Assembly (NCBI GenBank): GCA_949358305.1
Contig: OX442314.1
Location: 27,389,118 to 27,453,117 of the forward strand
Reading direction: 5' to 3'
Length of the DNA stretch: 64,000 nt
Origin: Strigamia acuminata
Taxonomy: Eukaryota > Arthropoda > Chilopoda > Geophilomorpha > Linotaeniidae
In this document: one piece after another, positions 1 through 64,000 of the stretch
Position numbering within the stretch: position 1 is the stretch's first letter
How the letters are laid out: the number at the start of each line of letters is the position of its first letter
The notes under the pieces: model-generated
The model's input: the letters and a program-made list of their open reading frames with translations, nothing else
What the model was told of the DNA's origin: nothing
Database searches by the model: none
Translations under genes and position numbers: made by a program

Positions 1-300
1 TGATAAAACATGACCCAATTGGTAGTTTGTGCATTACATAACTCATTGCACATTCACTCGGCATGCTATTATGGCCAAACTGAATAATAATGTCCAAAAA
101 GCATTGACAAAGACAAGTTTGCTTTCTGTGGTACGTCCGTAAGCTTAGGACAGGCGTCTGAAAGGTGTCAGGTCCAGCAGTGATGCGTTTACACAATGTG
201 AGGCTCCAAGGTGCTGGGTAACTTCGGGGTCCCACAGGCGAATTTACGGTCTGTAGGCCTTCTTAGCAGTCGTTTTCGGTGCTCTTCACACAGATGGTGA
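1..300. other. Intergenic 3' flank of channel G1
   Basis: No gene seen. The stretch is the left-most copy of the spacer that lies between METTL4-like exons and the channel stop codon in every module; it matches 28922-29224, 36904-37208, 44868-45165 and 56287-56601. By analogy METTL4-like exons would lie just left of the window. Confidence 0.7.
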
Positions 301-3300
301 CTATTTTTTCTTTAATTTTAGTAACTTAGAAACCAGCTTTTGCATGAGTTGTGGAATTGCAAGAATAGAAAAGCCAAGCATCAGTGAAAAACAATTTCCA
401 ATGTCACAACACAGTGCAACTCCAGTGTAGGATAATACTTGTGAATACTCTTCAATTATGTTATTCAGTGGACTAAGACCAAGAACTTTGATTGGCCATG
501 CTTCGGGATGTTGAAAGTGAACATATGTGTCAAACACTTGTTCTTCACAAAGTGGATGACAACCGCACTCGTTCATTACATTAGTAGTTAAAGATCTGTT
601 CATGAACAATGCTAATGAAGTTTTAGCATCTGCAATATTGGTACAATCATCTTTTTTGATGTTGACCAAAAATGGTAACCTAAAAATATTTGAATAACAT
701 ATTACAAACTACATAGTAGAACGTTTAGTACAAAGTTCGTAAATATCATTTCTTTAGTTTTTTTTCTATTTTGCTAAACAAAGAAAAACCGAACAAATGA
801 TACGTATGACAAATTTTTGCGTAAATACTAAAAGAAAAAATACTCACTTGCACTGAATTTCGTTATAAATCTTGTTGTCGTAGCAATCGTCTTGGCATCT
901 TTTATGTTTGTCTCGGTCAAGGCAAGGTTGAGATTGTAAATTCAATCGGATGGTCTAAATTAAAACAATTGGTTAAGCAGTTTTGTTTACAATTGTCTGC
1001 AAACATACTTTAAGCATTTTGAATGTGAGAATGGTAAACGTATTTCTTTTAATAGATCTTCTGCTCTTGAGAATTGATGGAATGGATGGGATTGTTGCTT
1101 CGCTTTGTTGAAAGTACACCTGCAGAAAGATAATTATATTTTATCGTAGTATTCAAGATCAGTTTGCTTCTGATGAAATAGCCTTGCAGTTAACTAAAAT
1201 ACAAGATGGTGCAGGTATATTTTATCTCTGTGCATTCTGCTAAGGTCTATAGTAAATTTCGGTGATCCATAATGACGGCGACGTTCGTACGCGCATACAG
1301 ATGTTGCTAATATTCAAATGTGCGACGTCGTGGATACGAATTGTTTCATCATGTAAATCCGCGACTTCGAGGTGCATTTATACGCGCATACGGCATTATT
1401 TAGTTTGATTATGACAGTAAGTTTGTGCAGTTAGCTAAGCGCCTGAGTGCTGTGCAAGATCAACAGTTGATGACAAATGGAATTCATTCATTACTTCGTA
1501 TTCATCTGGCTTACAGATTTGACGCTTGTTTGGTCGAAAACTAAAAAATATTACTGTAGCAACACCAGCATAAGTTAGTGGACCTAAGAAAACAATGTCG
1601 TTTTAGTCGTTCTCTAACTTTTGCACAAATTTTTAATTACGCATATGAGATTGATAGCATGTTCCTGTGTGCATTGGTATTTTGCTCCAAGATACATTCG
1701 ATCTAAATCCTGTGTTCTGATAAGAAAATACTTTTTACCGGTGTATATAATTTTCTTAAGTTTGGTTGAATTTGATTAAAGGCACGAGTTTCATCTAGCA
1801 CTCACATTTTATCTAATGGGTTATGCCTTTTGAGTCAATGGCATTGATCCCTCAATGCTTATTGACACAACAGACATTTTTAAATATCGAACCAAACACT
1901 CACACTTGCAGCAAATTCCATGATGACCTTATCCATTACGGGTGTTTGAAATCTCCATACATCTTCCATCGATGATTTTTTCCCTCTGATAGTCTTATTC
2001 ATTAAATCAATGAAGTGAATTTTACATTCTGGAATGCCTGTAGTGTTGGCATATTGGCTTCTGTAGTGTGTCATTAAGGGTCCGTCCATACATGCAATTA
2101 CGTTGGGCAAATATAATGTGTCATTTTCTTGAATAGTTACTACATATCTTGTCGGTTCGCTCAAATATAATGTGATTCTTTCTTTGCTTACATAAACCGC
2201 TAGTAAGCCGGAAATAAAAACAAGAATACGATACAACGTTCGTTGAAGCTTGGGCGAAGTTTCCATTGTCTTTTTCTTCAAATTTTCCGATTTGATTTGA
2301 TTAACAATTTTGGTTTTTATCTGAGCTTGTAGTCGAACAGGTCTGATATAATTGCAGAAGAGGAGCAAACCAAAGTGTACAATTTCGATTATAGAGAGGA
2401 GAGACAATCCCAAGCAAAATCCTAGGTTGCCACCCAAATCGATCACCAAATTCGGAATTTTGTAAATGTAGATTTCTGTCATTCTGACAAATGTTTCTTC
2501 CATCACTTTAAAATTTATACTTGCTAAATCTTTACTACTGGGTTCATCTTCAAAATCTAACAATGAAAGATGAATAATTTTGTTATAATTACACATCAAA
2601 ATGATAATGTTTGACTTAACTAGTATCGGTGTGCATTACTAGGAGATAAACTCTTGTTTGACAAGGTCTTAAGCAACCACATTCAATTGTTGCCAGCGTG
2701 GATGTTTCGGGTTTATATGAGTTTTCATACACTTGAGCCACGATTGATTTGTTTGCTTCCAAACTGCAGTCTGGCAGATTTTTGTCAGCCATGTAAGGCA
2801 ACCTAAGCTTAAGTTAACAATCTATTAGCATACTAATGAATGATCAATGTGTACTTTAGGTAAGTTTAAACCTGCACTTTGGATCGGTTTTGAGATTTTG
2901 CTTGGTCACACACTCTTTATAACATTCGGTCTGCTTCTCCAGGCTGGGCTCACAGTAGGGGTTTCTTGAAGGCAAAAATTGATACTTGCAGGAAAGAAAT
3001 ACAATTTTACTATTTTAGTTATATGTATTGATTTACAAATCAAATGTATTATAAATGCATAAAGATAACTAATTATGCAACGCGATTCACAGTTGAATAA
3101 GCTGCAAGAAATATACGAGCAAGCAATTATAACTCACTTGACGCAAAATAAATGAAATTTTAATTTCAATTCCCATCTGCGTTGTCATGGTATATCTATA
3201 CGGCATGACACCATCCTTCGGAGACATCTAGTATTAAATTGTGTTATGTATATTATATTACTTTTACACTATACTCTTGTTCGACTCAAATATCAAAAGG

Positions 3301-5892
3301 GTGGCCTTCTCCTATTGGCCGAGCCGTATCACTGGTATAGTGCTCCAAAAATATAGACCCAAACACCAGAAATGCATTACAATGTACAGACATTGTAATC
3401 GATTGCCTACGTAACAGCCAAAATTTCAAAACTGTTTGCTTTCCAGACAAAGCCACCAATAAACAGAACAAACATGAGTTTTACATTTATATGTGCATAA
3501 AACTTTATTTTCTAAATGGAAATAACATTTTATAATAAAATACAATTAAAGTTATATCAATTTAAATGGTCATAATAATCTAAAAAATAAATAAAAATAA
3601 AAACTATTTCTCCTAGTGGTAGTAATACAGACTGGATTTAGGAGTAATGCGGCTCGGCCAATGGGAGAAGGCCACCCTTTTGAGTCGAACAAGAGTATAG
3701 CTGCATTTAAAAAAATCATGTTTCAAATGTTGTAGGTGTTTGTTTTTCTTATTCTTTTTTTGACATCAGAAATCAAAAACACAAACACATACAGTGGTCG
3801 CCAAAGGTTTAGCACCACTACTGTCATTTGCACTATTTAGTGCTTTCAGATACAAAATATGAATTTGGCATTAAATTCTGCTCTGAGAAAATGCTAAAAC
3901 ATTTAAACAAATCATACATTGTAATTAACAATAGTAATTTTTATTGTTTGTATGCAAATTGTTGCTGGACAAACGTTCAGAAAATCATTGTTGATTTGAA
4001 CAACACATTTAAATATTTTGTTTGCTAACCGACTAATAAGCAATCAGCTTATTAGTCGATTCGTCAAATCATGACGAATCGATTTTGACAAAATGAACTG
4101 ACCATAATCATTGGTGCTTTACAGGTCCCATTTTTCTTAAAGACGGCATTAAATTTTCTGTTTAGAGCTAGTTTGTTTATAATATTTTGTTTGCTAACCG
4201 ACTAATAAGCAATCAGCTTATTAGTCGATTCGTCAAATCATGACGAATCGATTTTGACAAAATGAACTGACCATAATCATTGGTGCTTTACAGGTCCCAT
4301 TTTTCTTAAAGACGGCATTAAATTTTCTGTTTAGAGCTAGTTTTACATCTAAAAAAATAGCTTACTCAAAAATTATATAAACAGACAAGATAATTATCGT
4401 ATATTAATTTTACCTGTTGTTATAATTAGTGTACGGCCAAAAACATAATCGTTGTATTTTAATGCAAATGTTTTATCTTGATTTGTATAATTGCCACTTT
4501 TTATCTTAGTGCCAAGTAACACAGTTTTGCCCTTAAAAAAAGTTATTGGCAAGTTATTGGAAACAATATTTGTTAATACGGCTTTCTTAGGTATCCAAAA
4601 GAACAGTATACAGGGTGTCCCAAATGAACGAAGCCAGTCAAGTAACGAAAAGACCATTTGAGTGAGATGAATGAAACGAATGTAGTACTAGTAAACTAAG
4701 TGAGGGCATTTCAAAAATGTGAGACAATTTGACCTCTGACCTTTTCTTCAAAGTCATTCCTACTCTAACTTCTAAACTAAGACTGGTAGAGCAAAATTCT
4801 CAATTGAAAAAAGAAAGAGCACATTCTGTTTAGTAGAAAACTGCTTATCAAATTTACTCCGACACAATAACAGATAAAATTACGAAAAAAATAAATCGTG
4901 AGAAAGTCAAAACATTCCAAGAAAAGTGCTTTATTTTGCTGACATTCTAAGTACTACTTCAAATTACTATGGAGTCATGAATTGTTATTAATTTAACTGA
5001 TATTTTAAATGATATTTCACAAATAAAATTATGAAAAAGTCAAAAAATACAAAAACGAAAACCAAGATCAAGACTATTTCATGATTTATTTTTTTTGTAA
5101 TTTTATCTGTTATTGTGTCGGAGTAAATTTGATGAGTAGTTTCTACTAAACAGAAGGTGCTCTTTCTTTTTTCAATTAAGAATTTGCTCTACCAGTCTTA
5201 GTTTAGAAGTTAGAGTTGGAATGCCCTTGAATAAAAGGTCAGAGATTAAATTTTTTCACATTTTTGAAATGCCCTTAGTTAGTTTACTAGTACTACATTT
5301 GCTTCATTCATCTCACTCAAATGGTCTTTTCGTTATTTGACTGGCTTCGTTCATTTGGGACACCCTGTATATAATTTCTTTTTAAATTGCATAAAGGAAT
5401 AAGGTAACTGGCCTGTTTGATTTTGAGGTGCTGCATATTTTCTGATATATTGGAATGTTCCCACAAGTTTGTATAATTTTCAACCTTGACTTGCTGTGAG
5501 ATGATTCCTCTCACTGGGATCCTGCAAGCTTTCATTAACTCTTGTGCACCATCAATTGTATTAGGTTCTGGTATTTTGTCCCAGTACTTCGACATCAATG
5601 GAGTGTCAAGAGCCACGAGTCTCACTTCAGGGAATCTGTTTTCCTGTATTGGAACAAACTCAATTTCAACTTTGTAATTTCCAGACATGTAGAAGCGAAA
5701 TCTTTCCCAAGTTTGATAGCTGAAGATGCCGAAACAAACGACCAAACCAAGCAACCAAATGAAACGAAGTATTCCAGTGTTCTCGAGAACTTGGTTTATA
5801 AATTGAAAACTATCTTTGCCCGTCAGTGAAGTTTGCATTTCTTGTTGCACATATTGGCGAATACAGTTACGGGTCCGACGAATAAGCAACAT
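301..5892 (-). CDS. Tandem two-domain DEG/ENaC channel, copy G1 (13 exons)
   Basis: Predicted plasma-membrane cation channel subunit, 844 aa when spliced by hand. Coding exons from the 5' end: 5413-5892, 4414-4531, 4272-4348, 3138-3227, 2872-2984, 2621-2802, 1906-2556, 1739-1800, 1641-1716, 1495-1583, 1009-1119, 848-954, 301-679. Phases agree at every junction. Domain A has TM1 at residues 41-60, cysteine-rich exons 5-6 and a TM2 with LGGNLGFCLGLS (GLS filter at 403-405). A basic linker follows, then domain B with TM1 at about 460-480, cysteines in exons 9-13 and TM2 with LGFS at 820-823. The family and two-TM topology are known; the fusion is read directly from exon 7. The upstream ATG used by the paralogues is ATA here, so translation probably starts five codons later. 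Intron 1 has a weak GC donor (GCCAGT), and exon 3 has a downstream duplicate. Ligand and ion selectivity cannot be inferred. Confidence 0.85.
3272..3697. mobile_element. 426-bp Tc1/mariner-type MITE in G1 intron 3
   Basis: Inverted ends of about 45 bp start TACTCTTGTTCGACTCAAA and mirror at 3650-3697, both running into a GGCTCGGCC-type block. The flanks carry a TA duplication (3270-3271, 3698-3699). G5 has the empty site at about 60893-60905, reading through CACTAGGTGCATTC. No transposase is present, so it is non-autonomous. Confidence 0.8.
3790..4016. mobile_element. Decayed Tc1-like terminal fragment
   Basis: CAGTGGTCGCCAAAGGTTTA at about 3792 resembles Tc1-type inverted ends. The same block occurs in the G5 intron at about 60983-61200, so the insertion predates the split of G1 and G5. 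No coding capacity was seen. The family call rests on the terminal motif only. Confidence 0.4.
4012..4349. repeat. 169-bp tandem duplication covering exon 3 of G1
   Basis: Two adjacent copies are offset by 169 bp (about 4012-4180 and 4181-4349). Each includes an exon 3 body and a small palindromic block (AATAAGCAATCAGCTTATT, then GATTCGTC/GACGAATC). Only the right-hand copy (4272-4348) keeps the T-rich tract and AG acceptor; the left copy (body about 4103-4170) begins past the acceptor and is probably not spliced in. Confidence 0.8.
4609..5369. mobile_element. 761-bp foldback Tc1/mariner-type element in G1 intron 1
   Basis: The ends read TACAGGGTGTCCCAAATGAA and its reverse complement, and long arms of about 290 bp pair with few differences (4609-4900 with 5080-5369). 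TA target copies flank it at 4607-4608 and 5370-5371. The uninterrupted sequence is in G5 at about 61655-61672. No transposase ORF is present. Almost the whole transcript could fold on itself. Confidence 0.8.
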
Positions 5893-6784
5893 TCTAGGAG
5901 CCGTTATTTTTCTTCAAATCAACTTTAAAAGCTAAAACTACATAACAGTTTAACGTTGATGGTACTTAAATGATGAAAACTAATTATATTTTAAATTAAC
6001 TTTTGTATTTGGAAATAATTTTAAATTAATTTAATTTCTTTTTCACACGAACTTAAAATGATTATGGTTGTAAAACTCCGCAAGTTAATTTGTTTCCAAT
6101 TTAATGTTTTCTAAGGCAATGACTCTTTTCAATTTGTCAACAGCAATGAAAGGAACTAAAGTCATTAAAGTTTAATGAAATATTGACATTTCAATACTAT
6201 AAGCTGAATTTATGATGGAAGTTTGCGAGATAGGAGTCAGTTCATATCATTTTTTACCAAAAAGTTTTGAAAGTATAAGTAAGTCGCCACGGTCATTTAT
6301 TTTGTCGCGTCCTTTGCAGGTAATGTTAAATAACCGTGGTTTGTTTTACCTGATCCTTTCTACCAAAATAATTATCTACAATATACTAAAAGGAATAAAG
6401 TGTTTGTGACGGGTGCAGTCTTGTCCATAGCAACCTGGGGATTGATTACTATGGGTGGGACTAGACCTCACGAAATAATGGAGACAGTGATTTCGGATTG
6501 TTGGGTTTTGGTCTTTAATCCGTTGTCTAGGGGTCGGAGTTCCTATCACCCCTTAGGGCCACACCCGCAACCGACCCGTCACACCCAGAGTGTTTGCCCG
6601 TGAGTGACGTGGTCTGATAATACTGTTGCATATATGATGTGTGCAACTCTGACTGCAGGAATGCAGTCGTCATGTTTGTCTTCCTATTTGGGCATGAAAG
6701 CCCAAGAGAAAGTAAGACGTGTTATCTGAGTGAGATTTTGGAGTCGATTAGTTTATTTATTCCATTAAGAATGGTTGGTTGCCT
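5893..6784. other. 5' flank of channel G1
   Basis: No gene recognised. The block is conserved upstream of G2 (35075-35950) and G3 (43032-43910), and its first 300 bp upstream of G4. It probably holds the shared promoter, but no motif could be tied to a start site. Short ORFs here are not conserved in frame between copies. Confidence 0.5.
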
Positions 6785-6825
6785 CATGTACGGTTGCCTA
6801 GGAGAATCCTAGGCAACCGTACATG
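6785..6825. repeat. Perfect 19-bp-arm hairpin
   Basis: CATGTACGGTTGCCTAGGA and its exact reverse complement are separated by a 3-nt loop. A related hairpin with different outer bases and one mismatch is at about 35950-35985 and again at about 43914-43943. It lies close to the breakpoint between channel flank and METTL4 exon flank. Confidence 0.75.
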
Positions 6826-7273
6826 ATTGTTGTTAGTCAAAATGAAGTGTGTAATACACAACATGCCTTCCCCCTGTAATAATGTTACAAGGGAAAGGCA
6901 GTGCGAATGGTGGCTTGGCGTCCTGCGACGGGTGTAGTGTCCCACGATGAGCGGCGACGTAACAATTTTACTTTATGGGCCACCTCTCAGATCATTTACA
7001 AAATTTGGTTTTAGGGGTAACCAAGGGTGGGAAAAGGAATGGCGTTGACGGTTTTGGGGGCAAACGAAAACGGAAGTAGAAAACAACAGTTTAATGACCA
7101 ACGATTAACATCAGATTTTTGCTTTCACATTTTTAAAATGTTAATTTTATTGTTAGCAGTCAGTCATTTTCTCCCCAGCATTGTTATCCACGTGCGCTCT
7201 GATTGTCAACCATCTTTGTTTTTGCATCAGTTTTACACCTGATTTCATGTAATAAAAACGTTTCATTTCACTC

Positions 7274-7439
7274 TGTCGTGATTTGATATGTATCCGCGCC
7301 ACTAGATGGCGCTACGTATGGTGACACCTGGCGCCGGTGTTTACCTGCGTTGATTACCTGGAATAAAAGCTCAGTTGAATTTAGTACATCATACCAACCA
7401 TTGTGTCCTTATTTTGTCTGCTAAATACAGGATACGACA
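7274..7439 (+). repeat. 5' LTR of outer gypsy
   Basis: 166 bp, TG...CA ended. It differs from the 3' LTR at three positions (GCGCCGG against GCGTTGG, ACCATTG against ACCTTTG). Confidence 0.92.
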
Positions 7440-7440
7440 T

Positions 7441-7458
7441 TGGCGACGAGGATTAAAG
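7441..7458 (+). promoter_or_regulatory. Primer binding site, outer gypsy
   Basis: TGGCGACGAGGATTAAAG starts one base after the 5' LTR, as expected for a tRNA-primed Ty3/gypsy element. The priming tRNA was not determined. Confidence 0.7.
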
Positions 7459-7531
7459 CAATGAGAATCCGTTGACATCAAACACTGGACTTGTAAACCA
7501 TCAATTTGAGTAGGGTGAGTGTGTTTGCAAA

Positions 7532-8935
7532 GTGGGCGTGGTCGTGTCTACACGAATTTTTCAAGAAAATGGCCACCAATTTAATTTACCGAGTGTTGCG
7601 AATTTCGATATATCCGAGGGTAATTTGGAGAAGTGGAGCCAAGCTTTTGGCTATTATTTGATTGCGGCGAGAGTGGGCGAAGCTCAGAAGTTGGCAACGC
7701 TGCTGCACCTCGCTGGAAGCGCCGTGCAGGACATTTTCGATACATTTGAGCCGGCGAATAAAGCGACGTACGATTTGGCCGAGGCCGCGTTGGCCGTTTA
7801 TTTCAACCCACGGAAGAATTTGCGGTTCGAACGGCACACATTTTGACAGCAAACGCAAGAGCCCGGTGAACAAATGGACGCCTACGTGACGCGTTTAAAA
7901 ACAATGGTAAAAAGCTGTGAATTTGGGGTTTTGGAAGAAGATTTAATCGTCGATCAAGTGCTGGAAAAAGGCCGCGATAAAGGCTTGCGGCGGCGCTTGC
8001 TGCGCGAAACAAATTTGACTTTAGATTCGTTGTTAACGTTGGCTCGTTCGTCGGAAGCAAGTGAACGACACGCAACAGCGATGGAACGCACAGCAACGGA
8101 GAACATCAAGGAAAACCTCGTAAATCAGCTGGGTGAGAAAAAACAGTTTTTTAAAAATTGCGGAAATAGTAGGGGGCGTGGCACATTTCGAAAATCCAAC
8201 TCGAAGCCGCAAAACACGGACGATAGACGGGAAAACAAACCTCAAGGAGTGAAAGAATGCTATCGGTGTGGCCACAAGGACCATCTGGCGAATGATTGCA
8301 CCGTTGCTAAGAACAAGGAGTGCGGATTTTGCCATAAACTGGGCCATTTTGCCAAAGTTTGCAGGTTGAAGAGCGCCGGAGGTCGTGCACGAGGAAAGGA
8401 CCGTGTCCAATACGTCGGTGTCAACGAATACGACTATGACAGCGAGTACTCGTGTTGCTTAACGTCTCAGAGACGGGATAATGGCGTGACCGTCAGAATC
8501 GAACAAGAGGTAAAATTTTTGATTGATTCGGGTTCGTCGGTAAATACAGTTGATCAGAAGACGCGGACATTATTGAAAAAGAAAGGAATTAAACTGACAC
8601 CAACAAAGACGAGATTGTTTGCGTATGGAGTGAATGAACCGTTAGTAGTTAGTGGGGAATTTAATGCACAAGTGCAAACCGCGAAGAAATCTTTGAATAC
8701 GAGATTTTTGGTCGTGCCGTCGGGAAAATTGCCGTTATTGTCTCGGAAAACATCCGAAGATTTGGGATTTTTGAAAATCGATGAAGAAATTGTGAATGAA
8801 ATTAATAATGATGATAATTCTTTATTTGATGAGTCTGTAGGAAAACTACGAAAGGACTTGGCCAATCGAATTACGAAATTCCGAGATGTTTTCAAGGGAA
8901 TAGGAAAACTAAAAGAGTTTGAATTGGAACTTTAA
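7532..8935 (+). pseudogene. Outer gypsy gag and protease region, interrupted
   Basis: Structural and protease part of the outer retroelement. The reading frame is shared by 7532-7846 and 7874-8935 but is cut by TGA at 7844-7846 and ended by TAA at 8933-8935, after which pol continues in the same frame. The nearest ATG (7568) is in another frame, so there is also an early frameshift. Two zinc knuckles (CYRCGHKDHLANDC, then CGFCHKLGHFAKVC) and a retropepsin DSGS motif (about 8524-8535) are visible. Gag would package the RNA and protease would mature the polyprotein; this copy is dead. Confidence 0.85.
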
Positions 8936-8947
8936 ATCGACCCGGAC

Positions 8948-10294
8948 GTGCGACCAGTGGCACAATCAGTGCGGCGGATACCATTCCATATCCGTAAACA
9001 ATTAGATATTGAAATTGACAATTTATTACAACAGGATATTATCGAGCCAGTTACGGGGGCAACGGACTGGGTTTCACCCGTCGTACCTGTGAAAAAGCCT
9101 GATGGCTCGATACGCATTTGTTTGGATATGCGTGCAGTCAACGAGGCCGTCAAGAGGAACCGCCATCCACTTCCCACCATGGAGGAGGTCCTCGACGAAA
9201 TCGACGGCGCTGAGGTTATTTCAAAACTGGATTGTCGTCAGGGATACCTGCAGATCCCTCTCAAAGAAGATTCGCGACGTTATACGGTGTTCGTCACACA
9301 CCGTGGCCTTTTTAGGTACAAAAGACTTTTTTTCGGAATAGCAAGTGCGCCGGAGGAGTACCAACGCATCGTGCAGAATATTTTGGCCGACTGCGAGGGC
9401 ACGAGGAATTTGTTGGACGATATCGTCGTGCATGGGCGGACGGCAGCGGAACACGACGAGCGTTTGGAGAAGGTTTTCGAGACGTTGTCTCGAAATGGTT
9501 TGACATTAAATCTCAAAAAGTGTTGTTTTGGGGTATCGAAATTGACTTTTCTTGGCCATGTTATTTCTAGAAGTGGAATTTCAGTGGCGGAATCGAAGGT
9601 GGAAGCTGTGCGAAATGCCGTAGCACCCAGGAATGAAACTGAAATTCGAAGTTTCTTGGGGCTAATTAATTATTGCGCCAGATTTATCCCTAATTTCGCG
9701 ACGGAGGCAGAGCCACTGCGACTAATGGCCAGGAAAGACGTTGCATTCGAATGGGGAAAACGCCAGAACGACGCATTCGAGCGATTGAAGGGACTTTTAT
9801 GCAGTTCGGACGTGTTGGCGTTTTTCCGAAAAAACGTCGAGACTGAATTGATCGTCGACGCGTCGCCCGGTGGGCTTGGAGCCGTGTTGCTCCAACGTCA
9901 GGTCGACGGGGCCATGAAGCCAATTGCGTTCGCGAGCCGAACGTTGTCAGATGTTGAACGCCGTTATTCGCAGACCGAGAAGGAGGGGCTCGCAGTCGTT
10001 TGGGGCTGCGAGCGCTTCAGAATGTATTTAATCGGCATGCCATTTCTCCTTATTACAGACCACAAAGCCCTCGTGACCATTTATGGGACCAGATCCAAGC
10101 CATCAGCGAGGATGGAAAGATGGGTCTTGAGACTGCAGCCTTTCGAATTCACGATTCGTCACCGGCCCGGCAGCGCGAAAATTGCGGACGCGCTCTCTCG
10201 TTTGCTGCCGGCCGGAGAAGGGAAAAGTGTTTTTGGACGAACAGAGGGACACGTGCGGTTTATTGTTGAAAGTGCCTTGTTAAAGGCAATGACT
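8948..10294 (+). pseudogene. Outer gypsy reverse transcriptase and RNase H
   Basis: Reverse transcriptase palm and fingers are clear (PVVPVKKPDGSIRICLD; LDCRQGYLQIPL; HRGLFRYKRLFFG). The catalytic box reads LLDDIVV, with both aspartates kept but an unusual residue before them. RNase H follows (IVDASPGGLGAVLL; HRPGSAKIADALSRL). The frame is the same as gag-protease beyond the TAA at 8933. It is cut at 10294 by the inner element, and the pol sequence resumes at 25600. Confidence 0.9.
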
Positions 10295-10966
10295 TGTTAC
10301 GAATCAACTTAGATGTTTAATTGATTTGATCTGAATTTACGCGCAAGGTGATGTTAGCGCAAATCAGTGGGCAAAGTTCGTAGATTTACTCTGTTTGTGC
10401 CATCGTCATATGCGGATATCGGACGGTGAATAAACCTAACTCGCTGTAACACACATTATTTATATTCGACGGGCTCAATCTCACGTTGTGGGTCTTTACG
10501 TTTAAAAAGAATGAGTATGCGCAGTGATATTCGTATGCGGGTGGGCGTAGGATGTCACAGGCATGCGAAGGGATAAAAGGTGGGCGAAAAGAGGCGCTAT
10601 TAAGTGTTAAATTAGAAGGTGCGCGTGTTAAAGCGCAAAATAAAGATCGACAAACTCAATTCAATCTAAGAGGTGTTAACTCGTTGAGAGAAGTATGAGC
10701 AGTGTGGATTATGGATAAAAGTAGCGACCAGGTAAACATGAGTCATGTGACCAGGTCGATTGGAGTGGGTGAGGGGGTGGAAGGTATGAAATAAGGTTAA
10801 TTGTTGGAAATAATAAGATGCGCGCAATGAAGCTGCGCATATATTTGGAGATGAATCATCGATGTTAGATGAAAAGAAAGATTGGGAAAAAATAAGAAAA
10901 CTTAAGATTGGGTCAGTCTAAGTTAGAAATGAATAAAAAAGAAGGGTGGGTAACCTGCCCGTGACA
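10295..10966 (-). repeat. 3' LTR of inner gypsy
   Basis: 672 bp, inverted relative to the outer element. Nearly identical to 24924-25595. Confidence 0.93.
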
Positions 10967-10980
10967 TCCCTCCCCCCTTA
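10967..10980 (-). promoter_or_regulatory. Polypurine tract, inner gypsy
   Basis: On the minus strand TAAGGGGGGAGGGA directly precedes the 3' LTR. This is the expected plus-strand primer position. Confidence 0.8.
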
Positions 10981-13678
10981 GGCTTTTATTATTCGAGATT
11001 TATCGAAGGGAATAAAAGGATAAGAGACAAGGAAAGTCATACAATAATAATGCGCTATGCGCAAAAACTATACAAATTTTCAAAAAATAAACAAAAATAA
11101 ACTAAAATAAAATAAATTAAACAAAAATGATGCGCGTCTGCGCAAAGACTTAACAACTCTGGCATAATAATAAGCAAAAGTTAAACAATACTAGACTAAA
11201 TATCAAAAATCAATTAAATTATTAAAAGCAAAGAATTAATAAATCACCATGGCTTTTGCAAATAAATTTAAACTAAGATTTTTTGTAAAGTCACAATGGT
11301 AAATTTTAAATCATTTTACTCGAAATCACAAAACGAAACAGGGACAACACAAGGAGGGCGAACACTAAACCTAAAGGGGCCGACGATACCTAGGACGGAC
11401 GAGAGTCTATACACTTTACCCAAACAAATTATGTAATAAAAACTTTAAACACTTTTACTTTTTACTTTTTGTATAAATAAACATTTTTTCTCGTTTCAAA
11501 ATCAAAACGAATAAAGATCAACAATTTTAAATCAAACGAAAAGAAATAGCCGACACATGAGATTTATCAGGAATCGTGATGGGATTTATTAAATCAGATT
11601 GGGTATTTATGTTATGGTAGGATGCGCGTAATTGCGCAAAATAAACACAAAATAAAGGTAAAGTACAAAATTATGCAACCTGCATAAGGTAAGTATGATT
11701 TCAGGTTAATAGGAACTTTTAAAATGGATGCGCGAAACTTTGCGCAAGGATAATTAGGTCATTAATTCTATGAATGGAATGGAAAACAAAAATATAATAT
11801 TAGAAACATAACAAATACCCGCGCGCACAACACAACTCGTATTGCCACGGAAATTAAACATGTTGATCTAAAATATCACAGAATTAAAGTAATCATGAAA
11901 AATTAGTTAAATATCACAATAATCTTGATTAAATATTAAATATTCATAGAAAAAACATTCATTAAATAAATGAAAACATTGAATACTAACTTGAATCATT
12001 CCAGAATAATTGCGCTAAAAATAACAATGGAAATAAAAATTAAACGAAATTAAATTCCTAAACTTCGGAAGAAATTATCATAATTAAATGAAGATAATTC
12101 TGGAATGATTATAGCACAAAAAGATATCAAAATAATTAAACTAAAATAGATATTTCAATAATATAACTAAAAAATTATCAACATCATAATTGCACTTAAA
12201 AACCTTGTGTTGCTGTCACGATGGTTGAGCGATGGCTGATCGTATAGTGGTGAAAAATTACGAGTGGCTTGGGATCCAAAATCGAGACAACATCCAGCTG
12301 GGCCAACAACGCACCGGTGGGAAAGCGAGTTGTTTTACTCCTCGAGCATAATAAAAGCAGCAGCGATATAAAAAAGGTGTTTAATCATCCATTTTCTTTG
12401 TAACAAGCAGAGAGCACACTCACAACAATCTTGTGTGCTCCTGAACAATCAACTAAATAGAGAAGAATTCAGAAAAGCTCTCATGAACTTCCATACATCA
12501 GTATTTTTAACCAAACAGATAGACACTATAGGCTACCATATAAGGTGCACAGAAATTCCAAAGAGAATTACACAAGAGAAACTACAGATAACTTAAAATG
12601 AAGTGATTCATAATGACCACAAAAGGTATTTTAAATTAACAGTTAACTCAACAGATAACAGGAATGTTTTAATCCTTTTAAAACATCCTCAAAGCATTTG
12701 GAAATGAAGCCAGCCAATAGGAAAGCATCACTCCATTACAACCGGTACTAATTAGACAAATGAATAGTTAAAAACTCAAATCTAAGTAAAAACTTTTGTA
12801 ATCAGTTCCAATATTTTCTTATTAATAACAAATTAATTATCCAATACTAAAACCCTTGGTATTTGTCTAATTTCAAATGCAAACAATCATCAGGACTGTA
12901 TCACACCAAAATGGCTTCCTCAATTAATACAAATTAATTGGTTAGTTAATTATAAAATTAACTCATGAGGAAAACCTGAGAGACTTAAAGAATCACTGGG
13001 ATTGCAACTGGACTGTGTCAGATAAGAGCCCTTTTTAGATCTAATTTAAGATTGTAAATTAAAAATCCAATTGTCCGATTCTAAAGCACTAAAAACGTAA
13101 AAATAATTAAACAAAAATATAAATTATCAGTGAGAATTATCACAGTAGAAAAACGTGCGCAAAAAATAATAACACTTATGATGAAACACTAATAATAATT
13201 GTTTGTTCTTCGAATCAACACATCACCGTTGCCCACGTTCCTTCCATTAAGTCCTCCAACTCGAAAGATGTTTTACGGAGCGCCTCATCAATGGAATCGC
13301 ATGGCGGAACGGGAAAATGATGAAGATTTAAAGATGATGATGAATGTTGGTTGTGGATACCGTGAAGATATTTAAATGCAGGCCAGCCCAAACTCAACGC
13401 ACAAATGCGGAGATGTTTTATTAGGGCATTTACCAGAGATCCACGATCTGGCGGCGCATTTTGGACACAATTAGAGATGAAAATATATGATGAAAACACA
13501 AAATAATGATGAATAGTAGGTTGATGTGCGCACAAAGTATTCGCAAATCACCAGGATCCTCGTATCAAGTCCTTCAACTCCACGCCGAAGCGGAGGAATT
13601 TTACGAAGCGCCCATTAATACGATCTCCTGACTTCAATTTGCAAAAAACTTGCGCACACAAAGTCACGTTTAGGATTG
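10981..13678 (-). other. Long AT-rich 3' untranslated region of inner gypsy
   Basis: No convincing gene. It is very A/T-rich, with recurrent GCGCA/TGCGC words. Two related segments (about 13225-13300 and 13560-13630) share a phrase around AAGTCCTYCAACTC and TTTACGRAGCGCC, which suggests an old internal duplication. A 106-codon ORF covers one of them but is not supported otherwise. Confidence 0.6.
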
Positions 13679-16441
13679 TTATTCGAAATCCTTTTCCAAG
13701 ATTTCGCGATGACGAGGAATTCGAAAATATTTAATCATATTAAGCGCAATTTCTACCACTATGCGCTGCGCATCATGAAAATTAGTCGCACCTCGTCGGT
13801 TAATCTCGTTCCGACAATGGTCGAGAAATAACTCGCCATATCGTCGATACAATAGATTTAATAATGGATTAGCTTCGGCCAAAGGCATGCGTAGATCACC
13901 CACGGCGAGGGAACGGAAAAGTTGTCGTTGCGCTTGTGTTGACATTCCAAATTGAAGGCACTCACCTCGACCGTTAGCGAAGTTGCAGATAATAGCCGCT
14001 GGAGACATCAAGCTAGGCAAAAGTTCTGAGGTAATTGTGGGTGGGGCATCGTCCCAACCCGAGAAACCCGGACCCGGTGGAATGGATGGCGCAAATTCGT
14101 GATGGTGAGCTGAAGTTTGAAGCATCTCTCGCAATTCGTTTAAACGAGTTTCCTCAGCGCGTCGCTTTTCTTCCGCTTCCTTAGCTTCCTGGATCGCTTT
14201 CTTTTCCTCCTCAACACGATGGATCTCGGCAACGCGTGCTTTTTCCGCCGCATGTTTCTGCTCGTACTCCCGTTGACGTTGCTCGGTGGTCATTCGCTCG
14301 TAGTCACGACGGCGCCGAATGTGATAGATCATGCGCGAGATCTCCTCATGCATGATCCAAATCAACTGCTCCAGAACGCCATCATGATCGTAGATATCGC
14401 ATTCCGACATCCGCCTCAATACTTGAGCAGCCATATCGCGAATGCGAGTCTTCATCTGACCATGAATGTTACGGAAATCCGCACGAAGTATCTCAAAATC
14501 TTTGTCCATCATATGTTCTAAAAGCGCAATCCACCCTTTACGTTCCATATGAAATCGGGTCTTAGATACTTCTGGCCCCTTCACGCAAATTTCGACTTCG
14601 AATTCATCTAATAAATCGGGAATTAGTTCCAGAGAATTTACCGGTTTCGTTGTTACGCCGTATCGGTCAACTGCCAGATCGCAATGAGAGGCAATATCTC
14701 CAAGAGCCTGTGCCCCATCAGAGGCGACAGTCGCGCTGGCTTCGGTAGGAGCCACTCGAGGGGGCGGCGTCGAAGTCTGACTAGAGGAGACCGAAATCGT
14801 ACTTGGTGTGGAAGCGGCCTTTGTAGTTGTGGAAACATTGCGCGATGGTAACTGCGCATAGGTGATGGGTCCAGGCGTCGACACTGGAATGTTCGAGATT
14901 TTTGACGCTGAGCACGATGGTGTTTCTGTTGCTTTGGCCGCCGTTGTTGTAGTAGAAGTTACACTTGAGGTTGTCACGAAAATATTTTTCTTTGCCAAAA
15001 GCTTCGGTCGGGCACCTGTATTGGAATTAAGATTGTTATTAGCAATTGGTTTCAAAGAAGATGCAGATAAATTCGCATTCTGTGGCGATTGTGCAAATCG
15101 TTCCCGCATCGCTGGAGGAAGTCGTGCACTGAGTGGTGGTCCGCGGGGTTGCTGCATGGTCGGAACATTGGACAATCGTGGATCGGCCATTTTCCGCTCC
15201 AACTTTCGAACGTCCTGGACCTGTGCAGCCGGTGCTTCCGCAAAAATCTCATGAGCCACTCCACAGATGGACGGGGTTACACTGAAACTTGATTCGTTGT
15301 CCCGAACTGGTGGAGTGCTGGAACGACGCTGGGCGATTTCTTCGTTATGCATACGAGTTAATTCCGCCATTTCTTGTTCAGTCACATTTCCCAACGTAGA
15401 ACGGCCAGAATAATAGCGCAAATCACAGGGCGGATCTGAGTTCTCGTTTTTTGTAACTGGAATTGAATCAATATGGGTAGACACACTTGTGAACATGGAA
15501 TCGTCGTCGTCCTCATCATCCCCGTTATCGTCAATGGATAAACCGGCCAGTTGCGCTGTTGCTTGCGCAAGGGTTTCCTCGGATGGCTGTGGACGGTATC
15601 TAGTCGTATTGGTGTCCCGAGTTTCGTCACGGCGCAAAGGCATTTTCGTGTCCTCGATCTTACCCAGCACTTTCTGCGTAAGTTTCTCCGTACGATCCTC
15701 TCGTCTGTTGATTGAACATGGAGGACGATTTCCTGTAAAATAGGGTAATACTGACTGGTCATTAGTGTCTATGGTATCCATTGCGCCCTGAGTCTCTGCA
15801 ACCAGTTCCACTTGCTCACTCATCATCGAGGCATCCCCTGGAAATGGGTGAAAATAGCGAATTGTTGCGGATTGCATCTGATCAACAAGATGTTGTTCTT
15901 TCAACATGGGAGCCAGTCCTTCCACTTCGTCTTGGAGTAAGTTTGGCACTTGGATATATAGAAGTTGAACTACCTCAGCCATCGGATAGATCCATTGTCG
16001 CGGTGTAATGCGATTTGTGTGCGCAACCCGTTGCGCCCGGTGCCAATACCAGAAATGAATTGTCCGAAACCTCTGTATCGACACCGGACTCCCGTTCAGT
16101 GGTCGAAAAGGCGGGTATGTCACGCTTACGATAATCACATGGTCTTGTTCATATCTTCGCAACACCCAACCGTAGATTTGGCGCATCCAAACAATGTGTA
16201 GATTGCGCCGTAAGTCCCCCCGACCGTCACACGCCCGGCACTTGCACTCCGGTCTCGGCGGGTCGATCTCTTTACCATAGCCGGAACATACCGGACATAT
16301 CTCGAAATTGGGGAATCCAGCATCGAGTGGATCATCGGGATGGTTGTGCGGAAACTTTGGTGGACCCGCCGCATGTAAAGGCGGCGTTCGATAGTTTTTC
16401 GGATATTTCCTTCCCGGGAAGTCCTCATTACAACACGCCAT
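13679..16441 (-). CDS. ORF3 of inner gypsy, unknown protein with DnaJ-type zinc motifs
   Basis: A 920-aa uninterrupted frame from the first ATG (MACCNEDF); the frame stays open upstream to 16708 but without ATG. Residues 49-75 contain two CXXCXGXG motifs (CPVCSGYG, CRACDGRG), the pattern of DnaJ-type zinc-binding domains. The middle is low-complexity, rich in Ser, Thr and Pro. Residues about 705-780 are a highly charged Glu/Arg/Lys coiled coil, followed by a Pro-rich turn and a folded-looking C-terminus. No signal peptide, fusion peptide or terminal membrane anchor is evident, so it does not look like an envelope protein. It occupies the env position, about 780 bp after pol. Expression could be by splicing or internal initiation; nothing proves which. 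Confidence 0.75.
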   Translation of the reverse strand: MACCNEDFPGRKYPKNYRTPPLHAAGPPKFPHNHPDDPLDAGFPNFEICPVCSGYGKEIDPPRPECKCRACDGRGDLRRNLHIVWMRQIYGWVLRRYEQDHVIIVSVTYPPFRPLNGSPVSIQRFRTIHFWYWHRAQRVAHTNRITPRQWIYPMAEVVQLLYIQVPNLLQDEVEGLAPMLKEQHLVDQMQSATIRYFHPFPGDASMMSEQVELVAETQGAMDTIDTNDQSVLPYFTGNRPPCSINRREDRTEKLTQKVLGKIEDTKMPLRRDETRDTNTTRYRPQPSEETLAQATAQLAGLSIDDNGDDEDDDDSMFTSVSTHIDSIPVTKNENSDPPCDLRYYSGRSTLGNVTEQEMAELTRMHNEEIAQRRSSTPPVRDNESSFSVTPSICGVAHEIFAEAPAAQVQDVRKLERKMADPRLSNVPTMQQPRGPPLSARLPPAMRERFAQSPQNANLSASSLKPIANNNLNSNTGARPKLLAKKNIFVTTSSVTSTTTTAAKATETPSCSASKISNIPVSTPGPITYAQLPSRNVSTTTKAASTPSTISVSSSQTSTPPPRVAPTEASATVASDGAQALGDIASHCDLAVDRYGVTTKPVNSLELIPDLLDEFEVEICVKGPEVSKTRFHMERKGWIALLEHMMDKDFEILRADFRNIHGQMKTRIRDMAAQVLRRMSECDIYDHDGVLEQLIWIMHEEISRMIYHIRRRRDYERMTTEQRQREYEQKHAAEKARVAEIHRVEEEKKAIQEAKEAEEKRRAEETRLNELREMLQTSAHHHEFAPSIPPGPGFSGWDDAPPTITSELLPSLMSPAAIICNFANGRGECLQFGMSTQAQRQLFRSLAVGDLRMPLAEANPLLNLLYRRYGELFLDHCRNEINRRGATNFHDAQRIVVEIALNMIKYFRIPRHREILEKDFE

Positions 16442-17221
16442 GTTGGTTTCAATATGTTGATAAAAATATAATGCGCCTAAGTTGGTGGAGGCAATATTTA
16501 TATAAATACACAAAACAAATAAGACGTTTGACAAACGATACTCACAATTATCAAGCGCAACAACACGAACGCGCACAGAACGAAACAAACAACGAGGAGT
16601 AAAGAATATTCCCAGGAATGTAACGAGTCGTAAAACTTTGCTTCGAGAAGCTTCGATGAACGATTGAAAACTCGCACATGTAATAAAGTCGGGTTCGAGG
16701 TTAGACACTAACTAATTGCAATAGAAAGGCGACATCCAGTGTTGGAATTCAGAAGTTAACGAAAGTTGTCTTCGCTCAAAACTCTTGTTTCAAAGTGATT
16801 AAATAAGGATGGTGAGATAAACAAGTAACAATTCAGAACACAGAATATTAATTTAAATAAAGTGCGCATAAATTATATTAATTGAATAATTTAAATGAAT
16901 TGTGGAAATAGCCACGTGCTATTGTTAGAGATTAATTGGCATCGCGCACTCTGGTGACGGACATAGTCCCTGATTGAAATGGACTTAGCCATTTTCCAGT
17001 CGCAAGTGAATATAAACATGAACACATAACACGGAACATTAAATATAAAATATGAAGAAAACATAAAATAACATAAAACATAAAAATTAGGATGAATAAA
17101 TTTAAAATGAAAGGAAAAATAGTTTTTAAACAAAATAGGTAGTAAAGATAGATTTACACCGGATTACACTTGGTTTTTTTTTTTTTGTTTTTTTTTTTTT
17201 TGTTTAAAAAATAAAAGAAAA
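16442..17221 (-). other. Spacer between pol and ORF3
   Basis: No gene. It contains a long T-rich run on the plus strand (17174-17204), so A-rich in the transcript. It may hold the splice acceptor or leader for ORF3, but no site is decisive. Confidence 0.5.
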
Positions 17222-20200
17222 TTACTTAAATGAAAGAAAATAGGCAGAAAAAATATCCAAAGTGTTGACAGCAAAAATTTCAACATGTTTATCAATAATT
17301 TCAACGTCTTTTAAAGTTAAAAAGTTGGCCTCGGCAAAGAACCAATGTCGCAACTCTACGACATTATAGGGCTGGGTTTTTTGACCGTTTTCATCCATTA
17401 GGATTACTGTATTGGGGCCCACCAATCTATGTATAATATATACACCTTCAGTACGCTGGCGCAACCCTGCTGCGAATTGCTTATCGGCAGATGAAGGTTG
17501 CCGATTGCGCAAAGTTACCCAGTCGCCAGGACGGAAGTCATGGGGACGGCGTTTTAAATCGAACCATTTTTTGTGTCGAATTTGGGACTCGCGCAAGTTG
17601 TTAATCGCGCTTTCTCGCATTCTACGCATATGTTCGTGCAAATTCTCAGCTTCCACGGGCGGCAACGGTTCTCCGTCATCCGTGTCGCTATCCAGGTCGC
17701 CCGGAAATCGAGCTTCCTGGCCTGTTACCATTTTAAAGGGTGAATACTTTAAAGAAATTTGATACGCTGAATTAATCGCGAGCACGAAATAGCCAATGTT
17801 GACGTCCCATCTAGTATGGTCATCATCAATATATGCTAATATACAGTTCTTTAATGATTGGTTAAGCCTTTCCGCAATATTACCTTGCGGGTGATATGCG
17901 GCGGTATATCTATTTATTGCGCCAAGTTGCTGGATTTGGCTACGAAATTCTGGTGAGCGAAAAGCAGGCGCATTATCGCTGATAATTATCTTGGGAAAAC
18001 CCCATCTTTTGCAGAATTTCTGAATTTGTTTCACCGTAGTGACTATATTTGAGTTTTCGGTTAGACGTACGTCTAACCATCGGCTAGCAGAGTCGACCAT
18101 CACAAAGGCATAGCAATGTCCCTCTGTGGATCGAGGTTTCTTGTCATAATAGTCGATGTAGATAGCAGAGAAAAGATGGCGCGATCTGGACATTATCATT
18201 TTTCCATATGGGAGTCTGTTAAGGGGTTTAGCTCTTTGACACGCTTCGCAAACCTGTATCCATGTTCGAATATCTTCGCGCATTTTTGGCCAAAATACGC
18301 GCGATTTAATGCGATGGAGTGTTCGTTCTTGCCCCATATGTCCAACTACGGGAGGATAGTGCATTGCGCGGAAATATCTTTCTCTAAGTTCAAATGGGAG
18401 ATATATTTGGCGCCTCTTTCTAATTTCATTAATATGGACAGGAGGGAAGCGACATAACATCTCTTTATACATGCCGAAATCTTGCGCGTCAGCCACAATT
18501 TTAGCAGCCTCATCTGGATCAAGTGGTAACATTTGGGCAGTTAAATAAAATATCAACTCACGCGACCAGGGATCCTGTCTTTGCGCAGCAATGATTTCAG
18601 CAGCAGTAGGCAACAGCTCGAACGGAGGATGTTCGATTGGTGGATCGTGCTCCAATTCGGCTTGCTTCTCTGCTTCAGTCCTCGAATCCTCAATTACTGT
18701 CCTTTCCCGTCGCGGACGCAATCTCGACGGAGTTCTCTGCGCTGATGTTGGAGGCGCATAATAATTCCTTGTTGGTGGCGACATGTCACGAATGGGTCCA
18801 AAACTGTCCTCAGATGATGTAGAGTCAGAATCCGGGTCCGAAGTATATCCCTCTGGCCTCTGCTGTCCTGATGGTCCCGCCGCATCGTCATACATCACTG
18901 GTTCAGAAGGTTGACGCGGAGAAATAACAGGAAAATCAGTGATAGGAATTGAAGGAGTTGGGGAAGGAGTTGGTAAATTTGGAATTTCAGGAGAAGGTCT
19001 TGGAATGGGCCTTCGATGGCTATCGGATTGAATTATTGGTGCAGGAACTCCAGTGATGCGACGGAAATTACGTCGTATTTTATCCACCAAAGTTCCAGGT
19101 GTCGGCAATTGTGATGGCGCCGAGGCAGTCTTTTTTCTAAAACTGGATGGATTTATTGGCACAGGAATTTTAGTTGGAATAATTGCTGAAGGTGGAATGG
19201 AACTAGGAATAGGAATGGATATTGGAGTTGCAGGAGGGGTAATGATAGGTAAAGGTGGTGAAATTAAAACAGTTTTAGGTTTGGGTTTCACCACATGGGA
19301 AGGAATAGCGGATTTACGTCGCACTGCCTTCAACCTTCCTACTTGCTGTGATTTCAATAACTTCGGAAATGTCCACTGTTTAATAGTTCCCGCATACCTG
19401 GGTGGTAGCCATGGTGGTGTTTTAGGAATCAAAGATGGATCCTTTAATCTAGCCCGAGTTCGTGTGGCTATTGCTCGTTTAGCACGAGGAGATAAAATTG
19501 GTACAATATTAATTTTACGTGGTCTTCCTCGTTTCTTTATCAGAATTGGAATTAAAGAGCGCTGTCGGCGAGTTCGTAAAGGCACTGAAACACGAACTGG
19601 TGATAAATTAGGAGTTTTTACTTGTGAGGTTGGTTGCGCAACTGGAACTAATGCATTTGGTGTTGCAGTTGGTTGCACAATTGGCGTTGGTTCAACTGGA
19701 GGGATTGTAACCGGCGGTGCCCTCGTTGGAGTAGTAGCTACGCCAGTAGAAGATGGAATTTGCGCACCTGAGGTCGGCGCATTTCCAGTCACTTTACCTT
19801 TACCAGTTGGTCGAGGAATAAGAGATTTTTTCTTATTTTTCTTCTTAGTCGGTGAAGATGCTGCAATGAGAGGCACTTTTTTAAATTTAGATTTAAACAA
19901 CTTCCGAAACTGCAAATTAATGTCTTTTGGCAATTCCTTGATGATATTAAGTGCCGGCCACTCGTTGCAATCATCAAAATAGGCAAGGTAGCACGCCTCG
20001 TCGACCTCCGGGCTGTCATCCTCATCGTCGACTTCAGGTGGGTCGACAGGAGCTCGACTCAGTGCATCCGCTACCTTATTTTTGCATCCTGAGCAGTGCA
20101 AAAACGTGAATTTATAATCACTTAACGATAATACCCAACGGGCTAAACGTCCAGTTGGTTCCCTTTGCTGGAATAACCACTTAAGAGATTGATGGTCGCT

Positions 20201-22852
20201 CTCGAGGTAGAATGGCATCATCTCGAGGTATGCGCGAAAGCGTTTGACACCCCAAACCGCGGCCAAACATTCGATTTCGGTTACTTTATAGTTCTTTTCA
20301 GCGCTGTTTAATGCGCGAGAGGCAAATGCGATTGGAATTCTCACACCTTCATCGTTAAGTTGCATTAAAGCAGCACCTAATCCAGAATAACTAGCATCGG
20401 TCTGCAATATAAATGGTTTTTTCCAACTGGGAAAACGTCTTTTCAGTGTCGGTATCGCAATCTGGTCTTTCAGATATTCGAACGCTAATTGCTGCGCATC
20501 TGTCCAAATCCAAATTGCGTCCTTTTTAAGCAATGGTCGGAAAACTTCGCTAATTTTGGAAAAATTTGCAATGAATGATTGGTAATAACCTACCATGCCC
20601 TTAAATCGTTGTAATTCGCGCAAACTGGTTGGCGCGGGATAATTTTGAATAGCAACCACTTTCTTTGGATTTGGTGTAATCTGGCCAGATTCCACGATGT
20701 GTCCCAAAACCTCGAGTCTTTTTTGACAAAGCTCAGTCTTGTTGGCATTCATGGTGAATCCAGCGTTGAACAATTCCTCTAAAACGAGGCGCAAATGTTG
20801 CACGTGTTCCTCGAAAGTTCGGCTAAAAATAATCACGTCATCAATATACACAAATACAAATTTGTAAAGATACTTCGCAAGAGTCTTATTCATCGCTCGT
20901 TGGAGTGTAGCGGGTCCGTTAATAGGTCCGAAAGGCATGCGCACATATTCGAATAAACCTCGATGTGTTATAAAAGCTAAATACCGTTCGTCACCTTTGC
21001 GCACGCCGATCTGATGGAAAGCTTCGCGTCCGTCGATTATCGAAAACCAATGCGCACCTCCTAAATATGCGAAGATGTTATCAATGTCCGGAAGTGGGTA
21101 AACATCCGGGATTGTTTGCGCATTAATGGGGCGAAAATCCATAGCAGTTCTCCATTCGCCTGTCTTCTTGGGTACGACGACTGGAGCAACGGCGCAATCA
21201 CTTTGGGATCGCCGAATAATACCTTGCTGCAGCTTTTTGTCGATATATTTATCAATTATCGCCTTTTTCGCAGGGTTTACCGGGCGCACAGGGACATGAA
21301 TTGGACGAAAATCCGGTTTCAGGTTCACCTCGTACTCGGTGTTATTACATAAACCAATTTCTTCACGAAATATTTGCGAAATGGGCTGCAATGTTTTAAT
21401 TAATAGTTTTATCTGTGGCACTGTTAATTTGTTCCACAACTGGTGGTAAATCCAATCCAAATCGGTCGGATCTCCACTGGGTTGGTACTGCAGAAAATTG
21501 ATGTCATTAATGTTCATTTTAGAGTTATTCTCACCATTGTCAGGTTGCACAGTCGAAAAGATGTTGATTTTCGACTCCTTCTTGGCATTGATGTCTTTAG
21601 CACGTTGCGCAACGAGTTGTTTGGCAATTGGACGAATAACATTGATTTTTCGTCGTAAACGTCGTAATCGTCGGAACTGACTCAAAGTTAATTTACGTGA
21701 AATTGTCTTTTTTAAATTGGAGGAAATTTTAGAAGTTTCTTTCCTCTTTGGGGACCAAATATTTGACCATTCGCGTTGCGCACGATGTCGAACTTGTTTA
21801 ACTCGATACTGCGCATCGTCATGTGGATACTCGAATATTTCTTGTTGCAAGGGTCTATGCGCCAGGAGGAGGCAGTTAATTTCACTCACCGGATCCGGTT
21901 TCCTTAGTATTTTCGTCGGAACGATCTCACTAATGGCCGCCGGTGGGTTGGATGGATCCTGCGTTTCTTCTGGCGCAAATGGCAAAACCAGAATTGACTC
22001 TGACTTTTTTGCTTCTTCATAGGTCATGAATTTGCGAATCTCATTTGAGCCCACCATGCTCCACTGCTGTCTCGCATGGTCGATGTCGATTCCGGCCGCT
22101 GTGCAGAAATCACGTCCAAGGAGCATATCCATTTTGGCATCGGGTAAAACCATGCAAATGAATTTTATTATGCCTATTGGGGCGCGCAAAGCGAGCTGCA
22201 TCGACTTGGTGGAATCTACTATGTCACCAGACGCGACTTGCACCCGCTCATGGAGATTCACGAAGTCCAAACCCATTTTGTCGTGTAGTTGTTGAAACAC
22301 GTCCTCACTCATTACACACGTTTGTGCGCCTGAGTCCAGAAGCGCAGTACAAGCTACATTAGCCCAGGAAATCTTTACGCAAGGTGCTTTCTTGCACAAA
22401 CGATCCCCGCGCGTTATCTCAATGATGGGTTCTTGAGTTTCTTTAAGTTCCTCTGGCGTTAACATTACGAAAGATACCTTCATAGGAGAGATCACTTCCT
22501 TTGGAGCCTCAGTCGTTGTTGCACTGGAAGTAGACTTAATTATTGGTAAAGTTTTAGTAATTTTACTCACTATTGTCACTTTCGGGTTTTTCTTCGAAAT
22601 TACAGGTTGCAAATCTGTTAATTTCGGCAATTCGTCCTTTACAGCTTCAGGGACGGCAGTCTGCAGATCTGACGCCTTTGTAGCTGATGTGATGATGGAA
22701 GATGATGAAGAAATAACACTACTTACAGGTTTATACTCTGAAAGAGTAATAACAGTAGGAGATGTTGTTGAATTAACCTGTGAAGGATTGTCCTCTTTCA
22801 AGTTAATTAAAGGTGAAGCGCGTCGTTTTGCGCGAAAGGCCGGTCGACTCAT
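17222..22852 (-). CDS. Pol polyprotein of inner gypsy (protease, RT, RNase H, integrase)
   Basis: 1876 aa, intact. Retropepsin DSGA is near residue 173. Reverse transcriptase follows at about 490-690 with the catalytic YIDD near 671. RNase H (TDASYSGLGAALM) is near 818. Residues about 988-1390 are a Pro/Ser/Arg-rich block absent from ordinary gypsy pols, with an AT-hook-like KKRGRPRK near 1105 and an acidic serine cluster at its end. The integrase zinc domain (H-H-C-C) is at about 1490-1540, and the catalytic D, D and E are near 1567, 1627 and 1661. The start codon overlaps the gag stop as ATGA, which points to termination-reinitiation or a frameshift. Enzyme roles are established for the family; the insert's role is unknown. 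Confidence 0.93.
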   Translation of the reverse strand: MSRPAFRAKRRASPLINLKEDNPSQVNSTTSPTVITLSEYKPVSSVISSSSSIITSATKASDLQTAVPEAVKDELPKLTDLQPVISKKNPKVTIVSKITKTLPIIKSTSSATTTEAPKEVISPMKVSFVMLTPEELKETQEPIIEITRGDRLCKKAPCVKISWANVACTALLDSGAQTCVMSEDVFQQLHDKMGLDFVNLHERVQVASGDIVDSTKSMQLALRAPIGIIKFICMVLPDAKMDMLLGRDFCTAAGIDIDHARQQWSMVGSNEIRKFMTYEEAKKSESILVLPFAPEETQDPSNPPAAISEIVPTKILRKPDPVSEINCLLLAHRPLQQEIFEYPHDDAQYRVKQVRHRAQREWSNIWSPKRKETSKISSNLKKTISRKLTLSQFRRLRRLRRKINVIRPIAKQLVAQRAKDINAKKESKINIFSTVQPDNGENNSKMNINDINFLQYQPSGDPTDLDWIYHQLWNKLTVPQIKLLIKTLQPISQIFREEIGLCNNTEYEVNLKPDFRPIHVPVRPVNPAKKAIIDKYIDKKLQQGIIRRSQSDCAVAPVVVPKKTGEWRTAMDFRPINAQTIPDVYPLPDIDNIFAYLGGAHWFSIIDGREAFHQIGVRKGDERYLAFITHRGLFEYVRMPFGPINGPATLQRAMNKTLAKYLYKFVFVYIDDVIIFSRTFEEHVQHLRLVLEELFNAGFTMNANKTELCQKRLEVLGHIVESGQITPNPKKVVAIQNYPAPTSLRELQRFKGMVGYYQSFIANFSKISEVFRPLLKKDAIWIWTDAQQLAFEYLKDQIAIPTLKRRFPSWKKPFILQTDASYSGLGAALMQLNDEGVRIPIAFASRALNSAEKNYKVTEIECLAAVWGVKRFRAYLEMMPFYLESDHQSLKWLFQQREPTGRLARWVLSLSDYKFTFLHCSGCKNKVADALSRAPVDPPEVDDEDDSPEVDEACYLAYFDDCNEWPALNIIKELPKDINLQFRKLFKSKFKKVPLIAASSPTKKKNKKKSLIPRPTGKGKVTGNAPTSGAQIPSSTGVATTPTRAPPVTIPPVEPTPIVQPTATPNALVPVAQPTSQVKTPNLSPVRVSVPLRTRRQRSLIPILIKKRGRPRKINIVPILSPRAKRAIATRTRARLKDPSLIPKTPPWLPPRYAGTIKQWTFPKLLKSQQVGRLKAVRRKSAIPSHVVKPKPKTVLISPPLPIITPPATPISIPIPSSIPPSAIIPTKIPVPINPSSFRKKTASAPSQLPTPGTLVDKIRRNFRRITGVPAPIIQSDSHRRPIPRPSPEIPNLPTPSPTPSIPITDFPVISPRQPSEPVMYDDAAGPSGQQRPEGYTSDPDSDSTSSEDSFGPIRDMSPPTRNYYAPPTSAQRTPSRLRPRRERTVIEDSRTEAEKQAELEHDPPIEHPPFELLPTAAEIIAAQRQDPWSRELIFYLTAQMLPLDPDEAAKIVADAQDFGMYKEMLCRFPPVHINEIRKRRQIYLPFELRERYFRAMHYPPVVGHMGQERTLHRIKSRVFWPKMREDIRTWIQVCEACQRAKPLNRLPYGKMIMSRSRHLFSAIYIDYYDKKPRSTEGHCYAFVMVDSASRWLDVRLTENSNIVTTVKQIQKFCKRWGFPKIIISDNAPAFRSPEFRSQIQQLGAINRYTAAYHPQGNIAERLNQSLKNCILAYIDDDHTRWDVNIGYFVLAINSAYQISLKYSPFKMVTGQEARFPGDLDSDTDDGEPLPPVEAENLHEHMRRMRESAINNLRESQIRHKKWFDLKRRPHDFRPGDWVTLRNRQPSSADKQFAAGLRQRTEGVYIIHRLVGPNTVILMDENGQKTQPYNVVELRHWFFAEANFLTLKDVEIIDKHVEIFAVNTLDIFSAYFLSFK

Positions 22853-24819
22853 TTGCGGCCTGGTTCCACCGGCTTCCCGAACTTCAGGCCTTCGGAGTTT
22901 TCCGGTCTCCTAAATGGCTGGTAACAAATGGGGCACAACGGATGCCAAGTTGCTGTATCTACCAAATACCACCAATCCTTCGGTGTTTTCCTCCAGGCTG
23001 TACCTTTCTCAGGACATTTGACAGTTAATGGTGGTTTTGGCGCTGGTGGAAACGTGACAATTGATGTAGAGCACACATGGTCCTTTGGGACGTCTGCTGG
23101 AGGTGTCAGAGTAGCTAAATTTATTTTAATTGTTGCTTTCTGAGCCGCCTCGGCGACTGTGCTCTTCTTAATTTCAAGTTCAGCATCCGTGTCGCTGCTA
23201 CTGCTGCTCGAGTCAGGTTCCTGCGCAGGTGGAGATTGTTCTGGTCTCGCCTGCACTGCAGCTAACTCGATTAAGAATTGTTTTCGATACCTCGCAAAAC
23301 GTTTGACGTCCTGGGACACGAGAGATTTGACATCATCGTCTCCTTTGGACTTCTCCGCAGCCCTGAGCACTGTGGGGCGTTGCGCATCACGCAGAGAGGG
23401 CATTCGTTGATCAGCCATACCCAGATCTTTGTATTCGTCTGCTCGAATGGTGTCCAGCTGTAGACGATTGTCGATGTCATTACCTCTTTGGATCGCCTCG
23501 TCCAGCGAGTTTACGTTCCATGCGCGCAAGAGATGAACAACCTCGGTTTGCATCATGTTCTGAGCTTTCTCCCACTGGAGCTCTGGGTCGGTATATCCTG
23601 CAACTTGAAGATAATACACAATCTCACTTAAAAAGGACATCGTAGATTCTCCATTTCGCTGCTTTCGCTTGGATAGCTTCACATTGGCCGCTGCCGAATT
23701 CATGGCGAAAGCTCGTCGAAATAAAATCTCAAAGTCCTCCCATGTTTTTGGTTTTGGTTTTAGTGATAACCACCATCGCTGCGCCCTTCCACGCGTCGCT
23801 TGAATGACAAATACTTTTAAATATTCATCCACCGGGGCCTGCATAGAATACATGTGCGCGTACAAATGCGCAAGAAAAAGATTAATGTAATCAAGATCGG
23901 CTTTATCTGGATCAAACAAAGGTGGTTTTCCAGGCTTGAAACAATTTTTATCTTTACTTGTATGTTGCGCTCTTACTGACGGCAGTGACAACTTTGCCTT
24001 GGTGTCGGATCTGTCCCGAGGATATCCCATCTTGGAGTATAGCATCGAGCTCATTAAATCTCGATTTGCTCGTGTTGTTGAATCCAATTGAGCAGGTTCC
24101 TGTGATGGAGCCTGGGTGTAGATCGTTGCCACTGCCGGCATTGGTGGCGTAGTTGTTGTGTAAACAATTTGCGCAGTTGATGCGGGCTTTCTTGTCTGCT
24201 GGCCTCGATGCTCAACTTCCCGAACTTGGTGCAGACGTGCTGTGGGAAGTCCTAAATCATATGGTGCCGAGGTGCCTTTAACTCTTATGGAGCCATGCGA
24301 GGATCCACCGTCTAGAGACCGTGCGGTCCCTGTTCGTAGAGAGCGAGGGCCTTGTTGGAATATTTCGCGAATTTCATTTACTAGACCTCGTGTTTGAGCG
24401 TAGTATTGGTTGCGCAAGTCGGACATCAGCAAGCCCTCCGCGTTTAATGTTACGGGGTCTACTAATGCGCTAGGCTCAGCTGGGCGGAAAAAAGATGGCG
24501 TCGCCAAAAAGTCAGCGGGTGTCGACGTGGCAAAATTTACTAGAGGTTGCGCTCGTGAATTTGCGACAGCCATTGTCGTGATATGATTTGATGGGGCTGG
24601 CTGTTGTTGCGCAATACTCACAAGCGTTTCCTGTTGTTCGATACGATTTCTTCGTAATTGGTCGTGTTGCTGCCACTCTCGAAATTCTCTTTCTTCTTCT
24701 CGGCGAACACCACTCCTCCGTTCGGACTGTTGCCATTCCTGCTCCATTTCTAGCTCACTGAAATCAAATGGATCGCGCGTGACAGGACGAATTCCGTCAC
24801 CTCCCAACTGTCTCGACAT
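22849..24819 (-). CDS. Gag of inner gypsy
   Basis: 656 aa, intact, starting about 80 nt after the primer site. The central part (residues about 285-460) resembles a retrotransposon capsid (helical, with RAQRWWLSL and a following W-E-D-F). The N-terminal 200 residues are Gln/Arg/Ser-rich. There is no CCHC knuckle; the C-terminus has only a single CPICYQPF pair. It would form the particle and bind RNA. Its stop overlaps the pol start by four bases. Confidence 0.88.
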   Translation of the reverse strand: MSRQLGGDGIRPVTRDPFDFSELEMEQEWQQSERRSGVRREEEREFREWQQHDQLRRNRIEQQETLVSIAQQQPAPSNHITTMAVANSRAQPLVNFATSTPADFLATPSFFRPAEPSALVDPVTLNAEGLLMSDLRNQYYAQTRGLVNEIREIFQQGPRSLRTGTARSLDGGSSHGSIRVKGTSAPYDLGLPTARLHQVREVEHRGQQTRKPASTAQIVYTTTTPPMPAVATIYTQAPSQEPAQLDSTTRANRDLMSSMLYSKMGYPRDRSDTKAKLSLPSVRAQHTSKDKNCFKPGKPPLFDPDKADLDYINLFLAHLYAHMYSMQAPVDEYLKVFVIQATRGRAQRWWLSLKPKPKTWEDFEILFRRAFAMNSAAANVKLSKRKQRNGESTMSFLSEIVYYLQVAGYTDPELQWEKAQNMMQTEVVHLLRAWNVNSLDEAIQRGNDIDNRLQLDTIRADEYKDLGMADQRMPSLRDAQRPTVLRAAEKSKGDDDVKSLVSQDVKRFARYRKQFLIELAAVQARPEQSPPAQEPDSSSSSSDTDAELEIKKSTVAEAAQKATIKINLATLTPPADVPKDHVCSTSIVTFPPAPKPPLTVKCPEKGTAWRKTPKDWWYLVDTATWHPLCPICYQPFRRPENSEGLKFGKPVEPGRK

Positions 24820-24901
24820 GATGAAGAAAATGTGAAATGATTAAATAAATAACTCAAAAAACTAACCTTTTCGCGCGTTTAAGCCTTATAGGTGAGAGCG
24901 A

Positions 24902-24919
24902 ATCCTGTCAGGCTCGCCA
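24902..24919 (-). promoter_or_regulatory. Primer binding site, inner gypsy
   Basis: Read on the minus strand, TGGCGAGCCTGACAGGAT lies a few bases downstream of the 5' LTR end. It begins with the TGG that pairs with a tRNA CCA end. Confidence 0.7.
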
Positions 24920-24923
24920 TGTT

Positions 24924-25595
24924 TGTTACGAATCAACTTAGATGTTTAATTGATTTGATCTGAATTTACGCGCAAGGTGATGTTAGCGCAAATCAGTGGG
25001 CAAAGTTCGTAGATTTACTCTGTTTGTGCCATCGTCATATGCGGATATCGGACGGTGAATAAACCTAACTCGCTGTAACACACATTATTTATATTCGACG
25101 GGCTCAATCTCACGTTGTGGGTCTTTACGTTTAAAAAGAATGAGTATGCGCAGTGATATTCGTATGCGGGTGGGCGTAGGATGTCACAGGCATGCGAAGG
25201 GATAAAAGGTGGGCGAAAAGAGGCGCTATTAAGTGTTAAATTAGAAGGTGCGCGTGTTAAAGCGCAAAATAAAGATCGACAAACTCAATTCAATCTAAGA
25301 GGTGTTAACTCGTTGAGAGAAGTATGAGCAGTGTGGATTATGGATAAAAGTAGCGACCAGGTAAACATGAGTCATGTGACCAGGTCGATTGGAGTGGGTG
25401 AGGGGGTGGAAGGTATGAAATAAGGTTAATTGTTGGAAATAATAAGATGTGCGCAATGAAGCTGCGCATATATTTGGAGATGAATCATCGATGTTAGATG
25501 AAAAGAAAGATTGGGAAAAAATAAGAAAACTTAAGATTGGGTCAGTCTAAGTTAGAAATGAATAAAAAAGAAGGGTGGGTAACCTGCCCGTGACA
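24924..25595 (-). repeat. 5' LTR of inner gypsy
   Basis: 672 bp, TG...CA; it should carry the promoter for the inner element. Differs from the 3' LTR at one seen position, where a CpG has become TpG. Confidence 0.93.
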
Positions 25596-25599
25596 GACT

Positions 25600-26943
25600 T
25601 TACAGGAAGTGGAACTGGCGTCGAGGGCAGATGAAACAATTTGTGAAATTGATAAATATTTGCAGAACGGAACAAGATTTGGAGTGCATCTTCAGAAATT
25701 CCAGCTCATTAGGAACGAGTTAGCGATGGCAAACGGGATTTTACTTCGCGGAGCACGAATTGTGATGCCGGAATCGTTGCGGAAGAGGGTGATCGAATTG
25801 GGACACCAAGGTCACCAGGGGGTTGTTAGAACCAAGCCTGCGAGAAAAGGTCTGGTGGCCTGGGTTAGACCACGATGTCGAGCGCGCTGTGCAGCGGTGT
25901 CATGCTTGCCAGCATAGCTGTGCGACAAAGATGCCCCCGAACCGATCAGGAACACAGAATTGCCAAAAGGATCGTGGCGGGATTTAGCGATTGATATCTG
26001 TGGTCCGTTTAACGATGGCAATTCGATCGTCGTTCTCGTCGACTACTACTCACGTTGGCCCGAAGCACGAATTTTAAGATCAACAAAGTCGGAAGTAATA
26101 ATCGCTTGGTTACGTCGTCAATTTGAGCGCTGGGGAATTCCGGAGTCGCTGACTTTGGACAACGGACCGCAGTTCGTGGTCGAAGTATTTAAGAACTTTT
26201 TGGACGAACATAATGTCCACCATTGCAAGGTGACCCCGTACTGGCCCCAGGCCAATGGACAGGTTGAGCGTTTAAATAGATCATTCGTCAAGGCTTTCCG
26301 GTCGGCGGAAGTTGAGAAGAGAGACTGGAAAAAAGCGCTCGGAACGTTCTTGCAGTCGTACCGGAGCACTCCACACCGAACGACGGGAGTGTCGCCCTTT
26401 GAATTAATAATGAAAAGAAAGATGAGGACGAAGATTCCACAGATAATGACTGAAGAAAGAGGAAAATTACATCAAATGGTAAAGAAGAGAGATGCCGAAG
26501 AAAAGAACAAATCTAAGCGGTATGCGGATCAGCGTCGCGGGAGTAAAGAAAGCGATATTCGACAAGGCGATAGAGTTTTAGTGGCGAAGTCGAGAACGCA
26601 CAAACTCGATCTGGCATACGAGCATGATTTAATGACTGTATATCGAAAGAATGGGAACTGTTTATTGCTGAAAGCAAGTGACGGCAGGATCGTGAAAAGA
26701 AATGTAACAAAAGTCAGGCGATATTTCCCAATCGATGATGACAACATTCCATTAGAGGCGGTACCAGTGCACCCGAGGCCGAATGCCCATTTGCAGCCTG
26801 GGCCACCACCAAGAGGCGTACCACGAGGTGCGAGACCCAGAGTCTTGCCAGCTGTTGCCCCGAGGAAGTCCGAACGAAAGAGGAAAGCTCCGGAATACTT
26901 GGGCGTGTACGATACGTCGGTACGACGTAGGAGAGTAGTTTGA
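25600..26943 (+). pseudogene. Outer gypsy integrase, resumed after the inner insertion
   Basis: Pol resumes here across the GACT target copy. The integrase zinc domain (histidines near 25804-25816, CHAC near 25895) is crossed by a frameshift near 25840. The core then reads openly at 25960-26943 with DICGPF, LDNGPQF and GQVERLNRS supplying D, D and E. The basic tail ends in RKSERKRKAP. In a live element it would insert the cDNA; this copy is broken by the frameshift and the 15-kb insertion. Confidence 0.88.
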
Positions 26944-27116
26944 TGTTGTCATGAAAGAGTACTAATATTTAACAAAAATATTGTTTGTGTAAAGTGTAAA
27001 AAGTTCAGGCCTGGACGGAAAAATGTTATTGTGATTTGATTCAAATTGTTAATGATTTTATTTAACTTATTTATTTTAAAATAGTTTCCATGTTATTGTT
27101 TGAAAAAAAAGAGTGA

Positions 27117-27282
27117 TGTCGTGATTTGATATGTATCCGCGCCACTAGATGGCGCTACGTATGGTGACACCTGGCGTTGGTGTTTACCTGCGTTGATTAC
27201 CTGGAATAAAAGCTCAGTTGAATTTAGTACATCATACCAACCTTTGTGTCCTTATTTTGTCTGCTAAATACAGGATACGACA
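27117..27282 (+). repeat. 3' LTR of outer gypsy
   Basis: 166 bp, preceded by the purine tract GAAAAAAAAGAGTGA at 27102-27116 and followed by CACTC. Confidence 0.92.
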
Positions 27283-27760
27283 CACTCAACGATTCGTCCT
27301 TTTTTCATCATCTTCGCACCTAAAAGAAGTGTATATTTCATCCCTGGTTCGTATCCTCATTTTTGTACCTTAGTTTTGGGGTTCCCTAATCTACACGAAA
27401 CCACTTCCCTGAACTCAACCTCCGGTTGTACATCTGTTCAAACAAAACAAAATGGCCAAAAAACCGGTTGTTTGCTTTTTCCTTTCTTATTCAAGGGGGG
27501 CTCTGCCCCCCCCCCCTGAACCACTCCTCCCACGCCCTTCCCCAACCCCCTGCCTGCTAACACTGTAGAACCAGCAAACACAACAAAAATAACAACGGGC
27601 TGTATGATTTCCTACTTATGCTACAGTCATTAATCTCCTGATTTCCGCTTCCGTTTTCATTTGCCCCCAAAACCGTCAATGCCATTCGATTCCCCATCCT
27701 TGACTACCCCTAAAACCAAATTTTGGAGATGATCTGAGAGGTGGCCCATAAAGTAAAATT

Positions 27761-28163
27761 ATACCGCGGCGGCTGTGGCAACAAGATGCTCGGACCGGTG
27801 GCAGGGTATGGCGGCTATGTCGCGAGTGGCGGATGCGACGATGACTCGCCAGATGCGACGGCGACTCGGTGAATGCGACGGCGACTCGCTGAATGTGACG
27901 CGACTCGCTGGATGCGACGGCGACGGCGACTCGCAGCGGGGTCTTGGCGCCTTTGGCACACGAATGTGTGGCGGTGGACAAGGCACTCAGATGCAGGTGC
28001 AGCGAACGGGCCAACGCAGGTACGAGGCGGCGAGCAGGCCAACGCGGATGCGAGGTAGGCGAGCGGGACAGCGCGTATGCGGCCGGCAATGAGCTGCCCA
28101 CTTTCCCTCATCGAAATGAGGGAGTTTATTTATTAGATTAAGAATGGTTGGTTGCCTAAGAGA
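27761..28163. repeat. GC-rich degenerate minisatellite and flank
   Basis: GC-rich island in AT-rich DNA. From about 27825 to 27935 a unit of about 20 bp (core ATGCGACGGCGACTCGCTGA) is repeated imperfectly. Several overlapping ORFs on both strands come from the repeat and are not credible genes. The last 60 bp return to the sequence shared with the channel 5' flank. Confidence 0.6.
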
Positions 28164-28742
28164 ATTTGATTAATTATGTGAAATCGCAAATGTTTCCTCA
28201 TTGGGGCGTGGAATACATCACAGATTGGCACTGGCTTAAAGTATTTTTAACGAGAATGTGTAATTTTGAATTAATATTTACAGTTGTTTATTGTTTTTAG
28301 GTGACGCGTTACGGAGAGTTTGTTGTACCGTTGGATAATCATACAAAGAAACCGTTCGAAAACTTAATTCTCGGTCGAGTAATGGGTTCGACGATAAATA
28401 TGCCAAAGGATTTGATTTTTGTCAGCGTTCCTAGTTGTTTTCATTCGCACAAACCCCTGATCAAGGGTGAGAAAGTGATTAATGTATTAATTGTAGGATA
28501 TATACGTTAGAATATTTAATTTTTCATTACTTAGATTTATTAAAGGATTTTGTTCCCGCGAAGGCGAATTATTTGGAGATATTCAGTCGTTCGCTTTGTT
28601 CAGGCTGGACCAGCTTCGGCGGTGAGGTAAACAAACAATGTGCTCTGTGCAGTTTTTTAAATTAATTGAATTCTAGTCTAACAAAACAATTCATTTCTAG
28701 GTACTAAAATTTCAACAAATTGATCTATGCGTCAAGAAATGA
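28164..28742 (+). pseudogene. METTL4: METTL4-like 3' exons, copy A (5'-truncated)
   Basis: Four exon pieces: 28164-28240, 28301-28466, 28535-28626, 28701-28742, with consistent phases. They encode NLINYVKSQMFPHWGVEYIT, then GEFVVPLDNHTKKPFENLIL, SVPSCFHSHKPLI, NYLEIFSRSLCSGWTSFGDE and a short tail. The order and spacing match the C-terminal part of METTL4, an MT-A70-family N6-adenine methyltransferase (family knowledge). The exon carrying the DPPW catalytic motif is absent, and the first exon begins without an acceptor, so this is a duplicated fragment. It converges on G2. Confidence 0.75.
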
Positions 28743-29224
28743 TAATTCATCGAATGGAATAATGACCGCAAACAGTGAGCACTTACGAATTAATTTATTT
28801 CAAAATACAAATTTGCTGACTACAATATTCAAAATAATACAGGGGGGCCATGTTAGCTGCAAAACGTGTTAAAAGTGGAAAAACATTACACGGATTCATT
28901 AGTATGTGCGAATAACTTTGCAGCAAGTGATAAAACATGACCCAATTGGTAGTTTGTGCATTACATAAATCATTACACGTTCACTCGGCATGCTAATATG
29001 GCCAAAGTGAATAATAATGTCCAAAAAGCAATAACAAAGACAAGTGTACTTTCTGTGGTACGTCCATAAGCTTAGGACAGGCGTCTGGAAAGTGTCAGAT
29101 CCAGCAGTGATGCGTTTACACCGTGTGAGGCTCCAAGGTGCAGTGTAACTTCGGGGTCCCACAGGCGAATTTACGGTATGACGGCCTTCTTAGCAGTCTT
29201 TTTCGGTGCCCTTCACACAGATGG
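28743..29224. other. Spacer between METTL4 fragment A and G2
   Basis: No gene. Conserved in all modules. It should include both poly(A) regions of the convergent pair. Confidence 0.6.
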
Positions 29225-32200
29225 TTAGTATTTTTTCTTTAATTTAAGTAACTCAGAAATCAGCTTTTGCAAGAGTTGTGGAATTGCAAGAATAGAAAGG
29301 CCAAGCATCAGTGAAAAACAATTTCCAATGTCACAACACAATGCAACTCCAGTGTAGGATGATACTTGTTTAAACTCTTCAATTATGTTATTCAGTGGAA
29401 TTATTGAAAGAACTTTGATTGGCCATGCATCGGGATGTTGAAAGTAAACATATGTGTCAAACACTTGTTCTTCACAAAGTGGATGACAACCGCACTCTTT
29501 CATTACATTAATAGTTAAAGATCTGTTCATGAACAATGCCAGTGAAGTTTTAGCATCTTCAATATTAGTACAATCATCCTTTTTGATGTTGACCAAAAAT
29601 GGTAACCTGAAAATATTTGAATAACCTATATTATAAACTACATCGTAGAACGTTTAGTACAAAGTTCGAAAGTGTCATTTCTTTGGTTTTTTTTATTTTG
29701 TTGAACAAAGAAAAACCGAACAAATGATACGTATGACAAATTTCTGCATAAATATTAAAAGAAAAAATACTCACTTGCACTGAATTTTATTATAAATCTT
29801 TTTTTCGTAGCAATCTTCTTGGCATCTTGTGTGTTTGTCTCGGTCAAGGCAAGGTTGAGATTGTAAATTCAATCGGATGGTCTAAATTAAAACAATTGGT
29901 TAAGCAGTTTTGTTTACAATTGTCTGCAAACATACTTTAAACATTTTGAATGTGACAACGGTAAACGTTTTTGTTTTAATAGATCTTCTGCTCTTGAGAA
30001 TTGATGGAATGGATGGGATTGTGGCTTCGCTTGGTTGAAAGTACACCTGCGGAAAGAAAAAAACATTTTATCGTAGTACTCAAGATCAGTTTGCTTCTGA
30101 TGAAATAGCCTTGCAGTTAACTAAAATACAAGATGGTGTATGTATACTTTATCTCCGTGCATTCTGCTAAGGTCTATAGTAAATTTCTTACGGCATTATT
30201 TAGTTGTATTATGACAGTAAGTTTGTGCAGTTAGCTAAACGTCTACAGCAGCGGTCGGCAATAGGGGGACCGCGGAAGGTCGAAACTTGGATCGCGGTGA
30301 CGTTTTAGCGACGTTTTTCTTTCGGTTTCTTTGGTTTTTCGGTGTTTTTTTCTTGTTTTTCCTGTTTTTTTCCCGTGTTTTTTAGGTTTAATTGGTATTT
30401 TTTGGGTTGTGTGTGTTTATTGGGGGATTTATTTGGTTTTTAAGTGTTTTTTCCGTTTTCTTAGGTTTTTAGTAAGGCTTTTAAGTGTTTTTTTTTCTAG
30501 ACCGTGATACAAATTTTCAATAGTATCCGGACCCCACTTAAAATTAATTGCTGACCCCTGGCCTACAGTATACGCCAAGTGCAATGCACTTATCTGAGTG
30601 CAAATGACAAATGGAACTTATTCATTACTTCGTACTCATCTGGCTTACAGCTTTGATGCTTGTTTGGTCGAAAACTAAAATATATTGCTGTAACAACACC
30701 TGCATATGTTAGTGGACCTAAGAAAACAATGTTGTTTTAGTAGTCCTATAATGTTTGCACACATTTTTAATTACGCATTTGAGATTGATAGCATGTTCCT
30801 GTGTGCATTGGTATTTTGCTCCAAGATACATTCGATCTGAATCCAAAGTTCTGATAAGAAAATACTTTTACCGTTGTATATAATTTTGTTAAATTTGGTT
30901 GAATTTGATTAAAGGCACGAGTTTCATCTAGCACTCACTTTTTATCTAATAAGTTACATTTATCAAACGCCTTTTGAATCAATGGCTTTGTTCACACAAT
31001 GCTTATCGACCCGTTGACACAACAGACATTTTTAAATATCGGACCAAACACTTACACTTTCAGAAAATTCCATGGCGATCGTATTCATTATGGGTGTTTG
31101 AAATCTCCATACATCTTCCATCGATGATTTTTTCCCTCTGATAGTCTTATTCATTAAATCAATGAAGTGAATTTTACATTCTGGAATGCCTGTAGTGTTG
31201 GCATATTGGTTCCTGTAGTGTGTCATTAAGGGTCCATCCATACATGCAATTACGTTGGGCAAATATAATGTGTCATTTTCTTGAATATTTACTACATATC
31301 TTGTCGGTTCGCTCAAATATAATGTGATTCTTTCTTTGCTCACATAAACCGCTAGTAAGCCGGAAATAAAAACAAGAATACGATACAACGTGCGTTGAAG
31401 CTTGGGCGAAGTTTTCATTGTTTTTTTCGTCAAATTTTCCAATTTGATTTGATTAACAATTTTAGTTTTTATCTGAGCATGTAGTCGAACAGGTCTGATA
31501 TAATTGCAGAAGAGGAGCAAACCAAAGTGTACAATTTCAATTATAGAGAGGAGTGACAATCCCAAGCAAAATCCTAGGTTGCCGCCCAAATCGATGACCA
31601 AATTAGGAATTTTGTAAATGTAGATTTCTGTCATCCACACAGATGTTTCTTGTGACACTTTAAAATTAATACTTGTACGATTTATATTACTGGGTTCATC
31701 TTCAAAATCTAGCAGTTAAAAATAAATAATTTCATGACATTTATGCGTTAAAATGATATTGTTTGACTTAACTAGTATCGGTGTGCACTATTAGGAGATA
31801 AACTCTTGTTTGACAAGGTCTTAAGCAACCACATTCAATTGTTGCCAGCGTGGATGTTTCGGGTATATACGAGTTTTTATACACTTGATCCACGATTGAT
31901 TTGTTTGCTTCTAAACTGCAGTCTGGCAGATTTTTGTCAGCCATGTAAGGCAATCTATCAAGTAAGTTAACCATCTATTAGCATCCTAATGAATGATCAA
32001 TGTTTACGTTAAGTAAGTTTAAACCTGCACTTAGGATTGGTTTTGAGATTTTGCTTGGTCACACAGTCTTTATAACATTCGGTCTGCTTCTTCAGACTGG
32101 GCTCACAGTAGGGGTTTCTTGAAGGCAAAAATTGATACTTGCAGGAAAGAAATACAGTTTTACTATTTTGGTTATACAAGTATGTGTTGATTTATAAATT

Positions 32201-35074
32201 AAATGTATTATAAAAGATTTATAAATCATATGTATTATAAAAGATTTATAAATCATATGTATTATAAAAGATTTATAAATCATATGTATTATAAAAGATT
32301 TATAAATCATATGTATTATAAAAGATTTATAAATCATATGTATTATAAAAGATTTATAAATCATATGTATTATAAAAGATTTATAAATCATATGTATTAT
32401 AAAAGCATAGAGATAACTAATTATTCAATGCGATTCACAGTTGAATAAGCTGCAAGAACTATACAAACAAGCAATTATAACTCACTTGACGCAAAATAAA
32501 TTGAAATTCAGCTTCAATTCCCATCTGTATTGGTATAGTATATCTATACGGCATGACACCATCCTTCATTGACATCTAGCATTAAAATGTGTTATGTATA
32601 TTATTAGCCTTGTGTGCGGTAGCGGTATACCACACCGCGGTAATTTTTTGGGACGCAACACTGCGGTATTCAGCAAAATACCGCAAAACGGTATACCGCA
32701 ATATCGCAAATATCGCAATACTGGATAATACTGCAATACCGCATATACCACAAAAAGCTGCAACAAACTAAATGGCGCTTTAACCAATTGATCTGAAATT
32801 CTATCTAAACGCATAATGCCTTATACCAAAACGGTACATTTTACGGGTCACTACAAAACATGGGGTACACCCCAATTGGGGTACCCCATGGGGTATACCC
32901 CAAAGTCCTAAAAATAAACAAATAATCATAAATGTAATAATTATAATGTAAACATTTTCTTGTTCTCTAAAAAAAAATAAAAATTTCAAATGTTTTTACT
33001 CAAAAAAACGAAAATTTCATTTGTGTTACCGTCTGTCTCACATTTTCCAACTACCCTTCATATAGCTTGAAACCCAGACACAAGTGATCAATAATAATCG
33101 TCCCCATGGCCAATCACATAGCTCCATGCATCTTGGGCTATAATATGGCGCCAAACTCGATTTTTGAACTGTTTAATCCGATGCGTGGAATTGTAGGACA
33201 AGAAAATTTGTTTTTACACGAAAAAGCATGAATTTCTCACCAATAAAATTTATTGACACCTAAAAACTTTGTATTTATACCAAACTAATTTGTTTCCTTC
33301 TGAAATAATTTGTTTTTTCCCGAAATAATTTGTTTTTTCTCAAATAATTTTTATTTACACATTCTGTATTGATATTTCCTCTCATTGTGCACCCCCAGCA
33401 CTCTATTGGAGACCTGCTTGCGGTCTGAGAAAGGCCTGCACGTGTCAACCATCACAAAAATCACAAAAATAAATTTTTTGACTAAAAAATCGATGATTTT
33501 ATTCAACAATAAATCTTTAAAGAACATTACAATTCGATAAAAATGAAGAAAAAACGATAAAAATCGGTTTTATCAATTTTTACCGATTTTTATCGATTTT
33601 TACCGATTTTTATCGATTTTTACTGATTTTTATCGTTTTTTCTCCATTTTTATCGATTTTTTTAAATCGATTTGTAATGTTTTTTAAAGATTTATTGTTG
33701 AATAAAATAATCGATTTTTGAGTCAAATAATCGATTTCTTAGTCAAATAATTGATTTTTTAGTCAAATAATCGATTTTTGAGTCAAAAAATTTATTTTTG
33801 TGATTTGTAAGTCAAAAAATAAATTTCTGTGATTTGTGAGTCAAAAAATTGATTTTTTTGATTTCTAACATGTAATGTCATGTTTTTGTATGTAATTTAA
33901 ATTTTTTTTTTTGTAATTTTCATTTCAATTATTTTACTAATTTTTTTTTATTTATTACACATTCCAGGACTTTGGGGTATACCCCATGGGGTACCCCATT
34001 TGGGGTACACCCCGTGTTTTGCAGTGACCCACATTTTACTTTTATCCTTCCATTGGTTAAAAATACCGGATAAGGCTACTGGTAGGTGCGGGCTATTTTG
34101 TCTAATCAGTTTATTTGACGCCATCTTTATGGCAACGACTATAGCAAGCTGATTTGACGAATCGATTTTGACAAAATAAACTGACCGTAATCATTGGTGC
34201 TTTACAGGTCCCATTTTTCTTAACGACGACATTAAATTTTCTGTTTAGAGCTAGTTTTAAATCTAGAAAAAATAGTTTAGTCAAAAATTATTTAAACAGA
34301 CTAGATGATTATCGTATATTAATTTCACCTGTTATTGTCACAGTCAGTGTACGGCCTACTACATAATCGTTGTATTTTAATGCAATTGTTTTACCCCGAT
34401 TTGTATAATTGCCACTTTTTATCTTAGTGCCAAGTAACACAGTTTTGTCCTAAAAAAAGTTATTGGCAAATTATTGGAAACAATATTTATTAATATGGCT
34501 TTTTTACGTATCCAAAAGAACATACTGTATAGTAAATATAATTTCTTTTTAAATTGCATAAAGGAATAATGTTACTTACCTGTCTAAATTTTATGTGCTG
34601 CAAATTTTCTGAAATGTTGGAATGTTCCCACAAGTGAGAATAATTTTCAACCTTGACTTGCTGTGAGATGATTCCTCTCACTGGGAGCCTGCAATCTCTC
34701 ATTAACTCTTGTGCACCATCAATTGTGTTCGGTTCTGGTATTTTGACCCAGTACTTTGACATCAATGGAGTATCTAGGCCCGTGAGCATAATTTCAGGGA
34801 ATCTGTTTTCCTGTATTGGAACATATTCGATTTCAACTTTGAAAGGTCCAGTCATGTAGAAGCAAAATCTTTCCCAAGTTTGATAACTGAAGATGCCGAA
34901 GCAAACGACCAAACCAAGCAACCAAATGAAACGAAGTATACCAGTGTTCTCGAGAACTTGGTTTATAAATTGAAAACTATCTTTGCCCGTTAGTGAAGTT
35001 TGCATTTTTTGTTGCACATATTGGCGAATACGGTTACGGGTCCGACGAATAAGCAACGCTCTAGGAGCCGTCAT
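29225..35074 (-). CDS. Tandem two-domain DEG/ENaC channel, copy G2 (13 exons)
   Basis: Intact, 851 aa by hand-splicing. Exons from the 5' end: 34580-35074, 34329-34449, 34186-34262, 32486-32575, 32025-32137, 31773-31954, 31058-31708, 30872-30933, 30775-30850, 30629-30717, 29936-30046, 29775-29881, 29225-29606. The start ATG (MTAPRALLIRR) is the full-length one. Intron 1 has a consensus GTAAGT donor. Exon 2 is one codon longer than in G1. Domain A keeps LGGNLGFCLGLS and domain B keeps LGLS where G1 has LGFS. Introns hold an hAT-like MITE, a 27-bp minisatellite, an ACCGC-rich hairpin block and a 1186-bp element. It was duplicated with G3. Confidence 0.87.
30249..30560. mobile_element. hAT-like MITE, 312 bp, G2 intron
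   Basis: Ends CAGCGGTCGGCAAT and ATTGCTGACCCCTG are near-inverted. The 8-bp flanks GTCTACAG (30241-30248) and GCCTACAG (30561-30568) fit a hAT target duplication with one later change. The interior is T/G-rich and without coding potential. The same insertion is in G3 and G4 but not in G1 or G5. Confidence 0.75.
32203..32403. repeat. 27-bp minisatellite in G2 intron 4, seven copies
   Basis: The unit starts ATGTATTATAAAAGATTTAT and ends AAATCAT. G3 has six copies, G4 one, and G1 and G5 none. ORFs made of repeated nine-residue blocks on both strands are by-products. Confidence 0.92.
32600..32760. repeat. ACCGC/GCGGT hairpin-rich block
   Basis: Alternating GCGGTAT and ATACCGC words can fold into many short hairpins. 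Also at 40557-40717 and 49310-49460. Probably a simple-repeat expansion. Confidence 0.6.
32845..34030. mobile_element. 1186-bp Mutator-like non-autonomous element, G2 intron 3
   Basis: Inverted ends of about 66 bp start GGGTCACTACAAAACATGGG and contain repeated GGGGTAYACCCC palindromes. The 9-bp duplication ACATTTTAC flanks it (32836-32844, 34031-34039). G4 shows the empty site at about 49540. A 9-bp duplication is typical of Mutator-like elements; with no transposase the superfamily stays provisional. The inside has ATCGATTTTT-type repeats with inverted sub-arms. Confidence 0.8.
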
Positions 35075-36137
35075 TTTTCTTCAAATCAACTTTAAAAGCT
35101 AAAACTACACAACTTACGTGCAGTTTAACGTCGATGGTACTTAAATGATGAAAACTAATTATATTTTAAATTAACTTTCGTATTTGGAAATAATTTTAAA
35201 TTAATTTAATTTCTTTTTCACACGAACTGAAAATGATTATGGTTGTAAAACTCCAAAAGTTAATTTGTTTCCAACTTAATGTTATCTAAGGCAATGACTT
35301 TCCTCAATGAAAGGAACTAAAGTCATTAAAGTTTAATGAAATATTGACCTTTCAAAACTATAAGCTGAATTTATGATGGATGTTTGCAAGAGAGGAGTCA
35401 GTTTATATCATTTTTTACCAATAATTTTTTGAAAGTATAAAATATCTCGCCACGGTCATTTATTTTGTCGCGTCCTTTGCAAGTAATGTTAAATAACCGT
35501 GGTTTGTTTTACCTGATCGTTTCTACCAAAATAATATTCTACAATATACTTAAAGGAATAAAGTGTTCGTGTCAGGTGCAGTCTTGTCCATAGCAACCTG
35601 GGGATTGATTACTATGGGTGGAACTGGACCTCACGTAAATAATGGAGACAGGGATTCCGGATTGTTGGGTTTTGGTCTTTAATCCGTTGTCAAGGGGTCG
35701 GAGTTCCCATCACCGTGTCGGCGATGCCCTTAGAGCATGCCACACCCGCAACCAACCCGTCAAACACAGAGCGTTTTCCCTTGAGTGACGTGGTCGGATA
35801 ATACTGTTGCATATATGATGCGTGCAACTCCGACTGCAGGAATGCAGTCGTCATGTTTGTCTTCCTGTTTGGGCATGAAAGCCCAAGAGAAAGTAAGACG
35901 TGTTATCTGAGTGGGATTTTAGAGTCGATTAGTTTATTTATTCCATTAAGAATGGTTGGTTTCCTAGGAGAATCCTAGGCAACCAACAAAATGGCTTCCC
36001 GTGGTTCGAGCGTTTGCTCTCCATCACCGCCATTGCATTTTGGGTATTTTGGCCTACTTTTATGTATACATACACCAGTGAAATGGCTAAGCCAATAGGA
36101 ACTTCCTACTACCTAACAGTGAGTCAGAGTATAGGAG
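35075..36137. other. 5' flank of G2 and spacer to METTL4 fragment B
   Basis: No gene recognised. Matches 5893-6784 and 43032-44094. A hairpin related to 6785-6825 lies at about 35950-35985. A candidate region for the channel promoter. Confidence 0.5.
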
Positions 36138-36720
36138 AATTTGATTAATTGTGTGAAATCGCAAAAGTTTCCTCATTGGGGCGTGGAATACATCACAGAT
36201 TGGCACCAGTTTAAAGTATTTTTAACGAGAATTTATAATTTTGAATTAATATTTACAGCTGTTTATTGTTTTTAGGTGACACGTTACGGAAAGTTTGTTG
36301 TACCATTGGATAATCATACAAAGAAACCGTACGAAAACTTAATTCTCGGTCGAGTAATGGGTTCGACGATAAATATGCCAAAGGATTTGATTTTTGTCAG
36401 CGTTCCTAGTTGTTTTCATTCGCACAAACCACTGATCAAGGGTGAGAAAGTGATTAATGTGTTAATTTTAGGATATATACATTAGAATATTTAATTTTTC
36501 ATTACTTAAGATTTATTGAAGGATTTTGTTCCCGCGAAGGCGAATTATTTGGAGATATTCAGTCGTTCGCTTTGTTCAGGCTGGACCAGCTTCGGCGATG
36601 AGGTAAACAAACAATGTGCTCTGTGCAGTTTTTTAATTTAATTGAATTCTAGTCTAACAAAACAATTCATTTCTAGAGGTACTAAAATTTCAACAATTTG
36701 ATCTATACGTCAAGAAATGA
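36138..36720 (+). pseudogene. METTL4: METTL4-like 3' exons, copy B
   Basis: Exon pieces 36138-36215, 36276-36441, 36511-36602 and 36679-36720. Same truncated start as copy A, without acceptor or catalytic exon. The conserved tryptophan pair WHW reads WHQ, so the copy is drifting. It converges on G3. Confidence 0.75.
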
Positions 36721-37208
36721 TAATTCATCGATTTCGAATGGAATAATGACCGCAAACAGTGAGCACTTACGAATTTATTTATTTTTAAATACAAATTTGC
36801 TGACTACAATATTCAAAATAATACAGGGGGGCCATGTTAGCTGCAAAACGTGTTAAAAGTGGAAAAACATTACACGGATTCATTAGTATGTGCGAATAAC
36901 TTTGCAGCAAGTGATAAAACATGACCCAATTGGTAGTTTGTGCATTACATAAATCATTACACATTCACTCGGCATGCTATTATGGCCAAAGTGAATAATA
37001 ATGTCCAAAAAACAATAACAAAGACAAGTGTACTTTCTGTGGTACGTCCATAAGCTTAGGACTGGCGTCTGGAAGGTGTCAGATCCAGCAGTGATGCGTT
37101 TACACCGTGTGAGGCTCCAAGGTGCAGTGTAACTTCGGGGTCCCACAGGCGAATTTACGGTATGACGGCCTTCTTAGCAGTCTTTTTCGGTGCCCTTCAC
37201 ACAGATGG

Positions 37209-40200
37209 TTAGTATTTTTTCTTTAATTTAAGTAACTCAGAAATCAGCTTTTGCAAGAGTTGTGGAATTGCAAGAATAGAAAGGCCAAGCATCAGTGAAA
37301 AACAATTTCCAATGTCACAACACAATGCAACTCCAGTGTAGGATGATACTTGTTTAAACTCTTCAATTATGTTATTCAGTGGAATTATTGAAAGAACTTT
37401 GATTGGCCATGCATCGGGATGTTGAAAGTAAACATATGTGTCAAACACTTGTTCTTCACAAAGTGGATGACAACCGCACTCTTTCATTACATTAATAGTT
37501 AAAGATCTGTTCATGAACAATGCCAGTGAAGTTTTAGCATCTTCAATATTAGTACAATCATCCTTTTTGATGTTGACCAAAAATGGTAACCTGAAAATAT
37601 TTGAATAACCTATATTATAAACTACATCGTAGAACGTTTAGTACAAAGTTCGAAAGTGTCATTTCTTTGGTTTTTTTTATTTTGTTGAACAAAGAAAAAC
37701 CGAACAAATGATACGTATGACAAATTTCTGCATAAATATTAAAAGAAAAAATACTCACTTGCACTGAATTTTATTATAAATCTTTTTTTCGTAGCAATCT
37801 TCTTGGCATCTTGTGTGTTTGTCTCGGTCAAGGCAAGGTTGAGATTGTAAATTCAATCGGATGGTCTAAATTAAAACAATTGGTTAAGCAGTTTTGTTTA
37901 CAATTGTCTGCAAACATACTTTAAACATTTTGAATGTGACAACGGTAAACGTTTTTGTTTTAATAGATCTTCTGCTCTTGAGAATTGATGGAATGGATGG
38001 GATTGTGGCTTCGCTTGGTTGAAAGTACACCTGCGGAAAGAAAAAAACATTTTATCGTAGTACTCAAGATCAGTTTGCTTCTGATGAAATAGCCTTGCAG
38101 TTAACTAAAATACAAGATGGTGTATGTATACTTTATCTCCGTGCATTCTGCTAAGGTCTATAGTAAATTTCTTACGGCATTATTTAGTTGTATTATGACA
38201 GTAAGTTTGTGCAGTTAGCTAAACGTCTACAGCAGCGGTCGGCAATAGGGGGACCGCGGAAGGTCGAAACTTGGATCGCGGTGACGTTTTAGCGACGTTT
38301 TTCTTTCGGTTTCTTTGGTTTTTCGGTGTTTTTTTCTTGTTTTTCCTGTTTTTTTCCCGTGTTTTTTAGGTTTAATTGGTATTTTTTGGGTTGTGTGTGT
38401 TTATTGGGGGATTTATTTGGTTTTTAAGTGTTTTTTCCGTTTTCTTAGGTTTTTAGTAAGGCTTTTAAGTGTTTTTTTTTCTAGACCGTGATACAAATTT
38501 TCAATAGTATCCGGACCCCACTTAAAATTAATTGCTGACCCCTGGCCTACAGTATACGCCAAGTGCAATGCACTTATCTGAGTGCAAATGACAAATGGAA
38601 CTTATTCATTACTTCGTACTCATCTGGCTTACAGCTTTGATGCTTGTTTGGTCGAAAACTAAAATATATTGCTGTAACAACACCTGCATATGTTAGTGGA
38701 CCTAAGAAAACAATGTTGTTTTAGTAGTCCTATAATGTTTGCACACATTTTTAATTACGCATTTGAGATTGATAGCATGTTCCTGTGTGCATTGGTATTT
38801 TGCTCCAAGATACATTCGATCTGAATCCAAAGTTCTGATAAGAAAATACTTTTACCGTTGTATATAATTTTGTTAAATTTGGTTGAATTTGATTAAAGGC
38901 ACGAGTTTCATCTAGCACTCACTTTTTATCTAATAAGTTACATTTATCAAACGCCTTTTGAATCAATGGCTTTGTTCACACAATGCTTATCGACCCGTTG
39001 ACACAACAGACATTTTTAAATATCGGACCAAACACTTACACTTTCAGAAAATTCCATGGCGATCGTATTCATTATGGGTGTTTGAAATCTCCATACATCT
39101 TCCATCGATGATTTTTTCCCTCTGATAGTCTTATTCATTAAATCAATGAAGTGAATTTTACATTCTGGAATGCCTGTAGTGTTGGCATATTGGTTCCTGT
39201 AGTGTGTCATTAAGGGTCCATCCATACATGCAATTACGTTGGGCAAATATAATGTGTCATTTTCTTGAATATTTACTACATATCTTGTCGGTTCGCTCAA
39301 ATATAATGTGATTCTTTCTTTGCTCACATAAACCGCTAGTAAGCCGGAAATAAAAACAAGAATACGATACAACGTGCGTTGAAGCTTGGGCGAAGTTTTC
39401 ATTGTTTTTTTCGTCAAATTTTCCAATTTGATTTGATTAACAATTTTAGTTTTTATCTGAGCATGTAGTCGAACAGGTCTGATATAATTGCAGAAGAGGA
39501 GCAAACCAAAGTGTACAATTTCAATTATAGAGAGGAGTGACAATCCCAAGCAAAATCCTAGGTTGCCGCCCAAATCGATGACCAAATTAGGAATTTTGTA
39601 AATGTAGATTTCTGTCATCCACACAGATGTTTCTTGTGACACTTTAAAATTAATACTTGTACGATTTATATTACTGGGTTCATCTTCAAAATCTAGCAGT
39701 TAAAAATAAATAATTTCATGACATTTATGCGTTAAAATGATATTGTTTGACTTAACTAGTATCGGTGTGCACTATTAGGAGATAAACTCTTGTTTGACAA
39801 GGTCTTAAGCAACCACATTCAATTGTTGCCAGCGTGGATGTTTCGGGTATATACGAGTTTTTATACACTTGATCCACGATTGATTTGTTTGCTTCTAAAC
39901 TGCAGTCTGGCAGATTTTTGTCAGCCATGTAAGGCAATCTATCAAGTAAGTTAACCATCTATTAGCATCCTAATGAATGATCAATGTTTACGTTAAGTAA
40001 GTTTAAACCTGCACTTAGGATTGGTTTTGAGATTTTGCTTGGTCACACAGTCTTTATAACATTCGGTCTGCTTCTTCAGACTGGGCTCACAGTAGGGGTT
40101 TCTTGAAGGCAAAAATTGATACTTGCAGGAAAGAAATACAGTTTTACTATTTTGGTTATACAAGTATGTGTTGATTTATAAATTAAATGTATTATAAAAG

Positions 40201-43031
40201 ATTTATAAATCATATGTATTATAAAAGATTTATAAATCATATGTATTATAAAAGATTTATAAATCATATGTATTATAAAAGATTTATAAATCATATGTAT
40301 TATAAAAGATTTATAAATCATATGTATTATAAAAGATTTATAAATCATATGTATTATAAAAGCATAGAGATAACTAATTATTCAATGCGATTCACAGTTG
40401 AATAAGCTGCAAGAACTATACAAACAAGCAATTATAACTCACTTGACGCAAAATAAATTGAAATTCAGCTTCAATTCCCATCTGTATTGGTATAGTATAT
40501 CTATACGGCATGACACCATCCTTCATTGACATCTAGCATTAAAATGTGTTATGTATATTATTAGCCTTGTGTGCGGTAGCGGTATACCACACCGCGGTAA
40601 TTTTTTGGGACGCAACACTGCGGTATTCAGCAAAATACCGCAAAACGGTATACCGCAATATCGCAAATATCGCAATACTGGATAATACTGCAATACCGCA
40701 TATACCACAAAAAGCTGCAACAAACTAAATGGCGCTTTAACCAATTGATCTGAAATTCTATCTAAACGCATAATGCCTTATACCAAAACGGTACATTTTA
40801 CGGGTCACTACAAAACATGGGGTACACCCCAATTGGGGTACCCCATGGGGTATACCCCAAAGTCCTAAAAATAAACAAATAATCATAAATGTAATAATTA
40901 TAATGTAAACATTTTCTTGTTCTCTAAAAAAAAATAAAAATTTCAAATGTTTTTACTCAAAAAAACGAAAATTTCATTTGTGTTACCGTCTGTCTCACAT
41001 TTTCCAACTACCCTTCATATAGCTTGAAACCCAGACACAAGTGATCAATAATAATCGTCCCCATGGCCAATCACATAGCTCCATGCATCTTGGGCTATAA
41101 TATGGCGCCAAACTCGATTTTTGAACTGTTTAATCCGATGCGTGGAATTGTAGGACAAGAAAATTTGTTTTTACACGAAAAAGCATGAATTTCTCACCAA
41201 TAAAATTTATTGACACCTAAAAACTTTGTATTTATACCAAACTAATTTGTTTCCTTCTGAAATAATTTGTTTTTTCCCGAAATAATTTGTTTTTTCTCAA
41301 ATAATTTTTATTTACACATTCTGTATTGATATTTCCTCTCATTGTGCACCCCCAGCACTCTATTGGAGACCTGCTTGCGGTCTGAGAAAGGCCTGCACGT
41401 GTCAACCATCACAAAAATCACAAAAATAAATTTTTTGACTAAAAAATCGATGATTTTATTCAACAATAAATCTTTAAAGAACATTACAATTCGATAAAAA
41501 TGAAGAAAAAACGATAAAAATCGGTTTTATCAATTTTTACCGATTTTTATCGATTTTTACCGATTTTTATCGATTTTTACTGATTTTTATCGTTTTTTCT
41601 CCATTTTTATCGATTTTTTTAAATCGATTTGTAATGTTTTTTAAAGATTTATTGTTGAATAAAATAATCGATTTTTGAGTCAAATAATCGATTTCTTAGT
41701 CAAATAATTGATTTTTTAGTCAAATAATCGATTTTTGAGTCAAAAAATTTATTTTTGTGATTTGTAAGTCAAAAAATAAATTTCTGTGATTTGTGAGTCA
41801 AAAAATTGATTTTTTTGATTTCTAACATGTAATGTCATGTTTTTGTATGTAATTTAAATTTTTTTTTTTGTAATTTTCATTTCAATTATTTTACTAATTT
41901 TTTTTTATTTATTACACATTCCAGGACTTTGGGGTATACCCCATGGGGTACCCCATTTGGGGTACACCCCGTGTTTTGCAGTGACCCACATTTTACTTTT
42001 ATCCTTCCATTGGTTAAAAATACCGGATAAGGCTACTGGTAGGTGCGGGCTATTTTGTCTAATCAGTTTATTTGACGCCATCTTTATGGCAACGACTATA
42101 GCAAGCTGATTTGACGAATCGATTTTGACAAAATAAACTGACCGTAATCATTGGTGCTTTACAGGTCCCATTTTTCTTAACGACGACATTAAATTTTCTG
42201 TTTAGAGCTAGTTTTAAATCTAGAAAAAATAGTTTAGTCAAAAATTATTTAAACAGACTAGATGATTATCGTATATTAATTTCACCTGTTATTGTCACAG
42301 TCAGTGTACGGCCTACTACATAATCGTTGTATTTTAATGCAATTGTTTTACCCCGATTTGTATAATTGCCACTTTTTATCTTAGTGCCAAGTAACACAGT
42401 TTTGTCCTAAAAAAAGTTATTGGCAAATTATTGGAAACAATATTTATTAATATGGCTTTTTTACGTATCCAAAAGAACATACTGTATAGTAAATATAATT
42501 TCTTTTTAAATTGCATAAAGGAATAATGTTACTTACCTGTCTAAATTTTATGTGCTGCAAATTTTCTGAAATGTTGGAATGTTCCCACAAGTGAGAATAA
42601 TTTTCAACCTTGACTTGCTGTGAGATGATTCCTCTCACTGGGAGCCTGCAATCTCTCATTAACTCTTGTGCACCATCAATTGTGTTCGGTTCTGGTATTT
42701 TGACCCAGTACTTTGACATCAATGGAGTATCTAGGCCCGTGAGCATAATTTCAGGGAATCTGTTTTCCTGTATTGGAACATATTCGATTTCAACTTTGAA
42801 AGGTCCAGTCATGTAGAAGCAAAATCTTTCCCAAGTTTGATAACTGAAGATGCCGAAGCAAACGACCAAACCAAGCAACCAAATGAAACGAAGTATACCA
42901 GTGTTCTCGAGAACTTGGTTTATAAATTGAAAACTATCTTTGCCCGTTAGTGAAGTTTGCATTTTTTGTTGCACATATTGGCGAATACGGTTACGGGTCC
43001 GACGAATAAGCAACGCTCTAGGAGCCGTCAT
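37209..43031 (-). CDS. Tandem two-domain DEG/ENaC channel, copy G3 (13 exons)
   Basis: Its exon translations appear identical to G2. Exons from the 5' end: 42537-43031, 42286-42406, 42143-42219, 40443-40532, 40009-40121, 39757-39938, 39042-39692, 38856-38917, 38759-38834, 38613-38701, 37920-38030, 37759-37865, 37209-37590. Two DEG/ENaC domains are joined through exon 7, as in G1. The near-absence of change, even in introns, means either a very recent duplication or two haplotypes placed in tandem by the assembler. Confidence 0.85.
38233..38544. mobile_element. hAT-like MITE in G3 intron
   Basis: Duplicate of 30249-30560 carried with the segmental duplication, with the same 8-bp flanks. Confidence 0.75.
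40187..40360. repeat. 27-bp minisatellite in G3 intron 4, six copies
   Basis: Same array as 32203-32403 with one fewer unit, which accounts for the 27-bp change in offset between the two segments. Confidence 0.92.
40802..41987. mobile_element. 1186-bp Mutator-like element in G3 intron 3
   Basis: Duplicate of 32845-34030, with the same ends and the same ACATTTTAC flanks. Confidence 0.8.
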
Positions 43032-44094
43032 TTTTCTTCAAATCAACTTTAAAAGCTAAAACTACACAACTTACGTGCAGTTTAACGTCGATGGTACTTA
43101 AATGATGAAAACTAATTATATTTTAAATTAACTTTCGTATTTGGAAATAATTTTAAATTAATTTAATTTCTTTTTCACACGAACTGAAAATGATTATGGT
43201 TGTAAAACTCCAAAAGTTAATTTGTTTCCAACTTAATGTTATCTAAGGCAATGACTTTCCTCAATGAAAGGAACTAAAGTCATTAAAGTTTAATGAAATA
43301 TTGACCTTTCAAAACTATAAGCTGAATTTATGATGGATGTTTGCAAGAGAGGAGTCAGTTTATATCATTTTTTACCAATAATTTTTTGAAAGTATAAAAT
43401 ATCTCGCCACGGTCATTTATTTTGTCGCGTCCTTTGCAAGTAATGTTAAATAACCGTGGTTTGTTTTACCTGATCGTTTCTACCAAAATAATATTCTACA
43501 ATATACTTAAAGGAATAAAGTGTTCGTGTCAGGTGCAGTCTTGTCCATAGCAACCTGGGGATTGATTACTATGGGTGGAACTGGACCTCACGTAAATAAT
43601 GGAGACAGGGATTCCGGATTGTTGGGTTTTGGTCTTTAATCCGTTGTCAAGGGGTCGGAGTTCCCATCACCGTGTCGGCGATGCCCTTAGAGCATGCCAC
43701 ACCCGCAACCAACCCGTCAAACACAGAGCGTTTTCCCTTGAGTGACGTGGTCGGATAATACTGTTGCATATATGATGCGTGCAACTCCGACTGCAGGAAT
43801 GCAGTCGTCATGTTTGTCTTCCTGTTTGGGCATGAAAGCCCAAGAGAAAGTAAGACGTGTTATCTGAGTGGGATTTTAGAGTCGATTAGTTTATTTATTC
43901 CATTAAGAATGGTTGGTTTCCTAGGAGAATCCTAGGCAACCAACAAAATGGCTTCCCGTGGTTCGAGCGTTTGCTCTCCATCACCGCCATTGCATTTTGG
44001 GTATTTTGGCCTACTTTTATGTATACATACACCAGTGAAATGGCTAAGCCAATAGGAACTTCCTACTACCTAACAGTGAGTCAGAGTATAGGAG
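43032..44094. other. 5' flank of G3 and spacer to METTL4 fragment C
   Basis: No gene recognised. Duplicate of 35075-36137. Confidence 0.5.
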
Positions 44095-44677
44095 AATTTG
44101 ATTAATTGTGTGAAATCGCAAAAGTTTCCTCATTGGGGCGTGGAATACATCACAGATTGGCACCAGTTTAAAGTATTTTTAACGAGAATTTATAATTTTG
44201 AATTAATATTTACAGCTGTTTATTGTTTTTAGGTGACACGTTACGGAAAGTTTGTTGTACCATTGGATAATCATACAAAGAAACCGTACGAAAACTTAAT
44301 TCTCGGTCGAGTAATGGGTTCGACGATAAATATGCCAAAGGATTTGATTTTTGTCAGCGTTCCTAGTTGTTTTCATTCGCACAAACCACTGATCAAGGGT
44401 GAGAAAGTGATTAATGTGTTAATTTTAGGATATATACATTAGAATATTTAATTTTTCATTACTTAAGATTTATTGAAGGATTTTGTTCCCGCGAAGGCGA
44501 ATTATTTGGAGATATTCAGTCGTTCGCTTTGTTCAGGCTGGACCAGCTTCGGCGATGAGGTAAACAAACAATGTGCTCTGTGCAGTTTTTTAATTTAATT
44601 GAATTCTAGTCTAACAAAACAATTCATTTCTAGAGGTACTAAAATTTCAACAATTTGATCTATACGTCAAGAAATGA
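44095..44677 (+). pseudogene. METTL4: METTL4-like 3' exons, copy C
   Basis: Exon pieces 44095-44172, 44233-44398, 44468-44559 and 44636-44677; duplicate of copy B. No catalytic exon. It converges on G4. Confidence 0.75.
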
Positions 44678-46064
44678 TAATTCATCGATTTCGAATGGAA
44701 TAATGACCGCAAACAGTGAGCACTTACGAATTTATTTATTTTTAAATACAAATTTGCTGACTACAATATTCAAAATAATACAGGGGGGCCATGTTAGCTG
44801 CAAAACGTGTTAAAAGTGGAAAAACATTACACGGATTCATTAGTATGTGCGAATAACTTTGCAGCAAGTGATAAAACATGACCCAATTGGTAGTTTGTGC
44901 ATTACATAAATCATTACACATTCACTCGGCATGCTAATATGGCCAAAGTGAATAATAATGTCCAAAAAACAATAACAAAAACAAGTGTACTTTCTGTGGT
45001 ACGTCCATAAGCTAAGGACATGTGTCTGGAAGGTGTCAGATCTAGCAGTGATGCGTTTAGACCATGTGAGGCTACAAGGTACAGTGTAACTTCGGGGTCC
45101 CACAGGCGAATTTACGGTCTGACGGCCTTCTTAGCAGTCTTTTTCGGTGCCCTTCACACAGATGGTTAGTATTTTTTCTTTAATTTTAATAACTTAGAAA
45201 CCAGCTTTTGCAAGAGTTGTGGAATTGCAAGAATAGAAAAGCCAAGCATCAGTGAAAAACAATTTCCAATGTCACAACACAGTGCAACTTCAGTGTAGGA
45301 TAATACTTGTTTAAACTCTTCAATTATGTTATTCAGTGGAATTATTGAAAGAACTTTGATTGGCCATGCATCGGGATGTTGAAAGTAAACATATGTGTCA
45401 AACACTTGTTCTTCACAAAGTGGATGACAACCGCACTCTTTCATTACATTAATAGTTAAAGATCTGTTCATGAACAATGCCAATGAAGTTTTAGCATCTT
45501 CAATATTAGTACAATCATCCTTTTTGATGTTGACCAAAAATGGTAACCTGAAAATATTTGAATAACACATTACAAACTACATCGTAGAACGTTTAGTACA
45601 AAGTTCGAAAGTGTCATTTCTTTGGGTTTTTTATTTTGTAAAGAAAGAAAAACCACTAAAATGATACGTATGACAAATTTCTGCGTGAATGCTAAAAGAA
45701 AAAATACTCACTTGCACTGAATTTCATTATATATCTTTTTTTCGTAGCAATCGTCTTGGCATCTTTCGTGTTTGTCTCTGTCAAGGCAAGGTTGAGATTG
45801 TAAATTCAATCGGATGGTCTAAATTAAAGCAATTAGTTAAGCAGTTTTGTTTAGAATTGTCTGCAAACATCGTACTTTAAACATTTTGAATGTGAGAATG
45901 GTAAACGTTTTTGTTTTAATAGATCTTCTGCTCTTGAGAATTGATGGAATGGATGGGATTGTCGCTTCGCTTTGTTGAAAGTACACCTGCAGAAAGAATA
46001 ATATAATTTATTGTAGTATTCAAGATCAGTTTGCTTCTGATGAAATAGCCTTGCAGTTAACTAA

Positions 46065-47095
46065 CAAGGGGAGCACATGAATAACACACTCACAGATTGT
46101 TGTCATATTAAACAAGAAGGATTGTTATATCATGCTGAATGAGACCCTAAAGTTATTTCATTCCATAAACAGCCAACAATGCAAACAATGAGCTGAAAGT
46201 TGGCACTATTTTGTCTGTGTATACATCCAATCTGAGCAATCAGGCCTAGTGTATGAATACGATAAACAACAGTTGCTAGGTAAAAAGTAGTTCCAAGATC
46301 CAAGTTGAATTTTATCATTTGATATTCAATGATGTCATTTCATCATTTGAGATTTAATGATGTCATGACATCAGAATTTTGTTTACCAACATGACTGTCT
46401 TCATGAAGACAACAATAGTTTGTAGTGGTGGTCCAGTGGTTAAGGCAATGGACTAGGAATCTTTCTACACAGGTTCAAATCCTGATGTGTTTGAAAATTT
46501 TTACTCCTATTTTTTAAATTTTTTTTGCAGTAATTTTAATGTTTGTAATTTTATGTTTGTTAAAAAATTAAAATTAATTAATTATTAAAGTTTTCTAAAA
46601 ACAAACATAAAATTACAAACATTAAAATTACTGCTAAAAAAAATTAAAAAACAAAAGTAAAAATTTTCACAGACAGCAGGATTTGAACCTGTGTGGAAAG
46701 ATTCCTAGTCCATTGCCTTAACCACTGGACCACCACTACAAACTACTATTGTCTTCATGAAGACAGTCATGTTGGTGAATAAAGTTGTGATGTCATATGT
46801 CATGAGATATCAAATGATGAAATGACCTCATTGAATATCAAATGATAAAATTCAACTTGGATCTTGGAACTACTTTTTACCTAGCAACTGTTGTTTATCG
46901 TATTCATACACTAGGCCTGATTGCTCAGATTGGATGTATACACAGACAAAATAGTGCCAACTTTCAGCTCATTGTTTGCATTGTTGGCTGTTTATGGAAT
47001 GAAATAACTTTAGGGTCTCATTCAGCATGATATAACAATTCTTCTTGTTTAATATGACAACAATCTGTGAGTGTGTTATTCATGTGCTCCCCTTG
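46065..47095. mobile_element. 1031-bp palindromic foldback element with tRNA-Ser-like heads
   Basis: CAAGGGGAGCACATGAATAA at the left is mirrored at the right end, and the two arms of about 510 bp are near-perfect reverse complements around position 46580. Each arm holds a tRNA-like module (46425-46490 plus, 46675-46735 minus) with an A box (GGTCCAGTGGTTAAGGCAATGG) and a B box (GGTTCAAATCC). An identical 62-codon ORF occurs on opposite strands (46130-46318, 46842-47030) purely by symmetry. It sits in G4 intron 10, replacing about 100 bp present in G2. Confidence 0.85.
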
Positions 47096-47108
47096 TAAGC
47101 GTCTACAG

Positions 47109-47426
47109 CAGCGGTCGACAATAGGCGGATGCGGAAGGTCGAAACTTGGACCGCGGTGACGTTTTAGCGACGTTTTTCTTTCGGTTTCTTTGGTTTTTCT
47201 TTTTCGGTGTTTTTTTCTTGTTTTTCCTGTTTTTTTTCCGTGTTTTTTTAGGTTTTATTGGTATTTTTTGGGTTGTGTGTGTTTATTGGGGGATTTTTTG
47301 GTTTTTAAATGTTTTTTCCGTTTTCTTAGGTTTTTAGTAAGGCTTTTAAGTGTTTTTTTTTTCTACACCGGGATAAAAATTTTCAATAGTATCCGGACCC
47401 CACTTAAAATTAATTCCCAACCCCTG
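47109..47426. mobile_element. hAT-like MITE in G4 intron
   Basis: Orthologue of 30249-30560, flanked by GTCTACAG (47101-47108) and GCCTACAG (47427-47434). More diverged than the G2/G3 pair. Confidence 0.72.
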
Positions 47427-50400
47427 GCCTACAGTATATGCCAAGTGCAATGCACTTATCTGAGTGCAAATGACAAATGGAACTTATTCATTACTTCGTA
47501 GTCATCTGGCCTACAGATTTGGCGACTGTTTGGTCGAAAACTAAAATATATTGCTGTAGCAACACCTGCATATGTTAGTGGACCTAAGAAAACAATGTTG
47601 TTTTAGTAGTCCTATAATGTTTGCACACATGTTTAATTACCCATTTGAGATTGATAGCATGTTCCTGTGTGCATTGGTATTTTGCTCCAAGATACATTTG
47701 ATCTGAATCCTAAGTTCTGATAAGAAAATACTTTTACCGGTCTACATAATTTTCTTAAATTTGGTTGAATTTGATTAAAGTCACGAGTTTCATTTAGCAC
47801 TCACATTTTATCTAATAAGTTACATTTATCAAACGCCTTTTGAATCAATGGCTTTGTTTACATAATGCTTATGGACTCATTGACTCAACAGACATTTTTA
47901 AATATCGGACCAAACACTTACACTTTCAGCAAATTCCATGATGACCTTATCCATTACGGGTGTTTGAAATCTCCATATATCTTCCATCGATGATTTTTTC
48001 CCTCCGATAGTCTTATTCATTAAATCAATGAAGTGAATTTTACATTCTGGAATGCCTGTAGTTTTGGCATATTGGCTTCTGTAGTGTGTCATTAAGGGTC
48101 CATCCATACATGCAATGACGTTGGGCAAATATAATGTGTTATTTTCTTGAATATTTACTACATATCTTGTCGGTTCGCTCAAATATAATGCGATTCTTTC
48201 TTTGCTCACATAAACCGCTAGTAAGCCGGAAATAAAAACAAGAATACGATACAAGGTGCGTTGAAGCTTGGGCGAAGTTTTCATTGTCTTTTTCTTCAAA
48301 TTTTCCAATTTGATTTGATTAACAATTTTGGTTTTTATCTGAGCATGTAGTCGAACAGGTCTGATATAATTGCAGAAGAGGAGCAAACCAAAGTGTACAA
48401 TTTCAATTATAGAGAGGAGTGACAATCCCAAGCAAAATCCTAGGTTGCCGCCCAAATCAATCACCAAATTAGGGATTTTGTAAATGTAGATTTCTGTCAT
48501 CCACACAGATGTTTCTTGTGACACTTTAAAATTAATACTTGTACGATTTATATCACTGGGTTCATCTTCAAAATCTAGCAGTTAAAGATAAATAATTTCA
48601 TTATATTTATGCGTTAAAATGATATTGTTTGACGTAACTAGTATCGGTGTGCACTATTAGGAGATAAACTCTTGTTTGACAAGGTCTTAAGCAACCACAT
48701 TCAATTGTTGCCAGCGTGGATGTTTCGGGTTTATACGAGTTTTTGTACACTTGATCCACGATTGATTTGTTTGCTTCTAACTGCAGTCTGGCAGATTTTT
48801 GTCAGCCATGTAAGGCAATCTATCAAGTAAGTTAACCATCTATTAGCATCCTAATGAATGATCAATGTTTACGTTAAGTAAGTTTAAACCTGCACTTAGG
48901 ATTGGCTTTGAGATTTTGCTTGGTCACACAGTTTTTATAACATTCGGTCTGCTTCTTCAGACTGGGCTCACAGTAGGGGTTTCTTGAAGGCAAAAATTGA
49001 TACTTGCAGGAAAGAAATACAGTTTTACTATTTTGGTTATACAAGTATGTGTTGATTTATAAATTAAATGTATTATAAAAGATTTATAAATCATATGTAT
49101 TATAAAAGCATAGAGATAACTAATTATTCAATGCGATTCACAGTTGAATAAGCTGCAAGAACTATACAAACAAGCAATTATAACTCACTTGACGCAAAAT
49201 AAATTGAAATTCAGCTTCAATTCCCATCTGTATTGGCATAGTATATCTATACGGCATGACACCATCCTTCATTGACATCTAGCATTAAATGGTGGTATGT
49301 ATATTATTTGTCTTGTGTGCGGTAGCGGTATACCGCACCGCGGTAATTTTTTGGGACGCAACACTGCGGTATTCAGCAAAATACCGCAAAACGGTATACC
49401 GCAATACCGCAAATACCGCAATACCGGATAATACTACAATACCGCAAATACCACAAAAAGCTGCAACAAACTAAATGGCGCTTTAACCAATTGATCTGAA
49501 ATTCTATCTAAACGCATAATGCCTTATACCAAAACGGGTACATTTTACTTTTATCTTTCCAACGGTTAAAAATACCGGATAAGGCTACCGATAGGTGCAG
49601 GCTATTTTGTCTAATCAGTTTATTTGACGCCATCTTTATGGCAACGACTATAGCAAGCTGATTTGACGAATCGATTTTGACAAAATAAACTGACCGTAAT
49701 CATTGGTGCTTTACAGGTCCCATTTTTCTTAACGACGACATTAAATTTTCTGTTTAGAGCTAGTTTTAAATCTAGAAAAAAAAGTTTAGTCAAAAATTAT
49801 TTAAACAGACTAGATGATTATCGTATATTAATTTCACCTGTTATTGTTACAGTCAGTGTACGGCCTACTACATAATCGTTGTATTTTAATGCAATTGTTT
49901 TACCCCGATTTGTATAATTGCCACTTTTTATCTTAGTGCCAAGTAACACAGTTTTGTCCTAAAAAAAGTTATTGGCAAATTATTGGAAACAATATTTATT
50001 AATATGACTTTTTTACGTATCCAAAAGAACATACTGTATAGTAAATATAATTTCTTTTTAAATTGCATAAAGGAATAAGGTTCCTTACCTGTCTGAATTT
50101 TATGTGCTGCAAATTTTCTGAAATGTTGGAATGTTCCCACAAGTGAGAATAATTTTCAACCTTGACTTGCTGTGAGATGATTCCTCTCACTGGGAGCCTG
50201 CAATCTCTCATTAACCCGCTTGCACCATCAATTGTGTTCGGTTCTGGTATTTTGTCCCAGTACTTTGACATCAATGGAGTATCTAGGCCCATGAGCATAA
50301 CTTCAGGGAATCTGTTTTCCTGTATTGGAACATATTCAATTTCAACTTTGAAAGGTCCAGTCATGTAGAAGCGAAATCTTTCCCAAGTTTGATAACTGAA

Positions 50401-50898
50401 GATGCCGAAACAAACGACTAAACCAAACAACCAAATGAAACGAAGTATTCCAGTGTTCTCGAGAACTTGGTTTATAAATTGAAAACTATCTTTGTCCGTC
50501 AATGAAGTTATCATCTTTCGTTGCACGAATTGGCGAATACGATTACGGGTCCGGCGAATAAACAACGCTCTAGGAGCCGTCATTTTTCTTCAAATCAACT
50601 TTTAAAGCTAAAACTACATAACAGTTTAACGTTGATGGTACTTAAATGATGAAAACTAATTATATTTTAAATTAACTTTCGTATTTGGAAGTAATTTTAA
50701 ATTAATTTAATTTTTTTTTCAAACGAACTGAAAATGATTATGGTTGTAAAACTCCAAAAGTTAATTTGTTTTGAACTTAATATTATCTAAGGCAATGACT
50801 CTTTTCAATTTGTCAACATTAATGAAGGAAACTAAAGTCATTAAAGTTTAATGAAATATTGATGTTTCAAAACTATAAGCTGAATTTATGATGGATGT

Positions 50899-53170
50899 TG
50901 TGACGGTTTATAGGTGCTATTTATTAATAACACGGCTGAATTTTAAGTGTTTTCGGCAAAACCTGCATTTGTCAATGCTCCGAGTTGCCACTATATGGCG
51001 CGATTACAATTCAGCAGTAAATTTGAATTACGAGTTAAAAAACTGGTAAATAAATATAAGAATATATTTATGAGAATGAAACGAAGCTTTACTAGTATTA
51101 ATATAAATATATATTAATAATTAGTATTAATAATAATTGACTTGAATCTCCAGTTCGGCAGAAAAAGGAGATTTGGCGATCAATCGATCAACCGATCGAT
51201 CTGATTGGTGGATCCATTTCCGGTCCTAGGTATCCAGTTCCGGTTGTGGTGAGAATTAGCATAATGTTCCTCCGTATCCACTTCCGGTGATACGGGATTG
51301 GAGGGATTCGTGGAACCAATGTTCCAATTGGATAACTGGATTAATCCTTAATCCAGTCAGGTTATATAAACCCGAACAACAGGCCATTCCGGGGCTCTGT
51401 TTGATTATTTCTGTTTGGTATTATTACTTAAGAAATATGATTCGTTGTCCATGAAAACCATTTGGTTCTTTGTTGATTTATTCGCAAAGAACCGCGGCAT
51501 GATTCTACCGAATCATGCAACCCCCGGCAACTGAAGCCGACGTATTGGATAATTATGTAGCATAACTGTTTCAATCTACGGTCTTGCCGAGGAGAACCTG
51601 CTTTCTATGCAACTCAGTATCCTCCGGGCAGGTCCAAGTGGTCATTTTCGGTATGAACACATTTCGTAACCGTGAGTAAGCACCGGGACTGTTGAGAATT
51701 GGTTCCTTCACCTGATGGTGCCAAAGCAGTCTGTTTTACAGTAACCACGAGTAGCACCAAGTGTTTGGCAAGCTGATTCTCATGGTATTCGGTGCCAAAA
51801 GTAGTCGGTTTGTTACTAGTACCGCGAAGGACTAAACTGCTGTGCGGAGCCGCGAGCTATCGACTCCTGTGAAGTGGTGCCGTCAATCGCCAGACGAACG
51901 ACCGCGCTGCGATGCAGGGGACGCTTGATACCGTTCTGCATGGCAAGGCGTATTCTATCGATGGCAACTGTGTGATTGCGACGGGAAGCTTAATATATTT
52001 ATCTTTTCCATTTATATAGCAAAAGCTAACTTGAAGACAAGTTGGCTACTCAAGTCAGAAGACTTGATTACAATACATTTGACACCAATGTAAAACAATA
52101 AGTTGACAACAGCTTATTGCGCGAAATATCTAATAGGAAATCACAACGATACGAATTAAATATAATTCGTATATCGGACTATGGGTAAGTAAATGAAATG
52201 CATTTACTTACACCAATATCCAACCTAAGTTGTGGTGGTGCACATGAGTCAACCGCACCTCTCAGATCTCTCGATTCATCGACGTGCGATGATTTACACA
52301 AGCGAACCAGGGAACCAGCGAAGCTGTATCAGAATCCAGGACACAGCCAGCCGGTTTAGATGACATCTGTAACCAGGTCGAGCGATGGGGAAACCGCTCC
52401 CATATTCCAGACACGTAATGATATTATTTTAGGGCCAATTGGCCAACTCATTGTATAGTTTAAATAGTCAGTTAACTTGCCAAATGTCGGCATTAGTCTT
52501 ATGTATAATTTAGCCTCGATTCCATTGTTTGCCAACAATAAACTGTCATGTATCGATAACCATTCTTGTCTTGTATTTATCTCTCGTTATATTCACTGTT
52601 TATTTATGCGATCTATTCCCGGTACCATTGTCAAATGGGAGTTGTGGTCGTCACCGTCACACGTGGAGGTCCCACCGAGATAGGTTGCAATTAATCCGAT
52701 TGAATTGTAAAAGTGAATTTCCTGAGATAAATAAAAAGACAAAAAACTTTAAATAAGTTTTACAAGTTACAAGTTTTAAAAGGTACATTTTATTTTCTCG
52801 AGGAAAATGAATAATTCAATTCTGAACGAAAGAATTGCAACCAGATTTCTAAATCTATCACATGATAATTGAGATAGGTTTATTCGAAGTGTTAAAGATT
52901 AAAATTCGGAGAATTCGATGAATATAAATACAGAATAGTATATTTTGATATTTGCTTTATTTTCGTGAAAAAGTAAAAGTAAGAACAACTTTAGACATGT
53001 TTAACGAATCACAAGAAAAGAAAATCTTGCAAAAAAATTGGAATTTTGAAGTAAATCCAGTATTAAGGAGAAGTTACAATAATTGGAAACAATTGACAAA
53101 AATTGAAAGTGAATTTATTTTATTCTCGTGAAAAATACAATTTTGGGAATATTTACGAATATCTCTCGAA
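50899..53170. other. Left part of a composite insertion, unassigned
   Basis: Inserted into the G4 5' flank: similarity to the paralogues stops abruptly at GATGGATGT, followed by TGTGACGGTT, which could be an LTR-like TG start. A block of more balanced composition (about 51180-52450) has several self-complementary stretches, such as GGTGCCAAAGCAGTCTG. No long ORF, no partner LTR and no recognisable domain were found. Confidence 0.45.
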
Positions 53171-53259
53171 GGAATTTTATTTTATCGGTAAAACTAAAAT
53201 GTCGAAGGGAACGGACTTAGTAGAAAACAACTAACAAAAATATTACGTCTGTTATACTA

Positions 53260-53480
53260 TTGGTTGATAGCAAATCGGCCAATCAGGAGCTAGGAGATCT
53301 AGGGATCCCCAGCCCCCTGCTATTAAAGAAGAGCCAGATCAGACAGTGATCATTCGCTTCCAGACCAGACCAGCAGACGTGTTCCAGTAACCATCCTGAC
53401 CGCGCCATCCGATTCTAGTTACGATTCGAAGTTTTCCACCGCAAATTAGTAAACGACTGATTCAATTATATTTATATATA
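53260..53480 (+). promoter_or_regulatory. Candidate promoter and leader of the 53.5-kb ORF
   Basis: A TATTAAAG box at about 53322 lies some 30 bp upstream of a TCATTCGC initiator-like site (about 53350), then about 130 nt of leader to the ATG. Spacing fits an arthropod-style core promoter, but this is pattern only. Confidence 0.35.
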
Positions 53481-54599
53481 ATGGATCCGAACAATCTTCC
53501 TAACGAAGAGAAAGCCGCAAAAGAAGTATCTAGCTTGAATTCAAGTTATGTAAAACTTTGTGATCAAACGGAAATGATTCCCGATGATTTCACACTGTTT
53601 TGTATTCATAATGAACTGGATAAAACCCAGTTCAAAAACATAATCGAAGCTTCCGACTTTGTGACAAAGCGGGCGCTACGTAACGTGCGTATTAATCCAA
53701 CTCCTGAACCACGCGTAGAACTTTCAAAAGAAAGCTTGGCGAACCATAATTCTAAATTGGACCCGATACCTTCGCCAAAAGATCTACCCGAAGAAACCAG
53801 ATTACGATCAAAGACTCCACAACGAAAATTGGGAGATCAAGCGAGAATTAAAACCTCGTCAATTCGAAATCAAGACATTCGAGAACTATTTCGAACATCA
53901 AGCAAAGGATCACTTGATCAATCAAGCTTAGAAAGTGGATCTCCTCCTTCCCGCCACGACAGTTGCAACCATTCTCCTAATATCCCAAAGACGGGAGGAT
54001 CTAATTTTTCGTCTTTTCAACCAGACAACGTTAAAAAGACTTCAAATCCACATATTTATACAGAGAATGGAAATAGACATTTTGCCAAACAAACCCCTAA
54101 AGGGCGAGGAGGCAAATCGGTGATTCGACGGAGAAAATCTCCACTTCCATCACCTGTCTTAACTCAAACTCGACAAGAACAATTGAGATTAGACGAAGTA
54201 GAAAAAGAGCGACTTCGGCAAGAAGCAATTAATCAAAAGAAGATTAACGACGAAAAGATTTGTCAAGATAAGCTCAGCGAAGAAACTACTAAACAAAACG
54301 AAATTCGCAAGAAAGCAGCGGAAGATGAAGAGATCCGACAAGCTGCTATCAGCCGAGATAAGATCCCCCAATATCAAGAACCAGCTTTAGATCTAAACAA
54401 GTTCATGGATGAACTCAAAAGACAACAGGATGAGCTCAACAGACAACGAGAAGAACTCGAAGAAAAATCGAAGGATTTATTCAACGCCGAAACCAACCAA
54501 CGAGCAAGAGAAGAACTCTTAAACTCTCGTCTTAGTCTCGCCTCATCCACTCATGTTAATCATTTTGATGCTTCAAATCGCCGCCAGATTGTTTCGTGA
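53481..54599 (+). CDS. 372-aa gag/ORF1-like protein of a retroelement
   Basis: Single ATG-started frame. The N-terminal 60 residues look folded, then comes a Ser/Pro-rich basic middle (GRGGKSVIRRRKSP near residue 210), and residues about 230-350 form a charged coiled coil (DELKRQQDELNRQREELEEK). This layout is common in retroelement ORF1 or gag proteins that bind RNA and multimerise, but no diagnostic domain was seen. It is followed directly by a 3' region shared with the inverted insertion at 57055-57890. No reverse transcriptase follows, so the element is internally deleted or non-autonomous. A host gene is a less likely alternative. Confidence 0.5.
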   Translation: MDPNNLPNEEKAAKEVSSLNSSYVKLCDQTEMIPDDFTLFCIHNELDKTQFKNIIEASDFVTKRALRNVRINPTPEPRVELSKESLANHNSKLDPIPSPKDLPEETRLRSKTPQRKLGDQARIKTSSIRNQDIRELFRTSSKGSLDQSSLESGSPPSRHDSCNHSPNIPKTGGSNFSSFQPDNVKKTSNPHIYTENGNRHFAKQTPKGRGGKSVIRRRKSPLPSPVLTQTRQEQLRLDEVEKERLRQEAINQKKINDEKICQDKLSEETTKQNEIRKKAAEDEEIRQAAISRDKIPQYQEPALDLNKFMDELKRQQDELNRQREELEEKSKDLFNAETNQRAREELLNSRLSLASSTHVNHFDASNRRQIVS

Positions 54600-55140
54600 T
54601 TCTGATTGCCGTGATCGTGCCAAAAAAACTTTCATAAAAGTACTTTTTCTAAATAATATTAAAAAATATATATATATGGGCAGATAGGAATTTTTGTTTT
54701 AACCAGGTTTAGCCTGGTTTCAGAATTTTTAAGTCTTATTTTAATGCCGAAAACATCAAAATTCGCATCGGACGAACATTTTGGCATCCATTAAAGGACA
54801 CGTGTTCCGCCAGGTGGCGCTGCAGTTTGAAAAGTTACATTACAGGTCACGTGACTGGACGTTGAACCACACATTTCCGGAAGCAGTATGTAATAGACGG
54901 CTAAAAGTGTACTAAAACCAATTTTTTAATTCAACCGGAGGTCGGAGAAATACGAAAATACCTTAAAAACCCAATACAGGTATGCTGAGTTCATTGCCGT
55001 TGCCCGTTTGGCTTTACCTGCTATAGTTTTTGAGATGTGGATGCAGACAGACGGACAGAACCGTTTCATTAGACTTTCTAAACATCAGGTTTAGAAGTCT
55101 AATAAAAGCCTTTAATAAAGCCTTTAAAAATGGTTTGTAT
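54600..55140 (+). mobile_element. 3' region of a non-LTR-like element
   Basis: Shares sequence in inverted orientation with 57055-57575, including CGAACATTTTGGCATCCATT. It ends with a stem-loop (AGACTTTCTAAAC pairing with GTTTAGAAGTCT, about 55071-55101) and short tandem AATAAAGCCTTT repeats. A terminal stem-loop plus short repeats is seen in CR1/L2-type elements. Confidence 0.5.
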
Positions 55141-55193
55141 TTAGAGTTAATGAATTCAAAATTGGTCAATTAATTTCCTTTTTAAATATTCAG

Positions 55194-56009
55194 TTATAAC
55201 ATGTCATCAGAAGTGGAATTTCTCAATTTGCCGGTTAGAAGTTTAGCGGATAAAAGTTGCCTGGTGGGTGTGTGGACAACAAACAATAGTTATTTGATTA
55301 ATTATGTGAAATCGCAAATGTTTCCTCATTGGGGCGTGGAATACATCACAGATTGGCACTCGGTTAAAGTATTTTTAACGAGAATTTGTAATTTTGAATT
55401 AATATTCACAGATGTTTATTGGTTTTTAGGCAGTGCTGGACTGGCCCGGCGGGCTACCGGGAGTTTCCCGGTGGCCCGTGGCCGCTGTGGCCCGTCGCAG
55501 CCGGCTGTAGCCTGTCCCGACTTCATTAATTGTGGCCCGGACACCCAGATTTCCCGGCCATAAATTTGTTCCCAGTCCAGCCCTGTTTTTAGGTGACGCG
55601 TTATGGAGAGTTTGCTGAAACAAAGAAACCGTACGAAAACTTAATTCTCGTCGAGTAGTGGGCTCGACAGTAAATATACCGAAGGATTTTATTTTTGTCA
55701 GCGTTCCTGGTTGTTTTCATTCGCACAAACCACTGATCAAGGGCGAGAAAGTGATTAAAGTGCTTATTGTAGGATATATATTAGAATATTTAATTTTTCA
55801 TTTTATTGAAGGATTTTGTTCTGGCAAAGGCGAAATATTTGGAGATATTCAATGGTTCGCTTTGTTCAGGCTGGACCAGCTTCGGCGATGAGGTAAACAA
55901 ACAATGTGCTCTGTGCAGTTTTTTTAGTTTAATTGAATTCTGTTATAACAAAACAATTCATTTCTAGGTACTAAAATTTCAAAAAATTGATCTATACGTC
56001 AAGAAATGA
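55194..56009 (+). pseudogene. METTL4: METTL4-like exons, copy D (longest but disrupted)
   Basis: The first exon (55194-55368) retains an AG acceptor and extends further upstream than in copies A-C, adding EFLNLPVRSLADKSCLVGVW before TTNNSYLINYV, as expected for the MT-A70 core. The second exon starts at 55593 and carries a 15-nt and a 1-nt deletion, so the frame is lost. The acceptor of the next exon is also missing. WHW reads WHS. The DPPW exon would lie upstream but is not in the 55.0-55.2 kb region or the adjacent insertion. It converges on G5. Confidence 0.75.
55431..55585. mobile_element. 155-bp hAT-like MITE at a splice acceptor
   Basis: Ends CAGTGCTGGACTGG and CCAGTCCAGCCCTG, flanked by the 8-bp duplication TTTTTAGG (55423-55430, 55586-55593). 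Unusually GC-rich for the window. The duplication copies the polypyrimidine-AG of the METTL4 intron, leaving an acceptor at the second copy. Confidence 0.88.
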
Positions 56010-56601
56010 TAATTCATCAATTTCGAATGGAGTAATGAGCGCAAACAGTGAGCACAATACGAATTTATTTTTTTCGAAATACAAATTTGTTGACTACAAT
56101 ATTCGGTCCTGTCTTTCCCCCTGTAGGCTATGGCTGTTGGGAGGGACAGGATTACTTAGGTAATATCAATAAATTATTACGGAGTATATTATTATTAATA
56201 CAAGGGAGCCATGTTAGTTGCAAAACGTGTTAAAAGTGGAAAAAATTCCACAGATTCATTAGTATGCGCAAATAACTTTGCAGCAAGTGATAAAACATGA
56301 CTCAATTGGTAGTTTGTGCATTACATAACTGATTGCACATTCACTCGGCATGCAATTACGGCAAAACTGAATAATAATGTCCAAAAAGCAATAACAAAGA
56401 CAAGTGTACTCTCTGTGGTGCGGACATAAGCTTAGGACAGGCGTGTGAAAGTTGTCAGGTCCAGCAGTGATGCATCTACATCATGTGAGGCTCCGAGGCC
56501 CAGTGTAACTTTGAGGCTTCACATGCGAATTTCCGGTCGGACAGTCTTTTTAGCAGCCTTTTTTCGTGCCCTAATTATATACAACTTCACACAGATGGTG
56601 A
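56010..56601. other. Spacer between METTL4 fragment D and G5
   Basis: No gene. Conserved spacer with a small insertion at about 56104-56200 whose ends (GGTCCTGTC, GGGACAGGA) are inverted. Confidence 0.5.
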
Positions 56602-57054
56602 CTATTTTTTCTTTACTTTTAGTAACTTCGAAACCAGCTTTTGCAAGAGTTGTGGAATTGCAAGAATAGAAAAGCCAAGCATCAGTGAAAAACAATTTCC
56701 AATGTCACAACACAGTGCAACTCCAGTGTAGGATAATACTTGCTTAAACTCTTCAATTATGTTATTCATTGGAATTATTGAAAGGACTTTGAATGGCCAT
56801 GCTGCTGTGTGTTGAAAGTAAACATATGTGTCAAACACTGGTTCTTCACAAAGTGGATGACAACCACACTCTTTCATTACATTAGTAGTTAAAGATCTGT
56901 TCATGAACAATGCCAATGAAGTTTTAGCGTCTTCAATATTGGTACAATCATTCTTTTTGAGGTTGACCAAAAATGGTAACCTAAAAATATTTGAATAACA
57001 TATATTATAAACTACATCGTAGAACGTTTAGTACAAAGTTCGCGAGTGTCTTTT

Positions 57055-57890
57055 TAAAAGCTTTTATTAAAGGCTTTTATTAAAGGCTTTTATTTAACTT
57101 GACTTGAATGTTTGTGTGTGGGGTTCAACCTTGGACTAATGAGTCCAAGGTTCAACTTCCGGTTTGTGTAATGTCCACAAACAATGAATTAAAAAATTAA
57201 TCGTAAGATTGGGAAGTAGACTTTTCCGGTGCAGTTTTTGATCTACTTTTCAATTATAACAATAAAATTAATATTAAAAGTAGTTAAAGGGAGAAAATGT
57301 TAAATTACGGCGAAATGTAATGGAAAACAGTGTCACCTGGCGGAACCTATGTCCTTTAATGGATGCCAAAATGTTCGCCCGATACGAATTTTGATGATTT
57401 CGGCACAAAAAAAGAATTTATAAATTCTAAAACTAAGCTACCGTAAATCTGGTTAAAATGAAAATTCCTATTTGCCCATATATTTTGTTTTTTAATATTG
57501 TTAAGAAAAAGTACTTTTTTGAAATTTTTGTTTCAATCACGAAACAATCTGCGGTAGTAGCGCACTCTGGTGGCGATTTGAAGCCCCAAAATGACGTCAC
57601 CCATTCGTGATTTATGCGGCGTATACGTTTTTGATTGACGCCAACTCTGTCACCGATAGGCCTCTTTCTCTTAGTACCGCTCTTGCATCGTTTTGGCTTG
57701 CACCCTCTCATAGTTTCCAGCATATCTACCGCCAACGCCTCAATACGCTCGCGTAACTCTTCCGACGGACACCGACCCAGATCCGCGAAGAGAACCTTGA
57801 CCCTCTCGCAGACGGAAGGTGCACCGAAGAATAGCATAAAAGCCTTTTTCCAAAAACGTACCATAGTTCTTTTGTTTTACTTGTTTTGGT
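57055..57890 (-). mobile_element. 5'-truncated retroelement fragment in G5 intron 12
   Basis: Minus-strand copy related to 54600-55140, ending in a CCTTGGACT/AGTCCAAGG stem-loop and AATAAAAGCCTT repeats at 57055-57095. A 143-codon frame (57433-57864) has Cys- and Lys-rich stretches (CKPKRCKSGTKRKRP) and a helical N-terminal part; I do not recognise it and part of it overlaps the shared 3' region. Confidence 0.5.
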
Positions 57891-58419
57891 TTTTTTTATT
57901 TTGCTGAACAAAGAAAAACCGAACAAATAATACGTATGACAAATTTCTGCATAAATATTAAAAGAAAAAATACTCACTTGCACTGAATTTCATTATAAAT
58001 CTTTTTTTCGTAGCAATCTTCTTGGCATCTTGTGTGTTTGTCTCGGCCAAGGCAAGGTTGAGATTGTAAATTCAATCGGATGGTCTAAAATAAAACAATT
58101 GGTTAAGCAGTTTTGTTTAGATTTGTCTGCAAACATACTTTAAACATTTTGAATGTGAGAATGGTAAACGTGTTTGCTTTAATACTTCTTCTACTTCCTA
58201 GAATTGAGGGAATTGATGGAATTGTTGCTTCGCTTTGTTGAAAGTACACCTGCAGAAAGAAAATTATATTTTATCACTGTATTAAAGATCAGTTTGATTC
58301 TGATGAAATAGCCTTGCAGTTAACTAAAATACAAGATGGTGCAGGTATATTTTATCTTCGTGCATACTGCTAACTTGTAAGGTCTATAGTAAATTTCTTA
58401 CAGCATTAATTAGTTAATT

Positions 58420-58990
58420 ATGACTAGATCTTGGATAAATGCATAAATGCATAGAATATATTTATATTGAATAAAAAGCCGAAATTGGCTTAAATTGCAT
58501 ATTTTGCGAAAATCGGTAAATAAATGCAAACCGGTAAATTGCCTTTTTTCCAGGAAAAAACGGCGATTTGTGTCTTTTTTTAATGATATGTAACATGTAC
58601 GTATCAATTTTTGCCTTTTTTTTAAAGACGTGTATCGTGTACATATGCTTTATATTCGGAAAACTGAGGACTTCGCCAATAACAGACACCAAGGGAATCA
58701 CTAAATGAGTGTCTAGAAAATATTTTCAGAAATAAACAAAAAAAAAATTAAAAAAAAGAAAGAAATGAATTGTAATTACTAATTATAATTCATTTACATC
58801 AAGAACACTTGGAAATAGCATTACTTCAGAGCTTTGAACTAGAAGGAGCTCTCGAGTGAACTTTGAACTAGAATGAGCTCTCAGTTCAAAGTTCAAAGTT
58901 CACTCAAATAAATTTTTTTATTTTGCATAAAATGGAATTTTTGGTGCATATAAAACGAAATTTATTTTTCATAAATATCTGGGGTCTAAA
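58420..58990. other. Unassigned insertion in G5 intron 10
   Basis: Absent from the other copies. AT-rich, with a near-repeat of GAACTAGAAKGAGCTCTC at about 58837 and 58867 and an inverted TTCAAAGTTC/GAACTTTGAA pairing. No gene. Confidence 0.4.
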
Positions 58991-61900
58991 TGACGGAGTT
59001 TGTGTAGTTAGCTAAGCTCCTATTTGCCAAGTGCAATGTGCTTATTTTAGTGCTGTGTAAGATCAACAGTTGGTGAGAAATAGGAATTTATTCATTACTT
59101 CGTACTCATCTGGCTTACAGATTTGACGACTGTTTGGTCGAAAACTAAAAAATATTGCTGTAGCAACACCTGCATATGTTAGTGGACCTAAGAAAACAAT
59201 GTTGTTTTAGTAGTCCTATAATGTTTGCACACATTTCTAATTACGCATTTGAGATTGATAGCATGTTCCTGTGTGCATTGGTATTTTGGTCCAAGATACA
59301 TTCGATCTGAATCCTGTGTTCTGATAAGAAAATACCTTTTACCAGTGAATTCAGTTACCTTAAATTTGGGAGAATTTAAGTAAAGGCACGAGTTTCATCT
59401 AGCACTCACATTTTATCTAATAAGTTACATTTACCAAATGCCTTTTGAATCAATGGCTTTGTTTACACAATGCTTATCGACCCATTGACCCAACAGAATA
59501 CAGAAAATTTTAATTATCGGATCAAACACTTACACTTTCAGCATATTCCATGGTGACCTTATCTATTACGGGTGTTTGAAATCTCCATACATCTTCCATC
59601 GATGATTTTTTCCCTCTGATAGTCTTATTCATTAAATCAATGAAGTGAATTTTACATTCTGGAATGCCTGTAGTGTTGGCGTATTGGCTTCTGTAGTGTG
59701 TCATTAAGGGTCCGTCCATACATGCAATAATGTTGGGCAGATATAATGTGTCATTTTCTTGAATATTTACTACATATCTTGTCGGTTCGCTCAAATATAA
59801 TGCGATTCTTTCTTTGCTCACATAAACTGCTAGTAAGCCGGAAATAAAAACAAGAATACGATACAAGGTGCGTTGAAGCTTAGGCGAAGTTTCCATTGTC
59901 TTTTTCTTCAAATTTTCCAAATTGATTTGATTAACAACTTTTGTTTTTATCTGAGTTTGTAGTCGAACAGGCCTGATATAATTGCAGAGGAGGAGCAAAC
60001 CAAAGTGTACAATTTCGATTATAGAGAGGAGAGACAATCCCAAGCAAAATCCTAGGTTGCCGCCCAAATCGATGACCAAATTAGGAATTTTGTAAATGTA
60101 GATTTCTGTCATTCTGACAAATGTTTCTTCCATCGCTTTAAATTTTATACTTGCTAAATCTTTACTACTGGGTTCATCTTCAAAATCTAACAGTGAAAGA
60201 TGAATAATTTTGTTATAATTACACGTCAAAATGATATTGTTCGACTTAACTAGTATCGGTCTGCACTATTAGGAGATAAACTCTCGTTTGACAAGGTCTT
60301 AAGCAACCACATTCAATTGTTGCCAGCGTGGATGTTTTGGGTTTGAACGAGTTTTCGTACACTTGAGCCACGATTGATTTGTTTGCTTCTAAACTGCAGT
60401 CTGGCAGAATTTTGTCAGCCATGTAAGGCAACCTAAGTTAACCATCTATTAGCATACTAATGAATGATCAATGTGTACGTTAAGTAAGTTTAAACCTGCA
60501 CTTTGGATCGGTTTTGAGATTTTGCTTGGTCACACAGTCTTTATAACATTGGGTTTGCTTTATCAGGCTGGGCTCATAGTAGGGCTTTCTTGAAGGCAAA
60601 AATTGATACTTGCAGAAAAGAAATACAATTTTACTATTTTAGTTATATGTATTGATTTACAAATCAAATGTATTATAAATGCATAGAGATAACTAATCAT
60701 GCAACGCGATTCACAGTTGAATAAGCTGCAAGAAATATACAAGCAAGCAATTATAACTCACTTGACGCAAAATAAATGGAACTTCAACTTCAATTCCCAT
60801 CTGTATTGTAAAAGTATATCTATACGGCAGGACACCATCCTTCGCAGACATCTATTATTAAATTGTGTTATGTATATTATATTAATTTTACACTAGGTGC
60901 ATTCAAAATATCATGTTTCAAATGTTTTGTTTGTTTTTCTTATTCTTTTTTTGACATCAGAAATCAAAAACACAAATCCATACAGTGGTCGCCAAAAGTT
61001 TAGCACCACTACTGTCATTTGCACTATTTAGTGCTTTTACAACAAGTAAAACCTGCAGCGTCTTTGTGATATAAAATATAAATTTGCCATTAAATTCTAA
61101 ATTCTTAAATGCTAAAACATTTAAACAAATCATACATTGTAATTAACAATAGTAATTTTTAGTGTTTGTATACAAATTGTTGCTGGACAAAGGTTTAGTA
61201 CCAAATTCAAAAATGCACAAAAAACCTGGTTTCTTCAGAAAATCATTATTTATTTGAACAATATATTTCAATATTTTGTTGGCTAACCAACTAATAAGTT
61301 GATTTGACTTATCGATTTTGCAAAATGAACTGACCGTAATCATTGGTGTTTTACAGGTCCCATTTTTCTTAAAGACGACATTAAATATTCTGTTTAGAGC
61401 TAGTTTTACATCTAAAAAAAATTGCTTAGTCAAAAATTATATAACCAGACAAGATAATTATCGTATATTAATTTTACCTGTTGTTACAATCAGTGTACGG
61501 CCAAAAACATAATCGTTGTATTTTAATGCAAATGTTTTACCCTGATTTGTATAATTGCCACTTTTTATCTTAGTGCCAAGTAACACAGTTTTGCCCTAAA
61601 AAAGTTATTGGCAACAATATTTGTTAATACGGATTTCTTAGGTATCCAAAAGAACAGTATATATAATTTCTTTTTAAATTGCACAAAGGAATAAGGTAAC
61701 TTGCCTGTTTGATTTTGAGGTACTGCATATTTTCTGATATGTTGGAATGTTCCCACAAGTTTGTATAATTTTTAACCTTGACTTGCTGTGAGATGATTCC
61801 TCTCACTGCGAGCCTGCAAGCTTTCATTAACTTTTGTGCACCATCAATTGTATTCGGTTCTGGTATTTTGTCCCAGTACTTCGACATCAATGGAGTGTCA

Positions 61901-62233
61901 AGAGCCATGAGTCTCACTTCAGGGAATCTGTTTTCCTGTATTGGAACAAATTCGATTTCAACTTTGTAAGGTCCAGACATGTAGAAGCAAAATCTTTCCC
62001 AAGTTTGATAACTGAAGATGCCGAAACAAACGACCAAACCAAGCAACCAAATGAAACGAAGTATTCCAGTGTTCTCGAGAACTTGGTTTATAAATTGAAA
62101 ACTATCTTTGCCCGTCAGTGAAGTTTGCATTTTTTGTTGCACATATTGGCGAATACGGTTACGGGTCCGACGAATAAGCAACGCTCTAGGAGCCGTCATT
62201 TTTCTTCAAATCAACTTTAAAAGTTAAAACTAC

Positions 62234-62802
62234 TGTAGATTCCAATCGCTTTTAGTTGGTCTTCTAAAGTCTCTGGCTTCTTTGTAATTTTAAGTGTATG
62301 TTTTAAATAAATCTGCAGCTTGCTTCCACCATGAATTTTGTACACTCACTGGGGTTAAACTTTATTGTCTTCAAAAAGATATATACAAAAACGCTCCTAT
62401 TGGAGCACCACTAATCCGATAATTGGCTTCAGCTGCATTCCTAGAAGGAGAGCTGAAGCCAGGTCATGTGACAATAATCTAACCCTCTTTAAATAAAAGG
62501 TTAATGACACTAAATTGTAAATAAACAAATAAAAAACATAATAAATGGAAATATTAAATATCAAATCAAAAAATATGGAAATTAGCAAATAAAGACACTA
62601 AAATATTATAATAAGAATTAATAAGAACAAATATCAAATAGAAAACATTATTAAATCAAGGTTTACAAAATAGCAATAATAATGGCACATTAAAGGGAAT
62701 GTGCACCCAAATTAAAATGTTATGAAATCAAAATACAAAAATATCAAATAAAATGACACATTAAAGGGAATGTGAACCTGAGGTAAAACGCCAGTTTTCA
62801 CA
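62234..62802 (-). repeat. 3' LTR of BEL/Pao element
   Basis: 569 bp, TG...CA, with the left boundary set by comparison with the G1-G4 flanks and the right by the purine tract GGCGCGGGGGGAG (minus strand, 62803-62815). Confidence 0.78.
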
Positions 62803-62832
62803 CTCCCCCCGCGCCGATTTCACTCTGAACTT

Positions 62833-64000
62833 CTAATTGACCCCCTTGTTGCACAAATAATTTTTGAATGACTCATCTTTGGTGTTATTCAACAATGCAG
62901 CCAATTCCTTGTTTGTACGGTGAAAGGTCGTCCCGTTGTCGCTGTACAATGTCTTTGGTAGTCCTCGGCGACTCACAAATCGTTCGAATGCGTCGATGAA
63001 ATCAGGCGTGTTGAGCGAGGGCACCAATTCGAGATGCACCGCTCGGGTGTTAGCACAAGTAAACAGTGCGATGTATGCCTTTGTTTTGCGTCCTCTTATG
63101 TACAGGGGTCCCGCGAAGTCGACTCCTGTGACCGCAAATGGCTCGCAACGGGTGATTCTGTCAAATGGCAGCAATCCGGGTGATTCTTGCATCAATTTTC
63201 CCTGCACCTTCTTGCACGTGACACATCGACTTAATGTTGACTTCAAGGTTCTCCTTGCGGCCGGTGTCCAGTATGACTCTCTAAATTGGGCGAGCGTTGC
63301 TGTCAAGCCGCAGTGGAGAACCTGGGAATGAGAATGCAAAAATATTAGTTTGGTCAATTCGCATTTTTGTGGTAACACGATAGGTTGTGTTGCTGTTTGT
63401 TCATCTTTGGAGGTTTGTAGTCTGGTCCTCAGTCTCATTACTCCATTTGCATCGATGAACGGGTTGAGCAGCTTTAATTTGGATGCTGCCATCAATGGTT
63501 TCCCCTCGGTCAGTTGCTTCATTTCTGCGGCGTAGTGTTGCCGTTGCGAAGCGATGATCAATTTTTGCTTTGCCGTCACGAGTTCCTCTGCATTCAAAAC
63601 CCCTTGTTGACGATGTCCGCTGTCTGCTTTTTGTTTTGAGTTGTGTGCAAAACGATAGCACCAGGCCCACACTCGACATGTGCGTAAATATGACCTGGAA
63701 ATTGGAAATGCAAAATTTTGATTATTTTTTTGTTGAACTGCATTCGCGTGGGTTTCTCCGCTTGGCTCCTCGTGTTCGTCAGCCTCGCTGTCCAATTCGT
63801 CTGGGTCTATGGTTAATTCCATCTTATTATTTGGCCAGTTCGCTTGTTCTTCACTTAGCCATTTTGGCCCTTTCCACCACAGTTCGTCATTTGTCAGCTC
63901 CGCTGCATCAATGCCTCTTGTCAGTCGATCGGCTGGATTTTCCGGGCCCGCGACGTGTTTCCATGCCTTTACATGCGATTTTTCTCTGATTTCGATCGCC
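62833..64000 (-). pseudogene. BEL/Pao pol fragment: RNase H tail and integrase, C-terminally deleted
   Basis: Open to the window edge; the first ATG in frame is at 63822, but coding sequence upstream (NPADRLTRG, LWWKGPKWL) is typical of the BEL/Pao segment before integrase. The zinc domain has HSHSQVLHCG and CVTCKK. The core has TGVDFAGP and YSDNGTTF, giving both aspartates. The frame stops at NKGVN only 18 bp before the purine tract, so the region that should carry the catalytic Glu and the C-terminal domain is missing. The element cannot code for a complete integrase. Confidence 0.85.

Follow-up and report, generated by a model that had tools for sequence, protein, structure and literature searches.

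DEG/ENaC channels are known as assemblies (trimers) of separate subunits with two transmembrane (TM) segments each, and the positions of subunits in their heteromers are usually open. In K2P potassium channels the pore unit is duplicated within one chain, so that two chains bring together the four pore units needed by a potassium channel. Here we describe five gene copies in a 64,000-nucleotide stretch of Strigamia acuminata DNA (the window), which we infer to lie on chromosome 1, in which two DEG/ENaC domains are predicted to share one chain, as the pore units of K2P channels do. Unlike in K2P channels, three pore positions cannot be shared out evenly among chains of two DEG/ENaC domains, and the stoichiometry puzzle that a preliminary description of this DNA had raised for a two-domain chain is a genuine one.

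The nearest solved channels for both halves of the predicted protein, as the top sequence matches in the PDB, were two centipede channels. Best was BRTNaC1 (broad-range thermal receptor 1; PDB 8YMR and related entries), with E values of 1.2e-14 for the first domain (D1) and 1.7e-19 for the second (D2), and with about 28% identity to D1 and about 25% to D2 in a three-way alignment. BRTNaC1 shares with D1 the pore glycines and the Cys-rich end of the thumb, but differs from the fused genes in its single domain per chain, with three like chains per entry. PDPNaC1 of Scolopendra (PDB 9JF7), whose structure likewise has three like chains per entry, was the second-best match of both halves. Its description gives a homotrimer of a one-domain protein of 421 aa encoded in 9 exons, unlike the fused genes, and a working channel that is also without the canonical His-Gly (HG) motif; by spacing, its Asp372, Gly375 and Gly378 map to D0', G3' and G6' of D1 (PMC12714832). 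Laboratory concatemers of ASIC/ENaC subunits share the head-to-tail join by a cytosolic linker. As reported in PMC4529235, engineered ASIC1a concatemers of two, three or four subunits are functional, head-to-tail dimers with short linkers giving currents, and trimeric ASIC2a/3 concatemers have been reported as well (PMC10329638). Those concatemers are engineered, whereas the centipede fusion is genomic and is found in hundreds of genes.

Gene models of the five copies

All five copies were encoded on the minus strand. G1 (301..5907) was modelled with 12 exons, all phases of which close, giving 829 codons and a stop. Its exons e1 to e4 lie at 5413-5907, 4414-4531, 4272-4348 and 3138-3227, e5 to e8 at 2872-2984, 2621-2802, 1904-2556 and 1641-1716, and e9 to e12 at 1495-1583, 1009-1119, 848-954 and 301-679; the last of these (301..679) holds the end of the D2 thumb, TM2 (DIGNCFSLMLGFS) and the stop. 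The 77-nt exon 3 was located by alignment of the gene copies, and the frame of exon 8 was fixed by the motif TGTCYQS together with splice phases. Reading frames were intact in G2 (29225..35074, exon 7 at 31056-31708), G3 (37209..43031, exon 7 at 39040-39692) and G5 (56602..62199, exon 7 at 59534-60186), with predicted lengths of 831 aa for G2 and G3 and 829 aa for G5. G4 (45166..50583) had an open exon 7 (47922-48574) and a 1-nt frameshift in exon 6, which measured 181 nt against the 182 expected; in G1 the ancestral ATG was gone and the next in-frame Met was codon 6. Decay is thereby seen in G1 and G4. The preliminary description had given 13 exons, a protein of about 845 aa and an exon 7 of 651 nt, figures that the models replace with 12 exons, 829-831 codons and, in all five copies, 653 nt; the end of exon 7 was set 2 nt further on, as required by the splice-donor consensus (GTGAGT/GTAAGT) and by the phase of exon 8.

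The copies differed in their introns and surroundings. The donor of intron 1 was GC in G5 (GCAAGT, 61704, in a GC-AG intron) and in G1 (GCCAGT, 5412, weak), and GT in G2 to G4. Intron 1 of G1 was 881 nt long, against 109-130 nt in the other copies, and contained at 4612-5370 an insertion with inverted ends that looks like a DNA transposon. The coding sequences of G2 and G3 were identical, and the stretches 29092-32149 and 32500-36499 were the same, introns too, as stretches lying 7,984 and 7,957 bases further right, the identical parts being 3,058 and at least 4,000 bases long; intron 4 differed by 27 nt. Either these genes duplicated very recently or the assembly contains one of them twice. 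Intron 4 of both genes carried a 27-nt minisatellite (32135-32569 and 40119-40526), seen as 300-nt families shifted by 27. Between G1 and G2 lay retrotransposon pieces on the minus strand (17222-22909 and 22849-24840) and on the plus strand (8936-10312 and 25918-26943), which matched reverse transcriptase, RNase H, integrase or gag.

One open exon joins the two domains

Exon 7 of G1 (1904..2556, minus strand) was delimited by its open frame and splice phases. In transcript order it runs through TM2 of D1 with the pore motif DLGGNLGFCLGLS..E (2354..2440), a stop-free basic linker of 38 residues (2240..2353), TM1 of D2 (2174..2239) and the beginning of the extracellular part of D2, the palm (1904..2173). 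The order noticed earlier, from D1 TM2 through a basic linker to D2 TM1 in one open frame, held in five of the five window copies. The other two frames of the exon contained 11-20 stops (counted in G1, G2, G4 and G5; the exon 7 protein of G3 is the same as that of G2), and none of 20,000 shuffles of G1 exon 7 was open in any frame. The 38-codon linker by itself was open in 5% of shuffles, so its openness alone is weak evidence. Read in frame from D1 TM2, each of the five copies meets its first stop 3-7 codons beyond exon 7; with none before the exon ends, a plain D1 protein is unavailable from this exon. Intron 6 measured 64 nt in each copy, which leaves scant room for the promoter of a second gene. 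The absence of AATAAA and ATTAAA from exon 7 was dropped as evidence, as none of the five copies showed either within 300-400 nt after its own stop.

Against the Pfam model PF00858 (ASC), for which two hits in one product had been foreseen, the full predicted G5 protein scored 97.3 bits in two stretches, and its halves alone scored 67.6 (D1) and 40.9 bits (D2), the curated cut-off being 23.6. The four TM segments, placed by hydropathy only, had peaks of 2.14, 2.20, 1.51 and 1.70; the value for D2 TM1 (1.51) falls below the cut of 1.6, and so does that of BRTNaC1 TM1 (1.59). The two halves held 13 and 15 Cys, and each is predicted to comprise two TM segments around a Cys-rich extracellular part, as a DEG/ENaC domain requires. 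With two domains in one frame, the DEG/ENaC rule of one domain per polypeptide is broken. Direct reading of the window copies found no His-Gly motif before TM1 in either half. When a protein database was searched with the full model, none of 7,575 candidates scored, and animal proteins may fall outside that database; no relatives turned up when viral contigs were scanned with exon 7.

Fusion exons across the genome

The tandem four-TM reading was borne out at gene level and extends far beyond the window. Across the genome searched (237,517,015 bases in 157 contigs), the union of four exon queries contained at least 390 distinct fusion exons, at least 375 of which were stop-free in every reported match. 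Counted rows were alignments spanning TM2 and the next TM1, and rows within 800 bases were merged; per query, 149 of 150, 115 of 141, 134 of 150 listed (from 151 matches) and 141 of 148 rows were kept. The total is a lower bound, because 277 of the 390 turned up with just one of the queries, and some equal copies among these exons may be assembly duplicates. At least 385 were situated on eight large contigs, and 5 on unplaced contigs of small size. Among the matches listed, identity to the window exon went down to 23%. Fusion exons at C6:2863922, C6:2938247 and C3:11014368, on two contigs, scored equally in three exon searches and are perhaps recent interchromosomal copies or assembly duplicates.

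Loci drawn from the exon-search lists and read directly (L061-L065, L079, L080) had the fusion exon in seven of seven cases. In the genome search with PF00858, 93 of 2,095 candidates scored, all 93 above the cut-off. Ten loci from this list were read directly: five (L070-L074) had the end of D1, TM2, linker and TM1 in one frame, and of the other five, L066, L067 and probably L069 were one-domain genes, while L068 and L075 were first exons. One-domain and fused genes coexist in this genome. All eight distant exons tested with Pfam scored for ASC, four of them with two separate stretches. Linkers were 29-58 residues long with medians of 10 K/R and 2 D/E (40 of 42 loci, window copies among the 42, L043 and L047 being left out; the L062 value of 56 is likely too high, a later hydrophobic stretch having been taken as TM1), a charge that fits the cytosolic side. 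Three-domain genes were considered and rejected: the smallest of 377 neighbour spacings were 4.3 and 4.8 kb, and both of these pairs were separate two-domain genes, in which a fused exon was followed by a D2 end with its stop, a new first exon and the next fused exon.

L070-L072 (C3:1.7-4.8 Mb) formed a separate family of fused exons with a longer linker. This linker holds, in frame, the segment that precedes TM1 of D2 (SGLQYIL in L070 and L071, TGLKYIL in L072), which we take to sit roughly at the position of the HG motif in other channels. The C3 family may stem from another fusion or have branched off early.

The pores of the two halves differ

Every D1 read (window copies and 12 loci) had G3', G6', G10' and S12'. 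Window D2 kept G10' and the GxS, and had Asn at 3' and Ser at 6', the places of Gly375 and Gly378 in PDPNaC1. Ten D2 ends were read (window, L061-L065, L076, L078, L079 and L080); D0' and G10' were present in all ten, and position 12' was Ser in nine and Thr in L063. G3' was lost in nine of the ten (Asn in six, Ser in three), L063 having Gly, and G6' was lost in four. No D2 end was found behind L073 in the 3 kb fetched (L077). As a control we used 27 stop-ended ends from the Pfam list, 25 of which kept G3' and were separated by more than 130 kb from every fusion exon listed; the two without it, L010 and L025, shared the strand of a listed fusion exon and lay 1.5 and 1.9 kb downstream of it. 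According to the account of PDPNaC1 in PMC12714832, Gly375 (the G3' place) is one of two constrictions of the closed gate, and mutation at Gly378 (the G6' place) alters selectivity. With D0', G10' and S/T12' kept but G3' lost, the D2 ends suggest that packing of D2 TM2 into a pore persists, with a changed gate residue.

Selection and origin of the fusion

Over the whole frame dN was below dS in all four pairs tested, among them G1 and G5 (dN 0.049, dS 0.101, one-sided p 6.5e-05), G1 and G2 (dN 0.065, dS 0.119, p 1.4e-04) and G2 and G4 (p 0.0067). When the halves were taken separately, dN was significantly below dS at 0.05 in four of six tests, domain 1 of G1-G5 (p 0.14) and domain 2 of G1-G2 (p 0.10) being without significance; the tests point to some constraint on both halves. 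A selection test on the linker alone was dropped, with too few changes.

The phases of the 12-exon gene form the series 0,1,0,0,2,1,0,1,0,0,2, in which introns 1-5 of D1 and 7-11 of D2 have the common phases 0,1,0,0,2 at alignment columns 0-15 apart. Intron 6 had no counterpart in D2, and in the distant fused loci that were read the end of D1 and TM2 stood in one open frame without it. This structure, with intron phases common to both halves, fits an origin in which two tandem copies of a one-domain gene became fused, the final exon of the upstream copy running in frame into the opening exon of the downstream one. The ancestor would have been a one-domain centipede channel gene like those of BRTNaC1 and PDPNaC1. 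That the fused form has spread to hundreds of genes is visible in the sequences themselves, as are the fusion, the common phases and the unlike pores.

In a tree of 48 end sequences, before which L010 and L025 had been relabelled D2 because of their position and three rows added, D1 rows made one group (79/87) and D2 rows another (54/21, weak), and the three labels needed two changes, the minimum possible. In an earlier end tree D1 had grouped at 89/89 and D2 had needed two changes, with L003 among the D2 rows. L014-L016 (no readable end), L030 (short) and the window copies except G5 were dropped before the trees. D1 and D2 as one clade were not rejected (p-AU 0.29). A poorly resolved TM1 tree of 22 rows set D2 of the C3 family apart from the other D2 rows which, together with the weak D2 group, makes more than one fusion event possible; a single origin is favoured rather than demonstrated. 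L003 (C9:11.547 Mb) is a stop-ended end with a canonical pore, more than 1 Mb from any listed fusion exon. L006 and L023 (C6:3.525 Mb) are stop-ended genes that grouped with BRTNaC1 (98/95) and are candidates for its counterparts in this genome.

How the channel may be assembled

It is very probable, on the evidence of frame and exon structure, that each gene encodes one fused two-domain polypeptide, in which D1 and D2 would be joined by a basic, presumably cytosolic linker to give a chain with four TM segments. Two-domain protein predictions can, in general, be annotation errors, a point that counts for two adjacent genes having been falsely joined by assembly or gene model; here, however, the join sits within one exon, not between exons, and it recurs in five window copies, of which four have different sequences, and across the genome in at least 390 exons, so that we give such an artefact hardly any weight. 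Improbable, though less extremely so, is a chain cleaved in its linker, or a D2 made from its own start, with the halves serving as ordinary two-TM subunits. The linker is indeed basic (9 K/R against 2 D/E in G5), and D2 begins with an internal Met whose context is good (ACAATGG in G1 and G5, ACAATGA in G2 and G4), which would make a separate D2 transcript possible. An internal start cannot yield a D1-only protein, however, exon 7 being free of in-frame stops in five copies, and cleavage is hard to match with a linker whose length and charge are similar across other families (40 of 42 loci) and which in the C3 family includes the D2 pre-TM1 segment in the same frame.

For an uncleaved chain, we propose that the pore remains a trimer of DEG/ENaC domains and that one chain would fill two adjacent positions, D1 with a canonical pore and D2 with an altered lower-gate residue at 3', the third position being filled by a one-domain subunit of the same genome. 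Both halves are placed in a pore because D2, with its gate glycine changed, keeps the aspartate and the GxS belt, which in our view require pore packing. This 2+1 assembly is put forward tentatively, its chances being somewhat short of even. Three fused chains might instead build a trimeric D1 pore together with a second pore of D2, a double-barrelled hexamer, or with a D2 ring that is silent or regulatory. Such a hexamer would agree with the difference between D1 and D2 pores, seen in almost every locus that was read; with 29-58 residues (40 of 42 loci) the linkers could bridge two trimers, and a partner subunit would be unnecessary. We found no precedent for it, though, its packing would be constrained by three tethers joining two trimers, and one-domain genes are on hand as partners, all of which leaves it unlikely. 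Slightly less likely still are two fused chains, with three of the four domains forming the pore and one outside, or with a tetrameric pore using all four. PMC4529235 reports that over-long ASIC1a concatemers give channels, considers the option that only three subunits are used and, on the strength of crosslinking, concludes that surface ASIC1a is tetrameric; if an ASIC1a-like tetramer applied here, two fused chains would suffice. Solved DEG/ENaC relatives show three like chains per entry, however, and a spare domain in hundreds of genes would be wasteful; some constraint is seen on both halves. Taken as a whole, an account that combines fusion, spread, a trimeric pore with neighbouring halves, a one-domain third subunit and a sensory repertoire is probably the best explanation. 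Against it count the Gly at 3' in D2 of L063, the D2 end missing from the 3 kb behind L073, the half-by-half tests that fell short of significance, the weak D2 group and the decay of G1 and G4.

Implications for centipede channels

In the open-access full-text literature, as judged by titles, abstract openings and selected passages, we found no natural tandem DEG/ENaC, and a study of membrane proteomes (PMC5620054) gave no match for channel words. On their sequences we class the fused genes as a new variant within the known DEG/ENaC channel family, on an unexpected scale. For the congener Strigamia maritima, PMC4244043 gives 77 gustatory receptor genes, including 17 apparent pseudogenes, and 69 ionotropic receptor genes, including 15 IGluR, counts that the at least 390 fusion exons of S. 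acuminata exceed. The words ENaC, degenerin, pickpocket, amiloride and sodium channel are all absent from the main text of that paper, and much centipede sensory biology may therefore have been overlooked. That the family is a sensory receptor repertoire is, in our estimate, an evenly balanced proposition, since gene number, tandem arrays and moderate constraint resemble those of chemosensory families, an argument by analogy only. More speculative, and somewhat doubtful, is the full picture of a natural-concatemer superfamily of several hundred sensory receptors, in which D1 (canonical) and D2 (altered at the gate) would take adjacent pore positions, a one-domain subunit would be recruited and the gene itself, instead of random assembly, would set both the composition and the order of the heteromer. 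Gene annotators may mistakenly split two-domain genes of this kind, and a natural tandem subunit makes both the order and the stoichiometry of DEG/ENaC channels testable.
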